Source of the DNA: Toxorhynchites rutilus septentrionalis
Lineage: Eukaryota; Arthropoda; Insecta; Diptera; Culicidae
Assembly (NCBI RefSeq): GCF_029784135.1
Contig: NC_073744.1
Location: 11,967,429-12,031,428 of the forward strand
Direction of reading: 5' to 3'
Length of the DNA: 64,000 nucleotides
The translations under genes and the position numbers were made by a program. Position 1 is the stretch's first letter. Every line of letters begins with the position of its first letter. Under the pieces are notes generated by a model that saw only the letters and a program-made list of their open reading frames with translations, had not been told where the DNA came from and ran no database searches. Positions 1-64,000 of the stretch are shown piece after piece.

Positions 1-1080
1 AAAATCGCTGATGAAAGAGCATAGCGTATAGGTCGGTACCTCAAAAAGGCACGGATCAGTATGAAATACGAGGTAAAATACCATAAACAACTTCTCATAA
101 TGTTATTTCAATACTCAAATAACCACAAACAACGTTGCTCAAGTATTACTTTGGTATTGAAATTATCAAATTTTGGTATTGAGAAGCTATTTTTCTCATT
201 TTTTTTTTGTATTATTCATTGCTAATTTACATCTTACATTAGGGTTGTACAAATCAAATTTCGGTATCAAGATCAAGATGAGGGACCCTTCAATATTTCC
301 TCTAGCTCGAGAAAGTACTTTTGAAAAAATATGCATAGTATGCTTTCTTGCAAAATTTACACTATGGTTCACATGCATTTTATGCATGTTAGCTGTTAGC
401 TATATAGGGGAGTTTGTTTGCATTAATTAAATTAATTATATTTAGAACTAAAATTCCGTCGAGTGACTATGAGAAACTAATATCCATTTGTTGTAAACGG
501 AAGCAAGGTTACTTGCGTTTTATATTCATATCAGTTAAAGTCAATGGAAACCATTTACTCTATAACCTTCTGAACTTCAGAATGTTTTAGAGGATCTATA
601 ACATCTGATGTTTATATAAACTCAGAGTCTGCATAGCTCGCGGACTCTATGAACTATTTTGGGTAAGTTTTCTTTCAATGGACATTGTACCAGTCGCGAG
701 TGGAATGGTAGATCAATTGGTCTGAACTTCAGAATGGGTTGGAACATCCGATATTTATATAAATTGAAACACAGTGTAGCACATTGATTCTTGGGTAGGC
801 TGTTAAATAAAATTAACAATTGAGTGATACCCTGTTTTTAAAGTAGTTTGATAAGTTTCCACCATTCGGGAAAGCTCTTCGTTTTGGAATTTTCAACAAA
901 ACACCGACCGATTGAACAAAATGGGAAAAACCGAATTACAACCTCGCCTGTCGTAGAAAAGAGAGATCGATCCAAGGTCGAATGATAAATGTAAGAAAAT
1001 AAAATTACATAAGGGATAGGAAGAGGGAGGGACAGATAATATTTATCATTGTAAATTTATTTTACATAAAATGGATAAAT
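1..1080. other. AT-rich intergenic or intronic sequence
   Basis: No coding region, RNA gene or recognisable repeat end was seen here. The short open frames have no family resemblance and are broken up by homopolymer runs. Confidence 0.5.
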
Positions 1081-1094
1081 AAAACTTGGGCACA

Positions 1095-1215
1095 CATATG
1101 AAAAAACTGGATAAAACTGGACGATATTCCAATAAACTGGAAGATTTTAGGGTTCAACTGGATGACTGGATAGAGAAAAAAAAAACTGGAAGAATCCAGT
1201 TTAAACTGGAACATT
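1095..1215. repeat. Cluster of ACTGGA words
   Basis: About eight copies of ACTGGA (mostly as AAACTGGA) occur in about 120 bases, one of them inverted as TCCAGTTT near 1196. The spacing is irregular, so this is not a simple satellite. It may be the end of an old element; no target-site duplication was found. Confidence 0.45.
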
Positions 1216-1928
1216 GGCAACGCTGTCTGTGACGGTCCGCCAGCAGTATTATGCCAAAATAATAACAGCTAAGTTCAGCAATTAGTATTTACATTTACCA
1301 GTTTCAGCCTCAGACTCAATTATTTAGAATTATTTCTAGATCAACATTTTAGTAGCAGATATTGGATGATAAAATATAGTTTCGTAGTTCAATTTTTTTC
1401 CAGCGCCATCCAATCATACGATGTAGTAATGTTGACTTGCAAACTTCTTATACTAATACTAATGCGACATAACTTGTTTGGGTCAGCATAAATGGATAGT
1501 GTACTTTTAGTTAGAGCAAATCTTTGAACTGGCTTGTCACAGTGGGCTTGGCGCTCTTCATACGCGATAAACAATCAACGAGTATTTAGTTTCTAAGTCT
1601 GAACTGAAGCTGAGATAAATGAGATAAGTTTTCTTTTTTTATACACACACATTATCTAAATTAATTCTTTAAAAGTGTTTTTTTCTTTAATTAATAGCTC
1701 CATTTCTTTTATTTTTCATGAAAAGTTGGTGTGATAAATAATTGAATATATGGATTTATCTCGGCTACCTTCTTAGGTTTCCCAAAAATAACTCTTTGCC
1801 GTTGTGATTGAACTTCGATAAACGTACATACGATAAATAATTGAATATAAGTCGGTTAAATTAATTTTACAGGTTTTTCTTCTCAGGATACCTCAGGAAT
1901 ATAATTTCTGCCGCGTGTCGTAACACGA

Positions 1929-2206
1929 AGTGCATCCGTGGCCGAGTGGTTGGCGTCTCACATTATCATGCCGGGTGTTCGGGTTCGATTCCCGTTCTGG
2001 CCGGAGGATGTTTCGTCAAAGAAATTTCCGTCGACTTGCACTGTGGTCACGCGTATTCAAGAGCTTGCCCCTCGGAATACATTCAAGACGTGTTATTTGG
2101 CTTAAGAAATCTCAACGAAGTATTAATAAATGACGCTAGTTAATGCATACGTTGAGACGGCAAAAGTTCCACAGAGAACGTTAACGCCATTCAAGAAGAA
2201 GAAGCC
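1929..2206 (+). mobile_element. tRNA-derived SINE with perfect 13-bp target-site duplication
   Basis: The head is tRNA-like, with an RNA polymerase III A box TGGCCGAGTGG at 1939-1949 and a B box GGTTCGATTCC at 1982-1992. A tRNA-unrelated body follows, ending in an AAGAAGAAGAAG tail. The insertion is flanked by an exact direct repeat TGTCGTAACACGA at 1916-1928 and 2207-2219, which is proof of target-primed insertion. Two more copies of the family lie on the minus strand near 13 kb and 46 kb. This is not a working tRNA gene: the acceptor stem does not close and the copy is embedded in a repeat body. tRNA-related SINEs of this kind are known in mosquitoes; I do not assign a family name. Confidence 0.9.
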
Positions 2207-2218
2207 TGTCGTAACACG

Positions 2219-2601
2219 AGATTTTAGGGTTTCGTTTCGTCGAATGGTCATTAGTTTGCGTTTACATAATCACATCACTTACCTCAGTGAATCCTAATTT
2301 CTACCTCTCCCTACTAACAACTATCCCTTCCATGATAAGCGCTAGGCAACCACACTGTAGAGGCGACCCTTCTGGCCTTCGGGCGGCGAATATCATACTA
2401 ACATTCCTTCCCTTCCCCTGGTGACTGTAAGGACGTGGCCGGCGTCGTTATTGACCATTTACAACTCGAATCGCCGAAAATTGCACAACGAGAATGATTT
2501 GCTACTCCCAAGCGTCATTCTGTGTGTTATTTGTGCAATTTGGATGGTTCAGGTCAATCACGGAGAGTAAGTACGAAGTGTACAGTCTACCCAAGCTCAA
2601 G
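2219..2601 (+). mobile_element. Dispersed non-LTR retrotransposon tail, copy 1
   Basis: This stretch recurs on the minus strand at about 15472-15743 and 63575-63958. All three copies share a short frame ending in RGDPSGL-type residues and LTFLPFPW before a TGA, then a common 3' part that ends in CAAGCTCAAGCTC, a short-repeat tail typical of some non-LTR retrotransposons. No reverse transcriptase domain is present in any copy, so these are 5'-truncated ends or a SINE-like derivative. The start abuts the 3' duplication of the SINE just upstream. Confidence 0.65.
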
Positions 2602-2639
2602 CTCAATGGAAAACCTCAAACAATCGGCAGATTTACATG

Positions 2640-2952
2640 TTAATAATTTGTAACATTGCCACTTCGGTTTATAGCCTGGAACATTCGTGTTGACATACTA
2701 TTAACTACATTCTGAAAAACGGGTTTCTCGATATTTTCACATGTCTTCGATATTGCGGCCTTAAGCCTATCAATCGTTGCGTACCGCTTTCCCTCAGTGT
2801 AGATTCTGCGTACAAGGATCCCCTCTAGGATTTTCAACAAGATTCAAGTCTGGAAAGTGAGCTTGCCAGTCCAAAAAAATAAGTTTGTTGTCCTTAATCC
2901 ATTGCTTAGTTTCCTTGCTGATATGAATAGTGCAATTCCAAATGAAATCGAA
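2640..2952 (-). pseudogene. Tc1/Tc3-type transposase, C-terminal fragment, frameshifted
   Basis: Reading the minus strand gives a stretch with NCTIHISKETKQW and LDWQAHFPDLNLVEN, the Tc1/mariner pattern around the last catalytic acidic residue (family form SPDLNPIEN; the E of VEN is kept). Then comes a frameshift, and LVRRIYTEGKRY, ISKTCENIEK and a terminal NRSGNVTNY stop, the usual end of Tc3-like transposases. Only about the last 100 residues survive, so it cannot be active. Its upstream end runs directly into the terminal sequence of the foldback repeat that follows, so the foldback inserted in or recombined with this transposon. Confidence in the family is high; the exact subfamily is uncertain. 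Confidence 0.82.
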
Positions 2953-4135
2953 CTAAACATGCAGATTTTAAAAACTTGATTCGAACGAAAGTTCGCATTG
3001 CGTTTGGGTTGGATGAAATATTTTCCACAGCATTTGGGAAATTTTTGACTCAAGTGTAACTTTTGAAAAGGGCGTATCGATTTTAGTAAGAGAAATCTTT
3101 GATAATTTATATCTCAAAAACTATGAGTCGTACCGAAATAGTGTCTTAGAAAGAGTTATAGTGTATTGATGTTAAAACGTGAAAAAAATATACACTGGAG
3201 AAAAAAGTACACTTTTTTTTATTTACAAAAAAAAACTTTAATTTGCAATACCTAAAATACAATTTTTTCATATAAAATAGAAGTCATGTAGAAAATTAAA
3301 AAAATTGAGTACAAGATGGTAAAACTATTTTTGACGAACTTTGTGGAACATCCAATTTTTATGAATTTTCGAAACTCCTAATTTTGGTATGTTAACAATC
3401 ATTTTCAGCAGCACTTTATGAATCCTGATGCGAATTAAAACAAAAAAGCTCTCTATCAATCTCCTTCTAAATGCAGCCATTCTCGAGATATTTAAAAACA
3501 TATTTCTAATTTATTGTTTTTTTTTAATAGTAAATTTTCTTTATTTTTCGTATTTTTTTATTTTTCGTCAAAAATGGTTTTACCATCTTGGACTCATTTT
3601 TAAATTTTTTTTCATGACTTCTATTTTATATGAAAAAACTAAAAAAAAAAATAAAAAATACATAGATAAATTTAAAAGAAAAATTAAAATTGAAAAAGAC
3701 AATAAATTAGAAATATTTTTTCAAATATCTCGAGAATGGCTGCATTTAAAAGGAGATTGATGAAGAGCTTTCTTTATTTTAAATCACATCAGGATTCATA
3801 ATTTGTGGCTCAAAATGATTGTTAACATACAAAAATTCGAAGTCTATAAAATTCATAAAAAATCGATGTTTCACAAAGTTCGCCAAAAATAGTTTTACCA
3901 TCTTGAACACATATTTTAAATTTTCTTCATGACTTCTATTTTATATGGAAAAAAATAAATAATATGTATTTTAGATATTGTAAATTAATGTTTTTTTTTA
4001 TGTAAATAAAAAAAAGTACTAATTATTTTTCTCAGTGTATATTTTTTCACGTTTGGACATCAATACTTTATAACTCTTTCTAAGACACTTTTTCGGTAGG
4101 ACTCATAGTTATTGAGATATAAATTATTAAAGATT
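2935..4135. repeat. Large foldback (palindromic) element, copy 1
   Basis: Two arms mirror each other about a centre near 3605. The block with AATCTTTGATAATTTATATC and the neighbouring GAGTCGTACCGAAATA words near 3090-3230 return inverted at 4010-4135. The block with CAAGATGGTAAAACTATTTT and GACGAACTTTGTGGAACAT near 3310-3480 returns inverted at 3720-3920, and a third, partial copy of the CCATCTTGGAC block sits in the centre at 3570-3640. The right outer arm is missing. Copies occur at 14270-14830 and 39428-41040. The interior holds no transposase; the long AT-rich frame inside is a by-product. Confidence 0.75.
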
Positions 4136-4138
4136 GCG

Positions 4139-4230
4139 TGGTCATCCCGATTCACTATCGACAAAATCTTGCGCGGTCATTCCGAGCCACTATAAACAAA
4201 ACCATGCATGGTCGATTCGATCGCTGTCGA
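4139..4230 (+). repeat. Short array of a GGTCATCCCGAT-like word
   Basis: Three degenerate copies (TGGTCATCCCGATTC, GCGGTCATTCCGAGCC, ATGGTCGATTCGATCG) lie 31-37 bases apart. They resemble the CGGTCGTCCCGATCCG words of the tandem array at 7236-7555. Function unknown. Confidence 0.5.
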
Positions 4231-4924
4231 TTTATGAAAATGCAGTCACCAGTGTCATCCAGTTATCATCCCGGATCGTTGCCGAATGAGAACAACGAAT
4301 ATATCCTATGGAGATCTGCTGATGGCAGTGTGTTGTGGATAAATTTAAAATGTTTTAATAACATATTTCAACCACCTTTGGGATGTACAGCACGGACTCG
4401 ATTATATACCGTCTTCGATTTCATTTCACTGTATATAGTATATAGTTTTCACACATTTTTCGTTTTTTGATTATGAAAAAAGGTTTAATTTTTGATTCAT
4501 TTCCTTAACACTAGAATGATCGAAACTTATCATATACCTATATTGCAAAAAATCAGTCAAAATGACTCTGATGTGTTAAGAAATTTATTTTCAATATTTT
4601 TATATCATTTACAGTTACATAACAAGTTATTAGTGAATATTAACAATAAATATATTATTTTACTTTAAAAAATCATTTCTGGACTATTTATGTATTATCT
4701 TTCCATGTGTTTTTTTTTAATTACTTCAATAAATTTTTACATATTCATGCTTAGAATCTAGAATTGCTACTCTTTTATTTAGTCCGCTTTTATATACTGT
4801 GAGAACACAATTCTCTGATTTACATAACACAGTTGAAAAACGAGGCATGTTATCTTCCGTTTGATAAGCTGATTTGGATAGTTCCCTTTTGTTTCCTCTA
4901 ATGGTTCGAACTGAATTTTTTTTT

Positions 4925-6132
4925 CCGTAGGATTACGTCTTTCGGGAACATATTGGGGTACAAATTGAAAATCGAGAATCGAGCACATCGCGAAAATTGT
5001 CCAATTTCAAACGCTTATTGCTCAGTCCTTTCATGATGGATTGATGAAATTTTTGCATCAATCGATTTCGGCGCTCCATAACATTTTTTTTTATATTGAA
5101 GAAAATAATATGTGTCATGCAACTGACTATTGAACAATTGAAAAATCTCAACCCCTTTCCTAACGGAAATACCCACTTCTGATTGGTCGAAATTGACGAC
5201 ACATGCGGCGGTTCCCTAACAAAGACATCAAAACCAAGCTGCCTAGGGGAAATCGGCATTGCAAATACATGAAAGTAGGGGGAGCTTTTGCTCCCGCCGA
5301 GATGTGTTCCCAAACAGAGACATCACAACCAAGCTGCCTGATGGAAATCGGCATTGGAAATACATGAAAGTCGGGGGCATTATTATATTGCAAGTAAGAA
5401 GAGTGATACAAATAATTCTAGCAAATAAAATTTAATTTTTTTTTTGTTGGTTGCTTCGTGAAACTCCATATCAATGTCCGATCGTGTATTGTGAAAAATT
5501 TAGCACAAGGGTAGGTGTAAAATTGTATACGATAGCCGTTGTGTTAACCCTTTCCCGTACAACATAGAGTCTCACTACATATAGTACATATAGTATCAGG
5601 TGTACATATAGTATTAGGTATTGTTAGTTCAATTAAAATTCGCATTCGGTTGAATAAAGAATCAGAAAGTAAAAATTATAAAAGAAAATTACCTTTCCCA
5701 TTTCAAATATATTTTCGCTATATTAAAGTAACATGTTGTTACTGATAAGAAAAATTGATAATTGTGTTCGGTATTAATAATTATCTTATATTACATTGGT
5801 GATTTTTTTTTCTTTATTTCATCAATATATATCACAAGAGGCATCTCGTCTAGGATCATAGAGGGCGGTTCTCATCATATCTCGTTCCACTTCGGTATCC
5901 TTTATCTGATACGCACCATCCAACGACTGTTTATCATCCTTCTGTCATCATCACCCGTTAAACACTGGTGGAATGAACAAACAATACCCAACAACCAAGC
6001 AAAACGGCCCTTTTCAGGTCCACCTAATCATTATCAAAGAGTTTAACGATGTAATTAGTCAAAATCAACAGATAACCTAACGGAATCCTACGTCAATTAT
6101 GCGGTCGTGTCTTGTACACAACCCTCCTGTGA
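4925..6132 (+). mobile_element. Hairpin-ended histone-type element, subfamily I, copy 1
   Basis: The left end has CCGTAGGATTACGTC (family form GACGTAGGATTACGTC, a 6-bp hairpin). The right end has CCTACGTCAATTATGCGG, an imperfect hairpin (GTCGTGTC...TACACAAC) and CCTCCTGTGAC. A near-collinear copy lies inverted at 29837-31258, where it is interrupted by a hAT MITE. In order, the element holds a CCAAT-type GATTGG near 5179, 1.7 units of a 95-bp minisatellite (about 5215-5370), an AT-rich body, and a histone-type mRNA 3' stem-loop with a downstream AAAGAGTTTA element (6006-6045). No intact protein is encoded. It sits inside the TA-flanked element 4388-7168. Confidence 0.75.
6006..6045 (+). promoter_or_regulatory. 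Histone-type 3' stem-loop and downstream element
   Basis: GGCCCTTTTCAGGTCC at 6006-6021 closely matches the replication-dependent histone mRNA stem-loop (six-base stem, four-base UUUC loop). Fifteen bases on comes ATCAAAGAGTTTAA, like the purine-rich histone downstream element that pairs with U7 snRNA. One stem position is changed (GGTCC for GGGCC). No histone reading frame was recognised just upstream, so this is a captured or decayed 3' processing signal. Confidence 0.7.
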
Positions 6133-7235
6133 CTTTTTTTTTGTTAATATTTTTGTCGCGAGTGACATGCTAGGGAAAATTGGTTGTGATATTTCTTGAA
6201 CATTTTGTAAATGGCTTGACAAGTTTCAGAACAACTTGTTTACTGAGAAGCATTGATGATATTTCCCCAATTAAGAAAAAAACCATTCAATCCTTCATTC
6301 CAATTGTATGCCAAGTTTATTGAGATTATTATGCATATACTGTGAAAATCTGCATCTGGTTTTTGTCGAAAATAATTGCTCGTAAACTGTAATATTTTGC
6401 TTGACTATTCTCAATATTCTCAAAGCTCCACAAGCATTTAAAATCCTAATAGCTGCACATATTTCAGATAATTCTGTTGTTCAATCATTCCTCAAAATTC
6501 AGCAGTCTACATTTGTGTGTTTTTTTTTTATATGCTTGATAATATTGTTAACTATTATCAACGAGATAAATCCATTTACCATAATGATCGTTTTTGCGTT
6601 ATCTATTGAACTTTTTTTCTGTTTCGGGCTCTGTTTGCCTTGAACTGGCTCTAATTCAAAACTTACGCTACGTAGGACAATTAGGTTGCTTTCATTCGAA
6701 AGATAAGAAAATTTTATACAGGATACAGTTGTGAAACTTCCAAACTAGTGGAATTAAGTAACATTTTTGGAGTGAAAAATTTCAAAATTTGTGGTGTTAC
6801 TTTAATTTTACCAAAATATTTCTATCAACCACATTGAAGTTCTCTAATTGCTTTACAATTTGTTCTTTGACACACAACTTGTATCTTTTTTCAATTTCGC
6901 GGCAATATCATTCTAAACAATTTCTGGTGGATCTTCAACTAAAATATGCCAAAATCACGATTTTGGCATTTTTCATTGTACTCATAATCGTCAATTAGCT
7001 TTCACTTAAACGTTGAAATATTCCATTTTCTCTCGAAATAAGTCATACTTGAAATTAAAAAAAAAAAAATTTTTAATCGCATATAATCGAGTCTAAAATT
7101 GTATATAATCGAACCATATATAATCGAATCACATAGAATCGAGTCTGTATATAATCGAGTCCGACCTGTATATGATGATGGGTGTATTTATGAGGTTTAA
7201 CTAACAAAATATCGAGTCAAGTCTTGTTCTCCATA

Positions 7236-7555
7236 CGGTCGTCCCGAGCCGAACTTGTTCTGCACTTTCGTCCTGATCCGCATTTAATTTTACTTCCATT
7301 TTTACACAGCACGGTCGTCCCGATCTGCACTCTTACCATTATATTTTTTTTCTACGGTCGTTCCGATCCGTACTTGTTCTGCGCGGTCGTCCTGATCCGC
7401 ATATAATCTTACTTTCATTAGTACACAGCACAGTTGTCCCGATCCGCACTCTTATCATTATAATTTTTTCTACGGTCGTCCCGAACCGTACCTTTTCTAC
7501 TTTTTTCCTTCACGTGGAGTACTTTTTTTCTGCGCGGTCGTCCCGATCAAATCTT
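7236..7555 (+). repeat. 118-bp tandem repeat of CGGTCGTCCCGATCCG words
   Basis: The core word occurs near 7236, 7263, 7312, 7354, 7382, 7430, 7472 and 7534. The first three positions recur 118-119 bases later (7236 to 7354 to 7472; 7263 to 7382; 7312 to 7430), so three words make one higher-order unit. About 2.7 units are present. It is much more GC-rich than its surroundings. No protein is evident. Confidence 0.8.
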
Positions 7556-7569
7556 CACAAGCAAAAAAT

Positions 7570-8080
7570 CCACAAGCATATTGAATGAATTCAACAACAA
7601 AGCGACTTTTACTCCGAATTCTGGAGAACTTCAAGCGGTCTGAATACACTAGGGAGTTCAAATGATTGTGACATTGTATTTTTATTGTTGGGCCTATACT
7701 ATACAACACATTATCCTATATTTTTCAAACGACCACTTCACAAATCGAAGATTTTCCGGTCACATACCGTTTCAATAAGTAGCTCTGTGGATATGGTGTG
7801 AGTTACAACCAAAACTACAAAACTGAAATGAACAATTTGGAAGAACTGGGGCTGCATTCACTCAGTCAACGGTTTATCAAGTCAACTATCATTTCAAACC
7901 CGATAAAACATAGTTCGCAGTTCCGCAATATATTCTTTGTTCACACCTACTGAAATGAACCTCAAAACCCCAAGGCAGGTTTAATGAAATGCGCTGTATA
8001 ACAATACCACTTAGAATAAACGCTGAATATTGTCCCGATGAGATAGTTGAGAATTTTCAAAGAGCTTGCGACGTTGCTTT
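7570..8080. other. Unassigned intronic sequence
   Basis: I see nothing assignable here apart from general AT-richness. Confidence 0.4.
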
Positions 8081-8084
8081 TTGG

Positions 8085-8253
8085 GTGACGCATTTTTTTT
8101 TCCAAATTTCGAAAAACTGACAGTGACAAAAATGCAGTGTAAACTACAATACACTCTAAACTACTTCTACCCAAATTTTCAAGAGAATATACCCAATGTG
8201 TGGTGTTCTATAATGTTTTTTTCCGTGATGCAATTTGATGTGGGACACCTTTT
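8085..8253. mobile_element. Solo end of a DD37E-mariner relative
   Basis: TTCCAAATTTCGAAAAACTG near 8100 and the end TTCCGTGATGCAATTTGATG (8221-8240) followed by GGGACACCTTTTA match the 5' leader and terminal inverted repeat of the complete element at 11524-12811. Only this end is present, so it is a truncated relic or a deletion derivative. Confidence 0.7.
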
Positions 8254-8479
8254 AATTCTTGATTGCCTACATTTAATTTTTTTTTTCAATTTTGTAGACT
8301 AGAATACTGCCCTAATTCGAGGTTCCTACCAACAAACAATGTAATAAAGGCTTACTTTCAACAGCCTGTCGGATTTATCAAACTTCAGTTATTCAATCTT
8401 CGCAACGGTTTACGCTGCCATAAACTGTCAAATTTCATAATTTCCACTTTCTATCTCGGACTCCGCGATCAACACACAT

Positions 8480-10150
8480 CGAATTGAATTTTTACGAGCG
8501 CCGTTTGCGAAGCGATTCCCATCGCCACCATGACACCAATGGACAGACACTAAATCCAACGCCTACTGACTTTGCAGACTTTGCACACAACAGCGCCCAG
8601 CGCCGATCGCCTAATTAGCCCGGTGTCAAGATAAAATTTTTCACCGCGCCATCCGTAATTAACCAACCGGCCAACCATTTATTTTATCGGGAGGAGAAGG
8701 CGCGTGGCGCGTGGTTTTAATAATATTCCAAAACTGTTAACCAATCGATAAGTCGTAAAACTGCCGTTCGTTGTTCGGCTAGATTCGTGTTTGGGGCCAT
8801 ACGTATTCTCAACGTCTCCATCGCCTCTCGGTGGTGGTTCCCTTCAGTGCATTTTTTTCTTTCGTTCATTCTCATTAAAATTCATCCGAATGTCTGTCAG
8901 TCCGGCCCGTTTCCATCTTTATTGCCATCCGTCGATGGTCTCTATTTTAATATCCTCACGCCGCTTTGATATTGACCAATCGAGCGTTTTAGTCCCAACC
9001 TCTCACTCGCAATGATTATTTATGACCTGTGTGGAGTTTGGGGTCCACGGGGAAAGAGGGTGGGAAGCAGCCAGCCGACAAGCGGTTTGTAACCTGATCC
9101 AGTTCGAATGCCTTCCGCCTTCCGCCTTCCGCCGAGTGGGAATCACTTCGAATAGCAATTGACGGGGATCTGGCCGACTTGTTCACGCGTAGGATCAGAA
9201 AATTGAATCTTTCACCGACCCGAAACATTGGGGAGGAAAGTTCCGATAGCACCCAAAAAAAAAAAATGAGATGAGGAAATTGAGAGCAACGCTTCCGAAC
9301 GCGGACGAAGAAAGAGGGGTGTCGGTCCTTCAGGAAAGCGACGTCAATAATCGTAAAAAGCACTAATTGAGTATCGGTTGGAGGAAAACCGATCCGAGCC
9401 CGACATTGTACCACCCATTCCGCTCTCCACAGCCCTCCAGGATGGATGGCGAAGTTGATAGCACACAGCGGAATAGAATAACATTTATTCTGTCAGATTG
9501 TTTGCACAAAAGCAATTGCAGAACGAAAACAAACGGTTCGCTGTGCCGTGCATATATATGCAAGCATCCGCGGATTTTTTTTTTTGTTTTTAAATAATAT
9601 TATCGTAACGTCAATGATTTCCTTTATTTACTGTATATTCGATATTCCAACGTAAACGTTACTCTGCAATCCCGAACACCACGCTTTCCGTGCAGATTTA
9701 CGACCGAATCACAAACTCGAAAATAAAAAGACATCGCTAAAACCGGGGAATGAATGGGAGTGTCTCCAGCGGAACATTATTAAATTAAACGACCTCAGAC
9801 GTGACCGCGAGGACGGCACGGCGTTCGCGAGAGAGTGACACCACAGAGAAGTGGATTACGGGCGCACACTATGCGAACGCAGCAGCAGTTTTAACTTCCC
9901 GTTTGCGCTGGAAGTGGCTTTCACTCGCAGAAAACCACGTCATTTCCCCCCAGTGTGCTGCGAAAGAATATTCTTCTGGTGACCCCCCAGCCTTCGGTTG
10001 ATGATGATTTAATCGAATTTCCCAAAATCTGTAGCCATCGTTTTCGCAGCGGTTTGCTTCGTTGTTTCCGAAGCCGCGGGGCAAATCGCCTGAAGGAAAC
10101 ACAAATTTGATGGCAGTTTAAACAAGACGGGTGGATGTTACGTTTTTTTT
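8480..10150. other. Low-repeat, GC-richer island
   Basis: This island lacks recognisable repeats and is richer in G+C than its flanks. It is likely original host intron or regulatory sequence. Several open frames overlap on both strands, but none has a recognisable domain or convincing splice sites. A GGTCCACGGGGAAAGAGG stretch near 9038 looks collagen-like over three codons only. Confidence 0.4.
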
Positions 10151-10499
10151 GAGAGTTTCTTGGCTCCAATTTAGGAAGGAAGTACAGCATTCGGAGTTGA
10201 AATAATAAACAACCATTACGTAAACATCACAAATCGAGCGTTGTTCAAGTTTTTTTCAATAAGCTAACGTTTGACTACGCGGAAATATTTTTAACACCTT
10301 ACTTTTTCAATGGTCACACGAGCCATTTGAGCAACTTTGCATACTCGATATCTCCAAAAAAAAAATCTGGATGACTTTTTGAACAGATCGTGGTTTTTTC
10401 CTCAAACTTTTATAAAAACTGTAACAGTATGAGACGCGCATTTTTTTTTTAATTTTCATTTTAACAATTTTTTTGAATTTGTTTGAATTTTTTCAATAA

Positions 10500-10660
10500 A
10501 AATGCAAACAATTTTCAGTCTTAAACCAAAATTTTGTAGGTCTTATGGTTTTTGAGATAGAAATTTTTGTTATTTGAATATAATAATATATTTGACCTAG
10601 AAGAAGACCTCAAAATTTGGTCGAAGAATGAAATCTAGAAAATTGTTTTTTCATTCAAAA
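10500..10660. repeat. Small inverted repeat (ACCAAAATTTTGTAGGTC family)
   Basis: ACCAAAATTTTGTAGGTCTT near 10526 is mirrored by GACCTCAAAATTTGGTCG near 10605, with longer arms ending in CAATTTTC and GAAAATTG. The same motif forms another inverted pair at 17470-17635 and occurs singly near 62680, so it is a dispersed MITE-like family. Confidence 0.55.
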
Positions 10661-10924
10661 ATGTCAGGATCAAGTGTCAATGTGAAATGTCAAAAGAGAT
10701 TCAATAATGAGGAGGGGAAAAAAGTGTTACTTTTCATATAACAATCCACTATATGGTGAAAGTATTGTTTTAAAATGCGAAAATGATCGAATTAAATAAA
10801 ATGAACGAATTACAATGTTTTATCAATTAATGCTAGCGTTTAAAATCATAAGAGCCCAACTGACATTTCGGTAGATAGTGAAATTTCAGTATTATTCGCT
10901 TATAAAATTCTCTAAACTCAATCG

Positions 10925-10982
10925 TAATTTATTTATTTAGTATTTATTTAGTTATTTATTTATTTATTTATTTGTTTTTTTT

Positions 10983-11037
<55 letters not shown>

Positions 11038-11038
11038 T
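10925..11038 (+). repeat. (ATTT)n microsatellite
   Basis: About 28 tandem copies of a TTTA tetramer, interrupted by a short T run near 10975. Confidence 0.95.
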
Positions 11039-11523
11039 AGTCAACAGGTAAAATGACCATCGCATGACACAAAGATTCAAACTTACAGTACACATATTCA
11101 ATAAAAATTATACGAAAGCAACTCTTAGTTTCACAACGCCAAACATCTGAAGGTTCGGCACATCCTCCGCATGGGCTCGTGAAAACCTTAATTGGTTTGT
11201 GAGAGACGGTTGCACAAGAACTCAATTTACTTTTCACTAAATGTTAGAATTTTATGATTCTGAACAGTAGAATTGTACCATTAACTTTTTTTCTTTCAAC
11301 AAAACAATGAATTACCCAAATTACAACAGTTATTTCAATTCTAGTTCGGTCACAAAGGTAAATAAACAAAACCCGAGTTCGGAAAACGTTTGCTCCTTTT
11401 ATAGGAGAAACGTCTGACAGCATGGGAAAAAAATGCAAGGAATGTTTTTCTCAAGCCAAATGCACTTGAAAAATAGATTCGATTGACTCCGCATGGCCTA
11501 GCTTCTAACGAATTTCGTCAATA

Positions 11524-12811
11524 AAGGGTGTGTCACATCAAATTGCATCACGGAAAAAACGCTGTAGAAATTCGCCCAGTAGACCGATCCTTTTGAAAAT
11601 TTTAGACAGTAAAATAAAAACTATTAAACAACTTTTGGCATTTTCTTTTTATTCATACTTCGAGCCCAAGCCCGTATGCTCGCACCTTCCGTCCATAAGG
11701 TTCTGTACAACGTCAGGTTGTAGTTTTTTTTGAACAGATATCCATTTTCTCTTGAAGTCCGCCTCCGATTTGACAACTTTTGGGTTCTTCCGGAGGTCCT
11801 GCTTCATAATCGCCCAATATTTCTCTATTGGGCGAAGCTCCGGCGCGTCGGGCGGGTTCATTTCCTTTGGCACGAAGGTGACCCCGTTGGCTTCGTACCA
11901 CTCCAACACGTCCTTTGAATAGTGGCACGAAGCGAGATCCGGCCAGAAGATGGTCGGGCCCTCGTGCTGCTTCAATAGTGGAAGTAAGCGCTTCTGTAGG
12001 CACTCCTTAAGGTAAACCTGCCCGTTTACCGTGCCGGTCATCACGAAGGGGGCGCTCCGCTTTCCGCAAGAGCAGATCGCTTGCCACACCATGTACTTTT
12101 TGGCAAACTTGGATAGTTTCTGCTTTCGAATCTCCTACGGAACGCTGAATTTGTCCTCTGCGGAGAAGAACAACAGGCCCGGCAGCTGACGAAAGACCGC
12201 TTTGACGTAGGTTTCGTCGTCCATTACCAGATAATGCGGTTTCGTCAGCATTTCGGTGTACAGCTTCCGGGCTCGCGTCTTCCCCACCATGTTTTGCCTT
12301 TCGTCGCGGTTAGGAGCCTTCTGAACCTTGTATGTACGCAGGCCCTCCCGCTGCTTGGTCCGCTGGACGAATGAACTTGTCAAATTCAGCTTATTGGCGA
12401 CATCCCGGACCGAACTTCTCGGATCACGTATAAACTGCTTAATTACGCGCTTGTGATCTTTTTCACTGATGGAGCATCCATTTTTGCCGTTCTTCACCTT
12501 CCGGTCGATGGTTAGGTTCTCGAAGTATCGTTTTAGTACTCTACTGACCGTGGATTGGTCGATTCCCAGCATCTTACCGATGTCCCGATGTGACAACTCC
12601 GGATTCTCGAAATGAGTGCACAGGATTAATTCACGACGCTCTTTTTCGTTCGACGACATTTTTCCAAATTTACGAAAAATTGACAGTGAAGCATGGCCAA
12701 CGTGATCTATACACTCTTACCTGATTATAAGCGAAAGCTGAAGATATAATTCCTAAAAATTAAATTTCTACAGCGTTTTTTCCGTGATGCAATTTGATGT
12801 GACACACCCTT
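11524..12811 (-). mobile_element. Near-complete DD37E mariner-type transposon
   Basis: This is a 1288-bp element with essentially identical terminal inverted repeats of about 48 bases, beginning AAGGGTGTGTCACATCAAAT at one end and returning inverted at the other. It is flanked by TA at 11522-11523 and 12812-12813. It carries one transposase gene on the minus strand. The perfect repeats and single-lesion gene imply recent transposition. The D-to-E spacing of 37 residues and the host type match the ITmD37E group described from Aedes mosquitoes. Confidence 0.95.
11649..12659 (-). pseudogene. DD37E mariner transposase, one in-frame stop
   Basis: This is the cut-and-paste transposase of the surrounding element; the family binds its own terminal repeats and cleaves DNA in the nucleus. 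The frame is 336 codons with a single TAG at codon 175 (12135-12137) and no frameshift. In order: a helix-turn-helix at about residues 23-45 (HRDIGKMLGIDQSTVSRVLK), a second helix-turn-helix at about 80-105, the first catalytic acidic residue in MDDETYV (about 147-148), the second in FWPDLASCHYS (241), and the third in LRPIEKYW (279). There are 37 residues between the second and third, which defines DD37E. The start ATG lies in GTCGAACGACGACATTTTT, read on the other strand. Without readthrough only an N-terminal DNA-binding piece would be made. Confidence 0.93.
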
Positions 12812-12958
12812 TAGAATCTTAAATTGTTATCAGCCACATCTTTCGTTAAAGATTCTTTATTTGTTTACAAATAAATCATGCATCTTTATTACATGGAATA
12901 CATGTTTGATACGGAAAAGTGAATTTTCATTCAATTTTTTTTTTGAATTGTATCATTT

Positions 12959-13256
12959 CACCTCAGAATTCATTCTTCATCTTCTTAAATGGGTCTTAAT
13001 TTCCTAGAGGAACTTCGCCGTCTCAACGTAGTATTACTTGCGTCATTTATACTAGTACTTATTTGAGATTTCTATGCCGGATAACACGCCTTGAATGTAT
13101 TCTGAGTGGCAAGCTTCAGAGTACGCGTGACCACAGTGCAAGACGGAGGAAATTTCTATGACGAAAAATTCCCCTGTCCAGAACGGGAATCGAACCCGAA
13201 CACCCGGCATGTTAGGTGTGACGCTAACCACTCGGCCACGGGAGCACCTCAGAATT
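12959..13256 (-). mobile_element. tRNA-derived SINE, copy 2
   Basis: Minus-strand member of the same family as 1929-2206. The head at about 13172-13246 has the A box TGGCCGAGTGG and the B box GGTTCGATTCC. The tail is GAA-rich near 12971-12985. CACCTCAGAATT at 12959-12970 and 13245-13256 is a 12-bp flanking direct repeat; its outer one or two bases may belong to the element. Coordinates include the duplications. Confidence 0.88.
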
Positions 13257-13259
13257 ATT

Positions 13260-14265
13260 TACATTTCACATAAACGTAACACGCAGATCAATTCCGTCAA
13301 CACGAATTTCAATTGGACTAACAATGCCTTCTACGATGCTACTTCAGAACAAATGAGAATAAAATTTTCTCTTTTCCCTTCGAAATTCTTCGAAAAATTT
13401 TCGATTTTTCCCTCCATAACATTGATTCATTGAAAATTTGATAAAAATCTATTTCCTCTTTCAAACAGACATCAATTACGCTAGCGCAAACATCGAATAG
13501 ATTAACACCGCTTATCACGGTGTTGTCGTATGTTCCCATTTCCCTTCAGAGTTTTTCGAAATTTATCCGATTTCCCTCTTTGCTCTATAATGATTTACGG
13601 GAAAAGACGAATACAAAAAAATAAGACGGCTCAAATCGGACCATTCCTTCTTCAGGGTTTGCACTTAGCAACACATTTGGTCTTCCATTTTTATTTTTAT
13701 AATTTTTTTGGTATTTCGAAATTTAGAAAAAAAAACGAATTTTTATTGCCAGTAACAATTTTATGCTTATGTCAGATGTGAAAAATTGACACACAAAAAT
13801 CAAAACCTTTTTTTTAAATTTCTAAGTACAATGCTTTTATAATTTTCAAGAAAAAAAACACAAACAAAAGCACCAACGAATTGGGGGACGCAAGGCAGCG
13901 CATCAGTAGTAGTGATCGCTTCTTACGTAGCTGACTGTGTTTGCTCTGTCACTTTTCGAGATGCAGAGAAGTGTTTGAATGACGGCGGATTCAGATCAAA
14001 AGTATGAATCCTGTAGTATTAACAGCTTATTTCGTAGTGTTGTGTTGTGTTGCTTGCGGATTGGGTGGTGTAGTCAAGAGTGGCCATCAGATTAAATTTT
14101 TTGCGGTAAAGAAGTTTCACCCAAACAGCAAAGAAAATAAGGATATTCGGGATAATTATAATTTCCACAAATAAATTATCTTCGATATATGGATGAATGA
14201 ACTGCATAGTTTTAAGTCCTTGAAAACAAAACAAAAACGAAACGAAACGATTACCTTCGATGATT
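13260..14265. other. Unassigned AT-rich sequence
   Basis: No element ends or coding features were recognised here. Confidence 0.4.
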
Positions 14266-14269
14266 TCTC

Positions 14270-14830
14270 ATCCATGCTACAAACGCATAATAAAAAATTA
14301 AACATTTTTCAAATATCTTGAGAAGAAGATTGATAATGAGCTTTTTTGTTTTAAATCACATCAGGAATCATACTTTGTGGCCAATATTGATTATCAACAT
14401 ACAAAAATTCAAAGTTTTGAAAATTCATTAAAAATCGATGTTCCAAAAATTTGTCAAAATAGAAAAAAATTTAAAAAAATTATTATATGCATATTTTAGA
14501 TATTGCAAATTAAAGTTTTTTGCTCATGAATAAAAATAGAGTACTAATTTTTTTCTCAGTGCATATATTTTTTGCGTTTAAACATCAATACCCTATACCT
14601 CTTTCTAAGACATTATTTCGGTACGACTCACAGTTTTTGAGACATAAATTATCAAAGATTTCTCTTGCTAAATTCGATACGCCCTATTGAGAAGTTACAC
14701 TTGAGTCAAAAAATTCCCAATTGCTGTGGAAAATCCATATTTGCTCCAGCCCAAACGGGGTACAAACTTTTATTCGGAAAACAAATACACATGTTTTTTT
14801 TTTTGCCGATTTCATTTGGAACTGCTCCAT
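14270..14830. repeat. Foldback element, copy 2 (one arm)
   Basis: The order of blocks matches the right-hand arm of the copy at 39428-41040: TTTTAAATCACATCAGGAAT near 14350, the TTCGGTACGACTCACAGTTT block near 14617, ACACTTGAGTCAAAAAATTC near 14697, and finally a GCCGATTTCATTTGG end near 14804. The opposite arm is absent. Confidence 0.7.
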
Positions 14831-15471
14831 TTCGAAGTTGTGAAAAAATGTGTGTTTTTTTCCCAGTACTTTTTTGTTTCAAGATCCAGTACTGTTAATT
14901 TGTGACTCAATTGTGCTCGTACGAGTTTGTTTAGAACATGTTTTTAGAAAATAAAAATTAGAACTAAATTTCACGTGGCGCTCAAAATATTTTATTTTTC
15001 TGTTAATTTGAAATTTTGTACAAAAAATGTTTTCTTTTTCATTTTGGAACCAACTACTTTTATTATTTTGAGAGCCTGCTTTTTTAATATGTTCGTACGT
15101 GTTTTTGGATGTTTGTGGATTTTTGGTATTTTCGGTATTTCGAAGTTTTGGAAAAAAGTTTTGTTTTTCTTCTCGAGTCCCAGTTGTTTTTTTTTATGTT
15201 GAGACCCAATACTGTTGTAATTTTTACTCAAGTGGGCTCGTGATTTTTGGAACGTGTCAGAACATTTTTGAGAACATTTTTTAGAGCAGAATTTTTAAAG
15301 TATTGCACGGCACAATCTTATCCATTCTTTTTGGGTGGGATTCCGAATTATTTTTAATATGCTTCAGATTGTCCGATTTGGGTCAAATATGCATCGTATT
15401 GTTGGAAATATTTGTTGCCATTCTGAAGGTAGCTTCATTATTTCTCTATCATAGAAGTATTGGACCTTACT

Positions 15472-15743
15472 TGAGCTTGAGCTTGAACTTGGGTAGACTG
15501 TACAATTCGTAGTTGCTCTCCGTGATTGACCTGAACCAACCAAATTGCACAAAGAACACACAGACTGACGCTTGGGACTAGCAAATCATTCTCGTTGTAC
15601 AATTTTCGGTGATTCGAGCTTTAAATGGTCAATAACGACGCCGATCACGTCCTTATAGTCACCAGGGGAAGGGAAGGAATGTTAGTATGATATACGCCGC
15701 CAGAAGGCCAGAAGGGTCGCCTCTATAGCGTGGTTCCCTAGCG
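15472..15743 (-). mobile_element. Dispersed non-LTR retrotransposon tail, copy 2
   Basis: Minus-strand copy of the 2219-2601 repeat. The tail reads GAGCTTGAGCTTGAACTTGG on the + strand and the shared frame end is at about 15680-15700. It is shorter than the other two copies, ending near the GCGTGGTTCCCTAGCG block. Confidence 0.65.
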
Positions 15744-15958
15744 ATGTCAAAAATCGATACACTAAAATCAAAACCTTTTTTTTTAATTTCGAAATACATT
15801 TCTGAATCATTTTGGTACCGCGTATCTTAAAATTCAAAAATACACACATATGAAAACATCAACGAACGAATGTTCAGAAAATTGTGCAGTAAAAAATAAC
15901 ATTTTTTATTTTATTACGAAATATCAAAAAATATATATTATGTTTGTAAAGTTCAATA

Positions 15959-16708
15959 CAGACGGGCTCGATTATATACAGCCTCCGATTTTTTCCCTAT
16001 ATATAATCGAATCATGTAAATAATCGAGTCAAAAAAAGTGATTTTTTTTATACATATATTTTTAATTTTTCTGTTCTTGAACATAAAAGATAATAATGTA
16101 ATAATAATGTTCTAAAATACCTTTCTCATATAAAAATTCCAAATTCTTTCATGATTTGATAATCATATTTTATAAAAAAAAATGCTTTTACGTATTTTTT
16201 CGTATTCCAACAATGGCAGAGTTATGAACTTTTTATCTGTTTCGGGCTCTGTTTGCCTTAAACTGGCTCCAATTTGAAAATTATGCTACGCAGGACAATT
16301 CTGTTGTTTCCCTTCTAAAGATGAAAAAAAAATAATACAGGATGCAGTTGTGAAACTTAAATCCACTATTAAGTAACATTTTAGAAGTGAAAAACTTGTG
16401 ATTTTTAGGGTGTTATTCTTATTTTATTTAAAAAGTAATTTAAAAAATAAAAGATCCCTAATCGCTCTACAATTCGTTCTCTGCCACCCAACTTCGATCT
16501 TTTTTATTTTCGCTGCAAAATCATTTTAAACAATTACTGTTGAGCCTTCAATTAGAATCTACCAAAATCACGATTTTTATTTGACTGTGCTCATAATAAT
16601 CAATTAAGTTTCACTTTAACGTTGAAATAGGTCATTTTTGAAATATAAAAAAATAAATAAAATTTCAACTGTATATAATCGAATCTGTATATAATCGGGT
16701 CCGACCGG
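15959..16708. mobile_element. TA-flanked terminal-inverted-repeat element, copy 2
   Basis: A 750-bp element with ends CAGACGGGCTCGATTATATA and, inverted, CCGGTCGGACCCGATTATAT. TA flanks it at 15957-15958 and 16709-16710. The interior shares the TTTCGGGCTCTGTTTGCCTT block with copy 1 at 4388-7168. It is non-autonomous, with no transposase. Confidence 0.78.
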
Positions 16709-17469
16709 TATTTTGAAAATTCTGAAAAAAATCACACAAAAAAAACACGTACGAACACTTTTTATTAAAATGAGATTGTTCTGTAAACTAAAAAAAGAAA
16801 TACCACAAAATTTAAAAGAAAGGTATACTCTAAATTGATGGAAAATCAACACAAATCAAAAAACACTTAAGAACATATTTTTAAAAAAACAAACTAAAGC
16901 CGTACAGGTTCTCAAAATGAAAAAAGGATAGTGTCTCAAAATAAATAGAAACAGTGAAGTGCTGCAGAAATTTATAAAATTATCAAAAATATTGTTCGCC
17001 ACGTGCAATATTTTCAAAATTAATATAAACGTTATTTTAATTGTGCGTTATCTCGAGAACGGTCCTAGTCCTAGAAAAAACGCTATAAATAATTTTTCAT
17101 GTACAATCGTATGAAGATCAAATTTTCCATACTACTTTTCTTAAATTCACAAATCTCGCAAAGTATTGTGTTTCATATTTAAAAAAATATATATATATAT
17201 ATTTCAAACTACGTTGAATTGAAAAAGTTTCCTATTAAAAATATATAGATTAAAAGGGGGCGTGTTTCGAGACACAATTTTTTAATATTAAATTCAATCT
17301 GTGTATAAGATTTTTTAACGCTGATTTGGAGTGTAATTTTTCCTTCATGAAGATTTTTTTTAAAATTTTATGCCAACATATTTCTGAGAAACGATTTTAA
17401 ATTCAAAAAATATTTTATTTTCAATAAAATTTTGCTTTGATAATTTGTTTGATATTTTTCAATGAAAAC

Positions 17470-17635
17470 ATAAATGATTCCCTACATTTCATTTTCTAAC
17501 CAACATTTTGTAGGTCCTATAGTTTTTGCGTTAAGATTTTTCGATTTTTCGAAAAACAATTCTATCAAAAACTGTAAAACCTACAAAATTTTGGTTAAAT
17601 AATGAAATATAAGTAAATTGTTTAAGGTTTCATCC
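17470..17635. repeat. Inverted repeat of the TTTTGTAGGTC family
   Basis: ACATTTTGTAGGTCCTATAG near 17503 is mirrored by AAAACCTACAAAATTTTGGT near 17575, with CTACATTTCATTTTCTAACC mirrored by AATGAAATATAAG. Same family as 10500-10660. Confidence 0.55.
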
Positions 17636-17744
17636 AAAACTATCAAACATTTATTTGAATTTTAACGAAAAAAATTTAGAAAATCAAAATTCATATGATA
17701 TGTTTCGAAAATATGTTTTTTTAATTCTAAAAGAAAAATAGATA

Positions 17745-18495
17745 TGAATAGCCCTTACAATTTGAAACAAGCCATACATCGGAAGATCGGCACTTTTACA
17801 GGGAAAAAGTGTTTCCAATAACAACTTTTTCATGTTTTCTTTCAAAAATTACTATTAACCCTTTGCGGTCGGAATCAATCTCCCTTGAAAGAGACCCTCT
17901 TATCTTTCCACGCTAAATGTATTTTGTTTATACCGAGTACCGATACCTATTATTCATAGAAACTCCGGGCACATTCGTTAACAAGTTCTCTAGACATTAA
18001 AATTCATTTAGAAAAAATCTTAATTATTACAGCGTTGAATAAAATATTCAGTATGATTCCTCATTGTGGTGGCTGAGTGCAGACAAACTACCGCAAAGGG
18101 TTAATGTTTAACTCGTGATTTTTTTATGGATAAATTATTGCGATTTTCATGGTCTGTAAACTTTTTTCTACTTAGAACCATGTTAAGAACAGTTCAAACG
18201 CGAGAATGTTCTGAGTGAAACATTTTTTTAGGAGTCTCCATACAAAAATGTCATGTTTTCCAGAAGCTGTACAAGATAGAAAGTTAATGTCTTCGACAGC
18301 AGTTTATATTTTGATAAGATCGAAAAACTTTGTCGAATACGCTATATCGCTATCTTGACTTTAAACAGAATTAGGATTAGTTGTAATTTTTTCGAAGAAA
18401 ACTTGAATGAGTTGTTGCTAGAAAAACTTTTTCCCTGTAAAAGTGCCCATCTTCCGATGCATGGACAACTTGTTGGAAATTGCAAGGGCTATTCA
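17745..18495. mobile_element. MITE with about 75-bp inverted ends, interrupted by a TTAA element
   Basis: The ends are TGAATAGCCCTTACAATTT and, inverted, TGAATAGCCCTTGCAATTT, followed by CATCGGAAGAT and GGCACTTTTACAGGGAAAAA in both arms. Part of another copy lies at 62374-62600, and one end lies at 25819-25900. No coding region. Its left half is interrupted by the TTAA-flanked insertion 17859-18100. Confidence 0.75.
17859..18100. mobile_element. piggyBac-like MITE with TTAA duplication
   Basis: A 242-bp insertion with ends CCCTTTGCGG and CCGCAAAGGG, flanked by TTAA at 17855-17858 and 18101-18104. TTAA target duplication with CCC-starting inverted ends is the piggyBac signature. It is too short to encode a transposase. 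It is nested in the MITE 17745-18495. Confidence 0.85.
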
Positions 18496-18499
18496 CATT

Positions 18500-18899
18500 T
18501 TTTTTTCTTTTTTTGAGAAAAATGAATTCCAATTTAGAATTGTTTTTTTCGTTGTTATTTTTCCTTAAAAATGGTTTGTATTTTTTCATGAAAATTTAAA
18601 CAATTTCCTACATTTCATCTTCTGACTAGTTTGAAACAGTTCACGAGAACGGCTAGGCTCAAAACGATTTATTTTTGTGATTTGACGGATAAATCTGCTA
18701 TCCACCGAACATCTCTAGGTTAGACCCAATCTTTCGCTAAGGGCGCGAGTGATTTAAAGCGGCAACGTTCGAAAAGCTAGACTAATGAGCAAAATAAATT
18801 CTCCGCCACAGGAACAACAGAACACACACAAAAAAAATGTGTCACTTTTAACTGGAGCAGCCGTAATTAATTTCTTTCCCACTTTTCTCTCCCCTACAG
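18500..18899 (+). other. Intron upstream of collagen exon
   Basis: Low-repeat sequence ending in a strong pyrimidine tract and acceptor (TTTCTCTCCCCTACAG, AG at 18898-18899). Confidence 0.6.
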
Positions 18900-18979
18900 G
18901 ACCACCGGGCCCACCAGGACCTCCCGGGAAGAGAGGGAAGCGTGGCAAAAAGGGCGACCTGGGTGAACCAGGGGCGGAG
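18900..18979 (+). CDS. Collagen-type gene, exon with nine Gly-X-Y triplets
   Basis: This exon encodes part of a collagen triple helix, a structural or extracellular-matrix type domain. It lies between the acceptor CCCCTACAG and the donor GAG/GTAAGT. The first two bases complete a glycine codon split by the upstream intron (phase 1). The rest reads PPGPPGPPGKRGKRGKKGD then LGEPGAE, nine perfect Gly-X-Y triplets. The stretch of Lys/Arg in Y and X positions is notable and gives a strongly basic patch that could bind heparin or be cleaved by a protease. The next supported exon is 22.7 kb downstream, so intervening small exons may have been missed. A transmembrane or minor collagen is as likely as a basement-membrane one; I cannot name the gene. 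Confidence 0.9.
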
Positions 18980-19581
18980 GTAAGTGGCGGCACGGAAGCA
19001 ATCGAAAGCAATCGATGCGTATATCGTAAATAAAAACCAAACGTCCAAACGTCAGAGAGTGGGGAAAGGAAAAGAATGACAGATCATGGCGAAGAGGGCC
19101 ATGGGAGCCCATGGCCAACTGGGACCGACAATTTCGTTCACTCTTTACAGATTTTTATGTGTTTGTAAATATGCTGTGTGATATATGGAAGACGCGTTGG
19201 CGGCCACACAAGAAGGAAGGACAATAAAGTAGATAATTAATTACGCACAATTACACCGTCATTTGTCAGGGCGCTGTGTTTGCTCGGGCACAACAGGGAA
19301 ACGTGGTCAGTGGTTAGTGGGGAACGTGCCGGAATCCATAGTACGGAAATATGAAAAAGTCACAGGAGGGTTGTGTCTGAGACACGACCGCATAGTTGAC
19401 GTAGGATTACGTTAGGCTATCTGCCGCATGCTGATTTTTTGACGTGAAACGTTCCCTGTTCGTTGCACATGGTCAAAGAAAATGTAAAAGTAAACAATAT
19501 TTTTTGATCATAGTTTTATATAATTTTTATGATAAGTGGAAAACAATAAATTAAACTCTTTCGTTTTAAAGCAATGCCGAT

Positions 19582-19597
19582 AGTCCTGAAAAGGACT
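19582..19597 (-). promoter_or_regulatory. Histone mRNA 3' stem-loop, perfect stem
   Basis: AGTCCTTTTCAGGACT on the minus strand has a perfect six-base stem with the TTTC loop. The purine-rich AACGAAAGAGTTTAA follows about 20 bases further on, at the position of the histone downstream element. Confidence 0.82.
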
Positions 19598-19999
19598 GGA
19601 ATGGTTTGATGGGCTGTACGGAATCAGCTGCGTGTTAATGTGATGTTTTAGTCGGATGTAGCAGTTGTTTACTTTTTGGCAGCGGTAGTTTTTTTCGGAG
19701 TCGCTGCTGCTTTTCTTGGCTTTGAGATCTTCGGCTTCTGTGCGTCGGTTTGAGAGGGTTTCGTTGACACCACCACGGCGAGCTAAACGACGGATGCGGA
19801 TTTACCGCATCCAATGCACACTAGAAACAAACATTGTTTCCGATCCGTTTCGCTCCTCTTCTTTGGTTCTTTTGCCGCATTCAGTCGTGTTAATTGATGA
19901 GGAGAATACCAGCAATGCACACTGGAAACCCAGATGTTTGTCGATCTGAGCGTTGAACGAGAATGAGAAATCCACGAATGCTACGTCCTTTTATATCAT
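19582..19999 (-). pseudogene. Histone H4 fragment fused to an H1-like tail, copy 1
   Basis: On the minus strand, a TATA box (GATATAAAAGG, 19987-19997) is followed by decayed 5' sequence. Then comes IRRLARRGGV, exactly histone H4 residues about 35-44, and after a frame change a Lys/Ala/Pro-rich tail (AQKPKISKPRKAAATPKK, then TTAAKK and TAA at 19669-19671) that resembles the histone H1 C-terminus. A perfect histone stem-loop AGTCCTTTTCAGGACT (19582-19597, minus strand) and a downstream AACGAAAGAGTTTAA follow. Real H4 is 103 residues and intron-less; here the N-terminal part is scrambled and the rest is missing. The H4-H1 junction is shared with copy 2, so the fusion predates the duplication. 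It is not functional as either histone. Confidence 0.8.
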
Positions 20000-20368
20000 T
20001 TGGTATGTGAGAAATAGGCTCCTCCCACTCGCTCTCGATGCAAATATTTTACTCGTCGGGGAACGAAAGAATCGATTCCACAGCAAAGCAATTATATGAG
20101 AGCAAAGATTCCTTTTACGAATTGGCCAAACATAACCCGAAATTTCTGTTTAAATAATGGATTTTGTAAACAAATCAATTCTACACGGTTGTAAATCTTG
20201 TATGTGTCTACCAAATGTACTTACAGTACGTACACCCGCATTTGTAAAATATTGTAATATTGTAAAATGCCCCAACGAACATCCCACAATCAATTGAACG
20301 AAAATTTTAGACATCTCTAAAATCAAAACTAGACATTATTTTTGATCATAGTTCCATATAATTTTTAT

Positions 20369-20679
20369 TTTTTATTAAATCGTTTATTTTTACAGGCTCA
20401 GTAACATATGTTTAAAGGAGCCAAACTCCTATCTGTATTGTTACAAGTATATATAAACATTTTTCATTAATTCTAGTGTTAATGAAGTAGAGAACCGATT
20501 ACTCGCGGTTTGCTCGAGTTTAGAAGGGTGACATTTTTTTTCAGGAAAAGGAAGGGATATAAGGATATGTTGACAATGTTCACACTCACATTCATCATAC
20601 TCAATTCTTAAGCCTATCTTATATCTAATATGTATTTACATTTTACCTTATTCTATTGTTAGTAAGAAGGGATTTAATG
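20369..20679 (-). mobile_element. 5'-truncated non-LTR retrotransposon tail with 13-bp duplication
   Basis: A 311-bp minus-strand insertion ending in an A-rich tail. An exact ATATAATTTTTAT direct repeat flanks it at 20356-20368 and 20680-20692. It shares the CGAGTAATCGGTT block and CACCCTTCTAAACTCGAG with the insertion at 59643-59916. It interrupts the histone-type tandem duplication. Confidence 0.88.
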
Positions 20680-20743
20680 ATATAATTTTTATGTTGAGTG
20701 GAAAACAATAAATTAAACTCTTTCGTTTCAAAGCAATATCGAT

Positions 20744-20759
20744 AGTCCTGAAAAGGACT
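20744..20759 (-). promoter_or_regulatory. Histone mRNA 3' stem-loop, copy 2
   Basis: Identical to the loop at 19582-19597 (AGTCCTTTTCAGGACT, minus strand), with the same downstream AACGAAAGAGTTTAA at about 20713-20729. Confidence 0.82.
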
Positions 20760-21110
20760 GGAAGGGTTTAATGGGTTTGTGGAATCTGCTGCTTAGTAAT
20801 GTGATGTTTCAGTCGATGCTTCTTTCCAAGGCTTTGGTATCTTCGGCTTCTGTGCGTCAGTTTGCGAGGGTTTCGTTGTCACCATTACGGCGAGCTCAAC
20901 AACGGATAGCGGGTTTGATACACTGGATGTTGTCATGTAGAACCTTGCGATACGCTCTTCCTTTACCGAGTCCTTTGTCTCCTTTGCCTCCATTACCACA
21001 TCCAATTGTATTGGTTGATGAGAAGAGGAATACCACTGCTGCTGCTCTTCACTCGTTGTTGTCCGTTGTATGAATGAATGAGATCCACGAATGCTCCTTC
21101 CTTTTATATC
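20744..21110 (-). pseudogene. Histone H4 fragment fused to an H1-like tail, copy 2
   Basis: This copy is better preserved at its H4 end. After the TATA box (GATATAAAAGGAAGG, about 21096-21110 minus) and a leader, the minus strand reads GNGGKGDKGLGKG, YRKVLHDNIQ and KPAIR-C-stop-ARR. This aligns with H4 residues about 4-42 (family GKGGKGLGKGG, HRKVLRDNIQGI, KPAIRRLARR) with a small deletion and a stop. The H1-like tail (QTDAQKPKIPKP) follows as in copy 1. The region ends with the stem-loop AGTCCTTTTCAGGACT at 20744-20759 and the purine-rich AACGAAAGAGTTTAA. It is clearly a pseudogene: frameshifts, internal stops and no histone fold C-terminus. Confidence 0.83.
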
Positions 21111-21489
21111 ATTTGGTATGTGTGAAGTAGGCGCCTCCTACTCGTTCGCCATGCAGATATTTAGCTTGCCGGTGAACGAAAGAATCCAATCGGGTGCGAA
21201 AAAGAAATGACGTCAATTTCGACCAATCAGGACTGAGTATCTCTGTTTGGATAGGGGTTGAGATTTTTCAATTATTCGATAGTTAGTTACATGATATATA
21301 CTATTATATTCAATGTGAAAAATTGTTATAGAGTGCCGAAATCGTTTGATGCAAAAATATCATCAATACATCATGAAATGAATGAGCAATAAGCGTTTGA
21401 AATTGGACATTATTCAGGATGCGATCGATTTTCGTTTTTCAATTTGTACCCCAATATGTTCCCGAAAGACGTAATCCTACGTCAAAAAA

Positions 21490-23710
21490 AACTTATCAAA
21501 TTTATAGCACAGGTTGTTAAAACCCAGGCTTCAATTTTTCAAAAGTGAAAAAATAATGTTTCTCTGGGTAGAGGACCAGCATGACTCCGTTCAGATCTGA
21601 AGAGCCGATTGGAAACAGTAGAAGTAATTGAAATGGGACTAATTTGGATCAAATCAGATTTGCATACAATAATTGGAACTATTTAAACAAGAGAAACTAT
21701 CGACTCCGATTTGGACACATGAGCCCCCGTAAAATCGTCGTTCCATTGCAACCAGAGGGCGTGATGTTGGACCCGGTAGAGATGGATTTGAGCCAAAACG
21801 CAAACACTACAATATCTTCCACAAATGCCAAACACGATAAGAGGAATTAATGAGAATTTATTTGCCCATTCAAACATGCAAACCGACCGAAAGTCTAATC
21901 TCACTCCGTTTCGTTGTGCATGCTTCTCTCTGCTTGCAGGGATTAAGAATTATTACGAATAAAAGATGCAGAGATTGCAATTCATTCATCCATTCACCCG
22001 TCCATACATCGCACCGAGAGTCCATTCTGATTTCCGTTGTCGAGGCGTAGCTTCACTTTCCGAAGGGGTGGACAATGTCCACTGGGAGTGAAATTCAATT
22101 ATTTGTTCCATTACTATCCCACTTATCTGTCGGCCTCCTCTCTGTCGCTGTCGCGTGTGTGTGTGTGTGTGTGTGTGTATTTGTTGCATTCGGAACCCAT
22201 TGTTTCATCCTGTTCCGGCCGCTCTGACGCACGATTTCCACCGTTTCATCGTTTGGTTTTGTGGTAACGCAAATCCCTCCCTCGCGCTGATAGTGTCCCC
22301 ATCGCTGGCTATAGCCGGCATTTGTCATCTCTGGAAACCACAGCCTACTCATCGTGTGTGTTTTTTTTGTGTATGTTTCCACACTGCACCTCACTATAGG
22401 GCTGATTCAATGAAATGTAAACGAAAAGTAATTGAGCCGTTTGCAATGGATCCAGCCGACAACGACAACGACAACGGCTTTTGTGTTTCGTTTTTCGGCC
22501 GGAGCTTTGTCTACCGGACCGCACTCCGCACTGGCAATGATGATTGAAACCCTTTCCGGTTTTCTGTCGTTGTGCTGTCGACAGGCGTGTGCAAAATTGC
22601 ATTACAATAGATTTACCAGGGTATTACCCGAGCACCCCCCCCCCTCGACCTCGCCAAACCATTCGCAGGCGTCCAAAGTGTAGTCCAACAATGCCGGGAA
22701 AGGCTCACTCACTGCCTGCCACACGTCCTTAAAGTGCCCCTGTGGAAGTGTGCTGACACGAGGAGTGAAATATTTCCCAAGCATGCTTCTCCGAAAAAGG
22801 GCTTCGCCGAGTTCATATTCGAATTCATTTTCTTTGCTGGTTGGTTGGTTGGTGGATGGAAGTGTGTGACGCGAAAGGTTCCATAGGGAAATAAGGGAAG
22901 TGAAAAGTGGAAAGCGAAAAGCGCCTCTTGCTGCATCTGATCTGTTAAGAGGAGATTGGTGCAGTGCTGCATCTGAGAGCCACTCAGTCTTTCTTTCCTC
23001 GTTGAGACGGGCAGCCAAGTGTTGCGAATTGCTCATGATAGAGCGAGAGATAGGATGGTTTATTCTGCGAAAGAGGTTATGAATTTGCTAGGGTTGTATC
23101 AAGCGGGTGTTTGAAATTCCCTAGAACCATTTTTATATTCATCACCATATTAAATCTTTTTATGAGTGGTACACAAATTACGTAACGGTGAAAATGCGGG
23201 ATTGGGGTTTTCAAACCATCTGACGTTTAGCTGAGAGGAACATGAACAGGTATAAATTGATGTTGATTTATACAAAATTAACAACTCCTTGGAGCAATGA
23301 AGTAGTTCCTGTCGTTACATTTCACTACATTTCAGCCACTCGGATGAATATCCTACCAATTCCGACGGGATCGCTAGGTTATCGCAAACTCAAAATGTTT
23401 CGTTCCCAGTTCCGGGTCTCTTGTTTTGAGCGGAATCCGTCATGATCATCTGCAAGGATGTAAAACAAGTTCAATTTCCCTCTTCGAGCGCATTTACTTC
23501 GATCAAACTGCAGTAAATACAAAGCGCTACAGCAGATAAAACGGATTTTAATGTTCAATTTTCCACATAGGAATTCTCATGTGGTGTTTGACAAGAGAGT
23601 CTTTGGTAATGGTCTTTATACTACGAACAACAATCCCCCTCAAATCACAATTTTTATGAGTTAATGCAAACGTGTTATTTGTCAAGGCATCGGGAACGTT
23701 GTTTGGCCTT
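21490..23710 (+). other. Low-repeat intron of the collagen gene
   Basis: The sequence is largely free of recognisable repeats and moderately GC-rich, with a (GT)n tract at 22154-22178 and a C-run near 22636. No Gly-X-Y exon was found. Overlapping open frames on both strands show no known domain. Confidence 0.45.
22154..22178 (+). repeat. (GT)n microsatellite
   Basis: About twelve tandem GT dinucleotides. Confidence 0.95.
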
Positions 23711-24014
23711 GCGAGATACAGGGTAACTTCGATATAACGTACATTTCACTTTCAAAATTATACGTTGTATCGAATTGTACTTGATATCGAATCACACTAT
23801 ATTGTGATTGCGTGCGTCAGTTCTATATAACTCAGAAACGTAGCTTATATTACTTTATTGTGTTGCTCTTTGGGTAAAGTTAATGAATAAATTCAGTTAG
23901 AAGACGAAGTCAACCTTTCTCATGATATTTTCCTTCGTACTGTTGATTAAAGCTTGATTCTTTTAGAATCCGGAGTCACAAAACCAGTTGTATTTCGGGA
24001 TAGATTAAAGGTAA

Positions 24015-25674
24015 AAAAATTATAGAAGGTTGTGTTCAAGACACGACCGCATTGTTGACATAGAACTACGCTGTGGTTAAATTCAAGTCGCTTGTTTATA
24101 ACTGCGGATATTATTTTATAATGCTACGAAAAGTATGAAATAACCATTCTACCAGTTTGATCGCCCTGAACTTTTTTTTTTATTGTAGAACCATTTGACG
24201 ATAATTGTTTGATGATTCATTCTTGTGCTCGCAGAACAATACATGATCGAGATAAGCGCAGCTGTCATCCTCAGTGGAGAAAGTTTTGCTACTGGCAAGC
24301 GAAGCAAATCACATACAAAATTTCAGAACGACATTTACTTTCTTGGTGACTAAATAAACGAAATAAACTCTATCTGTTAATCTCAACAACCTTGAAAAAA
24401 GTAGCACTGCTTCATTATGATCAAGATTAACGTAAATGCAATCCTAGTTGAAAGCAGTTTTGCGACTGACACGTGAGCCCAAATAACTTAATAACTTAAT
24501 ATAACTTATTGAATAACTATTGGTATTCCCCAAATTTTTTTTTGGTGCTCAACCTGAACACCTGCTCCACCATAGCGTCAGTTGCATTGCATTGAGGACA
24601 GAAAACAAACAATGTTAACTGCTTGGAAAAAGGCTGAATATTTGTCTCAGCAGAGATTCATTACTAATACCCTAGCATAAATATTTTCCTCCCGCTATCT
24701 CCCCTCCTTGTTAATGTTTATCATTGCGGCTGAATAATTTGCAACACCAAACAATCGTCAATCATAGCATAAAAAAATTAAGCGCTGGTTGCATCGTTAC
24801 AGGGCCAATGCACACGAGAGCAGATACAAATGGAGTTTCAGCGTAGCGAAGATGCACTATTTTTTACGTACGGGTTAAGAAGCACGCACGTACGCACACA
24901 AATATCCATATATCGATGGCTTGAAGCAACTAAATATACACACACTTATCTCCGTCCTGCGCTCTTCTAAAAAAAAGCCCATTCTGTTCATATTGCCAGT
25001 CTAGATTACCTTAGCTGTTATCTTTTATAGAGAGAGTTTTTCTACCGTCCAGTTCGTTCGTCTCTAACCTTCAAAAAGGTCCTTGGAAAACTTTACTTCA
25101 TCCATCATATTACTCCTCCGCTCCCATTGCCTTGAGAAAGGCATTCGATCCCTCGCCGTCCAGCTCGCCCTGCAACGATGTTATTCAGTCGATTTCCTCA
25201 CGAAGAATGAAAGTTTGTCTGACTGACTGATGATGAATTAGAGAGGTTTTAAACTTTTCAGTTCATTCGCCTCTAAAAAGTTTGCCTCAGCGAGATCCAC
25301 TGTTTATACTCTAGGCAAATATTCCCCTTCGTTCTTCTTCTTTGCCTTTGTTCACGGAGACTTCAAATCTTACGATTTCCCCTTCGATACTCGTCGATAA
25401 GTTGCTCGTTATTGACAGCTATGTTCGGGAAAGCACACAAATGTATGAGGAAATGGCAATGCTTCCAATTTTCATCAATTTAAACCATATACAGACTATG
25501 GGATTGTAATGTATAGCATATCAAACAAATCTTAGGGAATTTCCGATTCGTTTGGTATGTAAACCGCCAAAATCCGTTCGCGACAAAAATAGTTATTAAA
25601 GTTAACTTTATTTCATAAAAACGTGACCTGTTTTCTGATTTGGCACCCTTAATGAAAGACGTAGTTCTACGTCA
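24015..25674 (-). mobile_element. Hairpin-ended element nested in the pogo-like element
   Basis: The left end is TGACGTAGAACTACGTCTTTC near 25654-25674 on the minus strand. The right end near 24024 is GAAGGTTGTGTTCAAGACACG with the usual hairpin and GTTGACATAGAACTACG. On the minus strand the interior contains a block (about 25140-25210, ATCGTTGCAGGGCGAGCTGG and GACGGCGAGGGATCG) also found in the B-type elements near 27800, 28520 and 52530, here running into a short frame ending SNAFLKAMGAEE and a stop. A stem-loop resembling the histone one lies at 25066-25081. Confidence 0.65.
25066..25081 (-). promoter_or_regulatory. Histone-like 3' stem-loop candidate
   Basis: GACCTTTTTGAAGGTT on the minus strand can form a six-base stem with a TTTG loop, the same geometry as the histone loop but with a different stem sequence. 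It lies about 45 bases past the stop of the short frame. Weaker than the other loops. Confidence 0.4.
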
Positions 25675-25818
25675 AAAACATGTTTTAGTATCAAAATACA
25701 GATACTTTTTTTGTTGTTCAAGAAAAAAAATATTCCTTTACACTTTGAAAATGTGTACGTTATATCGAGGAAAAATGTAAGTTATATCGAGTGACGTTAT
25801 ATCGAAGTTCTCTTGTAT

Positions 25819-25900
25819 ATCGAAAAACTTTTTCCCTGTAAAAGTGTTCATCTCCCGATGTATGGGTGACTTGTGGGAAATTGTATGGGCTATTCAAATT
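25819..25900. mobile_element. Isolated end of the CACTTTTACAGGG MITE family
   Basis: AAAACTTTTTCCCTGTAAAA, CATCTCCCGATGTATGG and GTATGGGCTATTCA match the right end of the MITE 17745-18495. It is squeezed between the pogo-like element and the next hairpin-ended element. Confidence 0.65.
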
Positions 25901-25910
25901 TATGTTTATG

Positions 25911-26618
25911 GACGTGGGACTACGTCTAACCGGAGTATATGGGGGGTAAAATGAAAACCTAAACACAGAACATGCAGGCAAAATTGAAAGATTCCGGATG
26001 CTTATAACTCGGACATTTCTCGGAAATGTCCGAGTTATAAGATGTTTGCATCAATTGATAGGGAATATTTCTACGCTCCTATCGCAATTAATAAAATGTT
26101 ATTTTTCGATAGATAAACAATTGAATAACTGTAAAATGTTAAGCGTCATTTAAACGCCCTAACTGCCTCGTTTTGATTGGCCTGATTTACGGTTTCCACA
26201 ACACAGTCATCATAACCAAGCAGCATTGGGGAAATCTGCATCGCAAATACATGAAAGTCGAGGGTATTTTTGTTCCGGCTGAAATGTGTTTCCCTAGCAC
26301 AGACGCCAAATCCATGGAGCGTGGGGAAATTGAAATGTGTTTAACTAATACAGATTTCTAAATCAAGGTGTCATCATACCAAACGTAGAAGGACTGTCAT
26401 TAAATTTACTTGTAACGAAGAACATAATCTAACACAATGGATGAATTGACCTTACATGGCATTATACAATCTTTTTACTCACAAAGCAAATATATTGGAT
26501 TCAATTAAATTCGAAAATTGTTTCATTCAATCAAAAATTTAATCAATACAAACAAATGATTGCTAAGCTAAGGTAGCCCCACGTCAACCTTGCGGTTATA
26601 TCATAGATATAACCCACA
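25911..26618 (+). mobile_element. Hairpin-ended element, subfamily A, copy 1
   Basis: The left end is GACGTGGGACTACGTC. The right end is CCACGTCAACCTTGCGG followed at 26594-26614 by a perfect eight-base hairpin (GGTTATAT/ATATAACC, loop CATAG) and CAC. The interior has a GATTGG box near 26175 and about 1.5 units of the 95-bp minisatellite. It is collinear with 47205-48139 and, inverted, with 54581-55955. It contains a local perfect palindrome at 26001-26041 not seen in the other copies. A B-type element begins 72 bases downstream. Confidence 0.78.
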
Positions 26619-26690
26619 CATTTTTTTTTCAGGATTTCAAAAAAACATGTTTTCGAGAAAAATCAATTTCAATTTTCAAAACATTTTTTT

Positions 26691-29194
26691 TGACGTAGGA
26701 CTACGTCTTTCATTTCTATACCGGGGTGTAAAATCAATGTTTCGAAAACGAAAGCGTTACGCCGGAGACCGAGATTTTGAGCGTTAATAGCTACTAAACA
26801 ACTGAACGAAATGGTATGATAAACACTTCATTCGAAAGATAAAATGTCTACACGTTCTATACTTGTTACTTTTTGATCCAAAAACTTGTTTCAATAGTCT
26901 TAAAATTGCTTTCAAAACAGGCTATTGAAATCACCAATCGGTATATAAGCGAGCGCCGCTCGGAAATCCACTCAGTTCTAATTGAACAGCGATTGGAGCA
27001 TGTTGTCGCTGTTGTGGTGAAGCTCTTCGTTTATCATGAAAGCGCGGATGAACGGTGTCACCAAGAGCCTGTTTGTGCACCTTAGGCCAGACATGATGCC
27101 ACAAACGGTTCCCCGGGAAGACATCGCTACACACACATACACGCGCGGAATTCTTTCCGTTTGGATGCCATTCAGCATCGAGAAAGTTCCGGAAAGATCT
27201 AATCATTTCTGGAAAATAATCTGCCAGTTCCTCTGGGAATTTAAAAATACATTCATGTGAAAGAGTTTATTCGAATGTTTTCTAACTATGTAACACTGTG
27301 ACCAAATATTTTTCAATCAAGTACTATTAACAGGTGGTTATCGAGTTAGTATTAACCACTGGTGGGCTTCCAGTATCGAGGAAAATGTGGAAAGATCTAA
27401 TCGTTACTGAAAATAATCTGCCAGTTCCTCTGGGAATTTAAAAATACATTCATGTGAAAGAGTTTATTTTAATGTTTTCTAACCATATAACACAGCGATC
27501 AAATACATTTGATTTTGTAATTTTTCAACCAAGTGTAATTCGCAGGAAAGCTTCTGAAGATTATTCTTCCACATCAGTAGGATATTTCCGTATCCAATAT
27601 TGTATGCGTACGCAATCGATTATTGCTCAGTCGCCGAAAGTTTCGAGCTCAGAGAGTTCATTCCCCTCTAGTTTGCCTTCCAAATTGCCATCGTAAACCA
27701 CACCTTCTCTCGATTCAATCACACACAGCATACTTAAGCGATATTCTGGTGGTGAGACACATTCATTTTTCGTGAGGACATCGACAAGATAACATCGTTG
27801 CCTAACGTGCTGGAGGAGGTGGATGGCGAAGGATCGACACATACACGCCCAGATTTCTTTCCGTTTGGATGCCATTCAGCATCGAGAAAGTTCCGGAAAG
27901 ATCTAATTATTGCTGGAAAATAATCTGCCAGTTCCTCTGGAAATTTAAAAATACATTCATGTGAAAGAGTTTATTCGAATGTTTTCTAACTATGTAACAC
28001 TGTGACCAAATATTTTTCAATCAAGTACTATTAACAGGTGGTTATCGAGTTAGTATTAACCACTGGTGGGCTTCCAGTATCGAGGAAAATGTGGAAATAT
28101 CTAATCGTTACTGAAAATAATCTGCCAGTTCCTCTGGGAATTTCAAAATACATTCATGTGAAAGAGTTTATTTTATTGTTTTCTATCCATGTAACACTGT
28201 GACCAAATACATTTGGTTTTGTGATTTTTCAAGCAATCGCAATTAACAGGATAGCTTCTGAGATTTTTCTTCCCCATCAGTAGGATATTTCCGTATCCAA
28301 TATTGTATGCGCCCGCAATCGATTATTGCTCAGTCGCCGAAAGTTCCGAGCTCAGAGAGTTCATTCCCCTCTAGTTTGCCTTCCAAATTGCCATCGTAAA
28401 CCACGCCTTCTTTCAATTCAATCACGCACAAAAAGCATACTTAAGCGATATTCTGGTGGTGAGACGCATTCATTTTTCGTGAGGACATCGACAAGACAAC
28501 ATCGATGCTGATGGTGCTGGACGGCGAAAGATCGAGATCTGCCCGCAAACAAACGCAAGCAGTTTGTTTGAAACTGTGAGGGAGCACAGAGAAGCCGATC
28601 CTTCAGGAGAAGAGAAGGTGACCATCGAAGCAGCCGCTACACACACACATACACGCACGGAATTCTTTCCGTTTGGATGCCATTCAGCATCGAGAAAGAT
28701 CCGGAAAATAATCTGCCAGTTCCTCTGGGAGTTTAAAAATACATTCATGTGAAAGAGTTTATTTGAGTGTTTTCTATCCATGTAACACTGTGACCAAATA
28801 TGTTTCAATCAAGGAAAATGTGGAAATATCTAATCGTTGCTGGAAAATAATCTGCCAGTTCCCCTTGGAATTGAAAATAACATTCAAGCGAATGAGTTTA
28901 TTTTTAATGTTTTCTATCCATAAAATATCCATATAATACATTTGGGTTTGTGTTTTGTCAATCAAGTACAGTTAGCAGGAAAGCTTCTGAATTCTTCAGA
29001 ACAAGGTTTTTCGTATCCTATATTGGATACATAAAACCTTGTGCCTCCAACGTAACGCTCTCGTTTTCGAAGTCCCCCAAATATTCATTTATTCATTCAT
29101 TCAGAATTGATTTAGATTCAACTTTAAACAAATGATCTCTAAATCAACGATAGTCCTACGTCACCCTTGCGGTTATACCATAGATATAACCCAC
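26691..29194 (+). mobile_element. Hairpin-ended element, subfamily B, copy 1
   Basis: The left end is TGACGTAGGACTACGTCTTTC. The right end is GTCCTACGTCACCCTTGCGG, then the hairpin GGTTATAC/ATATAACC and CAC at 29171-29194. The interior has a core promoter (26942-26976) and a short transcribed-looking stretch with ACACACACATACACGCGCGG. Then come three partial internal repeats (about 27170-27560, 27850-28260 and 28670-28990), each holding CTGCCAGTTCCTCTGGGAAT and GTGAAAGAGTTTATT, a possible histone-like hairpin plus AAAGAGTTTA element. No protein family was recognised. Copy 2 is at 51508-53372. Confidence 0.72.
26942..26976 (+). promoter_or_regulatory. Candidate RNA polymerase II core promoter in element B
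   Basis: TATATAA at 26942-26948 and an arthropod initiator TCAGT at 26972-26976 are separated so that the initiator A lies 32 bases from the first T. The same pair with identical spacing is kept in copy 2 (51759 and 51791). Flanks GAGCGCCGCTCGG form a small palindrome between the two sites. Confidence 0.6.
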
Positions 29195-29389
29195 TTCCTG
29201 TTTTTTCAATGAATTTCTTTTTTAAAAATTTGTTTATATTTTTAATGAAACTTTTCCTGTGGATTTTTTACATAAAATATCTCGATATCTGAGAGGCTTT
29301 TTTTCGTTTTTGAGATATAATTTTTCAAAATTAACCGATGGTTCGAAAAAACAAATTTTTCCCTTCTATCCAAAAATGATTTTTAGCAA

Positions 29390-29836
29390 AAATTCATGAC
29401 TTTTGAACCACTGAACCGATCTAGATGATCGACATATCGAATTGAAGTCGATGAGCTATTAAATTATTTAAAAATATTGAACACGCAAATGGAATGTATT
29501 TTATTTTCGTAATTGTTGATTGTAGTCGTTTTTTATTGTTTTCATGGCTTTGGACTAGAGCCAGAGATTTTTTTTTAAAATCATATCTCAAAAACAAAAA
29601 AAAATAGCATCTCTGATATCGAGATATGTTATGTAAAAAATCCTCATCTTTCAGGAAAAAATATTAAAAAATATAGCGCCTCTAGTCCAAAGCCATGAAA
29701 ACAATAAAAAACGACTACAATCAAAATTTACGAAAACAAAATCCATTGTTTTTGTAGGTTCAATATGTCGATCATCTGAATCGGCTCAGTGGTTCAAAAG
29801 TCATGAATTTGAAAAAAAAGTCATTTTTAGGAAAAA
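29390..29836. repeat. Long inverted repeat centred near 29620
   Basis: Arms of about 200 bases: TTCATGACTTTTGAACCACT near 29392 returns inverted as AGTGGTTCAAAAGTCATGAA near 29788. GTAGTCGTTTTTTATTGTTT and CATGGCTTTGGACTAGAG near 29523-29560 return inverted at 29680-29720. The loop contains GATATCGAGATATG, also present inverted upstream near 29275 and in a related fragment at 44325-44485. It abuts the next hairpin-ended element. Confidence 0.72.
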
Positions 29837-31258
29837 GTCACAGGAGGGTTCTGTCCGAGACACGACCGCATAGTTGACGTAGGATTACGTTAGGCTATCT
29901 GTTGATTTTGGATATGTTTGAAGAATTACATCGTTAAACTCTTTGATAACGATTTGGTGGCCTCCTGCCGTTTGCCGTTCTGTTTGATTGCTGGGTATCG
30001 TTTGTTCACTCCACCAGTGTTTACCGAGTGATAATGACAGAAGGATGGTAAACAGTCGTTGGATGGCGCGTATCAGATAAATGATACGGAAGTGGAACGA
30101 GATATGATGAAAACCGCCCTCTGTGATCCTAGACGAGATGCCTCCTGTGTTATGTATGGTAGAAATAAAAATCTTACCAATGTAATATAAGATAATTACC
30201 AATACCGAACACAATTATAAATTTTTCTCATCGGTAAAAATATGTTACTTTAATATAGAGCAGGGGTTTTCAAATGGTGCTCCGCGGGAAATTTGTGCTC
30301 CGCGAAGTTATAGCAAATGCTTAAAAAAAACAATTTTTCAATCAAATTTCACGGGGCATATAGTGGTTTATCTTGTCAACTCCGGATTAGATGTCGTATA
30401 ACTGCGACGCGCAACCGAAATAGAATTGTTTCCAATTGAATATTGTCAATGCAAATAGGATTTGTTTTATTGAATCAAAAATGCAGGTGCTTCGTCAAAT
30501 AGTATTGCTATAAAAAGTGTTCTGCCATAAAAAAAAGTCTGGACACCCCTGATATAGAGAAAACATATTTGAAATGGAAAAGGTAATTTTCTTTTTACTT
30601 TCTGAGTGTTTATTCAACCCAATGCGAATTTTAATAGGACTAACAACACCTAATACCATATGTAGAGCAATCACTTTTTCTAATATTTCTTCACTTTTCC
30701 AATTTTTGTCGTCGTATATACTTTCCTTAGGTGAAAATGAACACAACAAAACACATACACTTACACTTGTGTGCCAAATTTTTCACAATACACGATCGGT
30801 CATTGATATGAAATTTCACAAAGCAACCAACATTAATGTTCCAAATTTAAATTTAATTTGCTAGAATTAATCGTACCACTCACCTTACTTGCAATATAAA
30901 AATGCCCCCGACTTACATATATTTGCAACGCCGATTTCCCCCAGGCAGCTTGGTTTTGATGGCTCTGTTAGGGACCCACCACATGTGTCGTCAATTTCGA
31001 CCAATCAGAAGTGGGTATTTCCGTTAGGATAGGGGATAAGATTTTTCAATTGTTCAATAGTTAGTTTCATGACACATATTATTTTCTTCAATATAAAAAA
31101 AAATGTTATTGAGCGCCGAAATCGATTGATGCAAAATCCATCCATCATGAAAGGACTGAGCAATAAGCGTTTGAAATTGGACAACTTTCACGATGTGCTC
31201 GATTTTTGATTTTCAATTTGAACCCCAATATGTTCCCGAAAGACGTAATCCTACGTCA
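29837..31258 (-). mobile_element. Hairpin-ended histone-type element, subfamily I, interrupted by a hAT MITE
   Basis: Inverted and collinear with 4925-6132. The left end TGACGTAGGATTACGTC lies at about 31242-31258. The right end GTCACAGGAGGG lies near 29838, with the hairpin GTTCTGTCCGAGACACGAC. The histone stem-loop position (about 29960) is badly decayed, while the downstream ATCAAAGAGTTTAA is kept. The hAT MITE 30261-30551 splits it. Its left end sits directly against a non-LTR ORF1 relic. Confidence 0.75.
30261..30551. mobile_element. hAT-type MITE with 8-bp duplication
   Basis: A 291-bp insertion with ends CAGGGGTTTTCAAATGG and, inverted, CAGGGGTGTCCAGAC. An exact 8-bp ATATAGAG repeat flanks it at 30253-30260 and 30552-30559. 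Eight-base duplications and CAGGGGTG-type ends are the hAT signature. No coding capacity. Confidence 0.93.
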
Positions 31259-31259
31259 A

Positions 31260-32528
31260 AAAATCAAGAAACCATTGAACAATTGATGAAAAGGAAATAC
31301 CTCCTGAAAAAGATGAGGGTTCAGGAACAGATTGAGAAGTAAATTGAGGAAAATGAACGTCATAATTTGAAGATCTCCAACCAGGAGGGTTATTTTTGGG
31401 TGGAACAGAATAATTAGAAGATTCTGGATTGTTAGAGATCAATCCTCTTTTTTTGAATGGCTTAGAGGAAGAAGCAATTTTTCTCTTCCTGACTCTTCCT
31501 GTGATTACTGGATCAAATTGAGAATCTGAATCATCATCCTCTGATAAAACAGAGAAAGGATTTTCTGAAGCCTTGGGTACCCGAGGATAAGCTGCCTTGA
31601 GCATATCAGCGAAGGATCGATACGAACGATCCTTAAGTGATTGCTTGAGTTTCATCGAACGTAATTTATATTTCGGAGAATCCTTAATTGTATGAGGAAC
31701 ATCTCCACAAAAATGCATTTATCAGCATCCCTGTTACTAGTGACTTCATCATGGTCGTCTCCACATTTTGAGCAACAGTATGTTTTTGTGTGATCTAGCT
31801 GATTGCATTTAAAGCAAATCATTATTTTAGGGGTATAAAACCGAACTGGAAGACGAAGTTTATCAGTAAGCCCATAATTTGGAAGTGCTGTGCCTTCGAA
31901 GGATACTCTAAAAGAGCCAGATGGATAATACGTTTTTTCTGTACCCTCACTTTTCGAAGAGTTCAGAGATCTCACCTCCAAAACTTTAATATGTAGAATA
32001 TTTGCATTGTGGAAGATACCCTTAGCTTTTACAAAATCTTCTAGTTGTAGAGATTTTTCCGTAACTACACCATCGCCACCACTACACCTACACCATGTGA
32101 GTCGGAATATAAACTCTATACTCATTAGTGAAAAACGAGTTTTTCACTATCGCGTTAGCATCTTTGTAATTTGAGAGCACAACGCGAAGTTTATCTCTAT
32201 TGACTTTCGTCATTTCTAGGACACCTGAGTACTTAGACGTCAGGTCTTTGCAAATTTGAAATACTCTTAGAGGTTTCCCTTTGGGACGGAAGAATACCAC
32301 CGAACGGTTTTTCGATGATTCGGAAGCGTTCTGGTATTGTCCAATACGTCGAAGTTGAGCAGAATTAGGCAGAGATTGTGTCGAAGAGCGGAGAACAGAG
32401 TCACTATTTGGTACAGAATAAGAGATTGAGTGCGATTGTTTTTGTTTTTTTCCTGGAGAAACCGTAAAACCATCTGGAGGAGGGTCTGAGACCCTCATTT
32501 CAGCATCGGGGGATTCATTACACTTCAT
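31260..32528 (-). pseudogene. Non-LTR retrotransposon ORF1 (Gag-like), two frameshifts
   Basis: On the minus strand the start is MKCNESPDAEMRVSD. A central region (RPKGKPLRVFQICKDL, NYKDANAIVKNSFF) is RRM-like in type for jockey/I-clade ORF1 proteins, whose product binds element RNA in the cytoplasm. The frame shifts near 32095 and continues to zinc-knuckle motifs CFKCNQLDHTKTYC and CSKCGDDHD. It shifts again near 31718 to CGDVPHTIKDSPKYKLR, then an acidic and basic C-terminal part (SEDDDSDSQ; GRVRKRKIASSSKPFKKRG). About 420 residues in all. It stops where the hairpin-ended element begins at 31258; no reverse transcriptase follows. Dead, but clearly identifiable. Confidence 0.82.
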
Positions 32529-32529
32529 A

Positions 32530-33990
32530 ACACTCCAAAAAATAATTCCGACTTCAAGAAAAATCCTCCCTTTCAGTATATCGTTTCAGCTTCTTTCGAA
32601 ATTCCATCAAAAATCGTTTTGAATATTGATGAAAAACACAGAGAAAAAAGGAACGGAAAATACGTATTTATTCGTGATGATTTGAAATATACGTTACCTT
32701 TTTCCCAAGGCTTGCTGCTATAAGATCTGTAATTTGATTGAAAATATATTTTTTTGCGATATAAACATTTAACAGTTCTTTGTTTTTAAAAGGCTTTAAA
32801 CTTTTCAGTTCATTCGCCGCAAGTTGACAATCTTGAAGGTGGAAACAGAATGCCGCGTTGTGCGTTGTTTCTCATCAGCTGTCATTGCTTGCGTTTTGTA
32901 CTAAAACATTCGCCCAACGCAGTCTGTTGATTTGCAGTCACAATCCAGCATTCGCGTCACCACTTTTCATGTAAACAAAAACAAAATAAAATTCGTATGA
33001 AAATTTTGTTCTTGTTGTGTCCACGGATCAGCTGAATGTTTTTAAAAACAACGCATTGACATATCCGCGCTGGCGGCATTGAGCTTCGTTTACTAGTTTA
33101 GGGGAGCGTGAAAGAATCGCTGATTTTCAGTTGGAATGAACAAGTTTTCAAAATTAAAATTATGAATGAAAGTTAACTTTTCCATGTCAAACTAGTATTC
33201 TATTTAAATGAAAAAAAATTTTGTTTGCAGGTGGTGAATAAGTCTTATACAAAAATTGTTTATGAAGATAACTCTATATTATGATGAAAAAATTCAGCAA
33301 CAATGTTGGAATTGTTTAGCCATATGGTTGAATGAAAGTCAGAAACACGTGTTTCAAGTAATCAAATGACATGATGTGAAAATTTTCATTCAAATTTTAG
33401 AATTTAAAAACCTGCTTCGTGTCTTCTAATCTGATAGAGATTACACTAACGAGTTTGGGACCCAAATTATGGCCCCAGACGTCGACACCATGCCACTGTC
33501 ATCGCGAATTCGGCGCAATCAGTTTAGAACAAATGTTAGCGTTTAGTACAACGAGGCTAATGACGCAACGCATTATTGTGTTCGACAAAATGGAAACACA
33601 CATATTTAAAATGTGTCAAAGCACAATTGTCGCAACGTGTGGCATTCTGTCTTCTTCTTTCTTTGTTTTTAAGAGGCTTTAAACTTTGCAGTTCATTCGC
33701 CTCTAGACATTCTGTTTCCACCTTAAGTGCCACTACGACTTATTTATTGATCCAGTCTAATAACGGTTTTCTCTTTGCGAAAACTTTGTCGTTTTTGCTC
33801 ACGGTACATTTTCGAAAGACCGAAAATCAACGGATCGTAACAAAAAATATTGCACTGAAAGAGGAAAAATTTTAAATTTATTTTATACCCATAATAACTG
33901 CAGGACTCTCCGAATTTATGATCAAATGAAAATGCATGACGCATTTTCTGAGACTTTTATTAGAACAGACTTCTAATAAAAGTCTCAGCA
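32530..33990. other. Unassigned sequence with short dispersed repeats
   Basis: It includes two copies of the 35-bp palindromic mini-repeat (32783-32820 and 33664-33705) and a stretch near 33465-33520 (CCCAAATTATGGCCCCAGAC) related to the interior of the MITE at 49432-49651. No coding region was recognised. Confidence 0.45.
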
Positions 33991-33999
33991 TCCGCCACT

Positions 34000-35160
34000 T
34001 TCCGGAACTTTTTTCCCGAAACAATCAATTGGAAATTTGGGATTGGTCGGATCCTTAACTCTCTTTATCTCTCTCTCTCTCTTCCGGCAACTTGAGTACC
34101 AGTCACACCGAAGCGCGCGTTGCATCGGTGCAGAATTTGATAAGTTTCCTTCCTCCGAGAGCTTTGTTGGTGGTTTTGAGGGTGAGTGCTGAGGTAACGA
34201 ACGGTTGAAGACAAGTCAGAAGTTTAAACTTTGTTTAGCTGCTGATGAAATTACAAAAGTTTGTTTAGGATTTTGCTGCTGCTGCTGCTACTACTGATAG
34301 ACAGCTCTCACTCGTTTCGTACACAGTTTGTTGTCTTTTTGTACACGTTGCAATGGTTCCGACGGTTCTATGATTCTGCAGTTGCCTCTACTGCTACTCC
34401 TGCTGTTACTGATGCTGATGATGATGATGATGAAGAGAAGCAAAGTTCGGTTCCGTCTATTGCGATGTGCCGTTTTTCGCCAACTTGTTGAAATCGCCAC
34501 CCCTCCGGAAAAGTGAAGACGAAGTTAGGTTTTAAGCAATACTATTTAACTTTAAGTTGCCAGCTGGATTGTAACGACGGGCTTTTCGGCGAAGGTGAAG
34601 GGCAAAACGAGGGGATAAGTTATTCAATCATGATAAACTGAAGGATGAAAACCTGCCGCAGTACAGCTCAAGCAACTTGGGCCCGAATTAAAAGGAAGTT
34701 GGAATAAAAAGAAGGGAACTTTTCTCACTTCGTTAGGAATAATTGCTAATTCTGTCATCCGGAGGAAGGAAAAACTGTCTCCACTTTGTTTAATTGGAAA
34801 CATAATTTACCATTGTTCTAATAATTGCTTTTAAAAGGCTGATATAGAAACTCTGAGTGGAGTTCCACTGAAACTTGGGCACTCAAATTTGTAGACTCCA
34901 CACAAAATGACATCGAAGCACCTTCCCACTTCTTCTAGCAAACGATAACGATTCTTTCAATCAAAATGATTGTTATTGCTCTGGACGATCGTTGCTTGCT
35001 TTGATTTCGTCGTTTGCCTCACACAGAAGCCAGTGCACTCAGGTACCAATCGAACAACAAAAGAAGTTATCCAAGATGGCCACAAATGTTTATGAATGTG
35101 ACAATTCCCACTTAAATCAGTTGAGCGACAGCTTTTTTTTCTCTTTCTTCTGTTCTGTTA
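34000..35160. other. Low-repeat island with triplet runs
   Basis: Probably original intron. It contains CTG/CTA-rich stretches (about 34274-34295 and 34390-34440) and a (GAT)n run. No splice-flanked Gly-X-Y coding was found. Confidence 0.4.
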
Positions 35161-35174
35161 TAAAGCGTGAGTTT

Positions 35175-35712
35175 TGACGTAGGATTACGTCTTTCGGGAA
35201 GATATTGGAAGTACAAATTGAAAAACTAAAATCGATCGCATCGTGAAAAATGTCCAATTTCAAACGCTCATTGCTCAGTTATTTCATGATGGATTGATGA
35301 TATTTTTGCGTCAATCAATTTCGGCACTCCATAACATTTTTTTTTACATTGAATAAAATAACATAAATCATGCAACTAACTGTCGAACAATTGAAAAATC
35401 TCAACCGAGATCCGAACGGAAATCCCTCGTTCTGATTGATCGAAATTGAAGATACAAGCTTTTTCATGTACTCTCAATTATTGTAAAGTCATTTTCTTAT
35501 AGATTTACGAGAGTCTTGCATCAATAATTTTGGGCACTCCAAAACAATTCATGACAGTGAAAATGAATTAAATTATATATATTATGAAACTACAGATTTC
35601 AAACCCAATGTGACTGAAGAAATCGGCATTGCGAATACATGAAAGTAGGAGTGGAACATTTAGTACAAGTGTAAATATAAAATTGGTGTATAATAGCGCT
35701 TGTGTTAAAATG
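35175..35712 (+). mobile_element. Hairpin-ended element, subfamily I, left part
   Basis: It starts at TGACGTAGGATTACGTC and follows the layout of 4925-5540, including AACGCTCATTGCTCAG, a weak CCAAT-like box and the GTACAAGTGTAAATATAAAA block. It is interrupted after 35712 by a retrotransposon tail. Matching body sequence resumes at about 36745-36960 (GGTGCTGTTAGTTCAATTGA), and a right end of the same subfamily is at 41055-41352. Confidence 0.65.
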
Positions 35713-35835
35713 ACTTGAAATATAAAACGATTTATTCCAATTTTCATAAATAAAAACCAATGTGTGTTCCCGTTCGAGAACGGATCGTCCGGTTTAAGCT
35801 GTCCGTTTGGTTGTGTTGATTTTCAGTCAATAACA

Positions 35836-36146
35836 GTTCATTCAGGTTGTAGTGATTGGGCGTGATATCTCGGCTTATGTCCAATCACTACAACCTAAAC
35901 GCGCATCTCTATCGCATTGGGCTCGCAGCGAACAATTTTTGTGATTGTGGCGATGGCTACCACGACATCGAGCATGTTGTCTGGTCGTGTATCCGGTTCC
36001 ATGCTGCTCGCTCTCAGCTCTCTAGAGCACTGAGAGCACAAGGCAGACAATCGGATATCCCCGTCCGGGATATCTTAGGTAGCCGGGATCCTGATCTTCT
36101 GCTTCATCTATACCTGTTCCTCAGAAACGCCGATGTCAACGTTTAA
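35836..36146 (+). pseudogene. I-clade-like non-LTR retrotransposon, C-terminus of ORF2
   Basis: The frame reads VISRLMSNHYNLNAHLYRIG, then CDCGDGYHDIEHVVWSC and VRDILGSRDPDLL, ending at a TAA at 36144-36146. The Cys/His cluster (CxC...H...H...C) after a basic NHY segment is typical of the end of ORF2 in I-clade and related elements. It follows the RNase H or reverse transcriptase part, which is missing. It is 5'-truncated at about 35836, so it cannot be active. Confidence 0.78.
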
Positions 36147-36668
36147 TGATGTTTCCTTCGTTGTGCCCCCGTTTCATATCCCTCCTATCCGATCGATAAA
36201 CTTTTACTTAGTCGCGGCAATACATACACACACTCTTTACAGTTGCACGGGCCGAAGGTTGTGCAGTCCACTGATCATTCAACAAGAGCCAAAGGTTGTA
36301 CCGCTCATGACAACTCTACACGAGCTGATGATTGCGCCGGCTAGTGACCATTCTATCCTGGATTCCTCGAGGCGAGAAAGACGCACCACGCTAGATATGG
36401 GGTACAGACTAGGGGGGCGTTGCTGATTAATGGTCAGCTGCATCCCAATAGGAAGTATCCCGTGTCGGGCACACGTACAGAGCATCGAAGACTGCAACAT
36501 ACCAATTATGAGAACACTTGTAATACTAACCTCGAGCCAACCGCGAGTAATCGGTTACATATTACTAACATAGTTGTAAGACAAAAATTGTCAAAATATT
36601 GGACTCCCGGCCCCGTCAGGCTAACGCCACATGTGCCTTAATAAAATATATATTTTGGAAAAAAAAAA
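36147..36668 (+). mobile_element. 3' UTR and poly(A) tail of the same retrotransposon
   Basis: It contains CTCGAGCCAACCGCGAGTAA (about 36530-36549), the block shared with the short tails at 20369-20679 and 59643-59916. AATAAAATATATATTTTGG is followed by a run of A ending at 36668. The body of a hairpin-ended element resumes shortly after. Confidence 0.75.
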
Positions 36669-37319
36669 CAGTTTATTCGGCGAATAAAATGGAAAAAGTA
36701 AAGGAATATTCGAAAAAGTGATTTCCCAAATGCTCTACATATCATATTAGGTGCTGTTAGTTCAATTGAGATTCGCATTGTGTTCCGTTGGGTTTGAAAC
36801 GGTAATGGAAATGGGTTGGAGAAACACTCGGAAGGTAAAAATTCTAAGAGAAAATTACCTTATCCATTTCAAATATGTTTTCTCTATAATAGATCAACAT
36901 GTTCTTTTCTAGTGAGAAAAATTTATAATTTTGTTCGATGTTGATAATTTCCTGATACAACAGTTTTTTTTCTTTATTTCATCCACTAGCGGCTCCGTAT
37001 CATGTTTTCGTAAGTTTCCCGCATAGTCATTGGAATAGCCTTGCTTTTGCACTCGAACAGACTCGCAACTGTTTTTTTTTCTTTTCTTTACTTCAATGTT
37101 TCTTTTTTACTCCAAATAGCTCTATGTCTCTTTTCTGCCACTCTTTCCCTGCGTTCAATTGTTGCTCTTCCAACTAAGACTTTAACTTCTAACTCTCTAC
37201 TTTTCATTCTCTACTCTCTACTTTATACTTTCTGCTCTCATCAGTCTACTCTGTAAAACCTGTTTTTGTGCGTTTTTTTGCGCGTTTTTTTTTGTGCGAT
37301 TTTCTGTTTTTGTGCGGTA

Positions 37320-38036
37320 CAGTGCCACAAATTATCAAAATTTATTCACGAATGAAGGAATTAGATTTTTCCCAGTATTGGATGAATTCTCTTCTGTTGA
37401 AACTCAGCACCATATCTGTCATAATGAGTATGACACAAGAGTCGAGACGCATGAGCTTTGTCTGGTATATTGATCGAAAACAGCATGAACGAATTTCGAA
37501 AAGCCTGCATTCAGGCACTTCCATTACTGTCAATAATTTCAGGTGATTATCACGAACGTTAAGTTGATCTTCATCGCTTGCAGTGAATTTTTATTGAAAA
37601 CGTGTCACCCACTGCACATATAAATGGTGGTGTATGTCATTTCCGGGCAATCGTGAGTAGATCCATAAAACGTAGCAAGAGTTATTCTATACATTCTATT
37701 GCCGAACTCGCCAAAAACAAGAATTTTGTGTGATGGATTGCCATCCTTTACCATTAATCGATTTTACTCTCAATTGGTGAAATTGAATTTTATGCTTTGA
37801 TTTTCACTAACACGCAATGATCTTCTTTTTCGACCTTACGAATACTATGACGAAAAGGAAGGTGCAAATGAAAAATGAACTTCATGGCAAGCTGATGTTG
37901 ATGTTCATTCCACTGGGGTTCATTGACAGTGTTGTTCCATATTTATCGACTCTCGCTTGAGCAGTAGGTTATCAATACAAGGAAGGCAGCAATTCGCTGA
38001 ATTTGAATGTCGTGAACGTGAATATTTTCAGCACTG
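37320..38036. mobile_element. hAT-type non-autonomous element, 717 bp
   Basis: The ends CAGTGCC and GGCACTG-like (CAGCACTG) are flanked by an exact 8-bp GTGCGGTA repeat at 37312-37319 and 38037-38044. It begins CAGTGCCACAAATTATC and contains CAGCATGAACGAATTTCG and CATTCAGGCACTTCCATTAC. A shorter copy is at 43688-44195. Open frames within are short and unrelated to hAT transposase. Confidence 0.85.
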
Positions 38037-38594
38037 GTGCGGTATATGAAAAGAAGCATATTTTTTAGAGGCGAATGAACTGCAAAGTTTAAAGCCTCTT
38101 AAAAACAAAGAAAGAAGAAGAAGCATATTTGACGAAGTTATCATCCATTTAGTTTTTTTCGATGGTTTATATGCATTCAGTGCGAAAAAAACATATTTGC
38201 GTCTCAATTATCCACTACTTCTGAAATCCTTCCCCTCCTCTCATCAAATGCTCTAAGTTTTTCTAAGTTTTTGCATGACATGATTTCTAACAGCAACACG
38301 TTTCGACATGCAACTAAAAGCCGAAACAGGCACGCGCAACCGAAAAGGCAAAGTGTCCCATCGCAAAACAGGGAAACAAAAGGAAATTGAACGGTGAATG
38401 GCGTGGATTTTAGTTATTTTCTTGGGGGAATTTTTTTAAGCGGTCCCTATCCACCGCACAAAAAAAGTTTTTTCAAAATGTGTACCGAACACGATTTTTT
38501 AAAGCTGCTGGTGAAGTTTTACACGATTTTTTTATGCGACTTTATTGTGCGGTCCCTATCGCCCGCACAAAAAAAGGTTTGCCTGTACTCACTA

Positions 38595-39400
38595 TTACTC
38601 ATTTCCTACTCTCTATTATATACTTTCCGTTCTCATCTCTCTACTTTCTACTCGCTACTATCTACTCTTTACTTTCTACTCTCTACTGTTCACCCTCCAC
38701 TCTCTACTTTCTATTCTCTACTCTCTACTCTCTACTCTCTACTCTCTACTCTCTACTCTCTACTCTCTACTCTCTACTCTTTAATCTCTACTCTTCATTT
38801 TCTATTCTCTATTTTCTTCTCTCTACTCTCTTCTCTCTACTCTCTACTCTCTACTCTCTACTCTCTACTCTCTGCTCTCTACTCTCTATTCACTACTGTT
38901 TACTTTCTACTTTTCATTTTCTATTCTCTACTTTTTTCTCTCTACTCTACTTTTTTCTCTCTACTCTACTTTCTACTCTCTACTCTCTAATCTCTACTCT
39001 CTACTCTCTACTCTTTACTCTTTACTCTTCATTTTGTACTCCTAACTCTTTAGTATTTACTCTTCATTTCTTGTTCTCTACTCTCTATTCTCTACTCTCT
39101 ACTCTCTACTTTCTAGTCTCTAATCTCTACTCTCTACTATCTACTCTTTACTCTCTTCATCTTCATCTTCATTTTCTATTCTCTATTTTCTTCTCTCTAC
39201 GCTCTTCTCTCTACTCTCTACTCTCTACTCTCTACTCACTACTGTTTACTCTCTACTCTTCGTTTTCTAATCTCTACTCTCTTCTCTCTACTCTCTACTC
39301 TCTACCCTTTACTCTTTACTCTTTACTCTTCATTTTCTACTCCTAACTCTTTACTGTTTACTCTTCATTTCCTGTTCTCTACTCTCTACTCTCTAAACGC
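38595..39400 (+). repeat. TACTCTC heptamer minisatellite
   Basis: About 800 bases of tandem and near-tandem TACTCTC, with variants such as TACTTTC and TTCATTTTC, giving a nearly pure pyrimidine strand. A smaller patch lies at 37170-37250. Between them GTGCGGTCCCTATC and CCGCACAAAAAAAG recur at 38440-38470 and 38545-38575. Long open frames rich in Leu-Tyr-Ser across this array are by-products of the repeat. Confidence 0.93.
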
Positions 39401-39427
39401 TAATTCTTGAGCGTTTTTATTTATATA

Positions 39428-41040
39428 GCAATTTCAAATGAAGTAGTTCTGAAAATGCAGATTTTGAAAACATGTATTTTCGATTCGCATGAAAGTTTGT
39501 ATTCCGTTTGGGTTGGAGGAAATATGAGTTTTCTACGGCAATTGAGATTTTTTGACTCAAGTGTAACTTGAGTAAGGGTGTATCGATTTTAGTAAGAGAA
39601 ATCTTTGATAATTTATATCTGAAAAAGCTATGAGTCGTACCGAAATATTGTCTTATAAAGAGTTATAGAGTATTGATGTTAAAATGTGAAAAAAAATTAC
39701 ACTGAGAAAAAAAAATAATTCTCTTTTCTCTAGTTACAAAAAAAAAGTTTGCAATATATGAGACATTTCTAATTTATTGTCGTTTTTAATTTTATTTTTT
39801 TTTATATTTATATATGCATTTTAATTTTTTTAAAATTATTTTATATAAAATAGAAATCATGTAGAAAGTTTAAAAAAATAGTCCAAGATGGTAAAACTAT
39901 TTGTGACGAACTTTGTGGAACATTGAATTTTTTGGAATTTTCGAAACCTAGAATATTTGCCTGATGTGATTTAAAATGCAAAATCTCTTAAGCCATTCTC
40001 GAGATATTTGAATAAACATTTCTAATTTATTGTGGTTTTCAATTTAAATTTTTTTTTTGAAACTCATATATTCATTTTTTAATTTTTTGAGATTATTTTA
40101 TATAAATAGAAATCATGTACAAAATTGTTATAAATAGTCCAAGATGGTTCTAGACGAACTCTGAGGAACGTTGATTTTTTATGAATTTTCGAAACATCGA
40201 ATTTTTTAATGTTTACAATAATTTTTAGCCACAAATTATGAATCCTGATGAAATTTAAAACAAAAAAATTCTTTATTCATCTCCTTCTAAATGGAGTCAT
40301 TCTATAGATATTAAAAAAATATTTCTAATTTATCGTCTTTTTTATAGTAAATAGGCTCATTTAATATGTTTGTCGTGTTATACCGTGATGTTCATGAAAT
40401 TTTATGAATTTTTGAATAATTTATAATAACTTTTCCAAATACATCATCATGGTAAAAATATATGTTGTATGTAAGTATCACATTGAAATACATTTCAAGA
40501 TATGTGGGTTAAAACTCCTATGCATAACATGGATAACTCCTAAACATATATTTTTACCATAATAAATTTAAAGAGATGTTGAAAATTATAAGAAAATTCA
40601 TCAAATTTTATGAACATGACGGTATGACATGACAAACATATTAAAAGAGCCTATTTCTCATAAAAAAAAACTAATAAATTAGAAATATTTTTTTTAATAT
40701 CTCGAGAATGACTGCATTTAGAATGTGATTGATAAAGAACTTTTTTGTTTCAAATCAAATCAGGATTCATAATTAGTGGTTGAAAATGATTTTTAACGAA
40801 CAAAATTCATAAAAATATTCCACAAAGTTCATCAAAAATAGTTTTACCATCTTGGACTGATTTTTTAAATTTTCTACCTGGCTTCTATTTTATATGGAAA
40901 AAAATACAAAAAAAAATTTAAAGATACATATTTTTTGTAAATAAAACTGTAAAAAAAACCCAAACGGAATACAAACATTCATTCGAATTAAAAATACTCA
41001 TGTTTTGTCATTTGTCGATTTCATTTGGAATTGCTCTATA
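39428..41040. repeat. Foldback element, copy 3, the most complete
   Basis: The outer arms are GCAATTTCAAATGAAGT near 39430 with GTTTGTATTCCGTTTGGGTT near 39495, returning inverted as CCCAAACGGAATACAAAC near 40960 and CATTTGGAATTGCTC near 41022. Inner blocks CAAGATGGTAAAACTATTT and GACGAACTTTGTGGAACAT occur twice forward (about 39883 and 40140) and once inverted (about 40840). So it is a multi-module foldback. A 298-bp TA-flanked MITE sits inside. Confidence 0.78.
40354..40651. mobile_element. TA-flanked MITE nested in the foldback
   Basis: A 298-bp element with inverted ends GGCTCATTTAATATGTTTGT and GGCTCTTTTAATATGTTTGT, continuing through CATACCGT and ATGTTCAT for about 55 bases. It is flanked by TA at 40352-40353 and 40652-40653. 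The arms are complementary almost to the centre. Confidence 0.87.
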
Positions 41041-41054
41041 GCACAGGAGCCATA

Positions 41055-41352
41055 TTGTATATGGCCACGGACGACGACTTTCCTCAGATCTCATTCCACT
41101 TTAGCATCTTCTATCTTGATACGTACTGTCCAACGACTAATCACCATCCTTCTATCATCATCACTCGGTTGTAAACACTGGTGGTGTTGACAAACAATAC
41201 CCAACACCCAAACAAAACAGCCCGTTTCAGGGCCACCAAATCATTATCAAAGAGTTCAACGATCAAACATATTCAAAATCAGCATGCAACAGATAGCCTA
41301 ACGTAACCCTACGTTAACTATGCGTTCGTGTCTCGGACACAACCCCCCTGTT
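41055..41352 (+). mobile_element. Hairpin-ended element, subfamily I, right part
   Basis: It matches the last 280 bases of 4925-6132: the CATTCCACTTTAGC and CCAACGACTAATCACCATCC blocks, then ACACTGGTGGTGTTGACAAA, the histone stem-loop (41219-41234), ATCAAAGAGTTCAACGAT, and the end CCTACGTTAACTATGCG, hairpin and AACCCCCCTGTTGC. It may be the right part of the element that starts at 35175, separated by nested insertions. Confidence 0.68.
41219..41258 (+). promoter_or_regulatory. Histone-type 3' stem-loop and downstream element
   Basis: AGCCCGTTTCAGGGCC at 41219-41234 (family form GGCCCTTTTCAGGGCC) is followed by ACCAAATC and ATCAAAGAGTTCAA. Two changes weaken the outer pair and the loop closing pair. 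Confidence 0.65.
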
Positions 41353-41695
41353 GCATTTTTTCTTTCCTCAGTTCTGTTATGAAACGTGAGTTTTTCAAAC
41401 ACGCATTAATGGATTCTTGAAAGTTCGACGAAGTTTATCGCTTTATGGCAGAGAGGACTTTGTCCAAAGTAGTTGGGGTCGCTCCCTGTGATTTGACCCG
41501 AGGTAACGTGCGACCAATTTATGTTTACGGCTGTCGTTTAAAGTAAATGCGTTCCCATATTATTATTATTATTGCTGCTGCTTCTTCCCTCTTTCTTCGG
41601 CGTTTCATCACCAAATTGTACCAATGATAAATACCATAAAATTTAGCTGGGTCCCTTTTATTTCATTATTTCTATTTCTCGTTCTATTTCCTCAG

Positions 41696-41731
41696 GGTCC
41701 CACTGGTCCACCAGGCAAGAACGGGCTTCCG
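41696..41731 (+). CDS. Collagen-type gene, 36-base exon
   Basis: Encodes exactly four collagen triplets, GPTGPPGKNGLP. The acceptor is GTTCTATTTCCTCAG (AG at 41694-41695) and the donor is CCG/GTAAGT. Phase 0 at both ends, so the exon is a symmetric unit that preserves the Gly-X-Y register. Its short length, a multiple of nine bases, is typical of collagen genes. It continues in frame from a phase-0 donor such as that at 18979. The flanking sequence 41380-43430 is low in repeats. Confidence 0.88.
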
Positions 41732-41739
41732 GTAAGTAC

Positions 41740-43430
41740 TCTCAACACATTCCTCGCTCCCGCTTTCCATCCCTATTGCGAGCCATAAATAATAATTATG
41801 ACTGCCTCTACTTCGGTCGCCGCGCGAAGGCGTCGAAACAAAACAAACAAACCCTTAATTGTATACGCCTCGGCGCGGCGGTCCACCGTTTTCCCCCTCC
41901 GCATATATTTATTTTCTTCCTTTGACCACCCATTCTGTTGTCCTGTCGCAAAAATGAGAGAGCGAAAAAAATATGCTGAAAAATATTCACTCATCGATTT
42001 CATTAATATGAGGTTTTCCAACACCCGTCATTCCCATCTTCGTTTCGAAACCGTGGCGCGCCAGGATTGTTCCCATGGGCCCCATGTCGAAGGTTGAGTT
42101 GTTAAACATCGGCCGGTATCGCCTGGAGACTGTATGTATTTTGCTTCAATCCGACTGATGAAACAAACAAAAAAAAACAAGAAGCAAAATATATTGAACC
42201 GTAGCGCGCATCCCCCCGTTGCGAAAGCAAGTGCCGGGTAAAAGGAAAAACAAACACAATCAGAAAGCAGCAGGAGAGAACGGATTGGAGAGAGAAAAAA
42301 AAACAGGATCCGAAGGCAAACAAACACAACAGAACGAACATCGATAACATATTTCTGCGACAGGTTGGTGGATGCTAATGTGTTTCCCGAAATTGATATT
42401 TATACGCTATTTATTATGACGTGCTGTTGCGGGGTTTGGTGGACCCCCCGATGGCGTATGTCAAACGTGGGAGCGAGGGGCGGTTCGAAGGGCGTTCGTA
42501 ATTGTGCAATTTTTGGGTTTTCGTTTATTTTACGGTTGATCAAAATTGAGAGAAAAACGCACAAATAAAAAATACGCAGAAATTATTGGTATGCCCGGTT
42601 TGTTTTTAATTTGAAAGAGAGGCATCAATGAATTCAGTATAATGTGATGATGATGGTGTCGCCCATTGGCGTAAGCATGTGGGTTTGTGCATTTAATTAT
42701 TTAAATTGGTTCGAAATTGAATTGAATAAATTCAAAATTTTAACAAGGGCAATAATTTGTAGGTATGTTTTTTTCATTGGGGCCTAATTCATCACAGTCT
42801 GCTTTGGATATTTGCAGAGGCATCAAATTGTTAGAAATCTGAAATGTATGAACAGAAAAACACAGAAACGGATCTGCTTGATCACTGGAAACTTGTTGAA
42901 AAGTTTAAAAGAAAAAAAAATCTTTCTAAAAACCGTACTAAAATACGACATATAGAAATACCGAGTATAATCTGAACACGACCTGATTGAAATGAATCCA
43001 GTATTTCTTCGTTGTAAAAAAAATCACAGCCTACTGCAATGAAATCGATGAGTGAAATATTGAACCCAATCCGAGAAATTGATTATTTTTTATGTCTTCT
43101 CGACAGTTCACTATCCACTACCATCAATCATCCTTCCCTCCACCTTCTTTACATTATACTCCTTAATCCTCAGTAAACGCGAGGATGACAGCTGTTTAAG
43201 TAAACAGAATCATTGGCTTCATATTTCATTATCACCATGTTTATTATCTTTTCCTTTCTTTCTCTGTTTCTCTTATCGCTTTCTTTTATATTCAATCAAA
43301 CAAAAAAAAACACACGCCATTTGCACGCCAATTCGCCAAATGCACGCATGAAAAATTTATCGCTGTTCGGCCACGAAACAACATATGGTCACCGGCGGCG
43401 CTGCACGAAACATCACCCAAATCCATCCGC
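41740..43430 (+). other. Intron between the two 36-base collagen exons
   Basis: Low-repeat sequence. No element ends were recognised, and the open frames on both strands show no known domain. Confidence 0.5.
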
Positions 43431-43434
43431 GCAG

Positions 43435-43470
43435 GGCTTGAAAGGAACGAAGGGCGATCGAGGCTCGATG
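43435..43470 (+). CDS. Collagen-type gene, 36-base exon
   Basis: Encodes four collagen triplets, GLKGTKGDRGSM, again exactly 36 bases and phase 0 on both sides, with the donor ATG/GTAAGA. The acceptor CCATCCGCGCAG has a weak pyrimidine tract, so splicing here may be less efficient or regulated. It lies 1.7 kb after the previous exon, with no repeats recognised between. No further exon was found downstream in this window; the next may lie beyond a repeat block. Confidence 0.82.
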
Positions 43471-43687
43471 GTAAGAATTCCTGCGACAAAAAAAACGGAA
43501 TTTTTGCCGTATAGTGTTTCAATATTGATGTTGGTTTTTCCAAGCTTGGCTCACAATTCTTGTTTATTCAATTGGATGTTGCTTCTTTCCGAACAATAAT
43601 GTGAGCTTTTTCACCTTTCCTTCTTGCGTTAACCATTTTTAATCTTCAATTCCTGGTTTTGAATGTTTTTTTCTTGTCTCCAGCTAT

Positions 43688-44195
43688 CAGTGCCACAAAT
43701 TATTTAAATTTGTTCTCGAATGAAGGAATTAGCTTTTTCCCAGTGTCGGATTAGTTCTCTTCTGTTGACACTCAACACCATATCTGTTATAATGAGTATA
43801 ACACCAGAGTCGAAACTCGTGAGCTTTGTCTGATATATTGAACGAAAACAGCATGAACGAATTTCGCAAAGTCTGCATTCAGGCACTTCCATTACTGTCA
43901 ATGATTTCAGGTGATTATTACGAACGTTAAGTTGATCTTATCGCTTGCAGTGAACTTTTTATTGAAATAGTGTTTGATTTTCATATTTAGAAAAAAAAGA
44001 AAGAACCAGTAATCCGGAAAAGACAAAATGAAGATGCAAACGAAAAATGAACTTCATGGCAAGCTGATGTTGCTGTTCATTCCACTGGTTGTTCCATATT
44101 CATCGACTCTCGCTTGAACAGTAGGTTATCAGTACAAGGCAGGCTGAAATTCGCCATATTTGAATGTTGTGAACGTGAATAGTTTCGGCACTTTC
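43688..44195. mobile_element. hAT-type non-autonomous element, second copy
   Basis: It begins CAGTGCCACAAATTATTT and is collinear with 37320-38036, including CAGCATGAACGAATTTCG and GAACTTCATGGCAAGCTGAT. An internal deletion makes it about 200 bases shorter, and no 8-bp duplication is detectable, so the ends have decayed. Confidence 0.7.
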
Positions 44196-44324
44196 GGTGG
44201 TCCAAGTGACGAACCAGCCAAAAAGTTGAAAATCACGATAGATTTAAGACTCTCAGAAAATTTTGAGAACCTTTCACAACGCGTCATACTGAGTAGTAGT
44301 CCAGTAAATCAAAAGTTTTAAATT

Positions 44325-44675
44325 TTTGAAAAAAGTCGTTTTTGGATAGAAGGGGAAAACATTATTCTTCGGACCATCGGTTAACCTTGAACAATCGTAA
44401 CTCAAAAACGAATAATATGCGTCTCTGATTTTAGGATATGTTATGTAAAAAAACCTCAACCTTCAAGAAAAAATATTTAAAAAAACCTTGGTTTTGATGG
44501 GTATGTTGGGAAAACCGTAAATCAAACCAATCAAAACGGAACAGTTAGGACGTTTGAATAGCAATCGACACTTTACAATGATTCAATAGCTTATCTCAGG
44601 GAAAATAACATTTTATTGATTGTGATAGATGCGTACAAATATTTTTTTTTTTAGACATAGTCCCGTGTCCAATAA
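44325..44675 (-). mobile_element. Fragments of the 29.4-kb inverted repeat and of subfamily A
   Basis: 44325-44485 matches one arm of the repeat near 29300 (GGACCATCGGTTAACC, GGATATGTTATGTAAAAAA). 44486-44675 matches the left 190 bases of subfamily A on the minus strand (CCAATCAAAACGGAACAGTT, ACATTTTATTGATTG), ending in a decayed AGACATAGTCCCGTGTC. Confidence 0.6.
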
Positions 44676-45169
44676 AAAGGGAAAAAAATGATATATCAGA
44701 CCACCCTAATAAAAAAAATATAAGAAATACGAGTACACTATTCATTTAATTGAAAAAAAAACTGCATATCACACAGTAGATCCTTAATAATACAAATACA
44801 GTGAACAACTTGTCAACTTGTTGCATTTTCAACGAATTTAAACAGAATTTTCTGTCGAATTTTCTCTAAAATCGCAGTTTTGTTGCATGAAAATGTCTCC
44901 AAAATTAATATCGTACATTTTCAGCAGCCCAAAAAACAATTGGCACGAAATCGGTCTATAATACCACAGTATGAATTCAAACGCATTAAATTAACAGAAC
45001 AGAATAAAATATGATGAAAGGGAAAAAAACGCTTCACTCAAACTCAGCAAACACACCCCATTTGAAGTATTTCCAGTATTTCCTTTAGAAGTTTTTGGTT
45101 AATTCAAATATTGCATTAATATTCCAAATTCAGCGAAATTTTTTTTTGTTGGTGGCAATATAGTTGGCA

Positions 45170-45690
45170 CGGCCTTGCAAAGGGTTTAACAATTCAAATT
45201 TTAGCTCGTCCGTCCAGAGAACCGTTTCCCAAAACTTTAGGGGCTTATCAGCATGCTCCTTAGCAAACTTAAGCCGTTTGGCTTTGTTTGACTTGTTGAT
45301 AAATTGATGCTTCTGGGCAACTTTGCTATTTAACCTCTATGCTACGAAACGGTAACAAATAGTTCGACCAGAAACTAATACCTGACGGGTTTCCTGCATC
45401 TCACGGACAGTTACCCTTTGGGTTCTTCTTGACTTTACGCATGATCTTGGTGTCTGTTCTCGCATCCGTCTTACGCTTCTTGCCTCTGCCAGGGTGATCT
45501 GAATGTTTTTAGTTACAGAACGATTTTCCAAACATCTGCCTTGCTGATACCGTACTTCCAAGCGACAGCCCATTCATTGTTTTGCTCATCACGAACCACC
45601 AATTTTCGGATACGCAAGGGAATTGCTTTTTCCTGTTTTACGTCTACGAACGTCTTTCAGGAAGGGTGCCGAATAAGAAAATAGGTTACG
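45170..45690 (-). pseudogene. Tc1-type transposase, N-terminal and central fragment
   Basis: On the minus strand, several frames give pieces of a Tc1 transposase: a helix-turn-helix region (IPLRIRKLVVRDEQ; EWAVAWKYGISKADV), VTVREMQETRQVLVSGRTIC, then INKSNKAKRLKFAKEHADKP and FWETVLWTDELKFELL. WTDE carries the first catalytic aspartate. Frameshifts and stops separate these parts, and the remaining catalytic residues are missing. It is distinct from the fragment at 2640-2952, which is a C-terminus. Confidence 0.78.
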
Positions 45691-45844
45691 CTTCCATGGA
45701 ATAAAGTGAACGTTAATAGCTATTTTTACATTCAACGAATTTTGATGATTTGCATGCATTTGTTCCGCATAATTGTGTGCTTACCTACCCGTGCCGTCAA
45801 TAAGGTTCTATCTATGCATCTGTCAGTTACAATTCATCTGGACG

Positions 45845-46140
45845 ACTCTCAAGTATTCTTCTTCTTCTTCAATGGCACTAACGTTCCTAGAGGAACTTCG
45901 CCGTCTCAACGTAGTATTACTTGCGTCATTTTTATTAGTACTTAGTTGAGATTTCTATGCCAAATAACACGCTTTTAATGCATTCTGAGTGGCAAGTTCT
46001 AGAATACGCGTGATCACAGTGCAAGTCGGAGGAAATTTCTTTGACGAAAAATTCCCCCGACCAGAACGGGAATCGAACCCGAACACCCGGCATGTTAGTT
46101 ATGACGCTAACCACTCGGCCAAGGGAGCACACTCTCAAGT
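45845..46140 (-). mobile_element. tRNA-derived SINE, copy 3
   Basis: Same family as 1929-2206, minus strand. The head at about 46060-46130 has A and B boxes; the tail (CTTCTTCTTCTTC on the + strand) is near 45858. An exact 10-bp ACTCTCAAGT flanks it at 45845-45854 and 46131-46140; coordinates include it. Confidence 0.88.
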
Positions 46141-46149
46141 CTCTCAAGT

Positions 46150-47200
46150 CTTGTGAACATCTAATAATGTTTCTATAACATAAAATACGAAACGAAACGT
46201 TAAATGTTCATATACCATTGCGAAACAAACACAGCGTTGTGAAGAGAGAAAATATTGCAATATAAGATCCTTCCGCACACTTCTTCCGTATAACAGGAAC
46301 GATTCACGATTTCTAGCACATAGTCTTGTTTCATCCAGCGCTTAGTGAACCACTTTTATTAATGGCATTCCCTCATGCATTCGTTCTGTGCATTTTAACT
46401 TTATATGACCGCGGATCAGTAACGAGTTAATCGCTCATCGAACATGCAATAATTCCTCTACGAACACTGATGAGAAAGCAATTATTGCAGTTCAAGCTCC
46501 ATTCATTTGCATCTATTACAGAGGCGAGTATATATACATCATTATAATTTTCTTATCTTCAACACCTGTTTTATTGATAATTTACGGCGAACAGATAATG
46601 ATGATTCGCATACCAATTATTGAATAGTTCAAACTAATACAGCAACCAAGCACAATCGAAATATACAACCGTAAATTAAGCGCATCTTAATCACACGCTC
46701 GGAATTTAACTGCAATGTTCGTTTTACGGACACTTTGAACAGACAAAATATTGCAATTTAAGTATGAGGGTAAAGCCAGAATTTCCAACTTCTATTAACC
46801 AGTCTTGCTCCTACCACCGAGCAGTCAATAAAAATTTTTAAAAAGTTAAAAAAAATAACAATTTCAAAAACTACATTAAAATAAAAAAATTTATTGAAAA
46901 TATTTTACTGTTACAGTATCGGCACCATAAACATCATTCACAATTTCAGGAGCCTGGCTTGCATTTTCGCCTTTATAAAAGAAAAAGTGTAAAAAGTACC
47001 AAATTTTCTCTGTGTTCACCTTCATTGTAAACACCCTGTGACTCACAACTGAATGGAACAAACGAAAAACAGCAAAAGATTTTTTTAGTGTGAAATGTCT
47101 TCTTTACAACGAGCCTAAACCTGAAATTGTAAGATCGATGTTATGCCAAACTTCGTAAATTGTCGTAAGGAAAGCGATAGCAATTTTTGTTTCTACCTAA
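46150..47200. other. Unassigned sequence
   Basis: No coding, RNA or repeat-end signal was recognised here. Confidence 0.4.
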
Positions 47201-47204
47201 TTTT

Positions 47205-48139
47205 TGACGTGGGACTACGTCTAACCGGAGTATATGGGGGGTAAAATGAAAACCTAAACACAGAACGTGCAGGAAAAAATGAAAGATTCCGAATGCTTAT
47301 AACTCGAACATTTCTTACTGGATCGGAATGATGTTTGCATCAATTGATAGGGAATATTTCTACGCTTCTATCGCAATTAATAAAATGTTATTTTTCATCA
47401 GATAAATAATTAAATAACTGTAAAATGTTAAGCGTTATATAAACGCCCTAACTGCCTCGTTTTAATTGGCCCGATTTACGGTTTCCCCAACACAGCCATC
47501 AAAACCAAGCAGTCTTGGTGAAATCGGCATTGCAACTACATGGAAGTATGGGGACTTTTGTTCTCACCGATATGTGTTCCCGAACACAGACTTCAAAACC
47601 AAGTAGCGTTGAAGAAATCGGCATTGCAAATACAAGAAAGTCGGGGGTATTTTTGTTCCGACTGAAATGTGTTTCCTAAACACAGACTTTAAATCCATGG
47701 AGCGTGGGGAAATTGGCATTGTAAATACATGTAAATCGGGAGCATTTTTGTACCGGTTGAAATGTGTTTCCCCAACACAGATTTCAGAACCAAGGTGTCT
47801 GGGGAAATCGGCATTGCAAATACATGCAACTTGGGAGCAATTTTGTTCCGATTGAAATGTGTTTGCCTAACACACACTTCAAATCCAAGCTGTCTTCATA
47901 CCTAACGTAAAAAAAATGTCATTACATTTACTTGTATCGAAGAACATAATCCATCACAATGTATGAATTGACCTTACATGTCATTATACAATCTTTTCAC
48001 TCACAAAGCAAATATATTGGAATCAATTGATTTCGGAAATTGTTTCATTCAATCTAAAATTTAATCAATACAAACAAATGATTGCTAAGCTATGGTAGCC
48101 CCACGTCAGCCTTGCGGTTATATCATAGATATAACCTAC
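47205..48139 (+). mobile_element. Hairpin-ended element, subfamily A, copy 2
   Basis: The left end is TGACGTGGGACTACGTC. The right end is CCACGTCAGCCTTGCGG and then a perfect eight-base hairpin at 48116-48136. It contains AACTCGAACATTTCTTACTG, the undisturbed form of the palindrome in copy 1, a weak GATTGG-like box, and 4.2 units of the 95-bp minisatellite. A subfamily III element begins 97 bases downstream. Confidence 0.8.
47490..47892 (+). repeat. 95-bp minisatellite inside element A
   Basis: About 4.2 units, each containing CACAGACTTCAAAACCAAG, GGGGAAATCGGCATTGCAAA, TACATG and GAAATGTGTTTCC. The same unit occurs about four times, inverted, at 55300-55690, about 1.5 times near 26200 and 1.7 times near 5215. 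Short open frames across it reflect the unit length, not a protein. Confidence 0.85.
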
Positions 48140-48754
48140 CCATTTTTCAATATTGAAATTTCATCTAGAATTTAATTGAATCAAAACCATTACAATCCAT
48201 TGAAAATTTCCGCATCATATTTTTTAAATTTCTTTTGACGTAGGACTACGTCTAACCGGAAGATATAGGGGGTGAAATGGAAATCTAGGCACTGAACAAG
48301 TAGGAAAAAATGCAAGATTTGGAACGCTTATAACTCGAGCATTTCTCAATAGATCGCAAAGGTTTTTGCATCAATTGATAGGAAATATATCTACGCATCT
48401 ATCATAACGAATAACATTTCATTTTTCTTGAGATAAATAATTGAATAATTGTGAAATATCAAGCATTGTCCAAATACACTATGTGCCCATTTTTGATTGG
48501 TCCATTTTGTGCTCCTCAAATCGTACCGACCAAAACGGGCAACCAGAGCAGCAGCGAAATAGAATGAAGCACGATTGGAAAGGAAAAAGAAAAAAATGAG
48601 GGAAACATTGGTCGCAGTCTCACACATGCGTAATTCTCGAGCCAGCCAGTCAGCTTAACAATCCCCGCTCCGCTGCCGTAACGATCATTCTCATCCAAAC
48701 CGTACACCGCATCGGTTCGCATCACAACACATCAACAAACCAACCCAAGCAGCC

Positions 48755-49213
48755 ATGTCTGGACATGGTAAAGGAGGAAAAGTGAAGGGAAAGGCAAAAT
48801 CCCGCTCGAACCGTGTTGATCTGGAGTTCCCCGCAAGGGTAGCTAGGCCGAGCGCGTTAGTACCAGTGTACCAGTCCACCTAGCCGGCGTTATATAGCTT
48901 CGGCCGCCGAAGTGATCGAGTTAGCTGGCAAAGCTGCTCGCGACGATAAGAAAACCTGCATTTGGAACAGAACACATTCGGTTCGGTGGACATCAAGACA
49001 AAAGGCAGTTGCAGCGAGTGGCGAGTGGCAAACGCAATCGCAAAACGGCATCAGGTAGCAGAAGAAAAAAGTTTGTTCTTTATACAAACTGCTTTGGTGG
49101 CAAATCCAGAACAAGGCGGCATCGAGGGCGTTCGAAATGGTTTTTTTCAAAACCACGAGTACTAAGTTTTCTAAATTGGAACCATTCCATAAAACAAGGC
49201 GCTTTTCAGGGCC
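48755..49213 (+). pseudogene. Histone H2A pseudogene, copy 1
   Basis: The start ATG at 48755, in AGCCATGTCTGG, opens MSGHGKGGKVKGKAKSRSNR, matching the H2A N-terminus (family MSGRGKGGKVKGKAKSRSNR). The reading then breaks: a deletion removes the RIHRLLR part. Another frame has KGS-stop-AERV and VPVHLAGVI (H2A KGNYAERV, APVYLAAVI). A third frame restores EVIELAGKAARDDKKTCI, the H2A alpha-3 region (VIELAGNAARDNKKTRI). The C-terminal LNKLLSGVTIAQGG part was not found. A decayed histone stem-loop closes the unit at 49198-49213, followed by AAAAAAGAGTTTA. H2A normally has about 124 residues; this copy cannot encode one. Confidence 0.88.
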
Positions 49214-49236
49214 ATTAAACCTTCCAAAAAAGAGTT
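49198..49236 (+). promoter_or_regulatory. Decayed histone 3' stem-loop and downstream element
   Basis: GGCGCTTTTCAGGGCC at 49198-49213 has one mismatched stem pair against GGCCCTTTTCAGGGCC. CCAAAAAAGAGTTTAGG follows at the usual distance. Confidence 0.7.
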
Positions 49237-49431
49237 TAGGAAATAAAGTTCAATGCTTTCTAAAACATTATCCAAAATAATAATAAAACAACAATTGATG
49301 TTTTCATAATTTGTTTGCCAGGATCTGATGAGTATGTGAATTTGGCAGTTGTTCTGAGCTTATTGATAGTTGGGGACTTTCCCGATTATTCAATTTTCAC
49401 CAATTCTTAAATTGTTTCCAGATTGAAAGTA

Positions 49432-49651
49432 CAGTAATTTACAATTAGTTCGACATTTAGCTAATTGGACTGACATGTAATGCGACTTATTTAGTTGGAC
49501 ATTTTTGTAAACATAGAGATCCAAATTATGACCCCACATTGAAAGTCGACACTGTACTACTGTCATCGCAAATGTTCAATTACAGGTTAAAATTACCTCC
49601 AATGCGACACTGAGTGGCGCTTCGGCACGTCGCATTGAATGTAATTTACTG
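49432..49651. mobile_element. Small TA-flanked MITE in tandem unit 1
   Basis: The ends CAGTAATTTACA and TGTAATTTACTG are flanked by TA (49430-49431 and 49652-49653). About 220 bases. The equivalent copy in unit 2 is at 50738-50956, so the insertion predates the tandem duplication. A related fragment is near 33465-33520. Confidence 0.78.
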
Positions 49652-49799
49652 TACAACATGTCACAAAGCTGGATGGGAAGAAATTTTCCAACTGTGAAAG
49701 CTGTGGAGAGTGGCAACAAATCGCTAAACAGGAAGGTTTAGCCGAACAAGATGTGGATATCGAGTGATAACAAAACAATAAACTCTTTAGTCTTTTTGT

Positions 49800-49815
49800 G
49801 ATCCTGAAAAGGACC
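49800..49815 (-). promoter_or_regulatory. Histone 3' stem-loop on the minus strand
   Basis: GGTCCTTTTCAGGATC read on the minus strand, followed by ACTAAAGAGTTTATTG. It points away from the H2A promoter near 49974, as expected for the partner of a divergently transcribed histone pair (H2B next to H2A in many insects). No H2B coding remains were recognised between the two. Confidence 0.72.
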
Positions 49816-49971
49816 CTTTTTAGCCTGTATGTGAATCCAACGAGCGAACAAATCGTAATGAATGTATTTTTTTGCCATCGCTCCCTTTTAACGCTCATTC
49901 GTTCGTCTCGTTGGACTCGCCCCTCTGGCTGAGTCTGCCGATTTGTCTCTATCCTGTGAGTGTGTACCGCT

Positions 49972-49986
49972 AGAGTATAAAACACG
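49972..49986 (+). promoter_or_regulatory. TATA box of the second H2A pseudogene
   Basis: AGAGTATAAAACACGCGG lies about 85 bases upstream of the H2A-like codons that begin near 50067. Confidence 0.6.
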
Positions 49987-50060
49987 CGGACCCCAAAAAA
50001 ATATCTTATTTTCTTTCAAACCGTAAACCCGTGTGGTTGTACGGCATCGGCATCGCGTAC

Positions 50061-50524
50061 TCAACAAAGGAGGAAAAGAGAAGGGAAAGGCAAAATCCCG
50101 CTCGAACCGTGGTGGTCTGCAATTTTCCGTAGGTGTATCCGCCAAATGCACCGGAAGGGTAGCTAGGCCGAGCGCGTTAGTACCTGTGTACCAGTCCACC
50201 TAGCCGGCGTTATATAGTTTCGGCCGCCGGAGTGATCGAGTTAGCTGACAAAGCTGCTCGCGACGATAAGAAAACCTGCATTCGGAACAGAACACATTCG
50301 GTTCGTAGACATCAAGACAACAGGCAGTTGCAGCGAGTGGCAAACGCAATCGCAAAACGGCATCAGGTAGCAGAAGAAAAAAGTTTGTTCTTTATACAAA
50401 CTGCTTTGGTGGCAAATCCAGAACAAGGCGGCATCGAGGGCGTTCGAAATGGTTTTTTTTAAACCACGAGTACTAAGTTTTCTAAATTGGAACCATTCCA
50501 TAAAACACGGCGCTTATCAGGGCC
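50061..50524 (+). pseudogene. Histone H2A pseudogene, copy 2
   Basis: The initiating ATG is lost. The frame gives KGGKEKGKAKSRSNRGGLQF (H2A KGGKVKGKAKSRSNRAGLQF) and SVGVSAKCTGRVA, longer in the middle than copy 1. It then shares with copy 1 the same stop codon in KGS-stop-AERV, the same frame change, and VIELADKAARDDKKTCI. The decayed stem-loop GGCGCTTATCAGGGCC is at 50509-50524 with AAAAAAGAGTTTACGG after it. Because both copies share their lesions, they arose by duplication of an already dead gene. Confidence 0.87.
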
Positions 50525-50737
50525 ATTAAACCTTTCAAAAAAGAGTTTACGGAATACAGTTCAATGCATTCTAAAATAATATCCAAAATAATAATAAAAC
50601 ACAAATTGATTTTTTTATAATTTGTTTGCCATGATGAGTATGTGAATTTGGCAGTTGTTCTGAGCTTATTGATAGTTGGGGACTTTCCTGATTATTCAAT
50701 TTTCACCAATTCTTAAATTTTTTCCAGATTGAAAGTA

Positions 50738-50956
50738 CAGTAATTTACAATTAGTTCGACATTTAGCTAATTAGACGGACATGTAATGCGACTTATTTAG
50801 TTGAAATTTTTGTAAACATAGAGATCCAAATTATGACCCCACATTGAAAGTCGAAACTGTACCACTGTCATCGGAAATGTTCAATTACAGGTTTAAATCG
50901 CCTCAAATGTGACACTGAGTGTTTCTCCGGCACGTCGCATTAAATTTAATTTACTG
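50738..50956. mobile_element. Small TA-flanked MITE in tandem unit 2
   Basis: Duplicate of the MITE 49432-49651, with the same ends and interior apart from point changes and a slightly decayed right end (TTTACTGACC). Confidence 0.75.
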
Positions 50957-51507
50957 ACCAACATGTCACAAGCTGGATGGGAAGAAATTTTCCAACTGTG
51001 AAAGCTGTGGCGAGTGGCAAACGCAAAAGCTAAACAGGAAGGTTTAACCGAACAAGATGGGGATATCGAGTGATTAAACAGTAAACTAATCCATTTTTCA
51101 GGTAGATAGGTAGGTATTCACGTAGGGGAAGAAAATAAAATAATATATAAAGCTGTCCCCTTTGTATAGTCCTACGTCACTCCGGTTATGTCCCCGACAT
51201 TACCCACCCGTCTTTTTATTTTCCTAATATCAATTATTCTATTGTATTGGTGTATACGTAAAAAACCCTTAACCTTATTACAAGCGCAATGGAAACATTG
51301 TACCAAATTAGAAAATTAATTAGCAATTTTTCTGAATCCATATAGAATTCACTACAAGAGCTAAACGTGGTTTTTCGCCATTCTCAATAGCTTGGAAATG
51401 AAAACATGGAAAAAAATTAAAGTGCTTACTGTGATGTGCCACGACATATCGCCAAATAAAATTAAAAAAGAAAATTCAAGTTTCTATGGCATTTCGCGAT
51501 TTGATTT

Positions 51508-53372
51508 TGATGTAGGACTACGTCTTTCATTTCTATACCGGGGTGTAAAATCAAAGTTTCAAAAACGAAAGCGTTACGTCGGAGACCGAGATTTTGAGGG
51601 TTAATAGCTCCTAAACAACTGAACGAAATGGTATGATAAACACTTCATTCGAAAGATAAAATGTCTACGCGTTATATACTTGTTACTTTTTGATCCAAAA
51701 ACTTGTTTCAATAGCCTTAAAATTGCTTTCAAAACAAGCTATTGAAATCACTAATCGGTATATAATCGAGCGCCGCTCGGAAATCCACTCAGTTATAATT
51801 GAACAGCGATTGGAGCATGTTGTCGCTGCTGTGGTGAAGCTAACTTCGTTTATCATGAAAGCGCTGATGAACGGTGTCACCAAGTGCCGATGGCGTTTAT
51901 GCACCCTAGGCCAGAAGGGAATCCATCAGGAGGAGAGTGATGCCACTGAAAAGGCGACCAAGAGAATATAAGCATCGAAAAACGGTTCCGCTTGAAACAC
52001 CGAAGCAGCCGCCACACACTCACATACACGCGCGAAACTCTTTTCATTTGGTTTCCATCCAGCATCGAGAAGATTCCGGAAAGATGTCATCGTTGCTGAA
52101 AAATAATCTACCAGTTCCCCTTGGAATTGAAAACTACATTCAAGCGAAAGAGTTTATTTTTAATGTTTTCTATCCATATGATACTGCGACCAAATACATT
52201 TGATTTTGTGATTTTTCAATCATATACAATTAGCAGGAAAGCTTCTGAAGAACGAAAATATCCCATCAGGATATTTTCGTATCCAATATTGGATGCACGC
52301 GCAATAGAAAATGTTTCGCATCGCGAAAATCATATAATTTTCAATCGATTATTGCTCAGTCGCTAGATGTTTCAAACTCAGAGTTCATTCGCCTCTAGTT
52401 TGCCTTCCAAATTGCAATCGTAACCCACTCCTTCTCTCGATTCAATCACGGACAAAAAGCACACTTAAGCGATATTCTGGTGGTGAACAAATTCATTATT
52501 TGTGTGGACACCGACTGGACTACATCGTTGCTGGACGAGCTGGACGAACAGGACGGCGAGGGATCGAGGGAATCATTACCTGACCTGACCTGACCTGAAA
52601 CGCATTCAGTTTGTTTCGAACTGTGAGGGAGTGCAAAAAAAGGCGATGCATCAGGAGGAGGAGAGAAGGCGACCAAGAGAGTATCAGCATCGAGACACGG
52701 TTCCGCTTGATGCATCGGAGCAGCCGCCAGACACACACATACACGCGCGGAACTCTTTTCGTTTGGTTGCCATCCAGCATCGAAAAATTCCGGAAAGATG
52801 TCATCGTTGCTGAATAATAATCTGCCAGTTCCTCTTGGGATTGAAAAATACGTTCAAGCGAAAGAGTTTATTTTAATGTTTTCTATCCATATAATACTGC
52901 GACCAAATACATTTGGTTTTGTGATTTTTCAATCGAGTGCGATCAACTTAAGATCACGTCTTTCGACAATTTATTAGAGATGCAATGAATCTTAAGAAGG
53001 AATTCTCGTTCTACGCGCACTGGCAAACGATGTTTACTCAATAATTTCTCAAACGAGAAATGGGTATTGTGAGAAAGGATGAGCGAGCGCAAAAATTATG
53101 TCGACTGATTTGATGCAACAGATATTTTGTCTATTGGAAATGGAATACTATCAATCACAATACGAGCAATGTATTATGTATTACACAATTTGTGTGATTG
53201 CTTCCTTTGTTGAATATTGTGCCTTCAACGTAACGTTCTCGTTTTCGAAGTCCCCCAAATATTCATTTATTCATTCATTCAGAATTGATTTAGATGCAAC
53301 TAAAAACAAATGATCACTAAATCAACGATAGTCCTACGTTACCCTTGCGGTTATATCACAGATATAACCCAC
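51508..53372 (+). mobile_element. Hairpin-ended element, subfamily B, copy 2
   Basis: The left end is TGATGTAGGACTACGTCTTTC. The right end is GTCCTACGTTACCCTTGCGG and then the hairpin at 53349-53369. It keeps the TATA box and initiator (51759 and 51791) and two repeats with CCAGTTCCCCTTGGAATTG or CCAGTTCCTCTTGGGATTG followed by GCGAAAGAGTTTATTTT. Element arrangement A-III-B here parallels A-B at 25911-29194. A CCTGACCTGACCTGA run lies near 52580. Confidence 0.74.
51759..51793 (+). promoter_or_regulatory. Candidate core promoter in element B, copy 2
   Basis: TATATAA at 51759-51765 and TCAGT with its A at 51791 have the same 32-base spacing as in copy 1, although neighbouring bases have changed. 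Confidence 0.58.
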
Positions 53373-53379
53373 AGTTTGT

Positions 53380-54050
53380 TTTTTTTATGCGAAATTGGAT
53401 TATTCTACGAATAGATACAATACAATACAATAGACATAATAATTGATTTCATGAAAATAAAAAAATGCAGACTGTGCAAACTAAGGAAAAATAGTACGTT
53501 CAAATCTCGAAACATTATAAAAAAAATCAAAAATATAAAAAAAAACACGTACGAACAGATTTCAAAGTACTGTGTCTCAAAACCTTATTTTTAAAATTCT
53601 AAAATTTCGAATCACCAAAAAAAATGACTTTAATTTTAAAAATGTTATTTTCTATAAAATTTTTAATATAAATTGTCTCGGTACACCATATTAGACGCAC
53701 TTTGAGTATTTTTTTTTCATATTTTCATTTTCACGCCTTTTGAGAATGGGGCAAAAATAAAAACGACATTTTTCACTATAGCTTTTATAGTAAATATGGT
53801 TATGTAAATATTCAGAAAAATTAAGTAATTTTGGCACCATATACAGAATTTTCCATAGCGCTTGTAAGAAGATTTGGGAAAACATTTTACAAACATATGA
53901 ATACAATACACTTATAGAAAAAAATTTTTTAAAAATATTAGAAAATAAAATAAAAATATTGGAAAAAAAATAAAAAAATTAAAGTGCTTGCAATTAAATA
54001 TTTTTATTGGAGATTCTGACAACATCAATGATGGCAATACCGCCCGTAGG
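53380..54050. other. AT-rich unassigned sequence
   Basis: Homopolymer-rich, with no recognisable gene or element ends. Confidence 0.4.
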
Positions 54051-54059
54051 TTTTTTTGC

Positions 54060-54570
54060 GACCCCGAAATAAGTTCCGAAATCACTGGCGTGGATTTAGA
54101 ATTGATTAAAAGACTCCGAAATATTCTTATAGAAAACAAATAACTACTACTGTATCGAAACAGCAGAACGTTACGTTGATCTGTACTCTTGATGCTAGAT
54201 GACTACTGCTATGCACAGAATTTTACTTCATGGCTATAGAATTGTTCGAACCCCAGTATTACCTATAGAAAGAATGACTCAAGAGAAGAGTAATGAAATA
54301 ACTAAATATGCCCAAGAACAATTCAGTCGTAAAAATAGTAATCATTATATAGTCAATCATCTTCTTATCTCCACATATCCAATAGTAAACACTTATATTT
54401 AAAAGGAGAAAAGTAATTGTAAAACACTTCCAGATGAAGTAATGTGTCTATTGAAGAAAACAATTGTTGAATCAGGAGAAGATGGCGATGAATTTGTTGA
54501 CAGCTATGAAGAAGAAGAAGAAGCAGAAGAAAAAGATGAAGATGATGATGATTGTTTCAATTTGTAATCT
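54060..54570 (+). pseudogene. Relic of a transposon-associated arthropod protein, C-terminal part
   Basis: Successive frames read GVDLELIKRLRNILIE, then CIETAERYVDLYS with two stop codons, MTTAMHRILLHGYRIV, LPIERMTQEKSNEITKYA, QFSRKNSNHYIVNHLLIST and, after a further stop, KTLPDEVMCLL. An acidic tail (EEEEEAEEKDEDDDD) precedes the end NL-stop. The order matches the C-terminal part of a protein that recurs in high copy in arthropod genomes and is thought to belong to a DNA transposon. I recognise the pattern (YYMP..VHK.LIHG, RKNSR) from memory and do not name the superfamily. It is broken by several stops. Confidence 0.6.
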
Positions 54571-54580
54571 AAAAAAAATG

Positions 54581-55955
54581 GGTGGGTTATATATATGATA
54601 TAACCGCAAGGTTCACATGGGACTACCTTATTGTACCAATCATTTGTTTGTATTGATTGAATTTTTGATTGAATGAAACAATTCTCGAATTCAATTGAAT
54701 TCAATATATTTACTTTATGAGTAAAAAGATTGTATAATTCCATGTGAGGTCAATTCATCCATTGTGTTAGATTATGTTCTTCGTTACAAGTAAATTTAAT
54801 GACAGTCCTTCTACGTTTGGTATGATGCCTAGGACAAAATATGCGAACGGAAGAATTATCAAACGATTATTTCATTTTACGTTTCCTTCTGAAGTTTGCA
54901 TCTCTCAAGTGTACGTACTTCTCGAACCGCGAATTTGCTTGATTTGATGAACTTCAGGCACTCAGTTTCGATTTTGACATTATACGTCGAACGCATATTG
55001 TTTAATCAATAGGCGTCATCGCAGCAATTGGTTATCAACATCTTGCCTAATCATCAAATAGTATGCGTAGGAATTCAGTGAGCAGAAGATATGAAGGCAT
55101 ATCCTTCAATGCAATCTCGAATAACCGAGCCAAAGCGTGGTGTTCGTACCCGCTTTTGTAATCTGTGTTAGGAAAACACTTTTCGGAGTGCAAAAAAAAA
55201 CATGCGAGTGCAGAAGTAACTTCGGAAGACCGTGTTAAGGAAAAATATTCTAGTTTACACAAAGGCAAACGAGTACAAAAGTACTCGCAGAGCCGATTTC
55301 TCCAGACATCTTGTTAGGCAAACATATTTCAGTCGGAACAAAAATGCCCCAGACTTGCATGAATTTGCAATGTCAATTTCCTCATCTTAGTTCTAAAGTC
55401 TGTGTTGGGGAAACACATTTCAGTCAGAACAAAAAATTTTTACATGTATTTGGAATGCCAATTTCCCCACGCTCCATGTATTTGAAGTCTGTGTTAGGGA
55501 AACACATTTCAGTCGGAGCAAAAATACCCCCGACTATCATGTATTTGCAATGCCGATCTCTCCAACGCTGCTTGGTTTCGAAGTCTGTGTTAGGGAACAC
55601 ATTTCGGTGAGAACAAAAATTCCCATACTTTCATGTATTTGCAATGCCGATTTCCCCAAAGCTGCTTGGTTTTGATGGCTGTGTTAGGGAAACCGTAGAT
55701 CGGGCCAATCAAAATGATTCAGTTAGGGCGTTTAGATAACGCTAAACATTTTACAGTTATTCAATTGTTCATCTAATGAAAAATTATATTTTATTAATTG
55801 CGATAGAAGCGTAGAAACATTCCCTATCAATTGATGCAAACATCTCTCCGATCCAGTGAGAAATGTTCAAGTTATAAGCATTCGGAATCTTTCATTTTTT
55901 CCTGCTTGTTTTCATTTTACCCCCCATATACTCCGGTTAGACGTAGTCCCACGTC
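54581..55955 (-). mobile_element. Hairpin-ended element, subfamily A, copy 3
   Basis: The left end TGACGTGGGACTACGTC is at about 55939-55955 (minus strand). The right end hairpin is at about 54585-54605. It contains GATTGG near 55705 and about four 95-bp minisatellite units (55300-55690). A region without counterpart at about 54830-55290 suggests an internal insertion. Confidence 0.78.
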
Positions 55956-56199
55956 AAAATCGTTTATATGTATAGCAGAGTTTGTTCGAATTGAGGAGTC
56001 TTGTCTTGTGGTCGAAGATCATAAAATTATATAAAAAAGTGTAAAAATACTACAGAAGGAGGGTATGATTAAATTTAAAAAAAATGGATCACGTGCTTTA
56101 TAGACGGTTCTAAATAGAAAATCGATGCAGATTTGTGTTCAGCATCCCGAAATTAAGTAAAAACCATGATTTTTTCGCATTTAACGACACTTTTTTTTT

Positions 56200-57900
56200 G
56201 CTTGGCTAGTTTGTATGGAGTCGCCCCACTATTCAATGCTCAGTTTCTGTTCCGGGTTTTTATCATACACGACAAAAACACTCTCGCACCCTAACGAAGG
56301 AGGCCTTGATCAAAGCCACCAACAACAAAGACACTCGGAGGCGGGCAGTTTTAACGTGCGAAAACTGTTTTCGTCTTCAGGAAAGCAACAGCAGGAGCGG
56401 CAGCAGCGAAAGCACCATTCCCAGCGGTAATAGAGATAAGTATTCACCGGTTTTTATTGCTTCTTGTTCGATGGCAGAGACAAGCGAGAAGGTGGTCGCA
56501 GTTTCGAAATAATATGCATACGGCCACGCCACGCAAGTGCTCTCCTGTGGGTGTTTTCCATTTGTTCGTTATGCTATGGGTTGGTTGGGGGCGGGGCGGA
56601 GGTAGCGAAGTGACGCAATGTGTTCGCATGGGAATGACATTTTCCCGAAGCGCATCGAAAAACTTGTTCTGCGCAGCATCCGGTGTGGGTATGCTACGAC
56701 CGACCGACCAAGTGTGTTCTCGCAGAACTATCAAATGGCTTAAGCTTCTGTCTCACCGCATAATTGGCAATTAGAGATTAAAGGAAAGTTTTTCCGCTCG
56801 TAGCGACCGCCGCTCGCTGTGTTGAGGTGTATATGTGGTCATCGGAAACTGTTTTCCCCAAACGAGGGGACATAAATTTCAAGTTGTTCTTGGGTTTGGG
56901 TGGTAAACTTCTGCTGATTGTAGTTTGTTTTCCCCCTTCTAAAAGTGATTCTGATACAAAAAGTTAACATATTGAACCATGGTTGTGCCGTGTAATTCCA
57001 CGGGAAACACTTTCTCTGCGTCGTCTGCTTACGAATAAATGAGCAGCGCTTCGCAAATAAGGAATTATTACCAGCTAACAAGGTGTATTTCACGTCCCGT
57101 CGCCTTAGAAAACGGGAGCTCGGAAAAGTGGGAACATTAGTCATCACTACCTCGTTCGTTTCACCCATCCGGGGTGGAATTTTCCGCAGCAAATGAAACG
57201 TAAGGAGGAAACTTGTTCTTCGCCATTGTGCGCTCTGCTCTTTTCGGCTCGTTTGACAAGAGTGCTATAATTTACGTGACTATAATTAAACAGCTTAAGC
57301 TAATTTGGGCTCCTCCTGGGTGCTTTTGGCTAAAATATGCCACTTTCCAGACGGCCATTAACGTGGCACAATACGGCTTCTCCCCCATCTGCCCGAGCCA
57401 TTCGCTTTTTCCTGTATTTACACTGCAACGAAAGAGCGACTGGCAGTCAACTGGAAGCGGAACTTTAACTTTTCCTTGAATGGGAGGCCTCTTTTTCCCG
57501 GAAACCGACAGTCATCTCGTATCCCAGTGCAGCGGGGATCGAAAAGAACCAACTTGACTTGACCGGGGGAGGGGAGTTTTCGAGCGGCATAGCTCTGAAA
57601 AATGCCTCTCGCCCCTTTTTCAAAGAGGCACACGTATCGTGCATACACACACGCAAACAGTAGGATACAGCAGGAAGTGTGGAAAAAACACTTCCGTTCA
57701 CGTCAAAGTGCATCACAGTGGATATGTGCGAAGGGGCACTTTCACGCTTCGGCCGTCAAGGTGAATATAGCTTTTAAAGTGGTGGAAAAGCAGCAGCTGT
57801 TGAGAAAATTTTCTTTTAGCGAAGAGGTGTCTTTCTCATCATAACGATAAAACGATTAGTTGAGTATTTCATTACCGAAAACCCGGATGTGGTAGACATC
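56200..57900. other. Low-repeat, GC-richer island
   Basis: No element ends were recognised. Likely original intron or gene-flanking sequence. One splice-flanked candidate exon is at 56381-56426. Open frames on both strands overlap and show no domain. Confidence 0.45.
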
Positions 57901-59255
57901 TTTCTGTTAATCTGGTTTCTTATCACTTACCAAGCAATCTGCACACAAGAACCCACATTGTTTATCATTGTCTGGATTAGGATTGGGCGATTCTTAGAAA
58001 AGATTCGATCTTGACGAATCGAATTTTTTCTTCTTGTTTTTTGTTGGAAGCGATTTTCGATGTAATTTTCTACATCGTTTGTATAAGGTTTTTGTTGCTT
58101 GAAACCGATTCAGATGCAATAACTGTGGGTCATATTTATTGAGTCGAGTTCCCAGTGGATATCTCAGATGAAGAAAATGGTAAGAAAGTATTCATTTCCT
58201 TCTCAATTTGATATTTTCCGCATCAGCTTACCATCGGGCAGTATGGCATAACCTCGATCGGGACAATTTGCTCGCTTTCGGCCGGATAACATTCTCACGA
58301 GAGAAATAGCTTGGATGTGAGGGATGCCAGATGATTTTTTTCATATATCTTTGCATGGCACGAATAAATGTCTTCAAATGTAATCATAATGAACAAAAAT
58401 GAGCAAACCATCACTATATTTCTAAATCATGTTCGATAAATCACACAAACAATTGTTTTCACATACTTTGAAATTACCTCAGTATGTTTTCACAAAATTG
58501 AATGTCTTCAAAACGAAAATATGTCTTCACATTTGGCATCTATATTATGTGCTCAGAGAATGCAGGAACAAGAGCGCGGACTGAAGAATTAATACACGAA
58601 TACTGGGAGAACACGCTCACCGTAGAAACGGTTTCTTCTCTTCGCTGGTAGGCATGAAGGGAATAGATTGATGAAATCTCTCACTCATACAAGCTGTTTC
58701 TCTGAGCTTTATAGTCTCTGACAGAAACAACTCATGGGCATATTATACTTCTGCTGGACCATTTAACACCGTATGATTGGAAATTTAGAATTTGGGTGCC
58801 TTACAAAATAAAATTCGTAGCGCTTCTGTTATTTAGTATCTTAAATACAGAACGATTACAGATGACTGAGGGTTAACTAATCTACGTGCTGACGTAGTTG
58901 TTATCTTAAATTTTAAGAGCACGGTCAAGATAAATCCATTCTCGCTTATGGGGTGCGTATTACACACTTCTCCTATAGGTTTACGCAATATGTATATCAT
59001 CGCTTGGGGAATTCGTTGTTCTGAAACTAATGAAACCATTCACAGGATGCGGAAAAACTGTCACTACACACACGAGCTCATCATTAGCCGCAAAATTACT
59101 AATGAAAAAAACAATTGTTGGAAGTATCCACGGAAATAGAAGAAAACATCCAAAATTCGGAGAAAAATAGGACAAAAATAATATGTCACGTTTCTCAACA
59201 AAAAATATTAGAATCGAGTCATTTTTCAGTTGCCATTTACAAAAGTAAGACAAAC
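57900..59255. other. Unassigned sequence
   Basis: I see no gene, RNA or repeat end that I can support here. Confidence 0.4.
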
Positions 59256-59261
59256 AAAATG

Positions 59262-59335
59262 TCACAGGAGGGTTGTGTTCGAGACACAACCGCATGGTTG
59301 ATGTAGGATTCCGTTAGGCTATCTGTTGAATTTGA
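59262..59335 (-). mobile_element. Solo right end of a subfamily I hairpin-ended element
   Basis: GTCACAGGAGGGTTGTGTTC, the paired ACACAACCGCATGG and GTAGGATTCCGTTAGGCTAT match the right ends near 19360 and 29838. It breaks into a (GAT)n run near 59331. Confidence 0.7.
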
Positions 59336-59642
59336 TGATGATGATGATGTGATGATGATGGTCCCGCCTCCTTCCCCTACAGAGATTTGAGCAAGACGAG
59401 TTATCTAAAAGATAATTTAGTTATTTTTTTCAGCATTGAAATCAGTTAGGCAAACAAAAAAACAACGAACTGATTTTATTTACATATATAAGTTCAAAAA
59501 ATGTCAAATGACAAGCCAATACTCAGTCATGTCCGCCACAGAGCCGATACGGTCCCGACAAGCCCCTGCAGCCGAGTGGTCCACCAGAGCACAAGCCCAA
59601 CCGCCAGCCTTGTACTGGATTGACTATGAATATCCTCATCCA

Positions 59643-59916
59643 TTAAGAATTCAGTGTGATGTGTGAGTATGAATGTGAAAGTGAGTGTGAGTGTGAGTGT
59701 GAACATGGTTACAATCTCCTTACATCCCATCCTTTTCCTAAAGAAAATGTGTCACCCTTCTAAACTCGAGTCAACCGCGAGTAATCGGTTTCCTATTTCA
59801 TTAACCGTAGAATTAAGAAAACATGTTAATAGTAAAAGTATAGTTGAGAGTTTGGCTTCTTTAAACCTATGTAACTGAGCCTGTACAAATAAACGAATTA
59901 TAAAAAAAAAAAAAAA
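59643..59916 (+). mobile_element. 5'-truncated non-LTR retrotransposon tail with 11-bp duplication
   Basis: A 274-bp insertion with AATAAACGAATTAT and a poly(A) run at its end. An exact ATCCTCATCCA flanks it at 59632-59642 and 59917-59927. It shares CACCCTTCTAAACTCGAGTC and CGCGAGTAATCGGTT with 20369-20679 and with the tail at 36147-36668. Confidence 0.9.
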
Positions 59917-60054
59917 TCCTCATCCAGAGAAATCGAGAAAATTTCCTTAACGAAAAATTTCTAGACCGGCACTTAGAAAACTTTCAATTTAATATCCTTT
60001 ACATCTGTGTTACGCGCGCGACGCTCAAACTTATGCAGACTACTTTTTTTTTAA

Positions 60055-61100
60055 ACTAATACAGGGTTTTCCAACTTTAAATTCCGAAAGTAAATTGAAA
60101 TTAAACACACTTAGAATTCGAATTTCGATGAAACTTTTATTTCAAATTAAAGTTTGGTTTATGCCATTATGTGTGAAATACAACATCATTCAAATGTCCA
60201 CCTAGGGCTTCCTCGAACACCTTGATCCGGAACAGGTAATTTTCGATGACTTTTCGGCACATATGGGGCGGTATCTCGGTCATAACTTCACGAATGTTGT
60301 CTTTCAAATGTTCAAGAGTTTGCGGAGAGTTGGCATAGACACGGTCTTTCGCATAACCCCACAAAAAAAAATCTAGTGGGTTCAAATCGCATGATCTGGA
60401 CGGCCAATTGGCATCACCAAACGCGAAATTATGCGTCCCTCAAATTTCGTTCGCAATATGGCCATGTTCGGTCGTGTTGTGTGGCACGTGGCGCCGTCCT
60501 GCTGAAACCACATGTCATCCGTATCCATATTTTCAATTTGTGGCAAAAAAAATCGGTTAACATGCGGCCATAGCGCTCACCATTCACAGTTACCGTCTAG
60601 CCGTCCTCATTTTCAAAGAAATACGGCCCGATGACTCCACCAGACCATAATGCGCACCAAACAGTGACTTTTGGCGGATGCAATGGCCTCTCAACAATCA
60701 CGTGTGGATTTTCTGAGCCCCATATACGGAAATTTTGGGTGTTCACACAGCCACCGAGCTCGAAATGTCCCTCATCGCTGAAGAAAATTTGATGCGAAAA
60801 TTCAGCATTTTGCTGCTGTTGTTCGTTCACCCAATCGACGTATGCCCGACGCATTCCATGGTCCCCACGCTCTAATTTTTGTACCAGTTGGACTTTACAT
60901 GGATGTAGGTGCAAGTCCAAATGCAAAATTCGCCACAATGATGTGTTTGACAAGCCCAAAGCACGCCGTGGAATCGAAACATTCGGGTCATCCTCCACAC
61001 TGGCAGCAACAGCAGCAATATTTTCGGCCGAACGCACATTACGATGATTTTTTTTTCGGAATACGAAACGAAAAGTATGTGTTCTGTTCAGCGTTCAGTG
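60055..61100 (-). pseudogene. DD41D (rosa-like) mariner-superfamily transposase
   Basis: The minus strand gives SNTSLWRILHLDL, RRAYVDWVNEQQQQ, QIFFSDEGHFELGG with the first catalytic D, and NPHVIVERPLHPPKVTVWCA and GVIGPYFFEN. A TAG follows, then TVTVNGERYG, and in another frame DMWFQQDGATCHT with the second D. After a one-base deletion come NPLDFFLWGYAKDRVYA with the third D, and LGGHLNDVVFHT-stop at 60167. The gap between the last two acidic residues is 122 bases, one short of 41 codons, so the ancestral motif was DD41D. The N-terminal DNA-binding domain is missing. A TACAGGGTTTTCCAACTTT end near 60060 is probably one terminal repeat; its partner was not found. Confidence 0.88.
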
Positions 61101-61785
61101 TAAACTTGAGAACGGATCGAGTTCAGTGAACGCGAGTTAGCATCCACCCCAATTTCATACCTGCATCAGTAATGCATGCCGTACGATATAATGGAACGTC
61201 GGTCTATGCTAACGATAACAACATCGTCTGCTTACCTACAGCATCGTTTATGACTCAGCGAAGATTGTACCAATAACATCGTTTTATGACTCAGCGACGG
61301 TTCGTAATCAGAAGAAATGCTTTATGACTCAGCGACGGTTGTTTTGTTATTTTAGCAGAATAGAGAATAGAATAGAGCAGGTAAAAATAGCTAGGTATTG
61401 AACTGTAATGATATTTGGTAAGGAAAATAAACGGCACTCTTAGTTTGGCTCTCACACTGAAAGGTTATATTTCCTCAGAGAAGTCCATACTATCTGTAAA
61501 GCGCGCACTGTAGCTGATGGAGATGATTTGGTACGGGCCGGAGGCCGTTATATTTGTTTACAATCAATGAAAAGATATGGTATTATGCGAAACTGAATTG
61601 TTACGATAAATTGAATTATATAAAAGGAAATATAGATAAATAGATAGCTGGATAGAAGCTTGAACCGAATTGAAATAGTTGTTGCTGAAGAATTGAAATA
61701 GAAAACTAAAATGGAAGGAAAATAATTATTTGTACCTATGTAATTTAAACATGAAAATTATTACAGCTTTGAGTGCTTCAAAGTA
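61100..61785. other. Unassigned sequence
   Basis: TATGACTCAGCGA is repeated three times near 61249, 61289 and 61322; otherwise nothing was recognised. Confidence 0.45.
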
Positions 61786-61789
61786 ACGG

Positions 61790-62373
61790 TACTCCAAGGA
61801 TTGTTTTTTTACGAACGAAACAGTATGGTTTAGGATGCCAGTAGAAATAGTTGGCTGGATTTTTCATTCGCAACTTGCTACGAAATGTTGTTTTACACGA
61901 TAATATACCCTATGCAAAATATTAACTCACTCGGTCTTCATTTACTGTTGTCGCAGACGTTAAAATTTGAGTTTTTTGAAAACTGAGAAATCACCGGAAA
62001 TCGAGATTTTGAAAAAAATTTGGATGCCAAATGTCTTAAAATTGTAGTACTCGTCGAGATATACAGTTATCTGGAAATTTTTTTTTTGTCAAAAATAGTT
62101 TTTTCAGGCGAAAAAACGACAATTTGCAAAAAAAAATATTTTTTTAAACCTCGAATTTTGGTGATTTTTCGATTTTCAAAAAAAACTCAAATTTTAACGT
62201 TTGTGACAGCAGTAAATGAAGTCCGAATGAACTAATATTTTGCATATGGTATATTATCGTGTAAATCGACATTCCATGGCAAGTTTCGAATGAAAAATCG
62301 AGATAACTATTTTTATTGGCACCCAAAACCATACTTTCCGTTTCGTATTCCGAAAAAAAAGTCCCAAAGGCAC
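61790..62373. mobile_element. MITE with long (about 250-base) inverted arms
   Basis: GATTTTTCATTCG, TTTACACGATAATATACC, ATGCAAAATATTA, GTCTTCATTTACTG and ACGTTAAAATTTGAGTTTTT occur in the left arm (61858-61980). They return inverted in the right arm (62174-62303). Outer AAACAGTATGGTTTAGGATG is mirrored near 62315-62345. No coding region; target duplication not resolved. Confidence 0.8.
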
Positions 62374-62600
62374 TTTTACAGGGAAAATATCAACTTTTTT
62401 ATATTTTCTTTGAAAATAATACAACTAATGCTAATTTTGATTAAAGTCAAGATAGCGATACAATGTATTCGAAGAAGTTTTAGATCTTATTAAAATGTCA
62501 ATTTTTGACGAAGACGTCAACTTTCTATCATTTTTGTATGAAGACTCCTGAAAAAAATAATGTTTCGCTCGTAACATTTTTGTGTGTAAATTCTCACGTT
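62374..62600. mobile_element. Partial copy of the CACTTTTACAGGG MITE
   Basis: GGCACTTTTACAGGGAAAA, ACAACTAATGCTAATTTTG, AAAGTCAAGATAGCGATA and ATGAAGACTCCTGAAAAAAA match the right half of 17745-18495 in reverse. It abuts the preceding MITE. Confidence 0.7.
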
Positions 62601-62632
62601 TCGGACATCTGGATACTCCAAGTCATGGACAG

Positions 62633-62667
<35 letters not shown>

Positions 62668-62873
62668 TTTGACATGAATTTTGTAGGTATCATAGTTTTT
62701 AAGTTATAAATTTTTGTAAAAAATTAAGAAAAAAAATTGACTTTTTACAAAAAGTAGTCTAATTGTTTTTCGAACGAACAACGTTTCATTACTATCTGAG
62801 ATGGTGCTGCCAACTCCTAAGACGAGTTGGCATGAAATTCGTCAATATTATCACTCATTTACTCAACAGCATC

Positions 62874-62990
62874 ATTAAATATGTGGATAGCGTGGTCGTG
62901 TAAAACAGCCTTGCATTCCAGCCTGCTTTGGTTCGATTCCCGTTGACGTCGTTTAGACTTTTTTTGGGTGCAATCCCAAAAAAAATGAAA
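62874..62990 (+). mobile_element. Second tRNA-related SINE family, degenerate
   Basis: The B box GGTTCGATTCC at 62930-62940 is followed by CGTTGACGTCG. The upstream GATAGCGTGGTCGTG is a plausible A box. A hairpin TTGGG-TGCAAT-CCCAA and an A-rich tail follow. No flanking duplication was found. Distinct from the family at 1929-2206. Confidence 0.6.
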
Positions 62991-63574
62991 AAAGAAAAAA
63001 AAAAGATGTCTGCTTCTATACATACAAACATTTTAAAGCGTTGGGGGACAGATGATTTCATTTGCCCATTTGAAGCTTCAAGACACGAAATGGCATGGTT
63101 TCTGCCGAAAATGAAATGCTTCCTGGAAACGCTGGATTTTTTCCCTCGTTTCTTTCACTTTAGTCAGATTTATTTTCGATTATTGGCATTGAGTACTTAC
63201 AAAACGAATCTTTCAATCGAGCTTAAGTTGAACATACAAAATGATGTTTCAATTCGCTCTGAAAATGACGAATGAAAATTTCGCTCCATTGTAAAGAATG
63301 AAACAAATGAACGTGAAATGAAAAGTGCGTTCCCGAAGAAGAAATATTTTTATTGAGTGTGAAAGGAAATCAACAATATATTGGGCCAGACGTGAATAAG
63401 ACGCTACATGAAATGCAATTTTTTAATTGAGGGGCTTAGAATGAAAGGGGTGTAAGTGATTTGATCGATTTCTCTACATCGACTCTCTTTTTTGGTTATA
63501 ACTTAGCTGCAAACTCATTCTCACCTGTAATTAACAATGTGGAAGATAGGCCAAAACCTCATCTATCGGATTCT

Positions 63575-63958
63575 ATAGCTTGAGCTTGGGTAGACTGTAC
63601 AATTCGTAGTTGCTCTCCGTGATTGACCTGAACCAACCAAACTGCACAAAGAACACACAGAATGACGCTTGGGACTAGCAAATCATTCTCGTTGTGCAGT
63701 TCTCGGTGATTCGAGCTTTAAATGGTCAATAACGACGCCGGCCACGTCCTTACAGTCACCAGGGGAAGGGAAGGAATGTTAGTATGATATTCGCCGCCCG
63801 AAGGCCAGAAGGGTCGCCTCTATAGCGTGGTTCCCTAGCGTTTATCATGGAAGAGATAGTTGTTAGTGGGAATGGTTGAGAAAAATCAGGATTCACTGCG
63901 GTAAGTGATGTGGTTTTGTAAACGCTAACTCTAAACTGCTCGACGAAACAAAATCTCA
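63575..63958 (-). mobile_element. Dispersed non-LTR retrotransposon tail, copy 3
   Basis: Minus-strand copy of 2219-2601 and the best preserved of the three. The frame ends RGDPSGLRAANIILTF then LPFPW and a stop at about 63756. The tail reads AGCTTGAGCTTGGGTAGAC on the + strand. Confidence 0.7.
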
Positions 63959-64000
63959 AAAATCGAAGATATTTAAGGTAATACACTGCCGGACGTACGA

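Follow-up and report, generated by a model that had tools for sequence, protein, structure and literature searches.

The ten elements that make up 16.8 kb of the 64-kb stretch of DNA analyzed here (the window) belong to the HINEs, the non-autonomous form of Helentrons, which are rolling-circle transposons of the endonuclease type. We put at roughly two in three the probability that they are related to autonomous Helentrons whose replicase mRNA uses histone-type SLBP/U7 3' processing and would hence occur mainly in S phase. Judged from sequence, replicase mRNA that is processed like replication-dependent histone mRNA and restricted to S phase is the most likely reading. The window HINEs were probably moved in trans by autonomous Helentrons of the same genome. 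The histone-type 3' signal found after three replicase lineages appears to be new, and the open-access literature searched yielded no report of a histone stem-loop in a transposon.

Each of the ten elements has a left end that is palindromic, a right subterminal repeat that matches it and a hairpin on the 3' side; the sequence flanking them is T-rich. The motif TGACGTAGG occurs 11 times over the two strands (mean of 0.2 and maximum of 3 in 100 dinucleotide shuffles), and AAAGAGTTTA occurs 14 times in the window (mean of 0.56, maximum of 4). The subfamilies are homologous at both termini, as aligned for 11 left ends (about 280 bp) and 12 right ends, with identities of 58% for B1 versus A1b and 46% for B1 versus A2a against 27% in shuffled columns (maxima of 34 to 36%). 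In the 3' hairpin, 88% of the cells are paired and 10 are changed on both sides, values that 0 of 500 shuffles reached; two-sided changes affect 2 of 9 pairs, which is not unusual (263 of 500 shuffles), and in 6 of 12 copies one of the pairs does not form. Helentrons and HINEs are recognized by palindromic subTIRs of 12 to 15 bp, the 5' one lying 2 to 4 nt from the 5' end, and the aligned termini of the window elements have this arrangement. The 3' subTIR is followed by the palindrome in 12 of 12 aligned right ends, about 34 to 38 bp and 6 to 10 bp from the 3' end, respectively (by eye), at or just below the range of mite Helentrons (about 38 to 60 bp and 8 to 35 bp in PMC4067079; Thomas, Vadnagara and Pritham 2014). 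Ts precede 10 of 11 left ends, the exception being A1a, and a T run follows 12 of 12 right ends (by eye). The insertion sites are those of Helentrons and HINEs, that is, T-rich with Ts on both sides and no target-site duplication, and empty sites agree. The termini do not fit canonical Helitrons (5' TC, 3' CTRR, A/T insertion).

The initial annotation had described at least ten copies with one layout. Alignment of the copies placed its ten coordinate pairs correctly to within a few bases, and the layout holds in its essentials, the ends and the hairpin; the stem-loop and AAAGAGTTTA are not in every copy. An exact AAAGAGTTTA is present in six of the ten (B1, B2, A2a, B3, A1d and A2b), while three A1 copies (A1a to A1c) and C have neither it nor the stem-loop. 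GATTGG, noted in a promoter-like zone, shows no enrichment across the window, with 31 occurrences versus 32.6 expected; 6 of 11 left blocks carry it at a single aligned position. The features are collected in Table 1.

Table 1. Family elements and histone-related features in the window
Feature	Position	Strand	Description
B1	4923..6135	+	HINE; probable H2B remnant ~5840-5983, stem-loop 6006-6021, HDE 6036-6045
B2	19360..21484	-	HINE; two tandem units: decayed H4-like coding, stem-loop AGTCCTTTTCAGGACT, HDE
B2 stem-loops (AGTCCTTTTCAGGACT)	20759-20744 and 19597-19582	-	
H4 pseudogene fragment	20899..21000	-	PDB H4 E 5e-6; z 14.2; in B2
C	24010..25674	-	related HINE without stem-loop
A1a	25910..26619	+	HINE inside host repeat
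A2a	26691..29199	+	HINE; six tandem stem-loop/HDE units
B3	29838..31258	-	HINE; HDE retained, stem-loop destroyed
B4	35175..41352	+	B element split by other DNA
B4 right part	41038-41352	+	stem-loop and one-mismatch HDE at 41219-41258
A1b	47205..48141	+	HINE; ~95-bp tandem repeats, no histone part; termini aligned; dispersed genome copies
A1d	48236..51206	+	HINE; two decayed H2A units, inverted stem-loop/HDE between
H2A pseudogene 1	48755..48971	+	tblastn E 1e-7; PDB H2A E 8.5e-9 (48755-48838); frameshift-aware z 37.8
H2A unit 1 stem-loop (GGCGCTTTTCAGGGCC) and HDE	49198..49238	+	second copy 50509-50549
Inverted stem-loop (GGTCCTTTTCAGGATC) and HDE facing H2A unit	49779..49815	-	within A1d
H2A pseudogene 2	50066..50291	+	tandem copy of pseudogene 1, 90% over 1042 bp
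A2b	51508..53371	+	HINE; two degenerate stem-loop/HDE units: 52113-52156, 52827-52870
A1c	54581..55957	-	HINE, termini aligned
B5	59260..59335	-	only a B-type right end

The family had been thought undescribed, a view we no longer hold because its architecture is that of Helentrons and HINEs and a Culex Helentron with histone capture was published in 2014 (PMC4067079, consulted in part). That element, Helentron-Cq-32A of Culex quinquefasciatus, has eight copies and carries H4 and H15 fragments with stops and frameshifts. By description, it resembles the window family in its palindromic subTIRs, 3' stem-loop, poly-T boundaries, histone fragments and non-autonomous partners rich in tandem repeats. 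In the portion consulted, the published account treats the histone parts as captured gene fragments and mentions neither H2A nor H2B, nor a signal for histone 3' processing, nor a replicase followed by a histone 3' end. DINE-1/HINE elements of Drosophila and mites, likened here by description, share subTIRs, a 3' hairpin, TT/poly-T insertion and a non-coding nature with the window family, and the mite Helentrons and HINEs have no potential protein-coding gene fragment according to the same portion (PMC4067079).

The elements are mobile, since their insertion sites occur uninterrupted elsewhere. A1a breaks a host repeat whose other window copies (17815-17668 and 18421-18514) are uninterrupted, and an A1 relative at C1:58.1 Mb sits inside a Tc1-like transposase gene, of which the window has an uninterrupted copy. 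The left flank of A2a is the same host repeat as at the A1a site; its right flank aligned to the repeat weakly. Copies are dispersed over three chromosome-size contigs of the 903-Mb genome, which, together with the uninterrupted sites, bears out the proposal of a mobile family with true termini. In the list of 150 scored histone matches, out of 7890 candidates, the arrays are found on C2, on C3 and on small contigs, and C1, the contig of the window, has scattered single matches only. Neither a constant association of the copies with intact histone clusters nor ends that prove to be flanking satellite was seen. Scans of the sequence collection with the family ends and one repeat motif gave no matches; a 16-base motif had 29 matches in viral contigs, whose alignments to the window never exceeded 24 bases. 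Tc1 domains are present in the window. In the window parts and frames scanned, Pfam found no Helitron domain (three matches, all below the cut-off), and the parents were therefore looked for in the rest of the genome.

Helentron replicase genes of three lineages, with proteins 54 to 69% identical, were found there. They encode Rep, PIF1 helicase and endonuclease domains (Pfam), and the ends of their elements match those in the window. The endonuclease scored 31.0 bits in R5 (cut-off of 24.5) and 24.2 bits, just under it, in R3; the comparison Helitron locus R1 has no Pfam endonuclease. Elements of the A2 and B types match at both ends, A2a sharing its ends and 5' part with a replicase-bearing element at C2:320.57 Mb. 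The A1d-type element matches at its right end, the sequence read stopping short of the left; A1d has relatives in loci L058, L059 and L071. Among the replicases, R9, R10 and the other B ones are disrupted or were read in part, and a stretch resembling an intron follows the stop codon of R3 (by eye). Locus L077, with no recognizable replicase relative, was left out of the counts.

In all three lineages, a histone-type stem-loop with AAAGAG 14 nt on lies between the stop codon and the right terminus, on the same strand as the replicase gene and within about 150 to 250 bp of the right end. Against the curated Rfam Histone3 cut-off of 34 bits, R5 and R6 scored 40.5 bits, R10 38.8 and two further B loci 38.1, level with host histone genes (39.3 and 35.7 bits). 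The cut-off is exceeded after 5 of 9 endonuclease-type replicases (R5, R6, R10, L078 and L079). Two lineages pass it, and the third, A2 (R3 with 22.9 bits, R4 and R9), misses it; L076 also falls below. R3, R4 and R9 match a window-derived model, also numbered R1, at 44.6 bits, and their stem-loops are alike, with a UUUU loop and one G-U pair. A scan of 35 loci, which omits L055, L057 and L067, gave eight Rfam matches at gathering, all Histone3 (five after a replicase, two in host histone genes and one in a HINE). The Helitron loci R1, R2, R7 and R8 had no Histone3 match at cut-off, and R1 has four AATAAA starting within 162 nt after the stop. AATAAA and ATTAAA are absent between the stop and the right end in R3 and R10; R5 has one AATAAA upstream and one downstream of the stem-loop. 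The replicase 3' ends resemble those of replication-dependent histone genes in stem-loop and downstream AAAGAG and, for R5, R6 and R10, in comparable Histone3 scores, the host spacing being 14 nt in H3 and about 18 in H4 (by eye), whereas the gene that bears the signal encodes a rolling-circle replicase and not a histone. No host-histone-like promoter stood out upstream of the replicase (30 shuffles per comparison); only the score of R3 with the spacer between H2A and H2B, 34 versus 28, lay above its shuffles.

The A1d and B subfamilies have also captured histone gene DNA (H2A; H4 and probably H2B) that has since decayed. Both H2A pseudogenes reported by the initial annotation were confirmed; of its H4/H1 pseudogenes, H4 stands, while the H1 candidate, a Lys/Ala/Pro-rich tail at 19782-19672 on the minus strand, has no PDB match. 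An H2B remnant is probable in B1, B3 and B4, as their consensus scored 56 and none of 600 shuffles was as high (maximum of 55); for the single copies, 38, 2 and 10 of 600 shuffles were as high, and the B3 open frame at this place has no PDB match. The reversed A1b repeats also gave a match to H2B (z of 5.2), which was rejected because 18 of 600 shuffles scored as high. Weak histone scores (z of 3.0 to 3.4) were also seen for H3 in B1 and for H4 in C, B3 and A1d. Seven more one-mismatch HDE matches in the window were not counted as stem-loop/HDE units. All seven have a chance 16-mer with 5 or 6 pairs nearby, so pair counts prove nothing, and units were called by aligned position and sequence. 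Because the parents are replicase-bearing Helentrons, the family is better read in another way than as a descendant of histone gene units; the other option offered, capture, fits the histone parts as cargo, to which is added a 3'-end signal of apparent use to the element.

Could the signal itself be cargo? The stem-loop and HDE might be tails of histone genes captured at various times, with no role for the replicase, an account we consider unlikely. Helentrons do take up histone DNA, as seen for H2A and H4 in the window and in the portion consulted of PMC4067079. The signals in the window decay, the B3 stem-loop is gone, and the HDE in the decayed copies is not significantly better conserved than its neighbors (8, 23, 18 and 62% of windows equal it). 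The stem-loop of the A2 lineage is weak, and the R10 3' end is similar to host H3 (76%, 70 bp) and H2B (77%, 62 bp) 3' ends, as a captured tail would be. Nevertheless, three lineages agree in where the signal lies and which way it points, and their synonymous sites are near saturation (67%, or 270 of 401 four-fold sites, differ between R3 and R5). The stems differ yet pair (GGTTCT/AGAACC, GGCTCT/AGAGCC and GGTTCT/AGGACC), the spacing to AAAGAG is constant, and the R5 and R3 3' ends have no match to the sampled host histone array at E 0.01. The stem-loop is also the best local alignment of the replicase 3' regions in all three lineage pairs, topping all 200 shuffles in two, barely so for R3-R5 (35 versus 34), and falling within the shuffles for R3-R10 (26 versus a maximum of 34).

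That the stem-loop acts as single-stranded DNA while the rolling-circle element transposes, perhaps as an additional terminator, is very improbable. The stem-loop is indeed a hairpin near the right end, and the elements already possess a terminal hairpin; however, its loop, flanks and AAAGAG fit the RNA-processing consensus, a match for which a hairpin acting as DNA would have no need, and A1a to A1c and C are mobile without it. Least credible is that the histone parts are processed copies inserted into the elements: the coding remnants are decayed and intronless, but the HDE is present and TATA-box regions lie upstream of the remnants, one in each B2 unit (by eye). The HDE sits downstream of the histone mRNA cleavage site; together with the upstream TATA regions, this indicates that the captured material was DNA and not mRNA.

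Under the preferred reading, histone-type processing of the replicase mRNA, SLBP would bind the replicase stem-loop and U7 snRNP the downstream AAAGAG element, and the pre-mRNA would be cut between them and not polyadenylated. We propose that replicase mRNA would therefore build up chiefly during S phase, the time at which host replication is most readily exploited by a transposon of the rolling-circle type. Several findings weigh against this reading: the low-scoring A2 stem-loop and its modest alignments, the AATAAA on either side of the R5 stem-loop, the likeness of the R10 3' end to host histone 3' ends, the promoter comparisons, the intron-like stretch of R3, the broken or partly read replicases and the HDE conservation in the window copies. 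Put more strongly, the replicase would be an honorary replication-dependent histone gene with an SLBP/U7-dependent, non-polyadenylated, S-phase-limited mRNA, its signal kept in at least three anciently diverged lineages and carried by many HINEs, and transposition would be timed to DNA replication through the borrowed histone mRNA pathway of the host; for this fuller version, the sequence evidence tips the balance slightly in favor.

A replicase with a conserved histone 3' end, if true, would tie an animal rolling-circle transposon to S phase in a concrete way that can be tested, and would place a non-histone gene on the histone mRNA pathway. It might also account for the histone DNA in these Helentrons, and the dispersed non-autonomous copies scatter possible SLBP/U7 signals across the genome.

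The initial annotation had proposed at least ten elements with common ends, and the ten that it located were borne out at the positions it had assigned to them, where they occupy 16,792 bases, or 26% of the window. The left end opens with TGACGTAGGAYTACGTCT, which is palindromic in itself, while the right end has the inverse of the left-end sequence and, after it, a hairpin. Most A copies have GGTTATATC...GATATAACC here, and most of the B and C copies have GGTYGTGT...ACACAACC. This hairpin exhibits both-sided changes in two pairs, and one pair is open in 6 of 12 copies. The left blocks of A1, A2 and B (~280 bp) are homologous to one another. Since the A2 left end is far from that of A1 (48 to 51% identity) but the right end is close (83 to 87%), the element ends look mosaic.

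Elements and other features of the window
Feature	Position	Strand	Remarks
A1a	25910		common ends
A1b	47205		common ends
A1c	55957	minus	common ends
A1d	48236		common ends
A2a	26691		common ends
A2b	51508		common ends
B1	4923		common ends
B2	21484	minus	common ends
B3	31258	minus	common ends
B4	35175-41352		interrupted B element
B-type right end	59260-59335		alone
C	25674	minus	common ends
Tc1-like transposase gene	11649-12659	minus	two frames; DDE_3 and HTH domains

Some further features were observed. A1a contains a 20-bp inverted repeat (26001 to 26041) that A1b and A1c lack; a weak Rfam match there to a plant microRNA is surely spurious. By eye, the B4 interior at 35900 to 36500 resembles a non-LTR retrotransposon 3' end, with a cysteine/histidine-rich C-terminus. 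A long repeated CT-rich stretch at 38400 to 39400 has spurious long open frames. A second transposase-like open frame was seen by eye at 60597 to 61037 (minus), with no match in Pfam.

The window elements have the features listed for Helentrons and their nonautonomous forms (HINEs) in PMC4067079: palindromic subterminal inverted repeats, a 3' palindrome, poly-T sites without duplication and, in some copies, tandem repeats. The same paper states that Helentron movement is thought to use Rep/helicase via a single-stranded intermediate, and it describes a Culex Helentron with H4 and H15 fragments, which resembles the window elements in carrying histone fragments as cargo, H4 being common to both. 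Histone capture by a mosquito Helentron is thus already known.

Regarding mobility, the joined flanks of A1a gave an alignment to 17815-17668 that runs through the junction (74% over 164 columns, E = 8e-25). A second one, to 18421-18514 (E = 3e-24), reaches 6 bases beyond the junction. A2a is located 71 bp further along the same repeat, which its left flank matches and its right flank aligns to weakly. An A1 relative at 58.1 Mb of contig C1 splits a copy of a Tc1-like transposase gene by insertion in its A-tract; the window's copy is uninterrupted at the equivalent site, and comparison of the two revealed no duplication beyond the A tract. Among 8 matches to the window's Tc1 protein, the only named relatives were from Ochlerotatus camptorhynchus (2 of 8), which makes a culicine mosquito the likely host. 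A1b yielded at least 58 matching rows across the three largest contigs (best 40 of 7311 candidates scored), the best spanning the full 935 bases at 85 to 93% identity, and 3 of 120 pairs were alike among 16 flanks from eight loci.

Next, replicase-bearing relatives were sought in the window's own genome, which has 902.6 Mb and includes three large contigs. PF14214 gave at least 132 matches (best 150 of 1313 candidates scored), and the surroundings of ten of these (R1 to R10), then of four more, were examined. In R10, B ends flank a broken replicase on both sides. In R3, A2 ends lie at positions 105 and 12595 of the joined stretch; A2a matches R3 in the 5' part and at the right end but lacks the replicase. 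R5 and R6 exhibit an A1d-type right end, the sequence examined stopping short of their left ends; A1d is matched by the 5' part of R5, where R5 and R6 also match each other. Replicase frames are unbroken in R3, R4, R5 and R6, with identities of 99.95% between R3 and R4 (9.6 kb) and of 99.94% (6.2 kb) and 99.86% (3.5 kb) between R5 and R6. Helitron_like_N and PIF1 domains were identified by Pfam in R1, R3 and R5; an endonuclease scored above the cut-off in R5 and just below it in R3, and none was identified in R1. Nine loci were classed as endonuclease type: R3 and R5, R4 and R6 via identity to these, and R9, R10, L074/L078, L075/L079 and L076 via tblastn to the R3/R5 C-terminal part rather than Pfam. 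R7 and R8 share ~98 to 99% identity with R1 along most of their length, and R2 frames equal those of R1 in length. L050, L052, L062 and L064 hold a separate Helitron family without a Pfam endonuclease, with near-identical replicases and extra long open frames upstream. The right end of the A2-type Helentron R9 (L066, ~9480 to 9560) directly adjoins a stem-loop region of the A1d H2A type, which suggests insertion there; its left flank gave no match.

A histone-type stem-loop follows the replicase stop, in sense and ahead of the right end, in R3 (GGTTCTTTTTAGGACC, ~288 nt), R5 (GGTTCTTTTCAGAACC, ~472 nt) and R10 (GGCTCTTTTCAGAGCC, ~221 nt), each with AAAGAG, matching the histone downstream element (HDE), 14 nt past it. 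The signal is recognizable in 9/9 endonuclease-type loci, and 5/9 pass the Rfam cut-off (R5, R6, R10 and two more B copies). The R3 stem-loop scored 22.9 bits with Rfam, and R3, R4 and R9 scored 44.6 bits against a window-derived model; in L076, an older A2 copy, one stem pair is broken. None of the four Helitron loci (R1, R2, R7, R8) had a signal at the Rfam cut-off, and two window-derived-model matches in the R2 stretch belong to a neighboring A2 element. When the three lineages were compared pairwise in their 3' regions, the best local alignment fell at the stem-loop in every pair, with scores of 35, 26 and 44 against maxima of 34, 34 and 32 in 200 shuffles. Upstream regions scored 29, 30 and 39 against 36, 34 and 32 (15 shuffles); the third, above its null, was tentatively taken as replicase coding sequence.

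The replicase 3' regions are also widespread. Starting at query position 443-447, the R5 3' region recurs at 98 to 99% identity in at least 36 of 41 rows (best 40 of 688 candidates scored) on all three large contigs, the matched span covering stem-loop and right end; its R3 counterpart recurs at 88 to 91% in at least 33 of 43 rows (best 40 of 2096), both judged from row spans and identities rather than stem-loop letters. A HINE adjoining R5 has two H2A pseudogenes and an R5-type stem-loop at 41 bits.

Within the window, H2A remnants lie at 48755 (E = 8.5e-9) and 50066 and an H4 remnant in B2 (E = 5e-6), with stops or frameshifts in both types. B1, B3 and B4 probably contain an H2B remnant, the score of their consensus being reached by 0/600 shuffles; the B3 open frame there had no PDB match. 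We counted 16 stem-loop/HDE units, of which 2 have one mismatch to AAAGAGTTTA and 14 are exact; these 14 are all the exact matches in the window, so that none lies outside an element. B3 has lost its stem-loop; a model from 15 units recovered B3 (E = 0.0029) besides the 15 themselves, with no further match below E = 0.8. In the 13 distinct stems, 92% of cells are paired and 16 are altered on both sides (0/500 shuffles equaled either), with both-sided changes in 4/6 pairs (131/500 shuffles as high). Because the copies are related and the structure was derived from them, this pairing shows descent from histone 3' ends rather than current function. Within subfamilies, HDE conservation was not significantly higher than that of the surroundings. 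The window A1d appears by eye to have lost the terminal R5-type signal, its right part resuming within the HDE.

Large histone gene arrays were observed at L070 (H2A/H2B and H3/H4 each divergent), C2:101.6-102.7 Mb, C3:233.5 Mb and small contigs C113, C210, C243, C375 and C470. Many single histone-like matches are scattered outside them on C1, C2 and C3, several with stop codons among the matches listed; these may represent cargo carried by Helentrons or pseudogenes of another kind.

Overall, the signal may function in replicase mRNA processing, a reading to which we assign a probability of roughly 0.55 to 0.68. Caution is warranted because the A2 stem-loop is weak, AATAAA motifs are present in R5, the R10 tail resembles host histone tails and promoter evidence is missing. 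Histone mRNAs have no poly(A) tail and peak in S phase through their 3' end. A functional histone 3' end would likewise give Helentron replicase mRNA without a poly(A) tail, and this mRNA would peak in S phase.
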